From: a bacterium
GTDB taxonomy: Bacteria > Joyebacterota > Joyebacteria > Joyebacterales > Joyebacteraceae
Length of the DNA stretch: 48,078 nt
Direction of reading: 5' to 3'
NCBI GenBank assembly: GCA_025774245.1
Contig: JALGWI010000026.1
Location: 1-48,078 of the forward strand
Part shown: positions 1 through 48,078 of the stretch, one piece after another
How positions within the stretch are numbered: the stretch's first letter is position 1
Layout: each line of letters opens with the position of its first letter
Program-made: the position numbers and the translations under genes
The notes under the pieces: model-generated
Told to the model about the DNA's origin: nothing
What the model saw: only the letters and a program-made list of their open reading frames with translations
Database searches by the model: none

Positions 1-483
1 CTCGCGGCGGCCATCAAGGACATGGAGTACGACATCGTCATGACCGGGTGTCTGGCGACCGACGACGGACACACGCAGATCGGCGCGGCGCTCGCCGAGT
101 TTCTCGGGATCCCGCACGCCGTCTACGTGACGGAGCTGGCGATCGAGGGCGGCGCGGCGACGGCGGGGCGCGAGCTCGAGGGCGGGCTCATGGAGAAGGT
201 TGCGATGAAGCTCCCGTGCGTCGTCGCGATCCAGACCGGGATCAACGACCCCCGCTACGCGTCGATCATGGGGATCGCCAGGGCCTCGAAGCGCGAGATA
301 GAGATCAAGGCCGCGTCCGACCTCGGGCTCGGGGATTCGGACACAGGCGTTGAGGGATCGAAGACGAAGGTCCTGGACTTCGCGTACCCGCCGGTCGGCG
401 AGGGAGCGGAGATTCTCGACGGGACGCCGGCGGAGTCGTCCGGCAAGCTCGCCCAGGTCCTCAAGGAGAAAGGGTTCGTCTAG
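1..483 (+). CDS. etfB: Electron transfer flavoprotein beta subunit, 5' truncated
   Basis: The frame is open from base 1, so the N-terminus lies outside the window; the visible 160 codons cover roughly the last two thirds of a usual 250-260 residue EtfB. Visible family features are the TDDGHTQIG segment and the ELEGGLMEKV stretch that contacts AMP/FAD and the partner subunit. EtfB pairs with EtfA to carry electrons from acyl-CoA dehydrogenases to a membrane or soluble acceptor. The stop codon directly abuts the etfA start, so the two are translationally coupled. Two acyl-CoA dehydrogenases downstream are likely electron donors (inference). I cannot tell from this fragment whether it is a bifurcating or a simple ETF. 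Confidence 0.93.
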   Translation, partial: LAAAIKDMEYDIVMTGCLATDDGHTQIGAALAEFLGIPHAVYVTELAIEGGAATAGRELEGGLMEKVAMKLPCVVAIQTGINDPRYASIMGIARASKREIEIKAASDLGLGDSDTGVEGSKTKVLDFAYPPVGEGAEILDGTPAESSGKLAQVLKEKGFV

Positions 484-1458
484 ATGAGCGAGATACTGGT
501 TCTCGCCGAACATCGGGACGGCGAGCTCAGAGACATCACCTTCGAGATGCTGTGGAAGGCGCGGAGCCTGGCCGAGAGCTCGGGCGCGCCCGTGACGGCG
601 GTGCTCTTCGGGAAGGGCGTGGGCGGACTCACGGACGCGCTCGCGGCGCAGGCCGACGAGGTCCTCGTCCGAGACGACGACGGCTTCGCGAACTTCAACT
701 CGGCGGTCTACCAGCCCGCGCTCGCGGACCTCGTCAAGTCGCGCGAGCCGGGACTCGTGATGATCGGACACACGGCGTTCGGCGTCGACCTGGCGCCGAG
801 CCTCGCCGTCGGGCTCGATCTTCCGCTCGCGAGCGACGTGATCGACGTCGCCTACGAGGGCGACGGGCTCGTCGCGACGCGCCAGATCTACGGCGGCAAG
901 GTCAACGCGCGGGTCGGGTTCGCGGGGGCGCCGCGCGCGATGGTAACGGTGCGGCCCGCGGCGTTCGTGCCGGAAGAGAGCGCTCGGGGAGGTAAGGTCA
1001 CGGAGCTCGACTTCGACGTCCCGGCGGAGCCGGACGTCAGACGCTTCATCGAGTACGTCGAGGCCGCGGTCGGCGACGTCGACATCACGCGGTCGGACGT
1101 CCTCGTGGCCGTCGGAAGGGGCATCCGGGAAGAGGAGAACCTCCCGATCGTGAACGAGCTCGCCGAGGCACTCGGCGGCGTCGTCGCGTGCTCGAGGCCG
1201 GTCGTCGACGCCGGGTGGCTTCCGAAGGACCGGCAGGTCGGCTCGTCCGGCAAGACCGTGAAGCCGAAGCTCTACCTCGCGGTGGGAATCAGCGGCCAGT
1301 TCCAGCACCTCTCGGGCATGAAGGCCGCCGACACGATCATCGCAATCAACAAGGATCCGAAGGCGCCGGTCTTCTCGGTGGCCGACTACGGAATCGTGGG
1401 CGACCTCTTCAAGGTCCTGCCGGCGCTCACGCAGAAGATCGCGGAAGCGAAGGGCTAG
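484..1458 (+). CDS. etfA: Electron transfer flavoprotein alpha subunit
   Basis: This 324-residue protein has the normal EtfA length and layout. The N-terminal alpha/beta domain is followed by the C-terminal FAD domain, recognisable from VGSSGKTVKPKLYLAVGISG, QFQHLSGMKAADTIIAIN and FSVADYGIVGDL near the C-terminus. It binds the FAD that accepts electrons from acyl-CoA dehydrogenases. The ATG follows the etfB stop with no gap. The next gene encodes an HdrA-type iron-sulfur flavoprotein rather than the usual ETF:quinone oxidoreductase, which suggests electrons are routed through iron-sulfur clusters in the cytoplasm (inference from order only). Confidence 0.95.
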   Translation: MSEILVLAEHRDGELRDITFEMLWKARSLAESSGAPVTAVLFGKGVGGLTDALAAQADEVLVRDDDGFANFNSAVYQPALADLVKSREPGLVMIGHTAFGVDLAPSLAVGLDLPLASDVIDVAYEGDGLVATRQIYGGKVNARVGFAGAPRAMVTVRPAAFVPEESARGGKVTELDFDVPAEPDVRRFIEYVEAAVGDVDITRSDVLVAVGRGIREEENLPIVNELAEALGGVVACSRPVVDAGWLPKDRQVGSSGKTVKPKLYLAVGISGQFQHLSGMKAADTIIAINKDPKAPVFSVADYGIVGDLFKVLPALTQKIAEAKG

Positions 1459-1483
1459 CGCGCCCGTCGGCCGCGTGCTCATC

Positions 1484-1529
1484 GGCGGCACGCTCGCCGA
1501 CCGCGCACTTGCCGGCGGCACGCTCGCCG
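1484..1529 (+). repeat. Short direct repeat between etfA and hdrA
   Basis: The 16-base word GGCGGCACGCTCGCCG occurs at 1484-1499 and again at 1514-1529, a 30-base period. It fills most of the gap between the etfA stop and the hdrA ribosome-binding site. The hdrA frame is open through it, but the protein it would encode there is low-complexity and unlike any HdrA N-terminus, which supports a start further downstream. Confidence 0.7.
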
Positions 1530-1552
1530 GCGCGTCACCTCAGGAGACTCAC

Positions 1553-3556
1553 TTGACGCAGACGAACGACTCGAGTCCGGGGAAGGGCGGCGTGAGCGAG
1601 GCGCGCGAGCCGAGGCTCGGCGTCTACATCTGCCACTGCGGGATCAACATCGCGCGCATGGTCGACGTCGAGAAGGTCAGGGACGCCGCGGCCGCGCTCC
1701 CCGGCGTGGCCGTCGCGAAGACCTACTCGTACATGTGCTCCGATCCCGGACAGCGCCTCTTGATGGCCGACATCGAGGAGCAGAACCTGACCGGCGTCGT
1801 CGTGGCCGCGTGCTCGCCCAGGATGCACGAGCCCACGTTCCGCGCGGCGGTGGCCAGCGTCGGCATGAACCCGTACCTCTTCGAGATGTCGAACATCCGG
1901 GAGCAGTGCTCCTGGATCCACGAGGACAGGGACGACGCGACCGAGAAGGCGACCGACCTCGTCCGCGCGGCGGTCGCCCGCGCCGGGCAGCTCTCGGGGC
2001 TCGAGGAGCGGGAGATCGATGTCGTGCCCGCGGCGCTCGTGATCGGCGGCGGCATCTCCGGCATCCAGGCGGCGCTCGACATCGCGGAGGCGGGCTACCA
2101 GGTCTACCTCGTCGAGCGCGACCCGTCGATCGGCGGCCGCATGGCGCAGCTCGACAAGACGTTTCCGACGCTCGACTGCTCGGCGTGCATCCTGACGCCG
2201 AAGATGGTCGACGCGTCGCGCCACCCGAAGATCGAGCTCATGACCTACTCGGAGGTGGAGGACATCACCGGGTACGTCGGGAACTTCAAGGCCACGGTGC
2301 GGAAGAAGGCGACCTCCGTCGTGCGCGACGACTGCACGAGCTGCGGCGACTGCGTCACGAAGTGCCCGGTCTCGCTCGACTCCGAGTTCGACGCGGGGAT
2401 GGGACAGCGGAAGGCGATCTACACGCCGTTCCCCCAGGCCGTGCCGAGCGAGCCCGTGCTCGACCGCGCGAACTGCCGCTACTTCCTGGAGGACGGGAAG
2501 TGCGGCGTCTGCGAGAAGGTCTGCAAGACCGGCGCGGTCGACTACACGATGGAGGACGAGGTCGTCGAGCTCGACGTCGGCACGATCGTCGTGGCGACCG
2601 GGTACGACGAGTTCGACCCGAACGAGAAGCCCGAGCTCGCGTACTCGCAATACCAGAACGTGATCACCGGACTCGAGATGGAGCGCCTCTGCTCCGCCTC
2701 CGGCCCGACCCTCGGCGAGATCGAGATCGGCGGGAAACGGCCTTCGGACTTCGTCTTCATCCAGTGCGTCGGTTCGCGCGACGAGACCGTCGGAAACGAG
2801 TACTGCTCGCGCGTCTGCTGCATGTTCACGGCGAAGCACGCGCACCTCGTGAAGGAGAAGATCCCGGATGCGAACATAACGATCTTCTACATGGACATCC
2901 GCGCGTTCGGGAAGGGGTTCGAGGAGTTCTACGACCGCGTCCGGAAGGAAGGCGTCATCTACCGCCGCGGCAGCGTGTCGGAGATCTACAAGAAGAAGGA
3001 CAGGCTCGTCGTGCGCGGCGAGGACACGCTCCTCGGGGAGCCGATGGAGGTCGAGGCCGACCTCGTCGTTCTCGCGGCCGGGCTCACGGCTCGGAAGGAG
3101 ACCGACGGGATCGCGAAGATCCTCAAACTCTCGAAGTCGGCCGACCGGTTCCTCCTCGAAGCGCACCCGAAGCTCAGGCCGGTCGACACCGCCACCGACG
3201 GCGTCTTCCTCGCCGGGTGCTGCCAGGGACCGAAGGACATCCCGGACGCGGTCGCCCAGGCGAAGGCCGCCGCCTCCTCGGCGATCGGCCCGATGTCGAA
3301 GGGCACGGTCACCGTGCAGGCGCTCGCGGCGGTGATCGACGAGGACATGTGCTCCGGCTGCCGGATCTGCATCTCGGTCTGTCCGTACGGCGCGATCTCC
3401 TACGACGAGGAGAAGAAGGTGTCGGCGGTCAACGAGGCGCTCTGCAAGGGCTGCGGCACCTGCGGGGCGGCGTGTCCGTCGGCAGCGATCGCGATGAGCC
3501 ACTTCACCTCTGAGCAGATGCTGGCGCAGGTTCTCGCGCTGATCGGAAGCGAATGA
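1553..3556 (+). CDS. hdrA: HdrA-type FAD/iron-sulfur oxidoreductase
   Basis: I place the start at TTG 1553, six bases after an AGGAG, because upstream in-frame codons translate a short DNA repeat. The 667-residue product has the HdrA layout: an N-terminal YICHCG motif, a Rossmann FAD site (VIGGGISGIQAA), the HdrA-specific CSACILTPKM cysteine segment, an inserted ferredoxin-like region (CTSCGDCVTKC, then CGVCEKVC), a second Rossmann half, and two C-terminal 4Fe-4S motifs (CSGCRICISVC and CKGCGTCGAAC). In archaea HdrA is the flavin-based bifurcating subunit of heterodisulfide reductase; bacterial versions link NADH, ferredoxin or ETF. It lies directly after etfBA, so it probably exchanges electrons with ETF. 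No HdrB or HdrC is present; an MvhD-like protein is encoded 30 kb away. Confidence 0.9.
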   Translation: MTQTNDSSPGKGGVSEAREPRLGVYICHCGINIARMVDVEKVRDAAAALPGVAVAKTYSYMCSDPGQRLLMADIEEQNLTGVVVAACSPRMHEPTFRAAVASVGMNPYLFEMSNIREQCSWIHEDRDDATEKATDLVRAAVARAGQLSGLEEREIDVVPAALVIGGGISGIQAALDIAEAGYQVYLVERDPSIGGRMAQLDKTFPTLDCSACILTPKMVDASRHPKIELMTYSEVEDITGYVGNFKATVRKKATSVVRDDCTSCGDCVTKCPVSLDSEFDAGMGQRKAIYTPFPQAVPSEPVLDRANCRYFLEDGKCGVCEKVCKTGAVDYTMEDEVVELDVGTIVVATGYDEFDPNEKPELAYSQYQNVITGLEMERLCSASGPTLGEIEIGGKRPSDFVFIQCVGSRDETVGNEYCSRVCCMFTAKHAHLVKEKIPDANITIFYMDIRAFGKGFEEFYDRVRKEGVIYRRGSVSEIYKKKDRLVVRGEDTLLGEPMEVEADLVVLAAGLTARKETDGIAKILKLSKSADRFLLEAHPKLRPVDTATDGVFLAGCCQGPKDIPDAVAQAKAAASSAIGPMSKGTVTVQALAAVIDEDMCSGCRICISVCPYGAISYDEEKKVSAVNEALCKGCGTCGAACPSAAIAMSHFTSEQMLAQVLALIGSE

Positions 3557-3568
3557 CGGAGGGATTCG

Positions 3569-5248
3569 ATGGCGGACACTGACACCACGAAGAAGGCCGG
3601 AGTCGCCGGGAAGGCGAAGGAGGCCTGGAAGGAGAAGGCCGCCGCCTCGCGGCAGCGCGACGTCGAGTTCACGTCGGTCTCGGGCGAGGAGGTCGACCTC
3701 CTCTACGCGCCCGGCGACGTGGCCGACCTCGACTACGACCGCGACCTCGGGTTCCCCGGCGAGTACCCATACACCAGGGGCGTTCGCCACAACATGTACC
3801 GCGGCCGGCTCTGGACGATGCGGCAGTTCTCCGGGTTCGGGACGCCCGAGGACTCGAACAAGCGGAACAAGTTCCTGCTCGAGCACGGCCAGACCGGGCT
3901 CTCGGTCGCGTTCGATCTCCCGACCATCATGGGCTACGACTCCGACCACGAGCGCGCGGAGGGCGAGGTGGGCGTGTGTGGTGTGGCGATCGACTCGCTC
4001 CGCGACATGGAGACCCTCTTCGACGGGATCCCGCTCGACAAGGTCTCGACCTCGATGACGATCAACGCGCCCGCGGCCGTCCTCCTCGCGATGTACATCT
4101 GCGTGGGGGAGGGTCAGGGCGTCGACTCGAAGCAGCTGCGCGGCACCATCCAGAACGACCTCCTCAAGGAGTACATCGCCCAGAAGACCTGGATCTTCCC
4201 GCCCACCCCCTCGATGCGGATCATCACCGACATCATGCAGTACTGCGCGACCGATGTGCCGCAGTGGAACACGATCTCCGTGAGCGGCTACCACATCCGC
4301 GAGGCGGGCTCGACGGCGCTCCAGGAGCTGGCGTTCACGCTCGCCGACGGCTTCGCCTACGTCGAAGCGGGCATCGCGGCCGGGATGGACGTCGACGCGT
4401 TCGCACCCAGGCTCTCGTTCTTCTTCAACTCGCACCTGGACTTCTTCGAGGAGGTTGCGAAGTTCCGCGCCGCGCGCAGGATCTGGGCGACCGACATGCG
4501 CGAGAAGTACGGCGCGAAGGATCCCAGATCCTGGCTCTTGCGGTTCCACACGCAGACCGCCGGGTGCAGCCTGACCGCGCCGCAGCCGTTCAACAACGTC
4601 GTCAGGACCGCCCTCGAGGCGCTCGCCGCCGTCATGGGCGGCACGCAGAGCCTCCACACGAACTCGATGGACGAGTCGCTCGCGCTTCCCTCCGAGGAGG
4701 CCGTGCACGTCGCGCTCAGGACGCAGCAGGTGATCGCGCACGAGTCCGGCGTCCCGAACGTGATCGATCCCCTCGGCGGGTCGTACTACGTCGAGGCGCT
4801 CACGAACAGGATGGAGGAAGGCTGCCGCGACTACTTCGACAAGATCGAGAAGCTCGGCGGCGTCATCCCGGCCATCGAGAAGGGGTTCTTCCAGCGCGAC
4901 ATCGCGAAGGCCGCGTTCAAGTACCAGCGCGCGATCGAGGAGGGCCGGCAGGTCATCGTGGGCGTGAACAAGTACGTCGACGAGGGCGAGGAGATCAAGA
5001 TCGAGCTCCTCAAGATCGGACCCGAGGCCGCGAAGCGGCAGAGGCGGGTTCTCGGAACGGTCCGAAACGAGCGTGACGACGCCGCGGTGAAGAGCGCGCT
5101 CGCGGGCCTTCGGGCCGCGGCCGAGGGCACCGACAACCTGATGCCGCACTTCGTGCAGTGCTCCCGGGTCTACGCGACCGAGGGAGAGATGATAGGTGTG
5201 CTCCGGGAGATCTTCGGGGAGTACCGCGAGCCGCCGATCTACTGGTAG
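3569..5248 (+). CDS. B12-dependent acyl-CoA mutase large subunit, isobutyryl-CoA mutase signature
   Basis: This 559-residue protein aligns without gaps to the TIM-barrel half of methylmalonyl-CoA mutase and lacks the C-terminal B12 domain, so it needs a separate cobalamin subunit. Counting against the Propionibacterium mutase, its Tyr89 is Phe87 here (RQFSGFG) and Arg207 is Gln205 ([11 protein letters not shown]), while the catalytic His244 is kept (His242, SGYH). Phe plus Gln is the pair known from isobutyryl-CoA mutase, which interconverts isobutyryl-CoA and butyryl-CoA. A paralogue at 12937 keeps Tyr and Arg. The gene starts 12 bases after hdrA with a GGAGG upstream. A sulfatase separates it from the B12 subunit. 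Substrate is inferred from residues only. Confidence 0.88.
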
Positions 5249-5298
5249 TCGAAGCGCGCCCAACGAGGTGTCGCGGGGCGCAGCAGGGAGGGGGCACA

Positions 5299-6729
5299 AT
5301 GAGAAAGCTCATGGCACTCTTCGGGCTCGTGGCTGCGGTGTTCGCGCTCAAGCCCGTGGCTGCGGAGGCCGCGAAGCCGAACATCGTCCTCATCTTCATG
5401 GACAACTTCGGCTACGGCGAGCTCGGCTGCTACGGCGGCGGGGTCATCCGCGGGGCGCCGACGCCCCGGATCGACGCGCTCGCGTCGCAGGGCCTCCGGC
5501 TCACGAACTTCAACGTCGAGGCGCAGTGCACGCCGAGCCGCGCCGCGATCCTGACGGGGCGCTACGCCATCCGCACCGGGAACGCGTCGATCCCCATCGA
5601 GTCGCCGATCTACGGCCTCACGCAGTGGGAGTACACGATGGCCGAGATGCTCTCGGACGCCGGCTACGCGACCGGCATGTTTGGCAAGTGGCATCTGGGA
5701 CACACGGAGGGGCGCTATCCGACGAACCAGGGGTTCGACGAGTGGTACGGGATCCCGAACTCGTCGGACGAGGCCTTCTGGCCGGACGACAGCCGCTACC
5801 GGCCCGACTCCCATCCGTTCGCGCACCCGGAGTACATCATGGAAGCGCGGCGCGATGAGGAGCCGGAGAAGCTCCGGGTCTACGACCTCGAGGAGCGGGC
5901 CCTGATCGACGACGAGCTGACCGAACGCTCGATCGACTTCATGGGACGACAGGTCGAGGCCGGGAAGCCGTTCTTCCTCTTCATACCCTATACGCAGACG
6001 CACATGCCGTTCACACCACACCCCGACTTCGCCGGAAAGACAGGGAACGGTGACTTCGCGGACGTGCTGGCGCAGCTCGACGTCTACGTCGGCATGCTCC
6101 TCGATGAGGTCGGCCGGCTCGGTATCCGCGACGATACGATCGTCATCTTCACCTCCGACAACGGGCCGGACGCGCAGGTGCCGTGGCACGGATTCAGCGG
6201 ACCGTGGAGGAGCACCTACTTCACGGGTTACGAGGGCTCGCTGCGTGTGCCGTTCATCATACGGTGGCCGGGGGAGATTCCCGCGGGCGTTGTCAGCAAC
6301 GAGATCGTTCACGAGATGGATCTCTACGCGACCTTTGCCCGGGCGGCCGGAGGCAGCGTACCCGAGGACCGCGTCATCGACAGCATCGACCAGCTCGACT
6401 TCTTTCTGGGGAAGCAGGGGGAGTCCAACCGGGAGGGGCTCGTCATCTACGTCGGGAGCGAGATCTTCGGCGTGAAGTGGCGAAACTGGAAGATGATGTT
6501 CAAGGAGCTCGAGAGGGCGTGGGGCAAGCCTCTCGAGGAGTACCCAACGCCCATGATCTTCGATCTCCACACCGATCCGAAAGAGGAGAATCCGCTCGAT
6601 CCTCAGTGGGTCGGGGCCGGCTGGGTTCGCTGGCCGGCGGGCCAACTGCTCATCGATCACGGGGCGTCGCTCCAGAAGGAGCCGCCCATTCCGCCGGGGA
6701 CCCCGGATCCGTACGAGCCGCCGAACTAG
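5299..6729 (+). CDS. Secreted sulfatase (formylglycine type)
   Basis: The 476-residue protein starts with a signal peptide (basic residues, hydrophobic core, then AEA around residue 24), so it acts outside the cytoplasm. The sulfatase signature [12 protein letters not shown] begins at Cys77, the residue converted to formylglycine. Other expected pieces are the metal-site start [10 protein letters not shown] (Asn where many sulfatases have a second Asp), [10 protein letters not shown] and TSDNGP. It cleaves sulfate esters; the substrate cannot be read from the sequence. No formylglycine-generating enzyme is visible nearby. ATG 5299 follows a GGGAGGGG; a longer in-frame start would place the signal peptide internally. 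It sits between a mutase and its B12 subunit, which is a strange place for it. Confidence 0.93.
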
Positions 6730-6760
6730 GCGGGCAGAGGAAGCGGAGGACGATAGCGCG

Positions 6761-7111
6761 ATGCCACAGAGAATCAGAGTGCTGGTGGCCAAGCCCGGGC
6801 TCGACGGTCACGACCGCGGCGCGAAGGTCGTCGCGAGCGCGCTCCGGGACGGCGGGATGGAGGTCATCTACACCGGCCTCCACCAAACGCCCGAGATGAT
6901 CGTGAACGCGGCCGTCCAGGAGGACGTGGACGTCGTCGCGATGAGCATTCTCTCGGGGGCGCACATGACGATGTTCCCGCGGGTGCTCGAGCTTCTGAAG
7001 GAGAAGGGCGTCGACGACGTCATCGTGACGGGGCTCTTCGGTCCGGGCACCGACACGCGGGACATCGTCACGTACATCAGGGAAGCGGTCGCGCAGAAGC
7101 GCGGCGCGTAG
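6761..7111 (+). CDS. B12-binding subunit of acyl-CoA mutase, internally shortened
   Basis: The 116-residue protein is the stand-alone cobalamin-binding subunit that pairs with split methylmalonyl- or isobutyryl-CoA mutases. It opens with the base-off/His-on motif DGHDRG (His ligand) and has the SILSGAH segment. In the family this is followed about 26 residues later by a Gly-Gly motif and a helix, then FGPGT or FTPGT. Here VIVTG runs straight into LFGPGT, so about 20 residues including GG are missing; relatives are usually about 130-140 residues. The reading frame is intact. It is the only B12 subunit in the window and would have to serve both large subunits unless another exists elsewhere. 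The shortening could be real or an assembly error. Confidence 0.88.
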
Positions 7112-7173
7112 CCGCAGCAGGGGCCGGCGGCCGGCGCGCGATCGCAGGCGCGGCCGTTCCCATCGAGGACGAG

Positions 7174-8325
7174 ATGTTCGATCTCACCGAGAAGCAGACT
7201 GAGATCCGCGCGTGGGCGCGCGAGTTCGCCGAACTCGAGATCGCTCCGCGGGCGGCCGACATGGACCGCGCGGGGACGTACGACCCCGCGGCCCTCGACG
7301 CTTTGTTCGGCGCGGGGATGATGGGGCTCCTGGTACCTTCGGACCACGGCGGCACGGGCGCCTCGACGCTCGAGTACGTGACCGCCGTCGAGGAGCTGGC
7401 GCGGTGCGACGCGAGCACGGCGCTCGTGATGTCGATCCACAGCTCCCTGTGCGTAGCGCTCCTCGCCGAGCACGCGTCCGACAGGATCAGAGAGCACGTC
7501 CTTCCGGAGCTCGCCACGAAGAAGCTCGGAGCGTTCGCGCTCACCGAGCTCGACCCCACGAAGCCCCTCGTGGCGCCCGAGGACGGCGACCACTTCGTCG
7601 CGTCCGGAACCAAGATGTACATCACGAACGGCCCGATCGCGGACGTGATCGTCCTCTTCGGCGTGACCGGCCAGATCGAGGTCGAGAAGGACGGGAAGAA
7701 GTCGTTGCGCGACGAGACGAGCGCGCTCCTCGTCGAGGCCGAGCACGCCGACGGGCTCACGCGGGAGAGCGCCGGGACCAAGATCGGTCTTCGGGCCGCG
7801 CCCGTCGGGAAGCTCACGTTCGACGGCGTCCGGATCCCCGCGGCGCACGTCGTCGGGAAGCGCGGCAAGGGCATGCGGATGGCGTTCGGCGTCCTCGACG
7901 GCGGCAGGATCGGCGCGGCGGCGATGGCCGTCGGGATCGGCCAGGCCGCGCTCGAGGCCGCGACGGGCTACGCGCTCTCGAGGGTGACCGGGGGACGGCC
8001 GATCGCGAAGTTCCAGGCGGTCCAGCTCATGATCGCCGACATGGCGACGAGGCTCGAGGCCGCACGCGCCCTCACGTACCAGGCGGCCTCCGCGATGGAC
8101 CGCGGGGAGCCGTACGCGGAGCTGGCGGCGCAGGCGAAGCTCTTCGCTTCGGAGACGGCCTCGTTCGTCGCGTCGAAGGCGCTCCAGGTGCACGGCGGAG
8201 CAGGCGTCGTGGCGGAGCTCCACCCCGTCGAGCGCTACTTCCGCGACGCGCGGGTGACCGAGATCATCGAGGGGACCTCCGAGATCCAGAAGCTCGTGGT
8301 GGCCGGCTGGGAGCTCAGGGGATGA
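7174..8325 (+). CDS. Acyl-CoA dehydrogenase, short/branched-chain type
   Basis: The 383-residue flavoprotein has the usual three-domain layout and the C-terminal motif IIEGTSEIQ, where Glu366 is the canonical catalytic base of short- and medium-chain enzymes. It oxidises an acyl-CoA to the 2,3-enoyl-CoA and hands electrons to ETF, encoded at the start of the window. The position next to the isobutyryl-type mutase suggests butyryl-CoA or isobutyryl-CoA as substrate (inference). Its stop overlaps the next start by ATGA. The second acyl-CoA dehydrogenase at 25063 uses a different catalytic Glu, so the two are not recent duplicates. Confidence 0.93.
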   Translation: MFDLTEKQTEIRAWAREFAELEIAPRAADMDRAGTYDPAALDALFGAGMMGLLVPSDHGGTGASTLEYVTAVEELARCDASTALVMSIHSSLCVALLAEHASDRIREHVLPELATKKLGAFALTELDPTKPLVAPEDGDHFVASGTKMYITNGPIADVIVLFGVTGQIEVEKDGKKSLRDETSALLVEAEHADGLTRESAGTKIGLRAAPVGKLTFDGVRIPAAHVVGKRGKGMRMAFGVLDGGRIGAAAMAVGIGQAALEAATGYALSRVTGGRPIAKFQAVQLMIADMATRLEAARALTYQAASAMDRGEPYAELAAQAKLFASETASFVASKALQVHGGAGVVAELHPVERYFRDARVTEIIEGTSEIQKLVVAGWELRG

Positions 8326-9206
8326 GTGGGGAGACGATGGGGACGAGCATGACGGACATCACGGTGGAATTCGGCGGCATCAAGCTCACGAGCCTCGACG
8401 CGGGGCAGTGCCTCTACGACGGCGGCGCGATGTTCGGCGCCGTGCCGAAGGTCATCTGGGAGTCGCTCATTCCCGCCGACGATCAGAACCGCATCCCGCT
8501 CTCGCTCTCGCCGCTTCTCATCGAGACCGGCGACAGGAGGATCCTCGTCGACGTCGGCTTCGGCGCGCGGGCGACGAAGCGCGCCCTCAAGATCTTCGCC
8601 TTCGACCCGGAACAGAACGTCGAGACGGCACTCGGGCGGATGGGACTCGCGCCCGGCGACATCGACGTCGTGGTCCTGACGCACCTCCACGCGGACCACG
8701 CGGCCGGGGCGACGCGCAACGGGGAGTCCGGGGTCGAGCCCGCGTTTCCGAACGCCCGATACCTCGTGAACGAGCTCGAATGGGACGACGCCTTGGATCC
8801 TGACGCGCGAAGCGCCGCGGCCTACCGCCGGGACGACTTCATGCCGCTCAAGGAGGCGGGGCTGCTCGACCTCGTCGGCGACCGGCACGATCTGGGCGAC
8901 GGGATCTCGATGGTCAGAACGGGAGGACACACCGCCGGCCACGCGATGGTCGTCGTCGAGACGCCGGGCGGCACGGCGGTCTATCCCGCCGATCTCATAC
9001 CAAGCAGACACCACGTCCGCGTGCCCTACATCGCGGGCGTCGACACCTTCCCGCTCGAGGTGATCGAGCAGAAGGAGAAGCTCCTGGCGAGAACGGTCGA
9101 GGGGAACTGGATCGTCATCCTCGACCACGACGTCGACGGCAACGTCGGCCGCATCGTGCGCGACGCGAAGGGCAGGTACGCGTTCGAGAACCTGGACGCC
9201 GCGTGA
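8322..9206 (+). CDS. Metallo-beta-lactamase-fold hydrolase
   Basis: The roughly 294-residue protein carries the zinc signature [11 protein letters not shown] (HxHxDH) and later conserved segments RTGGHTAGH and [11 protein letters not shown], typical of glyoxalase II and lactonase-like hydrolases. Start choice is open: ATG 8322 overlaps the previous stop, and ATGs at 8337 and 8349 are also possible. A thioesterase or lactonase role on an acyl-CoA pathway side product would fit the setting, but the substrate cannot be read from sequence. It has no signal peptide, so it is cytoplasmic. Confidence 0.85.
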
Positions 9207-9240
9207 GCCGACGCTCCCCAATCGAGAGGGACCGGAAACG

Positions 9241-10791
9241 ATGTCCATAGAAGAGAAGCTGAAGGAACTTGAAGAGCGAACGAGAGAGGCGGAGCTCGGC
9301 GGCGGCGAGGCGCGCATCGAGCGCCAGCACGCGGCCGGCAAGCTCACCGCGAGGGAGCGGCTCGATCTGTTGTTGGACGAGGGCAGCTTCCGCGAGCTCG
9401 ATCCGTTCGTGACCCACCGCTGCACTGACTTCGGGATGGAGAACAAGCGGATCCCCGCGGACGGCGTCGTGACGGGCTACGGGACCATCGACGGGCGGCT
9501 CACGTACGTCTTCGCGCAGGACTTCACGGTCTTCGGCGGATCGCTCTCGATGGCCCACGGCGAGAAGATCTGCAAGATCATGGACCTCGCCATGAAGAAC
9601 GGGGCCCCGGTCGTCGGCCTGAACGACTCCGGAGGAGCGAGGATCCAGGAGGGCGTCTGGAGCCTCGCGGGGTACGCCGAGTACTTCCTCCGGAACGTGC
9701 TCGCGTCGGGCGTCGTCCCCCAGATCTCGGCGATCATGGGGCCGTGCGCCGGCGGGGCGGTCTACTCGCCGGCCATCACCGACTTCGTGTTCATGGTCGA
9801 CAAGACGAGCTACATGTTTCTCACCGGGCCAGACGTCATCAAGACGGTCATGCACGAGGAGGTGACGCGCGAGGAACTCGGCGGCGCGACGATCCACAAC
9901 ACGAAGAGCGGCGTGGCGCATTTCAACTCCGGAAGCGAAGCGGCCTGCCTCTCCGAGATCCGGAGGATCCTGTCGTTCCTTCCGTCGAACAACGCCGAGA
10001 ATCCACCGCGAAGGGAGCCGACCGACGATCCCGAGCGGCGCGACCCCGAGCTCGACGAGATCGTGCCCGACAGCCCGAACAAGCCGTACGACATGAAGGA
10101 CGTGATCGCGAGGGTCGTCGACGATCGCGACTTCATGGAGGTGCACAGAGACTTCGCCCCGAACATCGTCGTGGGGTTCGCGCGAATGGACGGCCGCCCG
10201 ATCGGGATCATCGCCAACCAGCCGGCGGCCCTGGCCGGCGTCCTCGACATCGACTCGTCGGTCAAGGGCGCGAGGTTCGTGCGGTTCTGCGACGCGTTCA
10301 ACGTCCCGATCGTCACGTTCACCGACGTTCCCGGGTTCCTCCCGGGCACGGCGCAGGAGTTCGGCGGGATCATCAAGCACGGCGCCAAGCTCCTCTACGC
10401 GTACTGCGAGGCGACCGTGCCGAAGATCACGATCATCACGAGGAAGGCCTACGGCGGCGCCTACGTCGTCATGAGCAGCAAGCACATCCGCGGCGACATC
10501 AACCTCGCGTGGCCGACCTCCGAGATCGCGGTCATGGGCGGCGACGGTGCCGTGAACATCCTCTACAAGAAGGAGCTCGCCGAGGCGAAGGACCCGGACG
10601 CGCTCAGGAAGAAGCTCACCGAGGAGTTCAAGGAGAAGTTCTCGAGCCCCTACATCGCGGCGGCGGGAGGGTTCATCGATCGCGTGATCAGGCCGCGGGA
10701 CACAAGGCCCGTGGTGATCGACGCGCTCAGGATGCTCGCGAACAAGAGGGACTCGAACCCGCCGCGGAAGCACGGGAACATCCCGCTCTAG
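9241..10791 (+). CDS. pccB: Propionyl-CoA carboxylase carboxyltransferase (beta) subunit
   Basis: The 516-residue protein has both crotonase-like carboxyltransferase halves: [12 protein letters not shown] and [13 protein letters not shown] in the N-half, [10 protein letters not shown] and RKAYGGAY in the C-half. It moves CO2 from carboxybiotin to propionyl-CoA, giving methylmalonyl-CoA. At the position of Asp422 of the Streptomyces PccB, which helps set substrate size, it has Val409 (GGAYVVM), so the acyl range may be broader. Biotin carboxylase and biotin carrier genes follow directly, then mutase and epimerase, which supports propionyl-CoA as the main substrate. Confidence 0.92.
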
Positions 10792-10823
10792 CGCGCAACC
10801 CATCAGGAGGCAGGAACGACATC

Positions 10824-12347
10824 ATGTTCAAGAAGGTACTGGTAGCCAACAGGGGCGAGATCGCCGTCAGGATCCTCCGGGGCCTGCGCGAGCTCGGAAT
10901 CGCGTCGGCCGCCGTCTACTCGGAGGCCGACCGGTCGTCCCGTCACGTGCGGCGGGCCGACGAGGCGTACCTCATAGGTCCCCCCGCACCGGGTGAGAGC
11001 TACCTCAAGATCGACCGGATCGTCGAGCTCGCCAGCAGGATCGGCGCCGAGGCGATCCACCCCGGGTACGGGTTCCTCGCTGAGAACGCGGGCTTCGCGC
11101 GCGCGTGCGAAGACGCCGGGATCGTCTTCGTCGGTCCGTCGAGCCGGACGATCGCGCTCGTCGGCGACAAGATGGAGGCGCGGAAGACCATGGTCGCGGC
11201 GGGAATCCCCGTCGTGCCGGGCGGCGACCGTCCGCTGTCGAGCGACGACGAGCTCGTGGCCGAGGGCGAGCGGATCGGCTTCCCGGTGATGCTCAAGGCG
11301 GCGGCAGGGGGCGGCGGGAAGGGCATGCGCGTCGTGCGCGACGCGGAAGGTCTTCCCGCGGCTGCGAAGGCCGCGCGGAACGAGGCCGGGTCGGCGTTCG
11401 CCGACGACAGGATCTACCTCGAGAAGCTCATCGAGAACCCGCGCCACGTCGAGTTCCAGATCGTCGCCGACAGCCACGGGAACGTCGTCCATCTGGGCGA
11501 GCGCGAGTGCTCGATCCAGCGCCGGCACCAGAAGCTCGTCGAGGAGTCGCCCTCGCCGGCGCTCACGAAGAGCCTGCGGGCGAAGATGGGGGAGGCCGCG
11601 ATCAAGGCGGCCAGGGCGTCGGGCTACGTCAACGCCGGCACGATAGAGTTCCTGCTCGACAGGAACCGCGACTTCTACTTCCTGGAGGTGAACGCCCGGC
11701 TCCAGGTCGAGCATCCCGTGACGGAGCTCGTCACCGGCCTCGACCTCGTTCAGGAACAGCTCAGGATCGCCGCGGGCGAGGAGCTGTCGTTCAAGCAGCT
11801 CGACGTCTTCCATCGCGGCTCGGCGATCGAGTGCCGGATCTGCGCGGAGGACCCCGAGAACAACTTCTATCCCTCGACGGGACTCATCGAGCGGATGCGT
11901 GAGCCCGCCGGTCCCGGCGTGCGCGTCGAGAGCGGCATCCACGCCGGCTTCGACGTGCCGATCTACTACGATCCCTTGATCTCGAAGCTCCTCACGTGGG
12001 CGCCGACGCGGGAGCAGGCGATCGAGAGGATGCGGAGGGCGCTCGCCGAGTACAGCATCGAGGGAATCAAGACGACGATCCCGTTCCACAAAGCGGTGAT
12101 GGAGAGCGAGGCCTTCCGGAGCGGCGAGTTCGACACGTCGTTCGTGGACGAGGTCTTCTTCCCGATGTACGCCGGCAGGACGCTGCCGCACGCCGAGGTG
12201 GCCGCGATCGCGGCCGCGCTCATTCGTGAGGCGGAACGCGGCGAGGCCCAACCGCTGGCGGTCGGCGCCAAGGAATCGGCGCAGGGAGGGTGGCGGCAGC
12301 CGCCCGGGCGCAGGACGTGGGGAGGCTGGCAGCTCCACCTGAAGTAG
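10824..12347 (+). CDS. pccA: Biotin carboxylase subunit of propionyl-CoA carboxylase
   Basis: The 507-residue protein has the full biotin carboxylase fold: VLVANRGEIAVRI at the start, the glycine-rich ATP loop AAAGGGGKGMR, ECSIQRRHQK, EVNARLQVEHPVTE and GYGFLAENA. It uses ATP and bicarbonate to carboxylate biotin. A usual PccA also contains the BT domain and biotin carrier in the same chain (about 650-700 residues). Here the protein ends shortly after the biotin carboxylase domain, in a Trp-rich tail (RRTWGGWQLHLK) that resembles the start of the BT domain, and the carrier is a separate gene. ATG 10824 lies downstream of an AGGAGG. Confidence 0.92.
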   Translation: MFKKVLVANRGEIAVRILRGLRELGIASAAVYSEADRSSRHVRRADEAYLIGPPAPGESYLKIDRIVELASRIGAEAIHPGYGFLAENAGFARACEDAGIVFVGPSSRTIALVGDKMEARKTMVAAGIPVVPGGDRPLSSDDELVAEGERIGFPVMLKAAAGGGGKGMRVVRDAEGLPAAAKAARNEAGSAFADDRIYLEKLIENPRHVEFQIVADSHGNVVHLGERECSIQRRHQKLVEESPSPALTKSLRAKMGEAAIKAARASGYVNAGTIEFLLDRNRDFYFLEVNARLQVEHPVTELVTGLDLVQEQLRIAAGEELSFKQLDVFHRGSAIECRICAEDPENNFYPSTGLIERMREPAGPGVRVESGIHAGFDVPIYYDPLISKLLTWAPTREQAIERMRRALAEYSIEGIKTTIPFHKAVMESEAFRSGEFDTSFVDEVFFPMYAGRTLPHAEVAAIAAALIREAERGEAQPLAVGAKESAQGGWRQPPGRRTWGGWQLHLK

Positions 12348-12394
12348 GAAGGCTCCGGGCGGAACGCGCCGCACGAAACCCGCGCGCGAGGCGC

Positions 12395-12421
12395 CATCGA
12401 CACGACATCGACACGACATCG
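12395..12421 (+). repeat. 11-base tandem repeat before biotin carrier gene
   Basis: The unit CATCGACACGA is present twice and then partly a third time (12395-12405, 12406-12416, 12417-12421), ending at the ribosome-binding site of the biotin carrier gene. No function is evident; length variation here would change the spacer between the two subunit genes. Confidence 0.7.
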
Positions 12422-12432
12422 CGGAGGAACAC

Positions 12433-12936
12433 GTGAAGTACCAGGTCGAGATCGCCGACGAGACGATCGAGCTCGAGGTCGAGAAGACCGACGAGGGCGC
12501 GAAGGTCACCGTCGGAGACGAGACGCAGCCCGCCGACCTCGTTCGCATCGGCAGGTCGCCGATCTACTCGCTCATCCTGGGCGACAGATCGTTCGAGGTG
12601 TCGGTACACAGGCGGGACAAGATCTACCAGATCGTCCTCGACGGGGCGACGTACGACGCGCGCGTCATGGACGAGCGGGCGCTCAGACTGGCGGCGGCGG
12701 GCGGCGCGGACGAGGAGGTGCGGGGCGAGGTCGTGAAGGCCCCGATGCCCGGCATCGTCGTCGGGATCGCCGTCGAGGTGGGCGGCACCGTCGAGCCCGG
12801 ACAGGGCGTGGTCACGCTCGAGGCCATGAAGATGGAGAACGAGCTCAAGAGCGCGGCCGGAGGCGTCGTGAAGGAGATCAAGGTCGAGGTCGGCCAGGGT
12901 GTGACCCAGGGCGAGGACCTCGTGGTGATCGAGTAG
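12433..12936 (+). CDS. Biotin carrier protein with N-terminal BT-like region (propionate cassette)
   Basis: The 167-residue protein starts at GTG 12433, five bases after GGAGG. The last 75 residues form a biotinyl domain with the biotin-accepting lysine in EAMKMEN. The first 90 residues are predicted strands (alternating charged and hydrophobic, IADETIELEVEK, YSLILGDRSFEVSV) and look like the remaining barrel of a BT domain, which normally sits between biotin carboxylase and carrier in PccA. It thus supplies the piece the preceding gene lacks. Its TAG stop is immediately followed, in the same frame, by the coding sequence of the mutase at 12937. Confidence 0.9.
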   Translation: MKYQVEIADETIELEVEKTDEGAKVTVGDETQPADLVRIGRSPIYSLILGDRSFEVSVHRRDKIYQIVLDGATYDARVMDERALRLAAAGGADEEVRGEVVKAPMPGIVVGIAVEVGGTVEPGQGVVTLEAMKMENELKSAAGGVVKEIKVEVGQGVTQGEDLVVIE

Positions 12937-12954
12937 CGTGCGATCGAGCAGCGT
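12928..12954 (+). repeat. Near-identical 12-mers spanning a stop codon
   Basis: ATCGAGTAGCGT (12928-12939) and ATCGAGCAGCGT (12943-12954) differ at one base, with a period of 15 bases, so they are in the same frame. In the first copy the differing base makes the TAG that ends the biotin carrier gene; in the second it is CAG (Gln) at the start of the mutase coding sequence. Confidence 0.85.
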
Positions 12955-14595
12955 CTCGCGGCCGAGTTCGGTCAGACGCATCAGCGGACGCTCGAGCGGT
13001 TCCCCGAGAGGAGGAAGGCGTTCGCGACGCAGTCGGGCGTCGAGATCGACCGCCTCTACACCGCAGACGATCTCCCGGACTCGCTCGAGGCGGACCTCGG
13101 GTTTCCCGGTGAGCACCCGTTCACGCGCGGCGTCCACCCGACGATGTACCGCGGGCGCCTCTGGACGATGCGGCAGTACGCCGGGTTCGGCACCGCGGCG
13201 GAGACGAACAGGAGGTTCCGCTACCTCTTGGAGCAGGGCCAGACCGGCCTCTCCGTCGCGTTCGACCTCCCGACGCAGATGGGCTACGACGCCGACCACA
13301 GGATGGCGGAGGGCGAGGTCGGGCGCGTCGGCGTCTCGATCTGCTCGGTCGAGGACGTGAAGACCCTGTTCGAGGGCATTCCGCTCGACGAGGTCTCGAC
13401 CTCGATGACGATCAACGCGACGGCTCCGTTCGTGATGGCGATGTACCTCGTCGCCGCCGAGGAGGCGGGCGCGGAGCGGGCGGGCCTCCGGGGAACCGTC
13501 CAGAACGACATTCTCAAGGAGTACGCCGCCCGCGGCACCTACGCGTACCCGCCCGCGGAGTCGGTCGGGTTCGCGATGGACCTCTGCGCGTTCTGCAGCT
13601 TGGAGGTCCCGAAGTGGAACACGATCTCGGTCTCGGGCTACCACATCCGCGAGGCCGGCGCGACGGCGGTGCAGGAGCTTGCGTTCACGCTCGCCGACGC
13701 CGTCGCCTACGTCGAGGCCGCGAGGAAACGCGGGATCGACCTCGAGACGTTCGCGGGAAGGCTCTCGTTCTTCTTCGACGCGCACAACGACCTCTTCGAG
13801 GAGGTCGCGAAGATGCGCGCGGCGAGGAGGATGTGGGCGCGGATAGTCGGTGAGCGCTTCGGCATCGACTCCCCGCGCGCGCAGATGCTCCGGTTCCACA
13901 CGCAGACGGCCGGGGTGAGCCTCACGGCGCAGCAGCCCGAGGTGAACGTCGTCCGCGTCGCCGTTCAGGCGCTCGCGGCCGTGCTCGGCGGGACGCAGTC
14001 GCTCCACACGAACTCGCGCGACGAGGCGCTGGCGCTCCCGACCGAGGAGAGCGCGCGGATCGCGCTTCGGACGCAGCAGGTGATCGCGGAGGAGTCGGGG
14101 GTGGCAAACGTCGCCGATCCCCTGGGCGGCTCCTACTACGTCGAGTGGCTGACCGACCGGATCGAGCGCGACGCGCTCACAGAGCTAACGACGATCGACG
14201 AGATGGGCGGCGCGACGCAGGCGATCGAGAAGGGCCACTACCAGAGATCGATCGCGAAGAGCGCCTACCGCCAGCAGAAGGAGATCGAGGAGGGCGAGCG
14301 GGTCGTCGTCGGCGTGAACCGCTACGCGATCGACGAGCCGCCGCGGATGGAGATCCTCCGCGTCGATCCCGCGCTCCGGGACGAGAAGACGGCGTCGCTC
14401 GCGGATCTAAAGGCGGGACGCGACCGGGCGGCGGTCGAAGAGGCCCTGGGCCGGCTCACGGACGCGGCGCGAGGCGGCGAGCCGACGATGCCCGCGATCA
14501 TCGAGTGCGCGCGGAGGCGCGCGACGCTGGGCGAGATGTCCGCCGCCGTCGAGAAGGTGTTCGGAAGGTACCGCCCTTCGGGGAGCCTCTGGTAG
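12937..14595 (+). CDS. Methylmalonyl-CoA mutase large subunit without a normal start codon
   Basis: The frame encodes the whole mutase barrel (about 552 codons). Tyr81 (RQYAGFG), Arg199 (YAARGTY) and His236 (SGYH) match Tyr89, Arg207 and His244 of methylmalonyl-CoA mutase, so it should convert methylmalonyl-CoA to succinyl-CoA. The B12 domain is absent. Recognisable N-terminal sequence (LERFPERRKAFATQSG, GFPGEHPFTRG) reads back to the TAG of the preceding gene with no in-frame ATG, GTG or TTG until ATG 13144, which lies inside the conserved barrel. GTG 12938 is one base out of frame; a single lost G would explain this. The usual PSMRI segment is ESVGF here, which is unusual. I give the frame limits; the true start is unknown. 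Confidence 0.82.
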   Translation, partial: RAIEQRLAAEFGQTHQRTLERFPERRKAFATQSGVEIDRLYTADDLPDSLEADLGFPGEHPFTRGVHPTMYRGRLWTMRQYAGFGTAAETNRRFRYLLEQGQTGLSVAFDLPTQMGYDADHRMAEGEVGRVGVSICSVEDVKTLFEGIPLDEVSTSMTINATAPFVMAMYLVAAEEAGAERAGLRGTVQNDILKEYAARGTYAYPPAESVGFAMDLCAFCSLEVPKWNTISVSGYHIREAGATAVQELAFTLADAVAYVEAARKRGIDLETFAGRLSFFFDAHNDLFEEVAKMRAARRMWARIVGERFGIDSPRAQMLRFHTQTAGVSLTAQQPEVNVVRVAVQALAAVLGGTQSLHTNSRDEALALPTEESARIALRTQQVIAEESGVANVADPLGGSYYVEWLTDRIERDALTELTTIDEMGGATQAIEKGHYQRSIAKSAYRQQKEIEEGERVVVGVNRYAIDEPPRMEILRVDPALRDEKTASLADLKAGRDRAAVEEALGRLTDAARGGEPTMPAIIECARRRATLGEMSAAVEKVFGRYRPSGSLW

Positions 14596-14635
14596 CGGCG
14601 GGAAGCCGACCCCACTCGGGCGAGCTGGAGACACG

Positions 14636-15070
14636 ATGTCCGACGCACCGACCACGAAAGCCAGGAAGATCGATCACGTCTCGTTCGTGGTCGAGAGCGT
14701 CGACGAGGCGCTCAAGCTCTACGCCGGCCTCCTCGGGCTCGAGGTCGTCAAGGTCGAGGAGTCCGAGCTTCACGGCGTCAAGGCCGCGTTCCTCAAGGCC
14801 GGCGACGTCATGGTCGAGATCATCGAGCCTCTGGGGCCCGGACCGATCCAGGACTTCCTCGACAGGCGCGGCCCCGGATTTCACCACCTCGCGTACGAGG
14901 TGCCCGACGTTCCTGAGGGACTCGCGGCCGCCGAGGCGGCCGGCTTCCGCGTCATCGACGGAAAGCCCAAGCCTGGAATCGAGGGAGGAAGGATCGCGTT
15001 CCTTCACCCGAAGAGCACGTTCGGGGCAATGACCGAGATGTGCGACAAGAAGGAGTTCGAAGAGGAATGA
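14636..15070 (+). CDS. mce: Methylmalonyl-CoA epimerase
   Basis: The 144-residue VOC-superfamily protein has two beta-alpha-beta-beta-beta units. Likely metal ligands are His14 (KIDHVSF), His83 (FHHLAYEV) and Glu133 (MTEMCD), as in characterised epimerases. It interconverts the (S) and (R) forms of methylmalonyl-CoA, linking propionyl-CoA carboxylase to the mutase, both encoded just upstream. Its stop overlaps the next start by ATGA, so it is coupled to the leucine-dehydrogenase-like gene. Confidence 0.93.
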   Translation: MSDAPTTKARKIDHVSFVVESVDEALKLYAGLLGLEVVKVEESELHGVKAAFLKAGDVMVEIIEPLGPGPIQDFLDRRGPGFHHLAYEVPDVPEGLAAAEAAGFRVIDGKPKPGIEGGRIAFLHPKSTFGAMTEMCDKKEFEEE

Positions 15071-16113
15071 ACATCTTCGACCGGATGAAGAGGAACAGGC
15101 ACGAGCAGCTCATCTTTTGTTACAACCGGCAGACCAGCCTCCGGGCGATCATCGCCATCCACGACACAACGCTCGGGACGTCGGTCGGCGGCACGCGCCT
15201 GATGGAGTACGGCAGTGAGGACGAGGCGATCGTCGATGCGCTCAGGCTCTCCGAGATGATGACCTACCAGAGCGCGTCGTTCGAGGCCGACATGGGCGGG
15301 GGGAAGGCGATCCTCATGGCCGAGGAGGGGCAGGAGATCGACGAGGCGTACTTCCGCGCGTTCGGCAGGTTCGTCGAGGGACTGAAGGGCCTCTTCGTGA
15401 CGTACCCGGCGTTCGGGACGTGCGACCGCGACTTCCTCCACGTCCGGCGCGAGACCGCGAGCGTCGTCCCGATGGAAGGGAGCCACGAGATCACCGGTAT
15501 GGGCGTTCTCTGGGGGATGAAGGCCTGCGTGCGCGACCTCAAGGGCACGTCCAGCCTCAAGGGGCTGCACGTCGCGGTCCAGGGCGTCGGGAAGGTGGGC
15601 GCCTTCATCGTCGACAAGCTCGCCGAGGAGGACGCCGTGATCACGATCACCGACGTCCAGTACGATCGCCTCAAGGCCGTTCAGGACGCCCACCCCGGCG
15701 TCAGGATCGTGCGCCCCGATCGTATCCTCGAGGTCGAGTGCGACGTCCTCTCGCCGTGCGCGGTCGGGAGGATCCTGAACGACGAGACGATTCCGACGCT
15801 TCGGTGCACGATCGTCGCCGGGTGCGCCTCGGACATCCTCGAGGCGCCGCAGCACGCCGAGGTCCTGAAGGAGCGCGGGATTCTCTACGCGCCCGACTTC
15901 GTGATCGCGGGCGCCGAGCTCTACCAGACGGAACCGCACCTGAGGAACGCGCCGAGGGAACGCCTGCTCGAGGAGGCGCGACGCGTCTACGACGTGATGG
16001 CCGACATCATCACGACGGCGAAGAAGGAGAACACGACCCCGTACCACGTGGCCGTCGGCAACGCCGCGTGGCGGGTCGGCAGGATACAGCTCATTCGCAA
16101 CATCATGTGCTGA
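15067..16113 (+). CDS. Leucine-dehydrogenase-like protein, substrate-binding Lys and catalytic Asp replaced
   Basis: The 348-residue protein follows leucine dehydrogenase end to end and shares its numbering through residue 120: IHDTTLGTSVGGTR at the N-half, GVGKVG as the NAD-binding loop, and SPCAVG in the C-half. Leucine dehydrogenase uses Lys68 to hold the substrate carboxylate, Lys80 as catalytic base and Asp115. Here these positions are Gln68 (MTYQSA), Lys80 (MGGGK) and Ala115 (VTYPAFGT). It may act on a different substrate or may not be an amino-acid dehydrogenase at all. It starts at ATG 15067, overlapping the epimerase stop. A paralogue at 28307 has a complementary set of changes. Confidence 0.85.
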   Translation: MNIFDRMKRNRHEQLIFCYNRQTSLRAIIAIHDTTLGTSVGGTRLMEYGSEDEAIVDALRLSEMMTYQSASFEADMGGGKAILMAEEGQEIDEAYFRAFGRFVEGLKGLFVTYPAFGTCDRDFLHVRRETASVVPMEGSHEITGMGVLWGMKACVRDLKGTSSLKGLHVAVQGVGKVGAFIVDKLAEEDAVITITDVQYDRLKAVQDAHPGVRIVRPDRILEVECDVLSPCAVGRILNDETIPTLRCTIVAGCASDILEAPQHAEVLKERGILYAPDFVIAGAELYQTEPHLRNAPRERLLEEARRVYDVMADIITTAKKENTTPYHVAVGNAAWRVGRIQLIRNIMC

Positions 16114-16170
16114 TTCGCAAGGCGCGCCCGAGCCGGGGGTCGTGAGGGGGCGCCGGTCGGAGGACTTCGC

Positions 16171-17433
16171 GTGAGACACAGAGGGTTGATCGCTCTCGCG
16201 GCACTCGTAGTCGCGCTCCTGCCTGCCGGGTGCAGCTCGAACGGGGAGAGGGTGGTGGAGACGGCCCCGCACCCCGACCTCGGGCCGCCGCCGGGCACGT
16301 ACCGGGTCCTGTCCGAAGATGGACGGATCCGGATTCCGTTCGAGATCTTCCGCGACGACATCCTCATGGTCGCCGAGGTCAACGGCCGCGAGGTGCGGAT
16401 GCTCATCGACAACGGGTCGCTGTGGGATCAGCTCCTCTTCTTCGGGAGCCCGACGATCGACTCCCTCGGCCTCGTCTACGACGGGGAGATCGAGGTAGGC
16501 GGCTCGGGCGCCGGCGACCCCGTGGTCTCGCTCACGGCCTCCGACGTGACCATCCGGTTCCCGGGCGTGGAGTTCGCCGGCCAGCCGGCGATCGTCACCC
16601 CGTTCGAGTCGGGGATCACCACGCTCTGGGAGGGGTCGCACGGCCAGGTGAGCGCGGCGTTCTTCAAGCACTTCGTCGTCGACATCGACTACGACGAGAT
16701 GATCATCACGCTCACCGAGCCCGGGGAGTTCCGGTACGAGGGCGGCGGGAACGTGGTTCCTCTCGAGCCCGCGTCGTTCGGGTCGTGGACGGTCCCCGGC
16801 ACGCTCGTGATGGACGACGGCGCCGCGATCGACCTCGACCTCATGCTCGACCTCGGCGACCTCCACGCGCTCTCGCTGACGACGGGCGGGCCCGACGGCA
16901 TCCGTCTTCCGGACGGCGCGCTGGAGGCCCACCTCGGGTTCGGAGTCCAGGGCGAGATCCTCGGCCACGTCGGGCGGGTGCGGGAGGTGCGCATCGCTGG
17001 CTACACCGTGCCCGACGTGCTCGCGGGATTCGTCGCGGCGGAGGAGGACGAGCGGACCGACGACGACGTGTACGTCGGGTTCGGCCTCTTCCGGCGTTTC
17101 AACATCGTCTTCGACTACCCCGGCGGACGGATGTTCTTCGAGCCCAACCGCCGGTTCGCCGTGCCCTTCGAGTACGACATGTCGGGTATGGACCTGATGA
17201 GAGGGACCGACGGGAACCTGTTCATCGCGCGGCTCGTCCCCGACTCGCCTGCGACGGAAGCGGGCCTCGAGGTCGGCGACGTCGTCGTCCGGATCGACGG
17301 GAAGCTGACGGCCGAGTACCGGTATTGGGAACTCGCGCCTCTCCTTCTCAGGGAGGGGGAGAGCGTCGCGCTCGGCGTCTCGCGCGACGGCAAGGAGCGG
17401 GAGGTGACGATCCGCCTGAGGCGGCTCATCTAG
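16171..17433 (+). CDS. PDZ-domain lipoprotein with aspartyl-protease-like repeats
   Basis: It starts at GTG 16171, seven bases after GGAGG. The N-terminus is a lipoprotein signal (LLPAGC, Cys21), so the protein is anchored in a membrane outside the cytoplasm. Residues about 50-310 resemble a double pepsin/retropepsin-type domain, but the catalytic motif reads IDNGS in the first half and LDLGD in the second, not DTG/DSG. The C-terminal 90 residues form a PDZ domain (VPDSPATEAGLEVGDVVVRIDG). Relatives bind or cut peptides; with these motifs, activity is uncertain. It is the only cell-envelope gene besides the sulfatase in the catabolic run. Confidence 0.8.
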   Translation: MRHRGLIALAALVVALLPAGCSSNGERVVETAPHPDLGPPPGTYRVLSEDGRIRIPFEIFRDDILMVAEVNGREVRMLIDNGSLWDQLLFFGSPTIDSLGLVYDGEIEVGGSGAGDPVVSLTASDVTIRFPGVEFAGQPAIVTPFESGITTLWEGSHGQVSAAFFKHFVVDIDYDEMIITLTEPGEFRYEGGGNVVPLEPASFGSWTVPGTLVMDDGAAIDLDLMLDLGDLHALSLTTGGPDGIRLPDGALEAHLGFGVQGEILGHVGRVREVRIAGYTVPDVLAGFVAAEEDERTDDDVYVGFGLFRRFNIVFDYPGGRMFFEPNRRFAVPFEYDMSGMDLMRGTDGNLFIARLVPDSPATEAGLEVGDVVVRIDGKLTAEYRYWELAPLLLREGESVALGVSRDGKEREVTIRLRRLI

Positions 17434-17436
17434 AAG

Positions 17437-17455
17437 GAACCCGGCGATCGGGTTC
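17437..17455 (+). other. Small perfect hairpin after lipoprotein gene
   Basis: GAACCC and GGGTTC form a six-base perfect stem around a seven-base loop, four bases after the stop codon. No T-run follows, so it is not a convincing intrinsic terminator; it could be an RNA-end stabiliser. The remaining bases to the next start (17456-17561) are not recognisably coding. Confidence 0.35.
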
Positions 17456-17561
17456 AGAGATATAGAGAAGAGGTGGCAGCGTGGAGCCCAAGGCCCCCGG
17501 TCGAACGGCGGGCGGCGGCCCCAGGAGAGCGCACCGTGTGCTGGGAGGAAGAGAGGTCTTC

Positions 17562-18605
17562 ATGGCAGGAATCATCGGTTACGGCGCCTACGTGCCCCGG
17601 AACAGGATCAAGGTCGAGGAGATCGCCAAGGTCTGGGGAGCCGATGCGCCGAGCTACAAGCGCGGGCTGATGCTCCAGGAGAAGTCGGTCCCGTCGCCGG
17701 ACCAGGACGTCATCACGATGTCGGTCGAGGCGACGAAGCACGCGCTCGCGCGAGCGCAGATCGACCCGGCCAGAATCGGAGCGGTCTACGTCGGGTCCGA
17801 GTCGCACCCCTACGCGGTCAAGCCTTCGGGCACGGTGCTCGCCGAGGCGATCGGCGCGACGCCCGAGGTCCACTGCGCCGACTTCGAGTTCGCCTGCAAG
17901 GCGGGGTCGGAGGCGATGTTCGTCTGCATGGGACTCGCCGACGCGGGGAGCATCGAATACGGTCTCGCCGTCGGCGCCGACACGTCGCAGGGAGCGCCGA
18001 GCGACGCGCTCGAGTACTCGGCAGCGGCCGGGGCCGCGTCGTTCATCATCGGACGCGATCCCGGCGTCGCGAAGGTGATCGACACCTACGCCTTCATGAC
18101 CGACACGCCCGACTTCTGGCGGCGGAGCTACATGCACTACCCGCGTCACGCGGGCCGCTTCACGGGCGAGCCGGCGTACTTCAAGCACATCACCAGCTGC
18201 GCGAACGGCATCATGGAGAAGGTCAACATGAAGCCGAAGGACTTCGCGTACGTGGTCTTCCACCAGCCGAACGGGAAGTTCCCGCAGCGGGTCGGGAAGA
18301 TGCTGGGGTTCACGAAGGAGCAGATCGAGCCGGGGTGGCTCTCGCCGACCCTCGGCAACACGTACTCGGGCAGCTCCCCGATGGGGCTGACGGCGACGCT
18401 CGACGTCGCGAAGCCCGGCGACATGATCCTCATGGTCAGCTACGGCTCCGGCGCGGGCAGCGACGGGTTCGTCTTCGAGGTGACCGGCAAGATCGACGAG
18501 GTCAGAAACGTCGCCCCGCGGACGAGGGAGCTTCTCGACAAGAAGAAGTACATCGAGTACGGCACCTACGCCAAGTACCGCCGGAAGATCCGAATGGGCG
18601 AGTAG
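17562..18605 (+). CDS. Archaeal-type hydroxymethylglutaryl-CoA synthase
   Basis: The 347-residue protein matches the short archaeal HMG-CoA synthase family in length and motifs. Expected catalytic residues are present: Glu80 (VGSES), Cys112 (FEFACKAG) and His234 ([10 protein letters not shown]). It condenses acetyl-CoA with acetoacetyl-CoA to HMG-CoA, or in reverse splits HMG-CoA. It is followed by a thiolase and a DUF35 protein, the same trio that forms a channelled complex in archaea. Here the trio is joined to methylcrotonyl-CoA carboxylase and methylglutaconyl-CoA hydratase genes, so leucine breakdown is a likely setting; no HMG-CoA lyase is visible. ATG 17562 follows a GAGAGG. Confidence 0.9.
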
Positions 18606-18678
18606 CCGCGACGCGGCAGCGCGGCCACCGGCAGGTGCCGGACACCGCAGCACCGAACCGAACCGACAGGAGACACAC

Positions 18679-19836
18679 ATGAGGGACGTGGCAGTCATAG
18701 GCGTGGGGATGCAGAAGTGGGGAGAGCTCTGGAAGAAGTCCCTGCGCGACATCTTCACGGAATCGGCGTTGCTCGCGATCGACGAGGCGGGCGTCGACCG
18801 CATCGACTCGATGTACGTGGGCTGCATGTCGAGCGGCCTCTTCGTCGGTCAGGAGCACCTGGGGTCGCTCCTGGCGGACTACCTCGGCGTGGCGCCGATC
18901 CCGGCGCTCCGCGTCGAGAGCGCGTGCGCCTCGGGAGGCGCCGCCTTCCGGCAGGCCTACTTCGACGTGGCCTCGGGCGCGAACGACATCGTCCTTGCAG
19001 GCGGCGTCGAGAAGATGACCGACGTGGACGGTGGGGGAGCGACCTTCGCGCTCTCGACCGCCGCCGACGCGGAGTACGAGGTCTACAGCGGCGTGACCTT
19101 CCCGGGCCTCTACGCGATGGTCGCGGTCGCTCACATGCACGCCTACGGGACGACGCGCGAGCAGCTGGCGGAGGTCTCCGTCAAGAACCACAAGAACGGC
19201 GCCTTGAACCCGCTCGCGCAGTACCCGTTCGAGGTCACGGTCGATCAGGTCCTGAGCTCGGTCATGATCGCTGATCCGCTGACGATCCTCGACTGCTCGC
19301 CGATCACCGACGGCGCGGCTGCCGCGATCCTCTGCCCGCTCGACATGGTCGACGATCTCACCGACAACGAGCCGGTCAAGATCCTCTCGTCGGCGCACGC
19401 GACCGACTCGATCGCGCTCCACTCGAGGAAGGACCTCACGTGGCTCTCCGCCGTCGCGAAGGCGGGGCAGATCGCCTACAAGTCGGCGGGCCTGACGCCC
19501 TCCGACATCGACTTCGTCGAGGTTCACGACTGCTTCACGATCGCAGAGATCTGCGCGATCGAGGCCCTCGGGTTCTTCGAGAAGGGGAAGGGCGGCACGG
19601 GCGCCGCGAGCGGCGAGACGGCGATGGGCGGACGCATCCCGGTGAACCCGTCCGGCGGACTCAAGTCGAAGGGCCACCCGGTCGGCGCGACCGGCATCGC
19701 GCAGATCGTCGAGACCGTGAAGCAGCTTCGCGGCGACGGCGGCGAGCGCCAGGTCGAGGGCGCCAGGGTCGGTATGGCCCAGAACATGGGCGGCACCGGC
19801 GGATCGTGCGTCACGCACATCCTGGGGAAGGCGTAG
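18679..19836 (+). CDS. Archaeal-type acetoacetyl-CoA thiolase
   Basis: The 385-residue thiolase has Cys83 in ESACASGG as nucleophile, HDCFTIAE as the histidine motif and [14 protein letters not shown] near the end. This subfamily (SCP2-thiolase-like) is the partner of archaeal HMG-CoA synthase. It makes or cleaves acetoacetyl-CoA. An AGGAG precedes ATG 18679. With the synthase and DUF35 protein it probably forms one complex in which acetoacetyl-CoA is passed internally (known for the archaeal homologues; inferred here). Confidence 0.93.
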
Positions 19837-19909
19837 CCGGCGGCGAGGCGGCGCGCCGGACGCGCGCCGGGCCACGCGAACCGATTCCAGAGGACACGGA
19901 GGGCAACGG

Positions 19910-20305
19910 ATGTCGACATCAGCGAAGTACTGGAGGGGAATCCCCCAGCGGTACCGCCTCGAGGCGGAGCGATGCGCGAGCTGCGGCATGGAGTTCTTTC
20001 CGCCCAGGCTCGTCTGCTCGGGCTGCGGCGCGAGGAAGTTCATGCCGATCACGCTCGGCGACCACGGTAAGCTCTTGACCTACACGGTGATCAGGGTCGG
20101 TCCGTCGGAGTTCTGCGAGCAGACCCCGTACGCGATGGGGATCGTGGAGCTGGAGGGCGGTGTGCGCATGACCGCCCAGATCGCCGACGTCGACTTCGAC
20201 GATCTCGAGGTCGGGATGCCGGTCAGGATCGAGTTCAGGAAGATCCGCGAGGAAGGTCAGGCGGGGATCCTCTGCTACGGCTACAAGTTCGTGCCCGCGG
20301 ACTAG
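19910..20305 (+). CDS. DUF35 zinc-ribbon/OB-fold scaffold protein
   Basis: The 131-residue protein has an N-terminal zinc ribbon (Cys22, Cys25, Cys36, Cys39: CASCG and CSGCG) followed by an OB-fold (LGDHGKLLTYTVIRVG, PYAMGIVELEGG). In the archaeal complex the DUF35 protein bridges thiolase and HMG-CoA synthase and forms part of the shared CoA site. Gene order thiolase then DUF35 is as expected. It has no enzymatic residues of its own. Confidence 0.92.
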   Translation: MSTSAKYWRGIPQRYRLEAERCASCGMEFFPPRLVCSGCGARKFMPITLGDHGKLLTYTVIRVGPSEFCEQTPYAMGIVELEGGVRMTAQIADVDFDDLEVGMPVRIEFRKIREEGQAGILCYGYKFVPAD

Positions 20306-20358
20306 CGGGCGCGACGACCGGCGCGATCGACGAGCGTCACTGAGGAGAGGTCCGTTCG

Positions 20359-21966
20359 ATGTATCGGATCGAGAGCAAGGTCGACTCGAAGAGCACCGAG
20401 TTCCAGGAGAACAGGACCCGGATGCTCGAGGTGGTCGAGGAGTTCAGGGAACGGCTCGACCGGACGAGCCTGGGCGGCCCCGAGTCCCAGCGCGAGCGCC
20501 ACAAGAAGCGGGGCAAGCTCCTCGTCCGCGAGCGGCTCGAGAAGCTGTTCGATCCCATGTCGCCGTTCCTCGAGCTGTCGCCGCTGGCGGCGCACGACAT
20601 GTACGAGAACGAGGCGCCGGGCGCGGGGATGGTGACGGGTGTCGGGCGCGTGCACGGCCGCGAGGTGCTCGTGGTCGCGAACGACGCCACCGTGAAGGGC
20701 GGCACGTACTTCCCGATGACCATCAAGAAGCACCTGCGGGCGCAGGAAGTCGCCATGGAGAACCGCCTCCCGTGCGTCTACCTCGTCGACTCGGGCGGCA
20801 TCTTCCTGCCGCACCAGTCCGGGACGTTTCCCGACAAGGATCACTTCGGACGCATCTTTATGAACCAGGCGCGGCTCTCGGCCATGGGGATCCCGCAGAT
20901 CTCGATCGTGATGGGCTCCTGCACGGCGGGCGGCGCCTACGTTCCCGCGATGAGCGACGAGACGGTGATCGTGAAGGAGCAGGGGACGATCTTCATCGGC
21001 GGGCCGCCGCTCGTGAAGGCAGCAACCGGTGAGGAGGTGACGGCGGAGGAGCTCGGCGGGGCCGACGTGCACTGCCGGATCTCGGGCGTCACCGACCACT
21101 ACGCGGTGAACGACGAGCACGCGCTCGCGATCGCGCGCAACATCGTGGAGAACCTGGACGGGCCGAGGAGGTTCGAACTCGACGTGTCGGAGCCCGAGGA
21201 CCCGGCGTACGATCCGGAGGAGCTCTACGGGATCGTCCCGCCCGACCTCAGGAGGCCCTTCGACATGCGCGAGGTCATCGCCCGGATCGTCGACGGCAGC
21301 CGTTTCCACGAGTTCAAGGAGCTCTACGGCATCACGCTCGTCACGGGGTTCGCGCGGATCATGGGATACCCCGTCGGGATCCTCGCCAACAACGGCGTCC
21401 TCTTCTCGGAGAGCGCCAAGAAGGGCGCGCACTTCATCGAGCTGTGCACGACGAGGAAGATCCCGCTCGTGTTCCTCCAGAACATCACCGGGTTCATCGT
21501 CGGCCGGCAGTACGAGCACGGCGCCATCGCGAGCGACGGCGCGAAGCTCGTCCACGCCGTCGCGAACGCCGACGTCCCGAAGTTCACCGTCATCGTGGGC
21601 GGGTCGTACGGGGCCGGGAACTACGGGATGTGCGGGCGCGCCTACGATCCCAGGCTCCTCTGGATGTGGCCGAACGCGAAGATCTGCGTGATGGGCGGCG
21701 AGCAGGCGGCGAGCGTCCTTCTCACGGTCAAGATGCGGCAGCTCAAGAAGCGGGGCAAGGAGATGTCGCCCGAGGAGCAGCAGGCGTTCATGAAGCCCAT
21801 GATCGAGCGCTACGAGCAGGAGGCCGCGGCGTACTACTCGACGGCCAGGCTCTGGGACGACGGGATCATCGATCCGCTCGACACGCGGTCGGTCCTGGCG
21901 CTCGGGATCGCGATGTCCCTGAACGCGACGATTCCGGATCAGAGGTTCGGCGTCTTCAGGATGTAG
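20359..21966 (+). CDS. liuB: Methylcrotonyl-CoA carboxylase carboxyltransferase (beta) subunit
   Basis: The 535-residue carboxyltransferase has the methylcrotonyl-specific pattern: [58 protein letters not shown] and [16 protein letters not shown]. It carboxylates 3-methylcrotonyl-CoA to 3-methylglutaconyl-CoA in leucine breakdown. It differs clearly from PccB at 9241. The hydratase for its product and the matching biotin carboxylase and carrier genes follow directly. Confidence 0.94.
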
Positions 21967-22073
21967 TCTACGGGACGGAGCCGGCGCGATCGGTTCCGTG
22001 CGACAAGCGCAGGCGCCGTTCGCGCGGCGCGGCTTGCGGGCGAGCGGCTCTCGCACAAGGGGTGACACCGCAC

Positions 22074-22868
22074 ATGAGCGACTACACGACGATCAGGGTT
22101 GCGATCGAAGAGCAGGTGGCGACGATCACGCTCTCGCGGCCCGAGGTCAAGAACGCGTTCAACGACGTGATGCTCGACGAGCTCCTCGACGCGTACCGGA
22201 AGCTCGAGGACGATCCCGACGTCCGGGTCGTCGTCCTGACGGGGGAGGGGAACTCGTTCTGCGCGGGCGCCGACCTCAACTACATGAAGCACACGGCCAA
22301 CTACACGTTCGAGGAGAACCTCGCCGACAGCCTCAAGATCTCAGACCTCATGGAGCTCATTCACAAGCTTCGGAAGCCGACCGTCGCGCGCGTGAACGGC
22401 TACGCGATCGGCGGAGGCGCGGGCCTGATGGCGGCGAACGACATCGTGATCGCGTCGAAGGAGGCCAGGATCAGCCTCTCCGAGGTGAAGATCGGTCTCG
22501 TGCCGGCGTGCATCTCGCCGTACGTCGTCATGCGCGCGGGACCGGGGGCGTGTCGCGAGTTCTTCCTGTCGGGCGAGCGCATGAAGGCGAAGAAGGCGTA
22601 CCGGCTCGGGCTCGTGAACGACGTCGCCGACGACGACGAGCTCGACGAGTGCGTGGCGAAGGTGGTTGGTCGGCTGATCTCGAGCGGGCCGGAGGCGCTC
22701 CGCGTCTGCAAGGACCTCCTCGACCACGTGAGGGAGATGCCGCTCTCCGAAGCCAAGAAGTACACGGCGAAGGTCATCGCCGAGGTGCGGGTGTCGGAAG
22801 AGGGCCAGGAGGGCATGACCGCGTTCCTCGAGAAGCGGAAGCCGTCCTGGGTCGAGGAGAAGGACTAG
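22074..22868 (+). CDS. liuC: Methylglutaconyl-CoA hydratase (LiuC-type crotonase)
   Basis: The 264-residue crotonase-fold protein has CAGADLNYM (oxyanion region) and GYAIGGGAGL where ordinary enoyl-CoA hydratases have GGGxE, so the first catalytic Glu is Gly. The second Glu is kept in LSEVKIGLVPACISPYV. This pattern is that of LiuC-type methylglutaconyl-CoA hydratases, which make HMG-CoA. Position between the beta and alpha subunits of methylcrotonyl-CoA carboxylase supports the call. The 107 bases before ATG 22074 hold no recognisable feature. Confidence 0.88.
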   Translation: MSDYTTIRVAIEEQVATITLSRPEVKNAFNDVMLDELLDAYRKLEDDPDVRVVVLTGEGNSFCAGADLNYMKHTANYTFEENLADSLKISDLMELIHKLRKPTVARVNGYAIGGGAGLMAANDIVIASKEARISLSEVKIGLVPACISPYVVMRAGPGACREFFLSGERMKAKKAYRLGLVNDVADDDELDECVAKVVGRLISSGPEALRVCKDLLDHVREMPLSEAKKYTAKVIAEVRVSEEGQEGMTAFLEKRKPSWVEEKD

Positions 22869-22939
22869 CCGAGGGCGCTCGCCGGGCCCGAGGGTCCGGG
22901 GCGCCGGCGCAGGACGTCCCAGCGCCACATGGAAGGAAC

Positions 22940-24448
22940 ATGAAGAAGATCCTCATCGCCAACCGCGGCGAGATCGCGGTCCGCGTCATCCGTGCCTGCC
23001 GGGACATGGGGATACCGGCGGTCGCCATCTACTCTGACGCCGACAGGGCGTCTCTCCACGTGCTCGAGGCCGAGGAGGCGGTCCGCGTCGGCCCCGCCCC
23101 CGCGCTCGAGAGCTACCTCGACATCGACGCCGTGATCGCGGCGGCGCGGAAGGTCGGCGCCGACGCGGTCCATCCCGGGTACGGCTTCCTCGCCGAGAAC
23201 GCGCGGTTCGCCTCGCGCTGCGAGGAAGAGGGGATCACGTTCATCGGTCCGACGTCCCTGGCCCTCTCTCTCGTCGGCGACAAGATTCGCTCGCGCGAGA
23301 CGATGAAGGCCGAGGGCGTTCCGATCATCCCGGGCATGCTCGGGAAGGGCAGCGGCCTCGCGGAGTATCGGTCGAACGCGCGCGAGATGGGCTACCCCGT
23401 TCTCGTCAAGGCCTCCGCGGGGGGTGGGGGGAAGGGGATGACCGTCGTGAGGGCGGAGGACGACCTCGCGGGCGCGCTCGAGGCGTCGAGCCGCGTGGCG
23501 AAGTCGGCGTTCGGCGACGACACGGTCTACATCGAGAAGCTGATCGAACGCCCGCGGCACGTCGAGTTCCAGATCCTCGCCGACACGCACGGGAACGTCG
23601 TCCACCTCTTCGAGCGAGAGTGTTCGATCCAGAGGAGGCACCAGAAGATCGTCGAGGAGTCGCCTTCGACGGCCGTCGATCCCGAGCTCAGGGCGAGGAT
23701 GGGCGAGACCGCCGTCCGCGTCGCGCACGCGGTCGACTACACCAACGCGGGCACGGTGGAGTTCCTGCTCGACGAGGACGGGCACTTCTACTTCCTCGAG
23801 GTGAACGCGCGCGTCCAGGTCGAGCACCCCGTGACCGAGTTCGTGACCGGCGTCGACATCGTGCGCGAGCAGATCCTGATCGCGTCGGGCGAGAAGCTCG
23901 ATCTCACGCAGGACGATCTCGCGCAGCGCGGCCACGCGATCGAGTGCCGGATCTACGCGGAGGATCCTCGGAACGACTTCCTGCCGTCGGCCGGCACCGT
24001 GACGCTCTTCCGCGAGCCGTCGGGTCCCGGCGTCCGCCACGACTGCGGCATCTACGAGGGCTGGGACGTGCCGGTCCACTACGACCCGATCCTCTCGAAG
24101 CTCATCGTGCACGCCGGCGACCGCGAGGCCGCGCGGCAGCGGATGCTCCGCGCTCTCTCGGAGACGACGATCCTCGGCATCGAGACGACGGTCGAGTACC
24201 TGAAGGCGATCATCGAGAGCCCGGCCTTCGCGTCGGGCGACACGCAGACCGATTTCATCGAGAAGCACATGGCGGACTGGGGCGGCGAGGCCGAGTCCGG
24301 CGCTGCCGCCGGTGAGCTCGCGGACGTCGCGCTCATCGCCGGCGCGCTCGCGCTCTCCTCGGAGAGGGCCCCGGGCTCGGTGGTGAAGGAGCGCGCGTCG
24401 TCGCCGTGGGACACGCTCGGCAGCTGGCGCGTCGGCGGAGACCGCTGA
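22940..24448 (+). CDS. liuD: Biotin carboxylase subunit of methylcrotonyl-CoA carboxylase
   Basis: The 502-residue protein has all biotin carboxylase motifs: ILIANRGEIAVRV, SAGGGGKGMTVV, ECSIQRRHQK and EVNARVQVEHPVTE. It ends with SSPWDTLGSWRVGG, which in full-length methylcrotonyl-CoA carboxylase alpha chains is the entry into the BT domain; the rest of that chain is in the next gene. GGAAGGA lies three bases before ATG 22940. The same cut point is seen in the propionyl-CoA carboxylase genes. Confidence 0.92.
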   Translation: MKKILIANRGEIAVRVIRACRDMGIPAVAIYSDADRASLHVLEAEEAVRVGPAPALESYLDIDAVIAAARKVGADAVHPGYGFLAENARFASRCEEEGITFIGPTSLALSLVGDKIRSRETMKAEGVPIIPGMLGKGSGLAEYRSNAREMGYPVLVKASAGGGGKGMTVVRAEDDLAGALEASSRVAKSAFGDDTVYIEKLIERPRHVEFQILADTHGNVVHLFERECSIQRRHQKIVEESPSTAVDPELRARMGETAVRVAHAVDYTNAGTVEFLLDEDGHFYFLEVNARVQVEHPVTEFVTGVDIVREQILIASGEKLDLTQDDLAQRGHAIECRIYAEDPRNDFLPSAGTVTLFREPSGPGVRHDCGIYEGWDVPVHYDPILSKLIVHAGDREAARQRMLRALSETTILGIETTVEYLKAIIESPAFASGDTQTDFIEKHMADWGGEAESGAAAGELADVALIAGALALSSERAPGSVVKERASSPWDTLGSWRVGGDR

Positions 24449-24528
24449 CCGGCCCGGCCCGGGCGCGCCTGACGACCGCGGCGCGGGCCCGACCACCTCG
24501 CGGCACGCCGGACCAACAGGGAGACATC

Positions 24529-25038
24529 GTGGACTTCGAGTTCCAGATCAACGGGCAGAAGCGGAAGGTCACGACCGACGGGCGGAGGCCCCTGACCTCC
24601 GTGAGCGTCGACGAACGGTCGTACGAGGTCGACTGGCGGCGCGTCGAGGGCGGCGTGATCTCGCTCATCGTCGACGGGCGGTCGCACACCGCCCGCGTCG
24701 CGCGGCGCGACGGAGGCCTCGCCGTCTCGATCGACGGCCGGCGCTACGTCCTCGAGACCGGAGGCGACGACGAGAGCTTCGCGGGGGCGGGCGGCGCCGT
24801 CGGCGGCAGCGGGAAGATCAAGGCCCCGATGCCTGGAACGGTCGTGAAGGTCGCCGTCTCCGAGGGCGACGAGGTCGCGGTGGGACAGAGCCTCGTCATC
24901 GTCGAAGCGATGAAGATGGAGCACAACGTCCGCTCGCCGATCGCAGGCCTGGTCGCGAAGGTGAGCGTGGCGGCGGGCGACTCGGTCGGCACGACCGAGG
25001 CGATGGTCGAGATCGAACCCGGCGATTCCGAAGGATAG
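24529..25038 (+). CDS. Biotin carrier protein with N-terminal BT-like region (leucine cassette)
   Basis: The 169-residue protein starts at GTG 24529, five bases after AGGGAG. Residues 1-85 are a strand-rich region resembling the BT barrel (FEFQINGQKRKV, SYEVDWRRVEGG); the last 75 residues are a biotinyl domain with the biotin lysine in EAMKMEH. It completes the split alpha chain begun by the preceding gene. Biotin is presumably attached by the ligase encoded at 29380. Confidence 0.9.
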   Translation: MDFEFQINGQKRKVTTDGRRPLTSVSVDERSYEVDWRRVEGGVISLIVDGRSHTARVARRDGGLAVSIDGRRYVLETGGDDESFAGAGGAVGGSGKIKAPMPGTVVKVAVSEGDEVAVGQSLVIVEAMKMEHNVRSPIAGLVAKVSVAAGDSVGTTEAMVEIEPGDSEG

Positions 25039-25062
25039 AGCGCGCGAACGAAAGGAAGCACC

Positions 25063-26220
25063 ATGCTGAGCGTCCTCTACACCGACGAGGAAAACGCGTT
25101 CCGGGAAGAGGTGAGGGAATTCGCGGAGACGGTGGTCGCTCCCGAGGCCGACGCGATCGAGGAGAGCGGAGAGTACCCGCGGGAACTCCTCAAGAAGGTC
25201 GGCGCGGCGGGGTACATGGGCGCCCTCCTGCCTCCCGAGTACGGCGGCACGGGGCTCGGGATGGTCGCCGAGACGATCATCGCGGAGGAGATCTCCGCGG
25301 TCTGCCCGATGCTCGACGTGACGCGCGGCGTGACGTCGGTCTACTTCGCCCCGCCCGTCTACAAGTTCGGGAGCGACGAGCAGAAGAAGACGTACCTGCC
25401 GTCGATCATCACGGGCGATAAGATCGGGGCGATCGGGATCACGGAACCCGACGTCGGCTCCGACACGGCCGGCATGAAGACGCGGGCGGTCAAGGTCGGC
25501 GACGACTACGTCATCGACGGCGAGAAGCGGTTCATCACGAACGGCAGCCTGGCCGACTTCATCCTCCTCTTCGCCGTGACCGATCCGTCGGTCAAGGCGC
25601 GAAAGGGGATGAGCGCGTTCATCTTCGAGGCCGACAACCCGGGCTTCAGCGTCGTCAAGGACTACGACCTCATGGGGATGAACGGGCTCAAGGTCTCGCA
25701 CCTCAAGTTCGAAAGGGCGCGGATCCCGGCCTCGGCGCTCCTCGGCGAGGAGAACAAGGGGTTCGCGATCCTCATGGACGAGCTCGACACCGAGCGCACA
25801 TCGCTCGCGGCGGGGGCCGTCGGCTACTCGCGCGCCGCGTTCGAGTTCGCCGTCAAGCACTCGACCGAGCGCGAGCAGTTCGGACGGCAGATTCGGATGT
25901 TCGAGGGCGTGAGCTTCAAGATCGCCGACATGGCCGTCAAGATCGACGCGGCCCGGCTCCTGACGCTCCAGACCGCGCGCATGATCGAGAAGGGACTCCC
26001 GGCGAGCCGCCAGGGCGCGTCGGCGAAGCTCTTCGCGTGCAACGCCGCGCAGGAGATCTGCTACGACGCGGTCCAGATCCTGGGCGGCATCGGCTACATG
26101 AAGGAGAGCAAGACCGAGCAGCTCTTCCGCGACGCGAGGCTCATGCCGATCGGCGGCGGGACCGCCGAGATCATGCAGTTCCTCATCCAGCGCGAGGTCT
26201 ACAAGGAGAGGGGATACTGA
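25063..26220 (+). CDS. Acyl-CoA dehydrogenase, isovaleryl-CoA dehydrogenase-like catalytic arrangement
   Basis: The 385-residue flavoenzyme lacks Glu at the usual C-terminal site (MPIGGGTAEIM, Gly365 instead of Glu). It has Glu244 in LDTERTSL, matching Glu254 of human isovaleryl-CoA dehydrogenase in helix G. Only the isovaleryl-CoA and long-chain groups use that position. With the leucine genes directly upstream, isovaleryl-CoA is the most likely substrate, though a long-chain or other substrate is possible. Electrons go to ETF. Confidence 0.9.
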   Translation: MLSVLYTDEENAFREEVREFAETVVAPEADAIEESGEYPRELLKKVGAAGYMGALLPPEYGGTGLGMVAETIIAEEISAVCPMLDVTRGVTSVYFAPPVYKFGSDEQKKTYLPSIITGDKIGAIGITEPDVGSDTAGMKTRAVKVGDDYVIDGEKRFITNGSLADFILLFAVTDPSVKARKGMSAFIFEADNPGFSVVKDYDLMGMNGLKVSHLKFERARIPASALLGEENKGFAILMDELDTERTSLAAGAVGYSRAAFEFAVKHSTEREQFGRQIRMFEGVSFKIADMAVKIDAARLLTLQTARMIEKGLPASRQGASAKLFACNAAQEICYDAVQILGGIGYMKESKTEQLFRDARLMPIGGGTAEIMQFLIQREVYKERGY

Positions 26221-26288
26221 TTCGCCTCCGCGGCGGGCGCCCCGACTGAGGACGCCCCGCGCGCGAACGGATCGGGAAGAGGGAAGCG

Positions 26289-27404
26289 ATGGACGAAACG
26301 AAGAAGGGCAAGGAGCTCATACTCGTTCTGAACCCCGGGTCGACGTCGACGAAGCTCGCGGTCTTCGAGGGAGAAAACTGCCTCTTCCACGACGCCGTCG
26401 AGCACAGCGCCCTCGAACTCGCCCAATACCCGAAGGTGTGGGGTCAGTACGAGTACCGCAAGGGACTGATCCTCGAATTCCTCGCTGACAGCGACGTATC
26501 GCTGAGCTCGCTCACTGCCGTCGTCGGGCGGGGCGGCCTCTTCCAGCCCACCGTCAGCGGCACGTATCGTGTCAACGAGGCGATGATCGCGGACGCGCGG
26601 GACGAGAAGACGGAGGAGCACCCGTCGAACCTCGGCGCCGTGCTCGCCTACGGGATCGCTTGGGACTTCGGCATCCAGGCGTTCATCGTCGACCCGCCTT
26701 GCGTCGACGAGCTGGACATCGTCGCGCGCTACTCGGGCATTCCCGAGATCAGAAGAACAAGCCAGGTCCACGCCCTGAACGTCAAGGCGACCGCGCGAAC
26801 GGTGGCGACGAAGCTCGGGAACAAGCTCGCCGACACGAACCTCGTGGTCGCGCACCTGGGTGGCGGGATCAGTGTCGTCGCCATCAGGAAGGGGAGGATG
26901 ATCGACGTCTCGAACGCGATTCACGCGGGGCCGTTCACGCCCGAACGCGCGGGGTCGCTCCCGACGGTCGATTTCCTCAAGCTGTGCTTCTCGGGGGACT
27001 ACGAGCATGACGAGCTCAAGAAGAAGCTCGTCGGCCAGGGCGGGCTCATGGCCTACCTCGGAACGAAGGACGCGAAGGAGGTCGAGGCCCGCGCCGGGAA
27101 CGGCGACGAGCGCGCGGCCCGCATCCTCGACGCGATGGTCTACCAAATCGCGAAGGAGGTCGGGGCGATGGCGACGGTCCTCAGGGGCGACGTCGACGCG
27201 ATCGTGCTGACGGGAGGGCTCGCGAAGTCCGGAGTCATCACCGAGGGCATACGCAAGCGCGTCGGCTCGATCGCGGACGTAGTGCTGGTCCCGGGAGAGG
27301 ACGAGCTCGAAGCCCTGGCGCTCGGTTGCCTGCGGGTGCTCCGCGGCGAGGAGGAGGCGAAGATCTACCCCGAGACCGTCGAAGAGGCGACCATCGAGCT
27401 CTGA
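26289..27404 (+). CDS. buk: Butyrate / branched-chain fatty acid kinase
   Basis: The 371-residue ASKHA kinase has NPGSTSTKLAVF at the start, VGRGGLFQP, VAHLGGGISVVA and VLTGGLAKSG, the standard butyrate kinase motifs. It interconverts acyl phosphate plus ADP with butyrate (or isobutyrate/isovalerate) plus ATP. The usual partner, phosphate butyryltransferase, is not in the window, so either it lies elsewhere or the kinase works with another acyl-phosphate source. Its place suggests ATP gain from, or activation of, short branched acids. Confidence 0.92.
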   Translation: MDETKKGKELILVLNPGSTSTKLAVFEGENCLFHDAVEHSALELAQYPKVWGQYEYRKGLILEFLADSDVSLSSLTAVVGRGGLFQPTVSGTYRVNEAMIADARDEKTEEHPSNLGAVLAYGIAWDFGIQAFIVDPPCVDELDIVARYSGIPEIRRTSQVHALNVKATARTVATKLGNKLADTNLVVAHLGGGISVVAIRKGRMIDVSNAIHAGPFTPERAGSLPTVDFLKLCFSGDYEHDELKKKLVGQGGLMAYLGTKDAKEVEARAGNGDERAARILDAMVYQIAKEVGAMATVLRGDVDAIVLTGGLAKSGVITEGIRKRVGSIADVVLVPGEDELEALALGCLRVLRGEEEAKIYPETVEEATIEL

Positions 27405-27446
27405 GAGCCCACGCGGAACCGGAGTCGTTGCACAAAGGGAGAAGAG

Positions 27447-28235
27447 ATGGCCTTCAAGAACATCAGCATCGAGAAGGACGGGCTCACGGCGATCGTCACG
27501 ATCGACCGGCCCGAAGCGATGAACGCCCTGAACGGCGAGACGATGGAAGAGCTCATCCACGCGATGAAGGAGATCGAGGCGGACGACGAGGTCGGCGCGG
27601 TCGTCCTGACCGGCGCCGGCAAGGCGTTCGTCGCCGGGGCCGACATCGCTGAGCTCTCGAAGATGGGGGGCATGGAGGCGAGGGAGGCGTCGAGGCTCGG
27701 GCAGACTGCGTTCTCGGTCATCGAGAACCTGTCGAAGCCGGTCATCGCGGCGGTGAACGGGTTCGCGCTGGGCGGCGGGCTCGAGATCGCGATGGCGTGC
27801 GACATCCGCATCGCCTCCACGAAGGCGAAGATGGGGCACCCCGAGGTCAAGCTCGGCGTGACGCCCGGGTTCGCCGGGACGCAGCGGCTTCCGAGGCTGG
27901 TGGGGTTCGGGCGGGCCAAGGAGCTCATCCTGCTCGGCGATCCGATCGACGCGCAGACGGCGCTCTCGTACGGCCTCGTCAACAAGGTCGTCGAGCCCGA
28001 CGAGCTTCTGGACGCCGCGAAGGCGATGGCCGAGAAGATCGCATCGCGCGGTCCCGCGGCGATCGCTCTCGTCAAGGCGTGCATCAACAAGGGCGCGGGC
28101 GTCGACCTCGAGACCGGGGGCGCGCACGAGGCGGAGGCGTTCGGGCTCTGCTTCGGGATCGGTGACGCCCGGGAAGGCATTGAGGCGTTCTTCGAGAAGA
28201 GGGAGCCCTCTTGGCTCCGGAAGAAGAAGGAATAG
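27447..28235 (+). CDS. Enoyl-CoA hydratase (crotonase)
   Basis: The 262-residue protein keeps both catalytic glutamates of enoyl-CoA hydratase: GGGLEIAMACD and HPEVKLGVTPG. The oxyanion region is FVAGADIAEL. It hydrates crotonyl-CoA and similar short enoyl-CoAs. It starts with an AGGGAGAAGAG upstream. Together with the dehydrogenase at 30994 and a thiolase it gives a complete beta-oxidation round for butyryl-CoA. Confidence 0.92.
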   Translation: MAFKNISIEKDGLTAIVTIDRPEAMNALNGETMEELIHAMKEIEADDEVGAVVLTGAGKAFVAGADIAELSKMGGMEAREASRLGQTAFSVIENLSKPVIAAVNGFALGGGLEIAMACDIRIASTKAKMGHPEVKLGVTPGFAGTQRLPRLVGFGRAKELILLGDPIDAQTALSYGLVNKVVEPDELLDAAKAMAEKIASRGPAAIALVKACINKGAGVDLETGGAHEAEAFGLCFGIGDAREGIEAFFEKREPSWLRKKKE

Positions 28236-28306
28236 CCCCGTGGGGGCGCGCGGCCGGAGGAACCAGCCCCGGCGCGCGGCGCCCGCCGCGCCGATCGGAG
28301 ACGGAG

Positions 28307-29383
28307 ATGGACATCTTCAAGGCTCTCGAGGAGCTCGAGCACGAACAGGTCGCGTTCGCCTTCGACGAGGTCGCGGGGCTCCGCGGCATCGTGGCGATCC
28401 ACAGCACGGTGCTGGGTCCCGCCATCGGCGGAACGCGCATGCGCGAGTACGACCGCGAGGAGGACGCGCTCGAGGACGCCCTCCGGCTCTCGCACGGGAT
28501 GACCTACAAGGCCGCCGCGGCGGGTCTGAACTTCGGCGGCGGCGCCGCCGTGATCATCGGCGATCCCGAGAAGGACAAGAGCGAGGCGCTCTTCCGCGCG
28601 CTCGGGCGGCAGATCGCGAGCCTGAACGGCCGGTACATCACCTCGCAGGGCCTCGGGACCGACGTCGAGGACATGCAGATCATCAAGGTCGCGACCGATC
28701 ACGTCGTCGGCCTGCACGAGGCCTACGGAGGGTGCGGCGACCCCTCGCCGGTCACGGCGCACGGGGCGCTCCACGGGCTCAGGGCCTGTCTCGAGGAGAT
28801 GGGGAGGGAGCCTGAGCTTACGGGGCTCACGGTCGCGATCCAGGGCCTGGGGCGCGGCGGCTCGGAACTCGCGCGGCAGCTCCTCCGCGAGGGCTCGAGG
28901 GTGGTAGGGAGCGACATCAGCCCGGCGGTCGCCGACCGGGTGCGCGAGGAGCTCGCGATCGACGTGGTCGATCCCGACGCGATCTACGACGTCGAGTGCG
29001 ACATCTGGAGCCCGTGCGCGGTCGGTGAGGTCCTGGGTCCCGACACGATCCCGCGGCTCAGGTGCCGGATCGTGGCCGGGCTCGCGAACAACCAGCTCGT
29101 CGAGGAGGCGCACGTCGGGATCCTCGCCGAGCGTGGGATCCTCTACGCCCCCGACTTCGTCTTCAACGCCGGCGCGATCATCGCCGTAACGGAGGAGATC
29201 GCCGGGTTCTCGGAGGATCGCGCGAAGCGCCGCTCCGAGAACATCTACCTCGTTCTCAAGAAGGTGTTCGCGCTCTCTCGCGAGCGGAAGATCAGCACGG
29301 CCGAGGCCGCGAACGTCGTGGCCGAAGACCGGATCTGCCAGGTGGGGAGCCTCTCGGGTCGAACGAGGTACTCCTGCGGATGA
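28307..29383 (+). CDS. Leucine-dehydrogenase-like protein, catalytic Lys and Asp replaced
   Basis: The 358-residue protein aligns with leucine dehydrogenase without gaps through residue 120 and has the NAD loop GLGRGGSE. The carboxylate-binding Lys68 is kept (MTYKAAAAG) but the catalytic Lys80 is Ala (FGGGAAVIIGDP) and Asp115 is Gly (ITSQGLGTDV). Such a protein should not carry out normal oxidative deamination. The paralogue at 15067 has Gln68, Lys80 and Ala115. Start ATG 28307; its stop overlaps the biotin ligase start by ATGA. Confidence 0.85.
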   Translation: MDIFKALEELEHEQVAFAFDEVAGLRGIVAIHSTVLGPAIGGTRMREYDREEDALEDALRLSHGMTYKAAAAGLNFGGGAAVIIGDPEKDKSEALFRALGRQIASLNGRYITSQGLGTDVEDMQIIKVATDHVVGLHEAYGGCGDPSPVTAHGALHGLRACLEEMGREPELTGLTVAIQGLGRGGSELARQLLREGSRVVGSDISPAVADRVREELAIDVVDPDAIYDVECDIWSPCAVGEVLGPDTIPRLRCRIVAGLANNQLVEEAHVGILAERGILYAPDFVFNAGAIIAVTEEIAGFSEDRAKRRSENIYLVLKKVFALSRERKISTAEAANVVAEDRICQVGSLSGRTRYSCG

Positions 29384-30186
29384 GCCAGGTGACGTCAGAG
29401 CGCGCGTCGGAGCGCGACCTCGGTCTCACGACGAGGTTCATCGGACGGAGGATCCATCGGTACGGTTCCGTCGCCTCGACGAACGCCGTCTGCTGGGAGC
29501 TGGCGGCGCGGGGCGAGCCCGAGGGCACGGTCGTCCTGGCCGACGAGCAGACCGGCGGGCGCGGCCGCTCGGGCCGCACGTGGGACTCGCCCGCGGGGAT
29601 GGGCATCTGGGTGTCGATCCTACTCTCCCCGGGCCTTCCCGTGGATCGAGTCGCACCGCTCTCCGTCGTGACCGCGATCTCCGTGGCCGACGCGCTCCGG
29701 ACGATCACGGGCGTCGAGATCGGCGTCAAGTGGCCGAACGACCTCGTCGCGGGCGGCAGGAAGCTCGGCGGCGTGCTCGTCGAGTCCGGCGAGACGGTCG
29801 GCGACCCGGTCGAGAGCGCGGTCGTCGGGATCGGGATCGACGTCGCCCAGGATGAGGACGACTTCCCGCCGGAGCTTCGCGGGAGGGCGACATCGATCAG
29901 GATCCTCACGGGCGCGACCCCGGATCGCGACGCGTTGCTCGCCGCGATCCTGACGCAGTTCGAAGAGGACTACCGCCGCTACGTGACGGGAGGGTTCCCG
30001 GCGATGCGCGAGCGGTGGCGGACCCTCTCGACGACGCTCGGCGGCAGCATCGAGGTCGAGAGCGGGGGGGAGCGGCGCTCGGGGAAGGTCGTCGACATCT
30101 CGGACGGTGGCGCCCTCGTGATCGAAGCGGAGGGTCGCCGCGAGGAGATCTGGCACGGGGACGTGACGCTCACGCCGGACCCGTGA
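29380..30186 (+). CDS. birA: Biotin--protein ligase
   Basis: The 268-residue protein has the catalytic domain motifs of biotin ligase (STNAVCWE, TGGRGRSGRTW, GVKWPNDLV, KLGGVLVE) and a small C-terminal beta domain (GKVVDISDGGALVI). There is no N-terminal DNA-binding domain, so it is not a repressor. It should attach biotin to the two carrier proteins encoded at 12433 and 24529; being in the same gene run matches supply to demand. Confidence 0.94.
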   Translation: MSQVTSERASERDLGLTTRFIGRRIHRYGSVASTNAVCWELAARGEPEGTVVLADEQTGGRGRSGRTWDSPAGMGIWVSILLSPGLPVDRVAPLSVVTAISVADALRTITGVEIGVKWPNDLVAGGRKLGGVLVESGETVGDPVESAVVGIGIDVAQDEDDFPPELRGRATSIRILTGATPDRDALLAAILTQFEEDYRRYVTGGFPAMRERWRTLSTTLGGSIEVESGGERRSGKVVDISDGGALVIEAEGRREEIWHGDVTLTPDP

Positions 30187-30201
30187 CGCTCACGCCGAAC
30201 C
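30162..30201 (+). repeat. 20-base imperfect tandem repeat at birA 3' end
   Basis: CGTGACGCTCACGCCG followed by GACCC or AACCC is present at 30162-30181 and 30182-30201; a weaker third copy starts near 30221. The first copy encodes the C-terminus of birA (VTLTPDP) and its stop lies in the second. Recent slippage at the gene end is the simplest reading. Confidence 0.75.
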
Positions 30202-30274
30202 CTGACGGGCCGACCGGACCCGTGACACTCAGCGCCGCGGCCCCGGCAAACTCCGCGGCATCCAGGAGTCAACC

Positions 30275-30904
30275 ATGACCGACAGGCACGACAACACGGG
30301 CTGGATCGAGGTCATCTGCGGGAGCATGTTCTCGGGGAAGAGCGAGGAGCTCATCCGCAGGCTCCGGCGCGCGAAGATCGCGAGGCAGAAGGTCCTCGCG
30401 TTCAAGCCCAGGATCGACGACCGCTACGACGACGACGACATCGTCTCGCACGACGAGCGCCGGATCGAGTCGATCCGCGTGAGCGACGCGCGCGAGGTCC
30501 TCGACTACGTCGGGCCGGACGTCCAGGTGATCGGGCTCGACGAGGCGCAGTTCCTCGGTCCCGATCTCGTGGAGGTCTGCGAGACGCTCGCGGAGTCGGG
30601 CGTCCGCGTGATCGTTGCCGGCCTCGATCAGGACTACCTCGGGAGACCGTTCGAGCCGATGCCCGCACTCCTCGCGGTCGCCGAGTACATCACGAAGACG
30701 CTCGCCGTCTGCATGAAGTGCGGGAAGCCCGCGAACCGGACGCAGCGCATCATCCCGTCGAGGGAGCGCGTGGTCGTCGGCGCATCGGAGGCGTACGAGG
30801 CGCGCTGCCGGCACTGCTTCGATCCCGGGGAGCCTCTCGAGGCCGAGGGCGTCTCTCCGGATGAAGCCATGGCCAGGCCCGGCGGCGGACCGGACCGGCA
30901 GTGA
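30275..30904 (+). CDS. tdk: Thymidine kinase (type II)
   Basis: The 209-residue protein has the P-loop GSMFSGKS, the catalytic LDEAQF, and a zinc site made of CMKCG and CRHC, followed by a short low-complexity tail. It phosphorylates thymidine for salvage. It is unrelated in function to its catabolic neighbours and may be read from the same transcript. An AGGAGTCAACC precedes ATG 30275. Confidence 0.94.
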
Positions 30905-30911
30905 GAAGACG

Positions 30912-30940
30912 TTCGAACACGGAAGCTCGTTATATATAGA
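30912..30940 (+). promoter_or_regulatory. Possible promoter for 3-hydroxyacyl-CoA dehydrogenase operon
   Basis: An AT-rich island (TTATATATAGA) lies in an otherwise GC-rich gap. TATAGA (30935-30940) is 17 bases after TTCGAA (30912-30917). The GTTCGAAC at 30911-30918 is also a perfect palindrome that could bind a dimeric regulator. The -35 match is weak, so this is tentative. Confidence 0.4.
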
Positions 30941-30993
30941 GAGCGCGAAGCGACATGACACCGGATCTGGACATCCAGTGAGAGGAGTGACGC

Positions 30994-32373
30994 ATGGATC
31001 TTGACACCCGGCTCGAGAACGTGGCCGTCCTGGGCGCAGCGGGGAAGATGGGCAGCGGGATCGCCCTCCTCCTCGCGCAGGAGATGGCCAGGCAGAAGCT
31101 CAAGCCAGAGAACAAGGACCGCACCTACGTCTTGCATCTCGTCGACGTCAATCAGGAAGCGCTCACGGGGCTCATGGGGTATCTTCGGACGCAGCTCACG
31201 AAGGCCGCCGAGAAGAGCGCCGTCTCCTTGAGGGACCTCTACGCGGGCCGCGCCGATCTCGTCGAGAACTACGACATCATCGCCGCGTTCGTCGACGACT
31301 CGATCTCGGTGGCCCGTCCGAGCACGACGCTCGAGACGCTGAAGGGCGCGAAGCTCGTCTTCGAGGCGATCATCGAGGACAAGGGCATCAAGTTCGACGT
31401 CCTCAGGAAGATCGATGCGCTGTGCGGCCCCGAGACGTACTACTTCACGAACACCTCGTCGATCCCGATCGGCGTGCTCGACGAAGGTGCCGGACTCGGG
31501 GGCCGCATCATCGGTTACCACTTCTACAATCCGCCGGCGGTGCAGAGGCTCCTCGAGCTCATCACGACGAAGTCGACCCAGCCCGACCTGGTGAAGATGG
31601 GCGGCGACATCGCGAAGCGGCTCGGGAAGAAAGTCTTCCCGGCAAACGACATCGCGGGCTTCATCGGGAACGGGCACTTCATGCGGGACATCCTCCACGC
31701 GACGTCCGAGGTGAAGCGGCTGATGTCCGAGGAGTCGATGACGGAGGCCGAGGCGGTCTACGTCGTCAACAAGGTGAGCCAGGACCTCCTCGTCCGGCCG
31801 ATGGGGATCTTCCAGCTCATCGACTACGTCGGCGTCGACGTCTGCCGGTTCATCATGATGGTCATGACCGAGCACATCGACGGCGAGACGCTCAAGGACG
31901 ACCTCCTCGAACGCCTGGCCGCGAAGGGTGTCTTGGGCGGCCAGTACGCGTCCGGCGCACAGAAGGACGGCGTCCTCAAGTACGATGGTGGCAGGGTCGC
32001 CGGCGTCTACGATCTCTCGAAGGGCGGCTACGCGCTCTTCGCGGAAGGCGACTGGACGAAGAAGCTCGACGAGAAGATCGGCGCGTATCCGGCCGGTCAC
32101 GCGGCCTGGCGCGCGCTTCTCATGGACCCGGCGAAGGACGACAAGCTCTCGACCTACTTCAAGGCGCTCTCGACGACCGACACGCTCGGCGCGAAGCTGG
32201 CGCGGGGGACCCTCGTGAGGTCGAAGGAGATCGGGGAGAGACTCGTCAGCGACGGCGTCGCAAGCTCCGTCGACGTCGTGAACGGGGTCATTGTGAACGG
32301 GTTCTACCACCTGTACGGGCCCGTCAACGAATACGCCGAGCTCATGATCGACAAGGTGGGAGGGACGCGATGA
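30994..32373 (+). CDS. 3-hydroxyacyl-CoA dehydrogenase
   Basis: The 459-residue protein has an N-terminal NAD-binding site (VAVLGAAGKMGSGIA), the catalytic His motif IGYHFYNPPAVQ, and two C-terminal helical domains. It oxidises 3-hydroxyacyl-CoA to 3-ketoacyl-CoA. It is longer than the 280-residue short form and lacks a hydratase domain. Its stop overlaps the thiolase start by ATGA, so the last two steps of beta-oxidation are coupled. AGAGGAG precedes the ATG. Confidence 0.92.
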   Translation: MDLDTRLENVAVLGAAGKMGSGIALLLAQEMARQKLKPENKDRTYVLHLVDVNQEALTGLMGYLRTQLTKAAEKSAVSLRDLYAGRADLVENYDIIAAFVDDSISVARPSTTLETLKGAKLVFEAIIEDKGIKFDVLRKIDALCGPETYYFTNTSSIPIGVLDEGAGLGGRIIGYHFYNPPAVQRLLELITTKSTQPDLVKMGGDIAKRLGKKVFPANDIAGFIGNGHFMRDILHATSEVKRLMSEESMTEAEAVYVVNKVSQDLLVRPMGIFQLIDYVGVDVCRFIMMVMTEHIDGETLKDDLLERLAAKGVLGGQYASGAQKDGVLKYDGGRVAGVYDLSKGGYALFAEGDWTKKLDEKIGAYPAGHAAWRALLMDPAKDDKLSTYFKALSTTDTLGAKLARGTLVRSKEIGERLVSDGVASSVDVVNGVIVNGFYHLYGPVNEYAELMIDKVGGTR

Positions 32374-33611
32374 GCAGAATGACGAAGCCCGTCTACGCGA
32401 CGGCAGGTTACAACACGATCTCCCTGGGCTCGGGCAGGAAGGAGTTCCACCCCAAGAAGCCGCGTCCGGGACTCGAGCACTACATCAAAGAGGCGGGGCA
32501 GGGGGCGCTCGCGCAGGTGAACGATCCGTCGAACATCGACGAGGGCGTCATCGCGAACTTCATGGCTGCTCGGTTCAACAAGCAGGGAAACCTCGCTGCC
32601 GTGATGCCGATGATCGACCCGAAGCTCGAGTACAAGCCGCTCGTGCGGGTCGAGGGCGCCTGCGGCTCGGGCGGTCTCGGGCTCACGACGGCGGCGAAGT
32701 TCTTGATGTCGGGGATGGCCGACAGCGTCCTCACCGTCGGCGTCGAGGTGCAGAACACCGTGAAGGCGATCTACGGCGCCGACATCCTCGCCGGGGCGGG
32801 TCACTACGCGTCCCAGCGGAAGGAAGGACACGCCTACTTCTTCCCGGCGAAGTTCTCCGACCGCTCCTGCGCGGCGCAGGGGAAGTTCGGCGCCGAGCGG
32901 ACGCGCGAGGGCATGGCGAGGTGGTACGAGCGGGCGATCCTGAACGCCCGGCAGTGTCCCAAGGCGCAGGAGTACCACAACTCGATCGACGACCTCTACG
33001 CGGCGGGCATGAGCCCCTGCAACGCGAACGCGTTCTGCGGGCACATCAACGTCTACGATTGCTCGAAGGTCTCCGACGGAGCGTCCGCCGTGATCTTCGC
33101 GTCGGAGGAGGGGCTCAAGAAGCTCGGAGTCGACAAGAGCGACGCCGTCGAGCTGGTCGGATACGGCCAGGTCGTGGCGGACATCTCGAAGGACCCCGAG
33201 GACCAGACGAAGCTCACGACGACCGCCCGCGCCGTCAAGCAGGCGATGGACATGGCCGGCGTGACCACCTCGGACATCGGGATGCTCGAGGTGCACGACT
33301 GCTTCACGATCGGCGGGATGCTCGCGCTCGAGGCCGCCGGGTTCTGCGGCTACGGCGAGTCGCCCGACTTCGTGGCGTCGGGAAAGACCGCTCCCGACGG
33401 CGAGATCCCGGTGAACCTCTCCGGTGGGCTGATCGGCTACGGCCACTACACCGGCGGGACCGGCGTCCGGCAGGCGGCGGACATCTGCATGCAGTTCACC
33501 GGGAAGCCCGACGGCCAGAAGATCGAGCCCAGGACGCCCTACGGGCTCATGATCTCGATGGGCGGGAACGACCGTACGGTGGTCAGCTGCGTGTTCAGGA
33601 AGGTTCAGTAG
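32370..33611 (+). CDS. Thiolase (3-ketoacyl-CoA thiolase-like)
   Basis: The 413-residue protein has the nucleophile motif EGACGSGG, the HDCFTIGG histidine motif and a C-terminal GHYTGGTG where most thiolases have GHPxGATG. It cleaves 3-ketoacyl-CoA and is coupled to the dehydrogenase before it. A long insert near the middle (GHAYFFPAKFSDRSC region) differs from the thiolase at 18679. A hairpin follows 22 bases after the stop. Confidence 0.9.
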   Translation: MSRMTKPVYATAGYNTISLGSGRKEFHPKKPRPGLEHYIKEAGQGALAQVNDPSNIDEGVIANFMAARFNKQGNLAAVMPMIDPKLEYKPLVRVEGACGSGGLGLTTAAKFLMSGMADSVLTVGVEVQNTVKAIYGADILAGAGHYASQRKEGHAYFFPAKFSDRSCAAQGKFGAERTREGMARWYERAILNARQCPKAQEYHNSIDDLYAAGMSPCNANAFCGHINVYDCSKVSDGASAVIFASEEGLKKLGVDKSDAVELVGYGQVVADISKDPEDQTKLTTTARAVKQAMDMAGVTTSDIGMLEVHDCFTIGGMLALEAAGFCGYGESPDFVASGKTAPDGEIPVNLSGGLIGYGHYTGGTGVRQAADICMQFTGKPDGQKIEPRTPYGLMISMGGNDRTVVSCVFRKVQ

Positions 33612-33632
33612 ACATCGGGCGAAGGCGCCCGA

Positions 33633-33676
33633 AACAAGAAGAGGGGGGAGCTCCCGCCGAGTTCCCCCCTCTTGTT
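33633..33676. terminator. Hairpin terminator between converging genes
   Basis: AACAAG plus AGGGGGGA (33633-33649, with a three-base bulge) pairs with TCCCCCCTCTTGTT (33663-33676) around a 13-base loop. It sits between the plus-strand thiolase and the minus-strand mvhD gene and is followed on the plus strand by a T-rich stretch. It may serve both directions and marks the end of the large catabolic run. Confidence 0.65.
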
Positions 33677-33751
33677 CTGTCGTTGTCGTTCTGCGGCTCG
33701 AGTCGTTCCGCCGCCGCGACGCGCGGGCCGTCAGCGCCGCCCCTCAGCGCG

Positions 33752-34249
33752 TCAGGCGCCCGCCGCTTCCGCCGTCCGGGCGGGTGTACCCTCGACCTCG
33801 GTTCCCTTCGCGATCTTCTTCGAACCGGATCCCAGGGGACTCGGTCCGAGCGCCATGACCTTCCCCACGAACGCGTCGATCACCTCGCCGAACCGCACGC
33901 CCTCGCCCGCGGAGACCCACTCGAGGCTGAGCCGTTCGGGCTCGATCCCCATGCCTCCGAGGAGGCTCTGGAGGAAACGAACGCGCCGCATCGCCCGGTA
34001 GTTCCCTTCGAGATAGTGGCAGTCGCCGGGGTGGCATCCCGCGACCATGATCCCGTCGGCGCCGTGGACGAACGCCTCGAGGATGAGCTCGGGGTCGACG
34101 CGGCCGGAGCACATGGTCCTCACGACGCGGAAGTGGGGCGTGATCCTGAAGCGCGAGACGCCCGCCAGATCGGCGCCGGCGTAAGCGCACCAGTTGCAGC
34201 AGAAGACGATCACGCGTGGCTTCCAGTCGGGCGTGCTTCCTTGGGGCAT
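33752..34249 (-). CDS. mvhD: MvhD-like iron-sulfur electron carrier
   Basis: The 165-residue protein has the MvhD cysteine pattern: FCCNWCAYAGAD, RTMCSGRVDPE and AGCHPGDCHYLEGNYRA. MvhD carries a 2Fe-2S cluster and passes electrons to HdrA in methanogens and in many bacteria. It is the only minus-strand gene here. I start it at 34249, where a GAGGAG lies six bases upstream; an in-frame ATG further out adds an unrelated low-complexity stretch. The HdrA partner encoded at 1553 lacks a built-in MvhD domain. The last 35 residues (SGSKKIAKG onward) are not conserved in the family. Confidence 0.88.
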   Translation of the reverse strand: MPQGSTPDWKPRVIVFCCNWCAYAGADLAGVSRFRITPHFRVVRTMCSGRVDPELILEAFVHGADGIMVAGCHPGDCHYLEGNYRAMRRVRFLQSLLGGMGIEPERLSLEWVSAGEGVRFGEVIDAFVGKVMALGPSPLGSGSKKIAKGTEVEGTPARTAEAAGA

Positions 34250-34548
34250 CGTGGGCTCCTCGGTCCCGTCTCCCAGTTCCCGTGTCCCGGTTCCCGTGTG
34301 TCCCTCGAAGACGGAGAGGCCGGGGCCTTCGGGCCGGTCGCTGCCGGCGGGCCCTGGCCGCAGGCCTTCTCGGGGCACAGGGGCTGCAATCGGTCCCAAA
34401 GAGGGTAGCATCCGGGCTCCCGCCAGCGCAAGCGACAACGCCCCGCCACGGGGCCACAGGGCCCCAGGGAGAGCGACCGCGCCCCGGGAAGGCCCATCCG
34501 GCGGGCCTTTCCCAGCCCCGCCGCCCGGAGCGTCGCCCGGTTTTGACG
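34250..34548. other. Intergenic region between mvhD and yggS
   Basis: This divergent gap contains GTTCCCGTGT twice (34276-34285 and 34290-34299, period 14) close to the mvhD start. I see no convincing promoter for mvhD and no further gene; frames open across it have low-complexity translations rich in Pro, Gly and Arg. Confidence 0.5.
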
Positions 34549-34577
34549 TTGCCGGGCCGGGTCGGGGAGGCTATAAT
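34549..34577 (+). promoter_or_regulatory. Sigma-70-like promoter of yggS
   Basis: TTGCCG (34549-34554) and a perfect TATAAT (34572-34577) are separated by 17 bases. Transcription would begin near 34584, downstream of the first in-frame ATG (34580), which argues that yggS starts at ATG 34616. Confidence 0.65.
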
Positions 34578-34615
34578 ACATGATTCCAATGGGGACGGAG
34601 CGGAGGCGGCCCGCC

Positions 34616-35302
34616 ATGGGGATTCGGGAGAACGTCGACCATGTGAGGGAGAGGATCGGGGCCGCGGCCGAGCGTGCGCTGCGGGAGCCCGACGAGATCA
34701 CCCTCGTGGCGGTGACGAAGACGGTCGAGCCGCCGGCGATCGCTGAGGCGATCGCGGCCGGGATCACCGTCATCGGTGAGAACCGCGTGCAGGAGGCCGA
34801 ACGGAAGTTCGAAAGCGGGCTTCCGGCGGTCGAGAAGCACCTGATCGGGCACCTTCAGACCAACAAGGTCAGGAAGGCGCTCGAGCTCTTCGACGTGATC
34901 CAGTCGGTCGACAGTCTCAGGCTCGCTCGGGAGATCTCGACCCGGTGCGAGGCAGGGGGGCTCTCGATCGACGTCCTCGTCGAGGTGAACACCTCGGGCG
35001 AGGATTCGAAGTACGGGCTTCCGCCCGAGGAGGCGGTCGAGACGATCGGGGAGATCGCCGACCTGGGCGGCATCCGGGTCCGGGGTCTCATGACGATCGG
35101 CGCCTTCCTTCCGGACCCGGAAGACGTCCGACCGTGCTTCCGGCAGCTCCGGGAGGTCAGGGACGCCGTCGAGGAGAAGGTCATACCCGGGGTCTCGATG
35201 GACCACCTCTCGATGGGGATGACCAACGATTTCGAGGTGGCGATCGAGGAGGGCGCGACGATCGTCAGGGTCGGACGGGCGATCTTCGGAGAGAGAGACT
35301 GA
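34616..35302 (+). CDS. yggS: YggS-family PLP-binding protein
   Basis: The 228-residue single-domain TIM barrel has the PLP lysine in VAVTK (Lys35), GENRVQEAERK, IGHLQTNK, SMGMTNDFEVAI and VRVGRAIFG. Family members control pyridoxal phosphate levels and have no known catalytic activity. I choose ATG 34616, which has CGGAGG nine bases upstream and lies after the predicted transcription start. It is followed by yggT, a common pairing. Confidence 0.93.
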   Translation: MGIRENVDHVRERIGAAAERALREPDEITLVAVTKTVEPPAIAEAIAAGITVIGENRVQEAERKFESGLPAVEKHLIGHLQTNKVRKALELFDVIQSVDSLRLAREISTRCEAGGLSIDVLVEVNTSGEDSKYGLPPEEAVETIGEIADLGGIRVRGLMTIGAFLPDPEDVRPCFRQLREVRDAVEEKVIPGVSMDHLSMGMTNDFEVAIEEGATIVRVGRAIFGERD

Positions 35303-35353
35303 CGCGAGGGCCAGCCGGCCGACGGCGCCGGCGACGACGATCGGGGAGGTTCG

Positions 35354-35656
35354 ATGTTCGTGATCGGGAACTTCGTGAACGCGCTGGCGGGCATCATCGA
35401 CCTGGCGCTCTTCCTCTACATCCTGGCGCTCTTCGCCGTGGTCGTCATCTCCTGGTTTGCGCCGAGATCGCGCAACCAGTTCATCGTGTTCCTGAGGAGG
35501 ATCACCGATCCCCTCCTCGGGTGGCTCAGGAGCCGACTGCCGTTTCTCGTGCAGGGCGGTTTCGACCTGACACCGATCGTGGCGTTCTTCGCGCTCTACT
35601 TCGTGCAGAAGTTCCTGGTCCGTTCGCTCGAGCAGCTCGCCGTGCGCCTGCAGTAG
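35354..35656 (+). CDS. yggT: YggT-family small membrane protein
   Basis: The 100-residue protein has two hydrophobic segments (about residues 9-38 and 72-90) separated by the family's loop with PRSRNQFIVFLRRITDP. Its role is not established; in other bacteria it lies next to yggS as here. GGGGAGG precedes the ATG. Confidence 0.88.
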   Translation: MFVIGNFVNALAGIIDLALFLYILALFAVVVISWFAPRSRNQFIVFLRRITDPLLGWLRSRLPFLVQGGFDLTPIVAFFALYFVQKFLVRSLEQLAVRLQ

Positions 35657-35693
35657 CGGCGCCGGATACGCAGAGGAGTCAGGGAGGTTCATC

Positions 35694-36524
35694 ATGGCCA
35701 AGGTGCTGACCCAGTCGCAGAAGATCGACAAGGCGGTCTACTACATAAGGAAGAAGACCGCGTTGAAGCCCCAGGTGGCCGTCGTGCTCGGGAGCGGCCT
35801 GGGCAACCTCTCGTCGCACATGGAAGTGGAGGCCACGATCCCCTTCGACAAGATCCCGCACTTCCCGAAGTCGGGCGTCGAGGGCCACGCGGGCGAACTG
35901 GTGCTCGGCAAGATCGGGCGCAGGCGCGTCGCGCTCATGAACGGCCGCGTCCACTACTACGAAGGCTACACGATGCAGGAGGTGACGTTCCCGATCCGCG
36001 TCTTCCGCGCCCTCGGAGCGAAGAAGCTCATCCTGACGTGTGCTGCCGGCGGCATGAACCCCCTCCACGAGAAGGGCGACATCGTCGCGATCGTCGACCA
36101 GATCAACCTGACGGGCGACAACCCGCTCATCGGGCCCAACGACGAGAGCCTTGGGCCCAGGTTCCCGGACATGTCGCAGCCCTACGACCGCGAGTACGTC
36201 AGGCTCGCCGAGGAGATCGCGCTCGAGGAGCGGATCCAGCTGCGGAAGGGCGTCTTCGTGGGCGTCGCGGGACCGAACCTCGAGACGGCAGCCGAGTACC
36301 GGTTCCTCAAGATGATCGGCGGGGACGTAGTCAGCATGTCGATGGTGGCCGAGAACATCGTCGCCATCCACGGGAAGATGCGCGTGGCGGGTTTCGCCGT
36401 CGTCACCGACCTGTGCCTGCCGGACGCGCTCGAGCCGGCGAGCCACGGAGCGATACTCAAGATCGCCCGGGCGGCCGAGCCGAAGCTCACGCAGCTCGTG
36501 TTCCGGATGATCGAGAAGATGTAG
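35694..36524 (+). CDS. Purine nucleoside phosphorylase, trimeric class, with Asp at the base-recognition site
   Basis: The 276-residue protein has the class I motifs: LGSGLG phosphate loop, HAGE (His64), GRVHYYEGY, TCAAGGMN and GPNLETAAEY with the base-contacting Glu201. In 6-oxopurine enzymes an Asn contacts the base late in the fold (VTN); here it is Asp239 (VVTDLCLPDALEP), the residue type found in methylthioadenosine phosphorylase. The SMSMVAE segment also differs from GMSTVPE. It may favour 6-aminopurine nucleosides. An AGGGAGG lies upstream of the ATG. Confidence 0.9.
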   Translation: MAKVLTQSQKIDKAVYYIRKKTALKPQVAVVLGSGLGNLSSHMEVEATIPFDKIPHFPKSGVEGHAGELVLGKIGRRRVALMNGRVHYYEGYTMQEVTFPIRVFRALGAKKLILTCAAGGMNPLHEKGDIVAIVDQINLTGDNPLIGPNDESLGPRFPDMSQPYDREYVRLAEEIALEERIQLRKGVFVGVAGPNLETAAEYRFLKMIGGDVVSMSMVAENIVAIHGKMRVAGFAVVTDLCLPDALEPASHGAILKIARAAEPKLTQLVFRMIEKM

Positions 36525-36594
36525 TCGGGCCGCTCGCGCGCCCGACGCATTCGTCGGGGCGCCGAGCCGGCCACGGAGGGCCCCCGACGGGGGG
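36524..36594 (+). promoter_or_regulatory. Possible alternative-hairpin leader of ileS
   Basis: Three perfect stems lie between the phosphorylase stop and the ileS start: GTCGGGC/GCCCGAC (36524-36546), CCCGACG/CGTCGGG (36541-36558) and CCCCC/GGGGG (36581-36593). The first two share CCCGAC and cannot both form. The third includes G-rich sequence next to the ileS ribosome-binding site. This resembles an attenuator, but high GC content makes chance pairing likely and no T-box motifs are seen. Confidence 0.3.
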
Positions 36595-36602
36595 ATGGAG
36601 AG

Positions 36603-39600
36603 ATGGCTTACAGAGAGTTTCCGAAGGAACAGACGCTGCCGGCGCTCGAGCACGAGATCCTCGAGCAATGGGAGAGCGACCGCACGTTCGAGCGGAGCGT
36701 CGAGGCACGCGCCGATCGGCAGCGCTTCGTCTTCTACGAGGGGCCGCCGACCGCGAACGGCCACCCCGGCGCTCACCACGTCCTCGCCAGGACCGTGAAG
36801 GACATCGTCTGCCGGTACAAGACGATGCAGGGGTTCCTGGTGGAGCGGAAGGCCGGCTGGGACACGCACGGCCTCCCCGTCGAGATCGGCGTCGAGAAGC
36901 AGCTCAACCTCGAGAGCAAGGAGGACATCGAGAAGTACGGTGTCGCCAGGTTCGCCGAGAGCTGCCTGTCGAGCGTCTTCACCTACAAGGACGAGTGGGA
37001 ACGCCTGACGAGGCGGATGGCGTACTGGATCGACCTCTCTGATCCGTACGTCACGTGCACGAACGACTACGTCGAGTCGGTCTGGCACATCCTCAAGGTC
37101 ATGTGGGACAGGGGGATCGTCTACAAGGGGCACAAGATCCTGCCGTACTGCCCCCGCTGCGGCACCCCGCTGTCGAGCCACGAGGTCGCGCAGGGCTACG
37201 CCGACGCGGAGGACCCGTCGGTCTTCGTCCGCATGCGGCTCAAGGATACGCCCGACACGTCGTTCCTCGTCTGGACGACGACCCCGTGGACTCTCATCTC
37301 GAACGTCGCGCTCGCCGTGGCGCCGACCGAGACCTACGTCACGATCAAGCTCGGCGACGAGAAACTCATCCTCGCGGAGGCGCTCCTCCCCGTGATCAAG
37401 GACGAGTACGAGGTGGTCGGGACGTCGATGGGCCTCGACCTCATGGGGAAGGAGTACGAGCCGCTCTACTCGTTCGTTCCGATCGACCGGCGCGGCCACT
37501 ACGTCATCAGCGGCGACTTCGTCACGCTCGAGGACGGGACCGGCATCGTCCACATCGCGCCGGCGTTCGGCGAGGACGACTACCGGGTCGGCCGCGAGCA
37601 CGACCTCCCGTTCGTGCAGCCGGTCGACGAGGCCGGAAAGCTCACGCCGGAGGTCACGCCGTGGGCCGGAATGTTCATCAAGGACGCCGACCCCCTCATC
37701 CTCGAGGATCTGAAGTCCCGCGGCCTCCTCTACGATAGCGGGACGATCGTCCACACGTACCCCTTCTGCTGGCGGTGCAACTCGCCGCTGGTGTACTACG
37801 CGCGGGACTCCTGGTACGTCCGCACGACGCAGTTCAAGGACGACATGATCAGGATCAACCGCGAGATCGACTGGCACCCGAAGGAGATCGGCCTGAACCG
37901 CCTGGGCGACTGGCTCGAGAACAACGTCGATTGGGCCATCTCGCGCGACCGCTACTGGGGCACGCCCCTGAACATCTGGATCTGCGACGCGTGCGGCGAG
38001 ATGGAGTCGATCGGCGGCATCGACGAGCTCAAGAGCCGCGCGATCGACGGGATCGACGGCGAGATCGATCTGCACAAGCCCGTGGTCGACGGCATCCACC
38101 TCTCGTGCGGGAAGTGCGAAGGCACGATGACCCGCACGCCCGAGGTCGTCGACTGCTGGTTCGACACGGGAAGCATGCCGTACGCGCAGTGGCACTGGCC
38201 CTTCGAGAACGTCGAGACGTTCGAGGCGCACTTCCCGGCCGACTTCATCGCCGAGGGCGTCGACCAGACGCGCGGGTGGTTCTACTCGCTCCTGGCGATC
38301 TCGACGATCGTGTCCGGGGAGTCCTCGTTCAAGCGCTGCGTCGTGAACGACATGGTTCTCGACTTCGAGGGCAAGAAGATGTCGAAGTCGGTCGGGAACA
38401 TCGCGGACTCGTTCGCGATCATGGAGCGCGAGGGCGCGGACGCTCTGAGGTGGTACTTCATATCGACGAGCCCACCGTGGCTCCCGACCAAGTTCGACGA
38501 GAACGGCGTGAAGGAGGTGGCGGGGAAGTTCCTCGACACGCTCAGGAACACCTACAGCTTCTTCTCGCTCTACGCGAACATCGACGGCTACGATCCGGGG
38601 GAGCACCACGTTCCGCTGGAGGCGCGTCCGACGGTCGACCGGTGGGTCGTCTCGCGGGCGGCGTCGACCGTCGCGGCCGTGAACCGCAGCATGGACGCCT
38701 ACGACATCACCAAGGCCCTGAGGCGGCTGCAGGCGTTCGTGATCGAGGACCTCTCCAACTGGTACGTCAGACTCTCTCGCTCGCGCTTCTGGAAGGGCGA
38801 GATGGACGACGACAAGAAGGCGGCGTACTCGACGCTGCACGAGGTCCTCACCTCGACCGTCAAGGCCATCGCCCCGGCGGCCCCCTTCCTGTCGGAAGCC
38901 ATCTACGGGCGGCTCCGCGAGGGCGGGAAGCTCGACGGGCCCGACAGCGTGCACCTCTGCGAGTTCCCGGAGGCGCCCGCGGGAGCGATCGACGAGGGCC
39001 TCGAGAACGCGATGGAGACAGCCAGGACCGTCGTCGCCCTCGGGCGCGCGGCGAGGAACACGGCCGGCATCAAGGTCCGGCAGCCGCTGTCGACGCTCTT
39101 CGTCGCGGGCGTGTCGTCGGCGAAGCGGAAGGGCGTGGCGCAGCTCGAGGACCTCATCCTCGCGGAGCTCAACGTCAAGGCGATGGAGTGGGCCGACGCG
39201 ACCGAGCTCGCCGAGGCGAAGGCGATACCGGTCTTTCCGGCGCTCGGTCCGAAGCACGGGAAGGACGTCAACGTCGTTGCCGAGGCGATCAAGGGTCTGC
39301 CTGCGGACGAGGTCGCCGTGCTGGCCGCCGGGAAGCCGGTGACCGTCGCGGTGGGGGAGGACGGGGCCGTGGTGGAACCGTCGGACGTCGAGATCAAGAC
39401 GGTCGCGAAGCCCGGGCTCGCCGTGCAGTCGGACGGCGACGTCACGGCGGCGCTCGACACGAGCATCACGGAGGATCTCAGGGACGAGGGCTTCGCCCGG
39501 GAGATGATCAACAAGATTCAGTTCATGAGGAAGGAAGCCGGCTTCGACGTGGTCGACAGGATCCGCGTGTACTACGAGGCCGGACCGCGGCTCAAGGCCG

Positions 39601-39740
39601 CGGTGGATCGATTTGCCTCCAGGGTTGCAGGGGAGACACTGGCGGACAGCATCGAGGAGAGCAAGGAGGCAGGCGAGCTCCACAAGGAGTGGGACGTGAA
39701 CGGCGAGTGGGCGAGGATTGCTGTCGAGCGGATCAGATGA
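36603..39740 (+). CDS. ileS: Isoleucyl-tRNA synthetase, eukaryote-like type
   Basis: The 1045-residue class I synthetase has the HIGH-equivalent HPGAHH at residues 54-59 (PTANGHPGAHHVLART), editing-domain segments (WTTTPWTLISN, GTGIVHIAPAFGEDDY), and KMSKS at 592-596. The NGxPGxHHVLART form is typical of the second, eukaryote-like IleRS group, which tends to tolerate mupirocin (family knowledge). It charges tRNA-Ile. It starts at ATG 36603. Confidence 0.96.
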   Translation: MAYREFPKEQTLPALEHEILEQWESDRTFERSVEARADRQRFVFYEGPPTANGHPGAHHVLARTVKDIVCRYKTMQGFLVERKAGWDTHGLPVEIGVEKQLNLESKEDIEKYGVARFAESCLSSVFTYKDEWERLTRRMAYWIDLSDPYVTCTNDYVESVWHILKVMWDRGIVYKGHKILPYCPRCGTPLSSHEVAQGYADAEDPSVFVRMRLKDTPDTSFLVWTTTPWTLISNVALAVAPTETYVTIKLGDEKLILAEALLPVIKDEYEVVGTSMGLDLMGKEYEPLYSFVPIDRRGHYVISGDFVTLEDGTGIVHIAPAFGEDDYRVGREHDLPFVQPVDEAGKLTPEVTPWAGMFIKDADPLILEDLKSRGLLYDSGTIVHTYPFCWRCNSPLVYYARDSWYVRTTQFKDDMIRINREIDWHPKEIGLNRLGDWLENNVDWAISRDRYWGTPLNIWICDACGEMESIGGIDELKSRAIDGIDGEIDLHKPVVDGIHLSCGKCEGTMTRTPEVVDCWFDTGSMPYAQWHWPFENVETFEAHFPADFIAEGVDQTRGWFYSLLAISTIVSGESSFKRCVVNDMVLDFEGKKMSKSVGNIADSFAIMEREGADALRWYFISTSPPWLPTKFDENGVKEVAGKFLDTLRNTYSFFSLYANIDGYDPGEHHVPLEARPTVDRWVVSRAASTVAAVNRSMDAYDITKALRRLQAFVIEDLSNWYVRLSRSRFWKGEMDDDKKAAYSTLHEVLTSTVKAIAPAAPFLSEAIYGRLREGGKLDGPDSVHLCEFPEAPAGAIDEGLENAMETARTVVALGRAARNTAGIKVRQPLSTLFVAGVSSAKRKGVAQLEDLILAELNVKAMEWADATELAEAKAIPVFPALGPKHGKDVNVVAEAIKGLPADEVAVLAAGKPVTVAVGEDGAVVEPSDVEIKTVAKPGLAVQSDGDVTAALDTSITEDLRDEGFAREMINKIQFMRKEAGFDVVDRIRVYYEAGPRLKAAVDRFASRVAGETLADSIEESKEAGELHKEWDVNGEWARIAVERIR

Positions 39741-39784
39741 CGAGACCCGGCAGGATCCCGGAGCTCGCGAGGCGGAGGTGACAG

Positions 39785-40168
39785 GTGAACAAGCGGGACC
39801 TCAAGCACTTCGAAGAGAGGCTCATCGAGGAGCGCATGAAGCTGCTCAAGGAACTGGGCTACTTCGAGGACAAGATCTTCAACAACTCCCAGCGAGACGC
39901 GGCGGGTGACCTCTCGGCCTACTCGGTCCACATGGCCGATCAGGCGAGCGATGCCCAGGAGCGCGAGAAGGCCTACCACATGGCCTCCGCCGAGGGCAGG
40001 CTGCTCTACCACATCGACGAGGCGCTGGTGCGGGTCCGGGACGGGTCGTACGGGTGTTGCCAGGGGTGCGAGAAGACGATCAAGAAGCCGCGACTCGAGG
40101 TCGTGCCCCACGCGCGTCTCTGTATCGAATGCAAGAAGGCCGAGGAGAATGGATCGCTCGAGCGCTAG
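39785..40168 (+). CDS. DksA/TraR-type zinc-finger protein
   Basis: The 127-residue protein starts at GTG 39785, six bases after GGCGGAGG. An N-terminal coiled coil (FEERLIEERMKLLKELGYF) is followed by a zinc finger with CQGC and CIEC. Proteins of this family bind in the secondary channel of RNA polymerase. The gene sits between ileS and lspA, as in many genomes, and its end overlaps the lspA start by 20 bases. Confidence 0.9.
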   Translation: MNKRDLKHFEERLIEERMKLLKELGYFEDKIFNNSQRDAAGDLSAYSVHMADQASDAQEREKAYHMASAEGRLLYHIDEALVRVRDGSYGCCQGCEKTIKKPRLEVVPHARLCIECKKAEENGSLER

Positions 40169-40673
40169 TTCCGGGGGAGTTCCCAGGGGACAGCTCAGGA
40201 CATTCGCGACCGCCCTCGTTGTCGTAGCCCTCGATCAGATCCTCAAACGGGTCGTCGTGGCCACCATGCGGATGGGCGAGTCCCGCGACGTCCTGGGCTC
40301 GTTTTTCCGGCTCACCCGGACCGAGAACACCGGCGCGGCCTTCGGACTGCTGAGGGGCCGCAGCACCTGGTTCATCGTGATCTCCCTCGTGGCGTCGATC
40401 GCGATCGTCGTGTTCCGCCGCGAGATCGCGAAGATGCGGCGCTGGGAGCAGCTCGCCTTCGGCCTCATCCTCGGAGGTGCGGTCGGCAACCTCGTGGACC
40501 GCATCCGGCTCGGAGCCGTCGTCGACTTCATCGACCTCGGCTTCGCCCACGTGCGCTGGCCCTCCTTCAACGTCGCGGACAGCGCCATCTCGATCGGCGT
40601 CGTCCTGCTCGCCTTCAACCTGATCTTCCTGTCGCGCCCCACTGGTGAACCGCCCGAAGCTGCCGGGGAATGA
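40149..40673 (+). CDS. lspA: Lipoprotein signal peptidase (signal peptidase II)
   Basis: The 174-residue membrane protein has four hydrophobic segments and the family motifs ENTGAAFGLL, GGAVGNLVDRI and VVDFID, with the two catalytic Asp residues in the last two. It removes signal peptides from lipoproteins such as the one at 16171. ATG 40149 lies inside the end of the preceding gene; no better start is visible. Confidence 0.92.
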   Translation: MDRSSASSGGVPRGQLRTFATALVVVALDQILKRVVVATMRMGESRDVLGSFFRLTRTENTGAAFGLLRGRSTWFIVISLVASIAIVVFRREIAKMRRWEQLAFGLILGGAVGNLVDRIRLGAVVDFIDLGFAHVRWPSFNVADSAISIGVVLLAFNLIFLSRPTGEPPEAAGE

Positions 40674-40681
40674 GAGGCGTC

Positions 40682-42076
40682 ATGAAGACCGAGATCGTTC
40701 TCGTGGTTCCCGAGGACGGCCTGCCGGACAGGCTGGACCACTACCTCGGAGTCCACGCTCCCGACCTCTCGAGGACGCGGGCGAAGGAGATCATCCTGGG
40801 CGGACGGGTGACGCTGAACGGCAAGCACGTGAAACCGAGCGCGCAGGTCGCTCCGGGTGACGTGATCGAGGCCGACGTCCCCGAACTTGCGGCGCTCAAG
40901 GCCGAGCCGGAGTCGATCCCGCTCGACGTCGTCTACGAGGACGGCGACATCGTCGTCGTGAACAAGCCGGTCGGGATGGTCGTCCATCCAGCACCAGGGG
41001 CGACGACAGGGACCCTCGTGAATGCGCTCCTCGGCCGGGGCGGCACGCTCTCGCAGGTCGGGGGCGATCTCCGGCCGGGCATCGTCCACCGGCTCGACCG
41101 CGACACGACGGGCCTCATCGTGGTGGCCCGGACCGACCGGGCGCACCGCGAGCTCGCCGCGGCCTTCGAGGCACGGAGGGTCGGGAAGACCTACCTCGCC
41201 ATCGTGTGGGGGAGCCTTCCCGAGGCCAAGGGGACGATCGAGGAGCCGATCGGGAGGAGGCGCTCGGACAGGAAGCGCATGGCGGTGGTGGCGGACGGAC
41301 GGGCGGCCTCGTCGGCGTGGAAGGTGCGGGAGACGTTCCCGTTTGCGAGCCTCGTCGAGATCCGACCGAAGACCGGGAGGACGCACCAGATCCGCGTCCA
41401 CCTGGCGCACCTGCACCACCCCGTGATCGGCGACGGTGACTACGGAGGGATCAAGAGCTCGTTCGACGAGGTGGCTCCCCACTACCGTCGCGAGGCGAAG
41501 CGGCTGAACTCGGCCGCGGGGCGTCAGGCGCTCCACGCTCGCGAGCTCACCTTCGATCACCCGACGACGGGGGAGAAGATGCGTTTCGTCTCTCCGCTGC
41601 CCGAGGACTTCGCGGCGCTACTGTCGCTCGTGAGGTTTCCCAAGGGGGAGCGCGGCCGCGTCATCGGCATCGATCCCGGTGAGGCGCGTGTCGGGGTCGC
41701 CGTGAGCGACGAGGAGCGCTTCCTCGCGAGGCCGCTCCCGACGCTCGAGATCCAGGGCGACCGCGCGGTAGCGGCGGCCGTGGCGGCTCTCGTCGAGGAG
41801 CACGAGGTCGACACCGTCGCTGTCGGCTACCCGATCAGGATGGACGGGACGGTCGGTCCGCGCGCCGCCAGGGCACGGGAGCTCGCGGTCGCGATCGAGG
41901 ACGCCGCGAGCGCGAGAGTCGTGCTCCAGGACGAGCGGCTCTCGAGCGCGGAGGCCGAACGCGTCATGCGGGAGCGAGGGGAGCGGGCCAGGGGACGGAA
42001 GGGACGGGTCGATCAGCTCGCGGCCTCGGTGATCCTGCAGGGCTATCTCGACGCGGAGAGGAACGCACGGCGGTGA
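40682..42076 (+). CDS. Fusion of RluD-type pseudouridine synthase and YqgF/RuvX nuclease-fold protein
   Basis: One uninterrupted frame of 464 codons encodes two normally separate proteins. Residues 1-315 are a pseudouridine synthase: an S4 domain (about 12-65) and the catalytic motif HRLDRDTTG (Asp139). Residues 325-464 are a complete YqgF domain with Asp331 (GIDPG), Glu418 (QDERLSS) and Asp444 (GRVDQLAA), the acidic triad of the pre-16S rRNA nuclease. GTG 41630 at the junction could be a relic start for the second domain. I start at ATG 40682, which has GAGAGG upstream; ATG 40670 overlapping the lspA stop is an alternative. Both halves act on rRNA, so the fusion is functionally sensible. Confidence 0.9.
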   Translation: MKTEIVLVVPEDGLPDRLDHYLGVHAPDLSRTRAKEIILGGRVTLNGKHVKPSAQVAPGDVIEADVPELAALKAEPESIPLDVVYEDGDIVVVNKPVGMVVHPAPGATTGTLVNALLGRGGTLSQVGGDLRPGIVHRLDRDTTGLIVVARTDRAHRELAAAFEARRVGKTYLAIVWGSLPEAKGTIEEPIGRRRSDRKRMAVVADGRAASSAWKVRETFPFASLVEIRPKTGRTHQIRVHLAHLHHPVIGDGDYGGIKSSFDEVAPHYRREAKRLNSAAGRQALHARELTFDHPTTGEKMRFVSPLPEDFAALLSLVRFPKGERGRVIGIDPGEARVGVAVSDEERFLARPLPTLEIQGDRAVAAAVAALVEEHEVDTVAVGYPIRMDGTVGPRAARARELAVAIEDAASARVVLQDERLSSAEAERVMRERGERARGRKGRVDQLAASVILQGYLDAERNARR

Positions 42077-42127
42077 CGGGATCGCCGCCGACGTGATACG
42101 GCTGAGCGGTTGTTCGAGGGAGGACTC

Positions 42128-43234
42128 GTGATTCCGGAAGCCACAGTGGGGAGACGGCAGACAGGTCCTGGCGCGCGGCGGCCGAGGTTCAGGCGCGCGC
42201 TCTGGTTCGTCCGCGATCTCCTCATCGTCTCGGCGACGGCCTTCGTCCTCTTCGTCGTCCTGAGCCAGGCGCACTGGTTCCTCTCGACTCGCGAGATCGA
42301 CTCCCGGATCCTCGTCGAGGTCCCGGAAGGCGCCAGCCTGCGCGAGATCGCGTCGCTCCTCTCGGAGGCCGGGATCACCCGCGACCCGGACAAGTTCGTG
42401 CTCGCGGCACGTGGGCTCCGGTTCACCGGCAAGCTCCAGGCCGGCTCGTACGAGTTCGGTCCCGTGTTCTCCGAGCTCGAGGTCCTGATGGCGATCCGCT
42501 ACGGCGAGGTAGCGGGCCGCCACCTGACGATACCCGAGGGCTACAGGGCGTCCCAGATCGCCGTCCTCCTCGAGAGCGTGCTCGCCATCGACGCGACCGA
42601 GTTCATGGATCTCGTGCACGACCCGGAGATGATCACGTCGCTCGGGCTCACCGCGCCGTCGCTCGAGGGCTACCTGCACCCCGACACCTATCGCATGAGG
42701 CTCACCACGACCGCCAGGGAGGCGATCGAGATGATGGTCGCGCAGACCCGGCGCGTCTTCGACGAGCGCATGTCGGCGCGCGCCGAGACCCTCGAGATGA
42801 GCCTGCACGAGGTCGTGACGCTGGCCTCGATCATCGAGGCGGAAGCGATGTTCGACAGCGAGCGCCCGCGGATCTCCGCCGTCTACCACAACCGGCTCGA
42901 GAGCGGATGGCGGCTGGAGGCCGACCCGACCGTTCGGTACGCGACGGGGAACTACCGCCGCAAACTCTACTACACGGATCTGGATGAAGACTCCCCGTAC
43001 AACACGTACCGGAGGTCCGGACTTCCTCCGGGGCCGATCTGCAATCCGGGAAGAGCGTCGATCGAGGCGGCAGTCTTCCCGCTCCCCGGAAACGAGGACT
43101 TCTTCTTTGTGGCGAACGGCGACGGGACGCACACGTTCAGTCGCACGTTCCAGGAGCACGTCAAGGCACGCGAGCGCATCAGAAGCGAGCGCGAAGCCAA
43201 GGAGTTTTCGCTTGACTCTGGCGAAAACGGCTGA
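42128..43234 (+). CDS. mltG: Endolytic murein transglycosylase MltG
   Basis: The 368-residue protein has an N-terminal membrane anchor (about residues 25-46), a LysM-like region (VPEGASLREIASLL), and the YceG catalytic part: ASIIEAEA with the catalytic Glu, YHNRL, EADPTVRYATG, SPYNTYRRSGLPPGPI and NPGRASI. It cuts nascent peptidoglycan strands at the inner membrane. GTG 42128 follows GGGAGGA; a TTG at 42110 in the same frame overlaps that ribosome-binding site and is less likely. Confidence 0.93.
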   Translation: MIPEATVGRRQTGPGARRPRFRRALWFVRDLLIVSATAFVLFVVLSQAHWFLSTREIDSRILVEVPEGASLREIASLLSEAGITRDPDKFVLAARGLRFTGKLQAGSYEFGPVFSELEVLMAIRYGEVAGRHLTIPEGYRASQIAVLLESVLAIDATEFMDLVHDPEMITSLGLTAPSLEGYLHPDTYRMRLTTTAREAIEMMVAQTRRVFDERMSARAETLEMSLHEVVTLASIIEAEAMFDSERPRISAVYHNRLESGWRLEADPTVRYATGNYRRKLYYTDLDEDSPYNTYRRSGLPPGPICNPGRASIEAAVFPLPGNEDFFFVANGDGTHTFSRTFQEHVKARERIRSEREAKEFSLDSGENG

Positions 43235-43240
43235 TAGTGT
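43212..43240 (+). promoter_or_regulatory. Possible promoter upstream of small membrane protein and tRNA-Val
   Basis: TTGACT (43212-43217) and TAGTGT (43235-43240) have a 17-base spacer at the end of mltG. The -35 is strong and the -10 weak. It could drive the small membrane protein and tRNA-Val. Confidence 0.35.
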
Positions 43241-43303
43241 GCAGCGTCGGGCAGGAATCGGCAGCGTGAGCGCGGGGGCGGAGACGCCGCCGCGACGAGG
43301 GGC

Positions 43304-43525
43304 ATGGTAATGAGCCCAAAGAGTCTCATAGTGTTCGCCTGCGGCATCGTGCTCATCGCCGCGGGCTTCTACTCGCTCGCTGCCGGGTCGCTCACGCTGG
43401 CTCCGATCCTTCTGGTGGCCGGGTACTGCGTGGTCATTCCCATGGGGATCATGATGGGTGGCGGTGAGAGGGGACGGTCCGCGCCGGCTGCAGACGAGAC
43501 GCGGGCGAATAGCTCAGCTGGTTAG
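43304..43525 (+). CDS. Small membrane protein of unknown function
   Basis: The 73-residue product has two hydrophobic stretches (about residues 8-27 and 31-51) and a polar C-terminal tail. I do not recognise it. Its last eight codons run into tRNA-Val(UAC), which starts at 43503, so RNA processing of the tRNA would remove the end of the message. GAGGGG precedes the ATG; a second ATG lies at 43310. The gene may be real, but overlap with the tRNA lowers confidence. Confidence 0.5.
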   Translation: MVMSPKSLIVFACGIVLIAAGFYSLAAGSLTLAPILLVAGYCVVIPMGIMMGGGERGRSAPAADETRANSSAG

Positions 43526-43579
43526 AGCACCTGCCTTACAAGCAGGGGGTCACAGGTTCGAGTCCTGTTTCGCCCACCA
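43503..43579 (+). tRNA. tRNA-Val (anticodon UAC)
   Basis: A full cloverleaf can be drawn: acceptor stem GGGCGAA/TTCGCCC, D arm with AGCTCAGCTGGTTAGAGC, anticodon stem CCTGC/GCAGG with loop CTTACAA giving UAC, T arm with GGTTCGAGTCC, and an encoded 3' ACCA. Total 77 bases. Confidence 0.97.
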
Positions 43580-43753
43580 TTGAAATACGAAGACCGACCG
43601 GACAAGTAACTCCAGGTTTCCAGAGGAGAGAGAACGTAAATGTGGTTGGGCGTTAAGGAGGTGAGGAAGAGACCGACCATCTGCGAAGTCTGACCGGCTC
43701 GCAGTACCAGTGCGAATGATCTCAACCTCGTTGGATGAAGGAGGGGAACTACA

Positions 43754-44311
43754 ATGAGGTTCTTGCTGTCAGTAGTGCTCGTCGCGCTTCTCGCGACGAC
43801 GGCGTTTGCGGGAGAGAATCCCGACATCATGATCGGTCTCGATTCGACGACCGGCCCGCCGACCGAGGTGAACAGGGTCGACCCGGCCGTGAACGGCACC
43901 TTCGACGTCTACGTGGTCTTCAAGAACTTCGGCGCCGGCGGCGGTATGCTCGGCGCGGCGTTCATGTTCGACAGGGACTTCACCGGCTTCAAGCTGACCC
44001 AGACGAACCTGCTTCCGGGTCTCGACTTCGGCGACGTCGAGGTGGACGGCTGGGCCATCACGGCCGGCGCCGAGTGCCAGTACCCGGACGGCAACGGATA
44101 CCTCGTGGCTGCCACGTGCCAGTACATGTACCTCGGCACGCCGGGGACGATTACCGTCATCAACCACCCGGTCGATGACAACAGCGTGGCCGACTGCCCG
44201 AACGATCTCGACTTCTGGACGGTCTACAGCAACTTCGGCGTTGGCATGGATGCGCCCACTAGCCCCGTCGAGGCGTCGACGTGGGGCTCGATCAAGAGCC
44301 TCTACCGCTAG
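43754..44311 (+). CDS. Secreted protein of unknown family, paralogue 1 (185 residues)
   Basis: An N-terminal signal peptide (LLSVVLVALLATTAFA) is followed by a beta-rich domain shared with three neighbours: GGGMLGAAFMFDR, LTQTNLLPGLDFGDVE, DGWAITAG and YLGTPGTITV. It ends in STWGSIKSLYR. It has only three cysteines (AEC, ATC, ADC) against seven or eight in the others, and lacks the Cys-containing loop near the C-terminus, so it is the most divergent copy. Function unknown; the fold could resemble cohesin-type sandwiches, but I cannot show that. AAGGAGGGG precedes the ATG. The 174 bases between tRNA and gene contain a 17-codon mini-ORF at 43640. Confidence 0.8.
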   Translation: MRFLLSVVLVALLATTAFAGENPDIMIGLDSTTGPPTEVNRVDPAVNGTFDVYVVFKNFGAGGGMLGAAFMFDRDFTGFKLTQTNLLPGLDFGDVEVDGWAITAGAECQYPDGNGYLVAATCQYMYLGTPGTITVINHPVDDNSVADCPNDLDFWTVYSNFGVGMDAPTSPVEASTWGSIKSLYR

Positions 44312-44376
44312 CGCGTACGAGTCGGAGGCAGCACCATCTGCGACACTTGTCACGCGACGGAGACCCCTGATTTCCC

Positions 44377-44405
44377 TTGCGTGTCAGGACCGGATATCGT
44401 ATAAT
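44377..44405 (+). promoter_or_regulatory. Sigma-70-like promoter of a possible small RNA
   Basis: TTGCGT (44377-44382) and TATAAT (44400-44405) with a 17-base spacer. The sequence into the -35, GATTTCCCTTGCG, is repeated exactly at the promoter starting at 44595. A terminator lies only 22 bases beyond the -10. Confidence 0.6.
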
Positions 44406-44411
44406 ACGGAT

Positions 44412-44469
44412 GTGAGGTATCGAATTCGGGCTCGCCCCCCCACGATGCCATCGGGTGAGCCCGTTTTTT
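44412..44469 (+). ncRNA. Candidate small RNA, about 58 bases
   Basis: The segment between a consensus promoter (44377-44405) and an intrinsic terminator (44427-44469) would yield a short RNA with no open frame. The start is estimated as seven bases after TATAAT. It may be an independent small RNA or a terminated leader. Alternatively, the hairpin only ends paralogue 1 and the promoter match is chance. Confidence 0.4.
44427..44469 (+). terminator. Intrinsic terminator
   Basis: CGGGCTC (44427-44433) pairs with GAGCCCG (44457-44463), with further C/G pairing inside, followed by six T residues (44464-44469). Confidence 0.85.
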
Positions 44470-44594
44470 GGCCCCAGGGCGGGCGCAAAGCCCCACAGGA
44501 CTGGTTCTTGCATCGTTAGGCAAGCATGTCGGTGGGGAGGTGGCCCGGAGCCGGGGGCTCATGGAGGTTCCCGAGTAGACAGGCCGGATTTCCC

Positions 44595-44624
44595 TTGCGG
44601 AATACAGGGAACCTGTGTTATAAT
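44595..44624 (+). promoter_or_regulatory. Sigma-70-like promoter of dockerin-like protein gene
   Basis: TTGCGG (44595-44600) and TATAAT (44619-44624) with an 18-base spacer. Preceded by the same GATTTCCCTTGCG as the promoter 218 bases upstream. The predicted leader is about 170 bases long. Confidence 0.65.
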
Positions 44625-44800
44625 GCTGTGAAGGTGGACTAGGTCCGAGAACGGACACCACAACAGCGACCGGACATCTAACCGGAAAGGAGGTCCGACG
44701 CAGCGAGTATGTTCCTGCCGGGTCTTCGGTACGATACACGAAGCCCGCAGGCGTCAGCGCGATCCCAGAGCGTCTGAGTTGTCTGTAAGGAGGTAGGAAA

Positions 44801-45355
44801 ATGTCAAGAACGCTTGCCGGTGTGCTGGCAGGACTGCTGGTGCTCGCCGCGACGGGCGTCGCTACCGCAGGCATTCCGGACCCCGATCTTTCCTTTGCGG
44901 ATATTGGGCCGGATCCTGGTATGACGACGTGCCCTGCGGGCGACGGACCGCTCTACGAGTACATCAAGGTGACCGCGAAGAGGGCTGACACGACCCCGAT
45001 CGAGGGGATTCCGTACAACAGCTTCTTCTTCACGGTGACCGGTGGCGACTGCACCTTCCACCATGTCGATGCGGAGACCGATCTCAATGGCGAGATCCGT
45101 TTCGAGGTGCAGGGTGCCGAGACCATCCAGGGCACCATCACGATCGGTGTGCAGATCTACACCGTGGTGCTGACGGACAGTGACACCCTGGATTGCATCA
45201 CCTTCGACAACAACCTTGATGACCAGGTGAGTCTGCAGGACTTCACGCTCTTCTCGGGTGGCTACGGTGGCACCGACCCGCTCCTCGACTACAACTGGGA
45301 CGGAAACGTAGCTCTGCAGGACTTCACGCTGTTCTCGGCTCACTACGGTCACTAG
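44801..45355 (+). CDS. Secreted protein with C-terminal dockerin-like doublet
   Basis: The 184-residue protein has a signal peptide (LAGLLVLAATGVATA), a central beta-rich Ig-like part (about 30-130), and two C-terminal repeats of dockerin type: FDNNLDDQVSLQDFTLFSGG and DYNWDGNVALQDFTLFSAHY, each with a Ca-binding loop followed by a helix. Dockerins dock onto cohesin domains in extracellular complexes. No classical cohesin is seen, but four unknown secreted proteins flank it. It lacks the WGxIKxLY ending of those proteins. TAAGGAGGT precedes the ATG. Confidence 0.85.
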   Translation: MSRTLAGVLAGLLVLAATGVATAGIPDPDLSFADIGPDPGMTTCPAGDGPLYEYIKVTAKRADTTPIEGIPYNSFFFTVTGGDCTFHHVDAETDLNGEIRFEVQGAETIQGTITIGVQIYTVVLTDSDTLDCITFDNNLDDQVSLQDFTLFSGGYGGTDPLLDYNWDGNVALQDFTLFSAHYGH

Positions 45356-45562
45356 TTGACCGGCGGTCTGTACGGGCGTGGTTGTGTGGCGTTGATGGTG
45401 TGCACGACGCTTTCGTTCTGTTTCCCGACTCAGGCTTTTGATGGAACGAATGTGACCAACGTCCATGGGGGAGGTGGTGCCTCAGCAAATACTTACCGCT
45501 TGTGGTGCTGTACTGCTCTGTGACCGTTTAACTCATCTTTGTGACGTTTGAGGAGACAGGAA

Positions 45563-46165
45563 ATGAAGAGACTTCTTGTTGTTCTCCTGATCGCCGCGCT
45601 TGCGGTTCCTGCTCTCGCGGGTGAGAACGAGCTGCTGGCGATCTTCCTGAGTGCCGACGACGATACGGGCGACGACGTCGTCAACGAGGTCTGCCCCGGC
45701 ATCAACGAGACGTTCAACGTCTACGTCTGCTTTGATCGCTTCGGCGACGGCGGCGGCATGCTCGGTGCTGCTTTCATGTTCAACAGGACCTTTGGCGGCT
45801 TCAAGCTGACCCAGATGAACCTGCTTCCGGGCCTCGATTTCGGCGACGTCGAGACCGACGGCTGGGCCATCACGGCTGGCGCCAACTGCCAGTACCCGGA
45901 CGCCAACGGCGTCCTCGTGGCTGCCACGTGCCAGTACCTGTACCTGGGCACGCCCGGTACGATCACGGTTCTTCCGCATCCGATCGATGCCAACAGCGCT
46001 GCTGACTGCCAGAACGAGCTCGACTTCTGGTGCGTCGCTTCGGTGCTGTCGCACGGCGCTGCGGGCGGCTTCGGCGCCTGCGCGGCTCCGCCGGACGGCG
46101 ACTGCGAGCCCGAGAGCCCGGTCGAGGATTCCACCTGGGGTGGCATCAAGGCTCTCTATCGATAG
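45563..46165 (+). CDS. Secreted protein of unknown family, paralogue 2 (200 residues)
   Basis: Signal peptide (LLVVLLIAALAVPALA), then the shared domain with eight cysteines (NEVC, VYVC, ANC, ATC, ADC, FWC, GAC, GDC) and the ending STWGGIKALYR. It is closest to paralogue 4, with long stretches of near-identical DNA, so these arose by recent duplication. GAGGAG lies upstream of the ATG. The 207 bases before it are less GC-rich and show no clear promoter. Function unknown. Confidence 0.85.
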   Translation: MKRLLVVLLIAALAVPALAGENELLAIFLSADDDTGDDVVNEVCPGINETFNVYVCFDRFGDGGGMLGAAFMFNRTFGGFKLTQMNLLPGLDFGDVETDGWAITAGANCQYPDANGVLVAATCQYLYLGTPGTITVLPHPIDANSAADCQNELDFWCVASVLSHGAAGGFGACAAPPDGDCEPESPVEDSTWGGIKALYR

Positions 46166-46192
46166 CCGATCGTTCAGTGCTGCGACACGAGG

Positions 46193-46227
46193 AAGGGGCG
46201 GGCCCTCAGGGCATCGCCCCTTTCTTC
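46193..46227 (+). terminator. Intrinsic terminator after paralogue 2
   Basis: AAGGGGCG (46193-46200) pairs with CGCCCCTT (46215-46222) around a 14-base loop that can pair further, followed by TTCTTCTT. Confidence 0.75.
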
Positions 46228-46353
46228 TTGCAGGGGCGGAGGGTCAGGCGGGCCCGGGCCGTGGAGGTCCGGTGAGGCACCGCCGATCCGGGTGAGCGTG
46301 CGGGTCGTGAGACAGAGATTCACGGGACCGCCTCCAGGAAGGGGGATGGTGTC

Positions 46354-46956
46354 GTGAGACGGTTCCTCATCGCTGTGGTAGTGGCGGCGCTGGCGGTCCC
46401 GGCGTTCGCGATCGAGAACCAGAACTTGACGATCTTCCTCGATACCGACGGAGACACCTCCACCGAACCGGTGAACGAGGTGTGCCCGCCCACGAACGGC
46501 ACGTTCGACGTCTTCGTCTGCTTCGGTCAGTTCGGGGACGGCGGCGGCATGCTCGGCGCCGCCTTCGGGTTCGAGCGGACCTTCACGGGGTACAAGCTCA
46601 CGCAGACGAACCTCCTCGGCGGCCTCGACTTCGGCGACGTCGAGGTGGACGGCTGGGCCATCACGGCGGGAGCGAACTGCCAGTACCCCGACGCGACCGG
46701 GATCCTCGTGGCCGCCCAGGTGAGCTACCTCTACCTCGGTGTGCCGGGGAGCATCTCGGTCGTCCCGCACCCGATCGACCTCAACAGCGCGGCCGACTGC
46801 CTGAACGAGCTCGACTTCTGGTGCGTCCCCTCGGTCAACTCCCACGGTCTCTCCGGCAACTTCGGTGTCTGCACCGTCGCCCCCGACGGCAACTGCGAGC
46901 CGACCGTGCCGACGGAGGACAGGAGCTGGGGCTCCATCAAGGCTCTCTACCACTAG
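46354..46956 (+). CDS. Secreted protein of unknown family, paralogue 3 (200 residues)
   Basis: It starts at GTG 46354 after AGGAAGGGGG. Signal peptide (LIAVVVAALAVPAFA) and the shared domain, ending in RSWGSIKALYH. Seven cysteines: the ATC position is Ser here (AAQVSYLYLG), suggesting the ANC partner is left unpaired or pairs differently. Codon choice is more GC-rich than in paralogues 2 and 4, which fits an older split. Function unknown. Confidence 0.83.
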   Translation: MRRFLIAVVVAALAVPAFAIENQNLTIFLDTDGDTSTEPVNEVCPPTNGTFDVFVCFGQFGDGGGMLGAAFGFERTFTGYKLTQTNLLGGLDFGDVEVDGWAITAGANCQYPDATGILVAAQVSYLYLGVPGSISVVPHPIDLNSAADCLNELDFWCVPSVNSHGLSGNFGVCTVAPDGNCEPTVPTEDRSWGSIKALYH

Positions 46957-47322
46957 ACACCGCCCCGGCGAGATCCGAACCGACGTTCCAAAGCAGGGCG
47001 CGCCTCCCCGCGTCGTTGACGCGTACGCAGACCGGCAGCGGCCGCCGCGGCCGCGTGCTCGACGTGTTGCACAGGTTGCGACGTACGGGATGCGGCGGAA
47101 AGGCCGGCGGCTTGCGCTCTGCCGGCGCGCTTGGCAAAAAGGGGCTTTGCAGGAATCCCTCCGTGTGCTACATCAGGTGTCGAAGTCCCGTCGGTGGATG
47201 GACTGCTCCGAACGAGCGGCGTCCATGCGGACGCCCTGAATGCGAAGGGGGGAGCGATCGACCGATTGAGAGGGATGCGATGTGTGTTGAGCAGGCTACC
47301 GGCCCCAACGGAGGGTGATGTG
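46957..47322 (+). other. Intergenic region between paralogues 3 and 4
   Basis: No gene or terminator is recognisable in these 366 bases. A weak promoter-like pair, TTGCAG (47147-47152) and TACATC (47169-47174) with a 16-base spacer, is the only candidate signal for paralogue 4. Confidence 0.4.
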
Positions 47323-47925
47323 ATGAGACACTTGCTCGTCGTGCTGCTCGTGGCGGCGCTTGCCGTGTCGGTGACCGCCGAGGAGAACCCGAATCTCGCG
47401 ATCTTCCTCAGTGCCGACGACGATACTGCTAACGACGTCGTCAACGAGGTCTGCCCGAACATCAACGACACGTTCAACGTCTACGTCTGCTTTGACCGGT
47501 TCGGCGAGGGCGGCGGCATGCTGGGCGCTGCCTTCATGTTCGACAGGACCTTCGGCGGCTTCAAGCTGACCCAGACGAACCTGCTTCCGGGTCTCGACTT
47601 CGGCGACGTCGAGACGGACGGCTGGGCCATCACGGCCGGTGCGGAGTGCCAGTTCCCGGACGCCAACGGCGTCCTCATTGCTGCCACGTGCCAGTACCTG
47701 TACCTGGGCACGCCGGGAACGATCACGATCCTCCCGCACCCGATCGATGCCAACAGCGCAGCCGACTGCCTGAATGAGCTCGACTTCTGGTGCGTCGCTT
47801 CGGTGCTGTCGCACGAGTCCGAGGGTGGATTCGGCGCCTGCGCGGATCCGCCTGACGGCAACTGCGAGCCGCTGAGTCCGGTGGAGGAGGCAACCTGGGG
47901 GACCATCAAGTCGTTCTACAGGTAG
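47323..47925 (+). CDS. Secreted protein of unknown family, paralogue 4 (200 residues)
   Basis: Signal peptide (LLVVLLVAALAVSVTA), the shared domain with eight cysteines in the same places as paralogue 2, and the ending ATWGTIKSFYR. GGAGGGTG precedes ATG 47323; a longer frame upstream translates to unrelated sequence. Function unknown. Confidence 0.85.
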   Translation: MRHLLVVLLVAALAVSVTAEENPNLAIFLSADDDTANDVVNEVCPNINDTFNVYVCFDRFGEGGGMLGAAFMFDRTFGGFKLTQTNLLPGLDFGDVETDGWAITAGAECQFPDANGVLIAATCQYLYLGTPGTITILPHPIDANSAADCLNELDFWCVASVLSHESEGGFGACADPPDGNCEPLSPVEEATWGTIKSFYR

Positions 47926-47956
47926 TCTCCCGAGAGATCCAATGAGCATCCAGCTG

Positions 47957-47992
47957 ACGGGGCGGGCCATCGCGGCCCGCCCCGTTCTCTTC
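47957..47992 (+). terminator. Intrinsic terminator after paralogue 4
   Basis: A 12-base perfect stem (ACGGGGCGGGCC, 47957-47968, with its complement at 47974-47985) encloses a five-base loop and is followed by TCTCTTCT. The remaining bases to the window end show no gene. Confidence 0.85.
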
Positions 47993-48078
47993 TGCCCGGG
48001 CAAGCCCCACAGCGCTCCATGCGGTAAGTCTCTGGTCATCATACATATCGGATTGATGGAGTCGAGCTCCCGGGCCGG

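Follow-up and report, generated by a model that had tools for sequence, protein, structure and literature searches.

An operon for leucine catabolism in an uncultured bacterium, in which an archaeal-type thiolase/HMG-CoA synthase/DUF35 complex probably replaces HMG-CoA lyase

Gene organization of the locus

The window analyzed here, a stretch of 48,078 nucleotides (contig JALGWI010000026.1), belongs to an uncultured bacterium near Ca. Effluviviacota ('Eisenbacteria'). The preliminary description had recognized, at positions 17562–26220, an archaeal-type HMG-CoA synthase (HMGS), a thiolase and a DUF35 protein in a leucine pathway, and every gene it named was found there on the + strand, as are all genes described below. 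The trio consists of: (i) HMGS (17562..18605), which scores 542 bits against TIGR00748 (cut-off 353) and 462 bits against chain I of the Methanothermococcus complex 6ESQ; (ii) an acetoacetyl-CoA thiolase of the archaeal complex type (18679..19836; NF004720, 546 bits, over cut-off; 6ESQ chain A, 372 bits); and (iii) a DUF35 zinc-ribbon/OB protein (19910..20305; PF12172 and PF01796; 6ESQ chain E, 115 bits). For each of the three, the corresponding 6ESQ chain is the closest solved structure, with homology over the full length. In the archaeal complex, the DUF35 protein bridges thiolase and synthase. The catalytic residues are present in both enzymes (Glu80, Cys112, and His234 in HMGS; Cys83 and His333 in the thiolase), and the HMGS catalytic motifs are kept in 79–80 of 80 loci; the catalytic residues of the archaeal HMGS are Cys114 and Glu82 (PMC6392133). 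As a lead only, 17 HMGS columns that are conserved in the bacteria differ from one archaeal sequence.

The trio is followed without interruption by the three genes of methylcrotonyl-CoA carboxylase (MCC), a LiuC-type hydratase and an isovaleryl-type dehydrogenase, as described previously, except that the hydratase does not come after all of the MCC genes but lies between those for the carboxyltransferase and the biotin carboxylase. The MCC carboxyltransferase subunit (MCCB; 20359..21966; PF01039) falls in the MCCB tree and has an MCC beta chain (3U9R, 779 bits) as its best PDB match; most propionyl-CoA carboxylase (PCC) beta chains score at most 286 bits, and one PCC-named entry scores 778. 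The LiuC-type 3-methylglutaconyl-CoA hydratase (22074..22868) matches NF004227 with 261 bits, which is below the cut-off but the top of 73 families. Next come the biotin carboxylase subunit (22940..24448; PF00289, PF02786, and PF02785; ATG start) and the biotin carrier subunit with an AMKM biotin site (about 24529..25038, the GTG start being a choice; PF00364 and a weak BT_MCC_alpha match). The acyl-CoA dehydrogenase (25063..26220; PF00441/02770/02771) has E244 at the base position of isovaleryl-CoA dehydrogenase (IVD) and G365 at the ordinary short-chain position. The parts of a leucine (liu) pathway are therefore present, namely MCC alpha and beta, methylglutaconyl-CoA hydratase and IVD, with substrate specificities predicted from sequence.

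Intergenic gaps from HMGS to the acyl-CoA dehydrogenase are 24–107 bases, and the cluster continues downstream with a butyrate (branched-chain acid) kinase (26289..27404; NF002834, 500 bits, and TIGR02707, 475 bits, both over cut-off), a short-chain enoyl-CoA hydratase (27447..28235; NF004475, 349 bits, below the cut-off of 394), a leucine dehydrogenase-type amino acid dehydrogenase (28307..29383; PF02812/PF00208; top PDB match leucine dehydrogenase, 371 bits), and a biotin protein ligase (29380..30186; PF03099) that overlaps the stop of the leucine dehydrogenase gene. A 3-hydroxyacyl-CoA dehydrogenase (PF02737) is encoded at 30994..32373; such a gene also flanks the cluster in other phyla (loci L058, L063, L091, and L116). 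Upstream lie a second leucine-dehydrogenase-like gene (15067..16113; PF02812/PF00208; NF035922, 278 bits) and an adjoining propionyl-CoA block (9241..15070) comprising a carboxylase (CT, BC, and BCCP), methylmalonyl-CoA mutase and epimerase.

Pathway genes in the host genome

The preliminary description had seen no HMG-CoA lyase in the window, and a search with NF004283 (E 0.001) extended this absence to the host genome and to all 20 genomes of the family. HMG-CoA reductase (PF00368) likewise gave no match in the host genome, and DXR of the MEP route was found, indicating that isoprenoids are made via MEP; the synthase is thus without a visible mevalonate role. The genomic half of the counter-evidence envisaged earlier, a lyase and a mevalonate pathway elsewhere in the genome, was therefore looked for and is absent, which favors the trio as the replacement for the lyase.

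Salvage of free acetoacetate in the host was considered and rejected: a PF01144 search for family-I CoA-transferase had no match, and acetoacetyl-CoA synthetase (AACS) was found neither in the host nor, over cut-off, in any of 41 genomes, although this search had no positive control, since the control genomes gave no over-cut-off match either. A CoA-transferase was found in one other trio-bearing genome, G003.

Recurrence across genomes and phyla

The order HMGS-ACAT-DUF35-MCCB-LiuC-BC-BCCP is kept in 43 of the 49 loci that have at least 8 kb of downstream sequence, including records labeled Zixibacteria, Aminicenantes, Gemmatimonadota, TA06, and Delongbacteria. The same order in several phyla excludes a chance arrangement. 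A lyase over cut-off is absent from 45 of 50 trio genomes, among them five records labeled chromosome, and co-occurs with the trio in the other five; HMG-CoA reductase is absent from 44 of the 50, with one strong match among the remaining six.

Trio and lyase tend to be mutually exclusive in genomes that carry MCC. Among 29 such genomes from outside the family, the lyase occurs in 2 of 8 with the trio and in 17 of 21 without it (Fisher p 0.009). Where the lyase is present and the trio missing, the lyase gene lies inside the MCC operon (seven loci), and in the MCCB tree the trio-type and lyase-type sequences are separate, with few changes between the two. Four MCC genomes have neither trio nor lyase, so that MCC without a known ending also exists.

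These data give good support to a replacement of the lyase by the trio in leucine catabolism, and the gene evidence for a lyase-free ending is strong. The component enzymes are known; the variant of leucine catabolism is new. No account of the trio with leucine degradation, of HMGS reversal, or of leucine use in these phyla was found in the open-licence literature, and the paper on Ca. Effluviviacota mentions neither leucine nor HMG.

Proposed mechanism and energetics

We consider it probable that the operon serves leucine catabolism and that its archaeal-type complex replaces HMG-CoA lyase by working in reverse. The reverse flux is a prediction from gene content and homology, as are the formation of the complex, its substrate specificities and channelling. 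Leucine would be converted by leucine dehydrogenase to 2-ketoisocaproate, and this by a putative ketoacid oxidoreductase or dehydrogenase to isovaleryl-CoA, from which the IVD-type dehydrogenase, MCC and LiuC would lead to HMG-CoA. Cys112 of HMGS could then bind the free carboxyl end of HMG-CoA as a thioester, and retro-Claisen cleavage would yield acetoacetyl-CoA and acetyl-CoA. Acetoacetyl-CoA would be handed to the thiolase through the fused CoA site, and the favorable thiolysis may pull the unfavorable synthase step. The net reaction, HMG-CoA + 2 CoA → 3 acetyl-CoA + water, would form no free acetoacetate and need no acetoacetate activation, sparing a thioester.

HMG-CoA synthase is held to be a one-way enzyme because its forward reaction hydrolyses a thioester. 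Textbook values put the cost of the net reverse step about 18 kJ/mol above that of the lyase reaction, and the step would therefore work only if lyase-type cleavage is favorable or product levels are low; the open-licence literature yielded no thermodynamic value for HMGS. In procyclic T. brucei, tracer work led to the conclusion that the SCP2-thiolase/HMGS pair is not reversible in vivo (PMC5993337).

Comparison with known systems

The trio resembles the Methanothermococcus thermolithotrophicus complex (6ESQ/6ET9) in its three full-length subunits, its catalytic residues and the adjacency of its genes. In contrast to the archaeal case, it is operonic with MCC and LiuC, resides in a genome without HMG-CoA reductase, and is proposed to run in reverse. 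The cluster shares with the canonical liu operon the MCC subunits, the LiuC hydratase, the IVD-type dehydrogenase and the inner order MCCB-LiuC-BC-BCCP; on the other hand, the trio stands in the place of the lyase, and the predicted end product is acetyl-CoA only, with no acetoacetate. Reversed citrate synthase in the reversed oxidative TCA cycle of Desulfurella acetivorans offers an analogy only: there, too, an ATP-free condensing synthase serves as a CoA-dependent cleaving enzyme, but the enzyme is unrelated, and in the present case the thiolase would pull the reaction. Homologous thiolase/DUF35 complexes are found in the PhlABC acyltransferase, whose PhlA is also synthase-like, and in the BbsAB benzoylsuccinyl-CoA thiolase. 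These act on other substrates, and the Cys and Glu of the synthase are missing from PhlA; PhlABC acts reversibly (PMC6392133).

Direction of flux and alternative explanations

The operon might instead run forward, from three acetyl-CoA through HMG-CoA, methylglutaconyl-CoA and methylcrotonyl-CoA to isovaleryl-CoA, for iso-fatty acids or for isovalerate as an electron sink, with butyrate kinase supplying ATP. This is the natural direction of the synthase, and butyrate kinase lies within the operon; moreover, the host genome is without any HMGL-like gene, which speaks against isopropylmalate synthase too, so that leucine-derived isovaleryl-CoA would depend on uptake. A comparable gene set is the alternative myxobacterial isovaleryl-CoA route, which consists of MvaS, LiuC, AibA/B, and AibC and in which HMG-CoA synthase and LiuC likewise link acetyl-CoA with isovaleryl-CoA. 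Here, however, the archaeal-type trio stands for MvaS and MCC for AibA/B, the opposite direction is proposed, and no protein of PF01144, the superfamily of which AibA/B are distant members, was found in the host, although AibA resembles PF01144-type subunits only distantly. The decarboxylation would also need the biotin-dependent MCC to work against its ATP-driven direction, while leucine dehydrogenase, biotin ligase, the IVD-type dehydrogenase and the propionyl-CoA/methylmalonyl-CoA block fit catabolism. The ATP-driven MCC, together with leucine dehydrogenase and the island of branched-chain catabolic genes around them, makes the anabolic direction less likely than the catabolic one, and we regard it as unlikely.

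Slightly less plausible still is a catabolic pathway in which an unrecognised, non-homologous lyase cuts HMG-CoA, the trio working forward for another purpose or merely sharing the operon. An unrelated enzyme would be invisible to homology searches, and the four MCC genomes without either known ending are consistent with one. Such a lyase would nevertheless leave unexplained why, in several phyla and with HMG-CoA reductase absent, an HMG-CoA-making complex lies beside a catabolic route that makes HMG-CoA, and the host genome has no known enzyme that could reactivate the free acetoacetate it would release.

It is very improbable that trio and MCC together feed mevalonate-type or other biosynthesis from HMG-CoA, with leucine-derived HMG-CoA going to isoprenoids as in trypanosomatids. 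The archaeal complex does act in the mevalonate pathway, strong HMG-CoA reductase matches occur in G008 and G110, and a leucine-to-sterol flow exists in T. brucei (PMC5993337), but the absence of the reductase from the host and 44 of 50 others nearly refutes this use; for the synthase of the host genome, with DXR and no reductase, it was rejected. An equally slight chance attaches to the absences being artefacts of incomplete or mixed assemblies, for although most genomes are MAGs (the host being 97.4% complete with 3.2% contamination), the lyase is missing from 20 of 20 family genomes and from the five chromosome-labeled records at the cut-off used, and such an artefact was rejected because the gene order repeats in many independent assemblies, each time on one contig.

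Implications

In many uncultured bacteria, leucine breakdown appears to end with the trio and not with the lyase. On balance, we also favor a wider reading, in which a lyase-free leucine pathway is widespread among uncultured, probably anaerobic bacteria, with the channelled complex as an energy-saving HMG-CoA cleaver that is possibly reversible, the same operon also building isovaleryl-CoA as conditions dictate. If the catabolic reading is true, an enzyme known from textbooks as a one-way step of isoprenoid synthesis works backwards in nature, and an archaeal-type HMG-CoA synthase in bacteria is an unsafe sign of a mevalonate pathway. Predictions of leucine use from genomes would change, as bacteria scored as lyase-less, and hence as unable to finish leucine, could do so. 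Leucine catabolism would have a second ending, one that keeps the thioester that the lyase route loses as free acetoacetate, a saving that would matter to anaerobes whose energy supply is close to the minimum.

Gene content of the window

Through ORF finding and profile scans, an uninterrupted run of genes was identified on the forward strand, encoding an archaeal-type HMG-CoA synthase (HMGS; 17562-18605), a thiolase (18679-19836), a DUF35 protein (19910-20305), a methylcrotonyl-CoA carboxylase (MCC) carboxyltransferase (20359-21966), a LiuC-type hydratase (22074-22868), a biotin carboxylase (22940-24448), a biotin carrier (about 24529-25038), and an acyl-CoA dehydrogenase (25063-26220). This bears out the preliminary description, which had read a trio of synthase, thiolase and DUF35 protein followed by leucine genes at 17562-26220 and had seen no HMG-CoA lyase. 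Past 26220 the run goes on with genes for butyrate kinase and an enoyl-CoA hydratase, then a gene of leucine dehydrogenase type that a biotin protein ligase gene overlaps. The region upstream of the trio holds a propionyl-CoA block (carboxylase, methylmalonyl-CoA mutase, and epimerase). It also encodes EtfAB, another acyl-CoA dehydrogenase, a further mutase, and a second protein resembling leucine dehydrogenase. We infer from this gene set that the window holds an island for the catabolism of branched-chain amino acids.

The carboxyltransferase scores 779 bits against the P. aeruginosa MCC beta chain and at most 286 bits against most PCC beta chains, the exception being one PDB entry named PCC (778 bits). 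The dehydrogenase at 25063-26220 has Glu at the helix position of isovaleryl-CoA dehydrogenase (Glu254 in human IVD) and Gly where short-chain enzymes carry Glu; the window's other acyl-CoA dehydrogenase (7174-8325) shows the ordinary residue pattern. For the gene at 28307-29383, the best PDB matches are leucine dehydrogenases.

The butyrate kinase (26289-27404) adjoins leucine genes here, as it does in two loci from Zixibacteria (L058 and L063), which suggests that isovaleryl or isobutyryl phosphate yields ATP. Immediately 3' of EtfAB (22-1458) is a 693-aa flavoprotein (1475-3556) that carries 4Fe-4S domains and is a likely outlet for electrons from the acyl-CoA dehydrogenases. A sulfatase gene (5158-6729) separates the gene for a mutase large subunit (3569-5248) from that for a stand-alone B12-binding subunit (6761-7111).

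Lyase, mevalonate, and acetoacetate enzymes

The HMG-CoA lyase model has no match, even at E 0.001, in the window's genome (3.23 Mb, 128 contigs, 97.4% complete), nor in any of the 20 genomes of its family. Because isopropylmalate synthase-like proteins match this model weakly in other genomes, the lack of any match here argues against their presence as well. HMG-CoA reductase and PF01144 CoA-transferase are likewise without a match in this genome, as is acetoacetyl-CoA synthetase (E limit 1e-60), and DXR is present; the genome thus shows neither a use of the synthase for mevalonate nor a route of acetoacetate reactivation. One family genome with 5% contamination (G008) has a strong HMG-CoA reductase match (L134), on a short contig (C482) carrying none of the leucine genes.

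Distribution across genomes

A scan of species genomes gave 378 stretches encoding synthase relatives. Records titled Eisenbacteria, Zixibacteria, and Aminicenantes supply most of the best 80, and others carry the titles Gemmatimonadota, TA06, Ignavibacterium, Delongbacteria, Planctomycetota, Acidobacteria, and Clostridiales; these names are record titles, which may be wrong for MAGs. The thiolase directly follows the synthase in all 63 loci with room for it. Of the 49 loci that extend 8 kb or more downstream, 43 group all seven genes, for HMGS, thiolase, DUF35 protein, MCC carboxyltransferase, LiuC, biotin carboxylase, and biotin carrier. In 45 of 50 trio genomes no lyase passes the cut-off (0/5 have one among trio records titled chromosome), and HMG-CoA reductase was not found in 44 of 50, the other six including one strong match.

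In five loci (L094, L101, L107, L110, and L112), the trio is followed by a LiuC-like hydratase with MCC not adjoining, possibly a second context of the trio. A FHA-GAF-kinase lies 5' of the trio in L094 and L112, and 2-oxoacid:ferredoxin oxidoreductase genes lie 3' in L094 and L101.

Probable replacement of the lyase

Outside the family, 29 genomes carry a close MCC carboxyltransferase (identity of at least 55%). The archaeal-type synthase is present in eight, two of which also have a lyase, and a lyase is present in 17 of the 21 others, with G027 scored as lyase-bearing although below the cut-off (Fisher exact p = 0.009, uncorrected for relatedness). G044, G173, G196, and G225 have a close MCC carboxyltransferase and neither enzyme. 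In seven lyase genomes, the lyase shares an operon with the MCC genes. On a quick tree of the carboxyltransferase, lyase-type and trio-type sequences nearly separate; the trio label requires 3 changes where shuffling gives a mean of 11.6 (0/500 shuffles as low), a clustering made easier by related rows. The occurrence pattern is that expected when one module takes over a step from another, and the genomics strongly supports the view that the trio replaces HMG-CoA lyase in leucine catabolism. A published description of the trio in this role was not found in the open-licence papers searched, which is no proof of novelty.

Catalytic residues and direction

The top solved-structure match of each subunit is the corresponding chain of 6ESQ, the Methanothermococcus thiolase/HMGCS/DUF35 complex. 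Residues named for this complex in the literature are HMGCS Glu82 and Cys114, and thiolase Cys85 (PMC6392133); their equivalents in the window are E80, C112, and C83, and the histidines H234 and H333 are likewise present. All 80 related loci keep the Glu and Cys motifs of the synthase, and 79 keep the His motif. This conservation indicates that, by sequence, the trio is catalytically intact. The M. thermolithotrophicus enzyme departs at 17 HMGS columns from a residue that 95% or more of 81 bacterial synthases share; two of these columns (117 and 241) lie close in sequence to the catalytic Cys and His.

The products of HMG-CoA lyase are acetyl-CoA and free acetoacetate; run in reverse, the trio would convert HMG-CoA and two CoA into three acetyl-CoA. 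With acetoacetyl-CoA hydrolysis at about -44 kJ/mol and thiolysis at about -26 kJ/mol, textbook values place the net reverse trio reaction ~18 kJ/mol above the lyase reaction, a figure that is a difference only. Channelling, with thiolysis as a pull, would make the predicted reverse flux plausible. A precedent is the reversed citrate synthase of Desulfurella, likewise an ATP-free synthase in reverse (PMC9768450). Tracer work in trypanosomes concluded that their thiolase/HMGS pair runs only towards HMG-CoA, which counts against reversal, but in that organism the pair serves sterols (PMC5993337). Putative reverse flux would be the simplest mechanism by which the trio replaces the lyase.

Follow-up and report, generated by a model that had tools for sequence, protein, structure and literature searches.

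A conserved C-terminal tag on secreted proteins

Four tandem paralogs encoded in the analyzed window (the whole 48,078-nucleotide stretch of DNA) share a 16-residue C-terminal peptide that is, with near certainty, a sorting tag. The consensus [ST]-P-V-E-x-x-[ST]-W-G-x-[IV]-K-[AG]-[LM]-Y-R-COOH was built from 62 tags of the same genome and 96 foreign tags, and its tryptophan and lysine are invariant in both sets. The SPVE element is also conserved and lies at a fixed spacing, two residues before [ST]W. The WGxIKxLY motif singled out in the sequence-only reading is a real ending but constitutes merely the last part of the signal, to which SPVE belongs as well. Genome-wide searching (3.23 Mb) revealed 57 DNA-pattern matches to the tag followed by a stop codon compared to 0 for the reversed pattern, and thus the ending is not due to chance, nor is it confined to the four copies. 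Among 201 occurrences, the motif ended exactly one residue short of the C-terminus in 192 and was internal in 1.

The last ten residues of the tag are basic and carry hydrophobic side chains at the W/I/L/Y positions, and no hydrophobic stretch is present in the ending ..IK[AG][LM]YR. The helical moment of the tag was 0.47 compared to 0.35 for shuffled sequences, but the strand moment was equally high, which makes this measure uninformative. Neither NCBIfam 20.0 nor Pfam contains a model for the tag, and no description of it turned up when 5.4 million open papers were searched for tag strings.

We favor, with somewhat better than even confidence, a model in which the 16-mer moves proteins to the cell surface via the T9SS and serves cohesin display at this locus. 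A Sec signal peptide would bring the protein to the periplasm, where the tag, carried on a flexible linker, would be recognized at the outer membrane; the tagged protein would then be moved to the cell surface, its presumed end point, and probably held there. The T9SS is the best-supported candidate machinery, with the tag as a putative short substitute for the canonical type A CTD, and in many lineages a dedicated shuttle barrel of the PorV family may collect the tag. The four cohesin-like modules would be displayed in this way for the co-encoded dockerin-like protein.

Four tagged cohesin-like paralogs and a dockerin-like neighbor

The genes and tags of this locus are as follows.

43754-44311, + strand: tagged paralog 1, 185 aa, signal peptide, predicted cohesin-like domain, 3 Cys, shorter linker
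44261-44308, + strand: tag of paralog 1, 16 residues, C-terminal: SPVEASTWGSIKSLYR
44801-45355, + strand: dockerin-like protein, signal peptide, weak Big_1-like domain, two EF-hand-like repeats, no tag
45191-45352, + strand: dockerin-like repeats FDNNLDDQVSLQDFTLFSGGYG and LDYNWDGNVALQDFTLFSAHYG
45563-46165, + strand: tagged paralog 2, 200 aa, 8 Cys; AlphaFold model m88b737d78c57
46115-46162, + strand: tag of paralog 2, 16 residues, C-terminal: SPVEDSTWGGIKALYR
46354-46956, + strand: tagged paralog 3, 200 aa, 7 Cys, start codon GTG
46906-46953, + strand: tag of paralog 3, 16 residues, variant (S->V, V->T, R->H): VPTEDRSWGSIKALYH
47323-47925, + strand: tagged paralog 4, 200 aa, 8 Cys
47875-47922, + strand: tag of paralog 4, 16 residues, C-terminal: SPVEEATWGTIKSFYR

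The paralogs (185, 200, 200, and 200 aa, all on the + strand) exist as the sequence-only reading had described them, each with a clear Sec signal peptide and with the endings STWGSIKSLYR, STWGGIKALYR, RSWGSIKALYH, and ATWGTIKSFYR (paralogs 1 to 4); its statement that most carry seven or eight cysteines holds for three of the four (3, 8, 7, and 8). A purine-rich stretch is located 5' of each of the four ORFs. In the AlphaFold model of paralog 2, the tag region (residues 186-199) appeared as a separate low-confidence helix following a disordered linker, in line with the earlier reading; on this model, whose confidence in the tag region is <50, the tag was rejected as the domain's last strand. 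With the same model as Foldseek query, cohesins made up nearly all of the 30 best PDB matches (the best E-value was 2.9e-4, and TM-scores by target length reached 0.68). By sequence, the domain had no Pfam match to cohesin (PF00963) at E<=1, and the paralog profile retrieved only noise and no cohesin from the PDB sequences. As modeled, the domain has a cohesin-like fold; the earlier claim that it belongs to no named family stands by sequence (Pfam and NCBIfam) but not by fold.

The four paralogs are clear homologs (67-84% identity of the others to the 45563 protein, paralog 2), as would suit the view that their shared ending plays no part in sorting and merely reflects inheritance or gene conversion among members of a single protein family. 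We give this view next to no credence. The ending occurs on many Pfam families and in several phyla, and within the cohesin-like family whole-protein identity drops to 32-38% while the tag remains almost unchanged. An ending restricted to one family is refuted by the 57 sites in the genome itself, the unrelated Pfam families, and its presence in 40 of 47 genomes of the Eisenbacteria phylum. This genome-wide, multi-phylum spread on unrelated proteins supports the original proposal of a sorting or anchoring role for the constant ending.

The dockerin-like gene between paralogs 1 and 2 had been overlooked in the sequence-only reading. Both of its repeats fit the calcium-loop pattern of type I dockerins, D-x-N-x-D-G-x-[VI]-x3-D, with D instead of G in repeat 1, and the repeats of the L094 ortholog, DYNDDGTIDPLDF and DFDWNGTINPLDF, fit the pattern more clearly. 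The orthologs adjoin tagged cohesin-like genes in L089, L094, L141, and L205. For the window protein, Pfam gave no dockerin match at E<=1, the NCBIfam model dockerin_GC scored 9.4 bits, below its threshold (cut-off 29), and the AlphaFold model, built from four sequences with a pLDDT of 48, was too poor for a fold search. Neither the tag nor a T9SS CTD was found in this protein, and it has no export signal beyond Sec. The four tagged modules and their neighbor probably form a surface cohesin-dockerin set, in which the dockerin-like repeats would bind the cohesin-like domains. The locus resembles known cohesin-dockerin pairs in combining a cohesin-like fold with a syntenic protein that bears two dockerin-like repeats. 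It differs from them in the lack of a Pfam or PDB sequence match, in its phyla, and in that no cellulosome was seen here; display of the cohesin-like modules would depend on the tag, where known systems use an SLH domain or a sortase.

Tagged cargo and export signals

A Sec signal peptide was scored on approximately 54 of 59 complete tagged ORFs. With a uniform choice of start, Sec signal peptides were found in 41 of 52 tagged proteins compared to 52 of 201 other ORFs and 18 of 20 CTD proteins. The tagged proteins belong to many different Pfam families with unrelated folds, which include the surface folds beta-helix, PMP, Cleaved_Adhesin, LTD, CBM20, and PKD. In NCBIfam, they matched the choice-of-anchor V/J/R, MYXO-CTERM-anchored, and rhombosortase/myxosortase-dependent families; among the 63 tagged proteins, there were 0 matches to TIGR04183 (type A CTD), and TIGR04131 (type B CTD) was absent from the matches.

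These Sec signal peptides and extracellular folds contradict a role of the tag as a cytoplasmic targeting peptide (for encapsulin or microcompartment cargo) or as a degradation tag. The shortness of the C-terminal peptide, its predicted helix, and the microcompartment genes reported for the phylum of this genome (PMC11323493) count for such a role, which we nevertheless regard as scarcely credible.

The cohesin-like family was also found at the head of proteins of 896, 1659, and 964 aa that end in FlgD_ig/T9SS-type CTDs. Members of this one family thus end in either the tag or the canonical T9SS CTD.

Distribution of the tag and association with T9SS components

The tag is present in every one of the 20 genomes from the phylum of the window, at 19-59 tags per genome, and the reversed pattern gave 0. 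The tag was further found in 28 of 28 genomes traced through genome-collection records and, with up to 23 tags per genome, in the Eisenbacteria phylum; it recurs in MAGs of Krumholzibacteria, Aegiribacteria, Coatesbacteria, and Zixibacteria. By the search used, the genome paper on Effluviviacota (PMC11323493), the probable phylum of this genome, does not mention sorting, the outer membrane, or dockerin, nor does it use the word C-terminal, and it mentions secretion for flavins only.

The T9SS translocon protein SprA was detected in 19 of 20 genomes of this phylum (13 of 13 good genomes) and in 0 of 14 controls, as well as in 24 of the 28 genomes from genome-collection records and 43 of the 47 Eisenbacteria genomes. 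At the thresholds used, it was missing from G018/G044, G013/G030 (57% and 78% complete), G037, G053, and G062. PorU and PorV were found as well, and so was the type A CTD. SprA was rejected as a tag-tracking gene; of the 7 Eisenbacteria genomes without the tag, 6 have it too, and its presence is therefore permissive, not diagnostic, for the tag. Another PorV, like SprA, persists in the tag-less genomes. The PorV copy number was likewise rejected as a predictor, with 5-11 copies in genomes with and without the tag alike.

One PorV clade tracked the tag. In the Eisenbacteria genomes sampled first, it was present in 8 of 8 tag-positive and 0 of 6 tag-negative genomes, and over all 47 in 32 of 40 and 0 of 7, respectively. 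At least four tags were found in 27 of the 32 genomes with this PorV compared to 2 of the 15 without it (p=4.7e-6); the p-values for this association ignore shared ancestry, and the link is backed by only approximately two independent losses (G078 and the G079/80/85-87 group). The tag-positive genomes lacking this PorV are six with 1-3 tags each, G037 (4 tags), and G077 (7 tags). The cassette that holds the tag-tracking PorV encodes a TonB-dependent receptor, the PorV itself, an NHL protein, and a PorZ-like CTD protein. We infer that the tag is recognized by the T9SS and makes use of this PorV.

Within the phylum of the window, the tag-tracking PorV was sought and not found, the best matches scoring 171-186 bits. 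These matches include a tandem PorV pair in a paralogous cassette, adjoining a CTD protein whose end is PorZ-like. IQ-TREE grouped the pair with the universal PorV and not with the tag-tracking clade.

The absence of the tag-tracking PorV from this phylum, together with the failure of SprA presence to predict the tag, would fit a surface or periplasmic retention signal, in which the 16-mer binds an outer-membrane protein, lipopolysaccharide, or the S-layer and the protein either takes another export route or stays in the periplasm. The basic last ten residues with hydrophobic W/I/L/Y positions suit a docking peptide, and the dockerin-like partner carries no export signal beyond Sec. We consider retention unlikely, since the tagged cargo consists of typical extracellular modules, the tag takes the place of a T9SS CTD within a single domain family, and its tracking gene in Eisenbacteria encodes a shuttle of the T9SS type.

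The fixed placement of SPVE before WGxIKxLYR would also suit a sortase-type processing signal, cut near SPVE by a protease or transpeptidase such as Peptidase_C25 and joined to a glycolipid. Peptidase_C25 is greatly expanded (8-30 proteins per genome in 20 of 20 genomes), some of its genes adjoin tagged genes, and PorU normally cuts T9SS cargo. However, most of the C25 proteins examined are themselves CTD cargo, and we judge a sortase-type role of the tag quite improbable. Cleavage near SPVE may nonetheless occur; processing is compatible with the T9SS explanation, and both can hold together.

Comparison with known sorting systems

Under the favored T9SS model, one close counterpart is the type A CTD (TIGR04183/FlgD_ig-like), which, like the tag, sits at the very C-terminus of surface proteins exported by Sec in the same genomes; it has SprA, the PorV shuttle, and PorU as partners and also occurs on relatives of the cohesin-like domain. 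The type A CTD spans ~70-100 aa as a beta-sandwich and contains motifs B, D (GxY), and E, whereas the tag has 16 aa and neither motif B or D nor a beta-sandwich, which counts against the T9SS route. The short T9SS CTDs of Prevotella intermedia likewise represent a shortened signal in a genome that also uses the long form; they are three-stranded, measure 40-51 aa, retain motifs B, D, and E, and are predicted to bind PorV (PMC11969387). Type B CTDs (TIGR04131) of 150-235 aa have cognate PorP/SprF barrels, a precedent for shuttles that read different T9SS signals (PMC12618676). Type B thus parallels our proposal in being a second signal class with its own shuttle barrel and the same SprA translocon; the tag differs from it as one sequence carried by dozens of proteins that tracks a PorV-family barrel.

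We also advance, tentatively and at somewhat below even confidence, that the tag defines a third class of T9SS signals: a 16-residue non-domain peptide carried by dozens of proteins per genome in several candidate phyla, in many of them with its own PorV-type shuttle cassette, and used for cohesin display on a Gram-negative surface. If the tag does feed the T9SS, all T9SS signals found in the literature searched would exceed it in size by far. The translocon would then be able to read, besides folded domains of 40-235 residues, a peptide of 16 residues, with consequences for what SprA and PorV are taken to recognize. The co-occurrence with PorV makes this hypothesis directly testable, and such a minimal signal could be of practical use as a fusion tag. 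More generally, C-terminal sorting tags reveal at once much of the surface proteome of uncultured organisms.

PEP-CTERM/exosortase, GlyGly-CTERM/rhombosortase, and MYXO-CTERM/myxosortase systems share with the tag the many-to-one use of a short C-terminal signal and the presence of choice-of-anchor proteins. In their tags, the motif precedes a transmembrane helix and a terminal basic stretch (PMC1569441, PMC3237569, PMC11980579), whereas the tag described here, in contrast to signals of the PEP-CTERM, LPXTG, and GlyGly-CTERM types, has no hydrophobic helix. The choice-of-anchor families matched by the tagged proteins bear other sorting tags elsewhere.

The tagged array and its predicted fold

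The tandem family of secreted proteins that a sequence-only reading had described in the window was reproduced in its positions, plus-strand orientation, signal peptides and quoted WGxIKxLY-type endings. Most members were said to carry seven or eight cysteines, which holds for three of the four paralogues, the remaining one having three.

43754-44311, + strand, tagged paralogue gene; signal peptide, 3 Cys
45563-46165, + strand, tagged paralogue gene; signal peptide, 8 Cys
46354-46956, + strand, tagged paralogue gene; signal peptide, 7 Cys
47323-47925, + strand, tagged paralogue gene; signal peptide, 8 Cys

Translation of the window in six frames, with no stop codon required, yielded the tag motif four times, terminal each time. 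Directly upstream of the array lies a tRNA-Val (tac) gene (43503-43579, + strand), and the minus-strand ORF overlapping its end is probably spurious.

Structure prediction had been proposed as a check on the ending. An AlphaFold model built from 17 family members shows a beta-sandwich (residues ~26-158, pLDDT mainly 80-93) that passes through a disordered linker into a tag-bearing helix at 186-199 with pLDDT < 50. As modelled, the tag lies outside the sandwich, in a helix predicted with low confidence, and does not form the final strand of the domain. Cohesins made up nearly all of the top 30 Foldseek matches in the PDB (best E 2.9e-4; 2vo8 with TM 0.68 by target length). Sequence searches with the paralogue domain did not detect this relationship, and our claim is therefore limited to a cohesin-like fold.

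A fifth gene within the array (44801-45355), absent from the earlier account, encodes a protein in which a signal peptide is joined by a weak Big_1-like region and a pair of D-x-N-x-D-x-x-V-x3-D repeats; family models matched it only below threshold. The dockerin-like repeats are clearer in its orthologues (DYNDDGTIDPLDF), which adjoin tagged cohesin-like genes at four fetched loci (L089, L094, L141, and L205); at several of these loci the orthologue lies downstream of an mltG-like gene and one for a small membrane protein, matching the window order. The array is most naturally read as a conserved, putative cohesin-dockerin gene set. In the Eisenbacteria genome G064 (L415:8854-14339), four tagged proteins stand in tandem; after them come a fifth ORF, which has no tag, and a small membrane protein resembling that at window 43304-43525.

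Distribution and consensus of the tag

A degenerate DNA pattern of the tag core plus stop codon matched the window's own genome (3.23 Mb) at 57 sites, so that the ending is not confined to the four window copies, vs 0 for the reversed control pattern. The same search returned 19-59 tags in each of 19 relatives and 0 for the control; together with the own genome, this phylum sample of 20 spans eight genera of one family. Homologues of the paralogue domain were found at only ~10 places in the own genome (E < 1e-8), the weaker matches mostly covering the C-terminal end, and the tag thus occurs on otherwise unrelated proteins. A second array of four tandem tagged paralogues is present there (L070:6165-10796; 356-362 aa by the starts chosen).

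For 62 own tags and 96 foreign ones the consensus reads [ST]-P-V-E-x-x-[ST]-W-G-x-[IV]-K-[AG]-[LM]-Y-R-COOH; W and K do not vary in either set, and Y and R hardly do. In the open frames of all loci fetched up to that point, the core terminated exactly one residue past Y in 192 of 201 distinct occurrences and was internal in one, a ratio partly due to selection, since many loci were chosen by a tag match at a stop codon. Variants ending in ..GLYRNK and ..ALYRP (L222:2599-4326 and L071:5461-6249) suggest that one or two residues beyond R may be tolerated.

Scanning a genome collection recovered at least 112 tagged stretches; among the matches listed were Candidatus Eisenbacteria, Effluviviaceae, Krumholzibacteriia, Coatesbacteria, Aegiribacteria, a Zixibacteria MAG, a MAG named Gemmatimonadota DHS20C21, and other MAGs. 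Whole-genome counts in 28 of the genomes reached were 2-58. The window's phylum is probably Candidatus Effluviviacota, judging from the Effluviviaceae records and from some genomes that were reached by both routes and gave identical tag counts. Within one Eisenbacteria phylum, 40 of 47 genomes carried 1-23 tags and seven carried none.

Tagged proteins and their export

A Sec-type signal peptide was scored, crudely, in ~54 of 59 complete tagged ORFs; under one uniform start-choice rule the counts were 41/52 for tagged proteins, 18/20 for proteins with a type IX secretion system (T9SS) C-terminal domain (CTD), and 52/201 for other ORFs. Pfam matches on tagged proteins included beta-helix, NosD, PMP repeat, InhA-like MAM, lamin-tail, CBM20, pullulanase X25, PKD, copper-binding, and Cleaved_Adhesin. 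NCBIfam matches comprised choice-of-anchor V, J, and R, an MXAN_6652/MYXO-CTERM family, and rhombosortase- and myxosortase-dependent M36 families, which in other taxa bear other sorting signals. No model of the tag itself was found in Pfam or NCBIfam when the tagged proteins were searched. The suggestion that the ending serves sorting or anchoring is supported by its presence on unrelated Sec-exported proteins across several phyla, and we regard the 16-residue ending as almost certainly a sorting tag.

Three relatives of the paralogue domain (C15:51088, C15:53847, and C99:31091) form the N-terminal parts of 896-, 1659-, and 964-aa proteins. At their C-termini these proteins carry a FlgD_ig domain resembling T9SS type A, with ..SGVYVYTL...RRRMLLLK or a similar sequence as the last residues. 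The 16-mer and the CTD thus take the same place in one family.

Type IX secretion machinery

Of the 20 genomes from the window's phylum, 19 have SprA (TIGR04189), all 13 good ones among them, vs 0/14 controls. Peptidase_C25 is present in this phylum in 8-30 copies per genome, and some copies of this gingipain/PorU-like expansion adjoin tagged genes. Large secreted proteins, among them the majority of the C25 proteins inspected, finish in a type A-like CTD. In the own genome a PorU match below the cut-off (405.8 vs 420 bits) is closely followed by PorV (222 bits vs 90); a PorV2-like barrel adjoins a C25 gene, and the third barrel of the PorV family is encoded close to a tagged gene.

SprA exceeded the cut-off in 24 of 28 tag-bearing genomes. 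It was also found in 43 of 47 Eisenbacteria genomes, including six of the seven without tags, so that the T9SS accompanies the tag and does not predict it. We consider it somewhat more likely than not that the tag leads through the T9SS. The strongest rival explanation has the tag retaining proteins once they have been exported, by whatever route. Short CTDs described so far have 40-51 residues (PMC11969387), and a 16-residue T9SS signal would therefore be new.

Adjoining a tagged gene (G000:C60:24732), one ORF (L219:5119-6375) combines a TorC-like multihaem stretch with a porin O/P-like barrel and is possibly a fused porin-cytochrome conduit.

A PorV paralogue tracking the tag

A precedent exists in Flavobacterium johnsoniae, where different signal classes are read by their own shuttles at a shared translocon (PMC12618676). 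In a PorV-family tree of 130 sequences from 19 genomes, one clade (IQ-TREE support 100/100) was present in 8/8 tag-bearing and 0/6 tag-less Eisenbacteria genomes sampled. The profile scores formed two humps, and the line between orthologue and paralogue (256 vs 231 bits) was drawn by eye; on this basis the clade profile recovered the clade in 32/40 tag-bearing and 0/7 tag-less genomes among 47 Eisenbacteria, which include the eight where the clade was first seen; another PorV paralogue was present in six of the seven tag-less genomes. Four or more tags occurred in 27 of 32 genomes with the orthologue vs two of 15 without (Fisher p=4.7e-6; Mann-Whitney p=9.5e-7; ancestry ignored). Joint loss of orthologue and tag is visible at least twice separately: in G078, where the universal PorV is nested within the universal PorVs of relatives rich in tags, and in the group G079/80/85-87.

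The tag-tracking barrel belongs to a cassette that further encodes a TonB-dependent receptor, an NHL-repeat protein, and a CTD protein resembling PorZ at its end. Strong matches to the barrel also occur in the further genomes G020, G035, G036, and G040, with weaker ones in Aegiribacteria. No such barrel was found with the clade profile in the window's phylum, and for the window's own genome this leaves the principal gap in the case; what occurs in that phylum instead is a tandem PorV pair beside a CTD protein whose end is PorZ-like. That a dedicated PorV-type shuttle reads the tag is a tentative proposal, somewhat short of an even chance.

Paralogous conserved cassettes of a TonB-dependent receptor, a PorV-family barrel, and a PorZ-like-ended CTD protein were seen at seven loci (L410, L411, L412, L413, L417, L419, and L420), and such cassettes could possibly represent a T9SS attachment module outside Bacteroidota.
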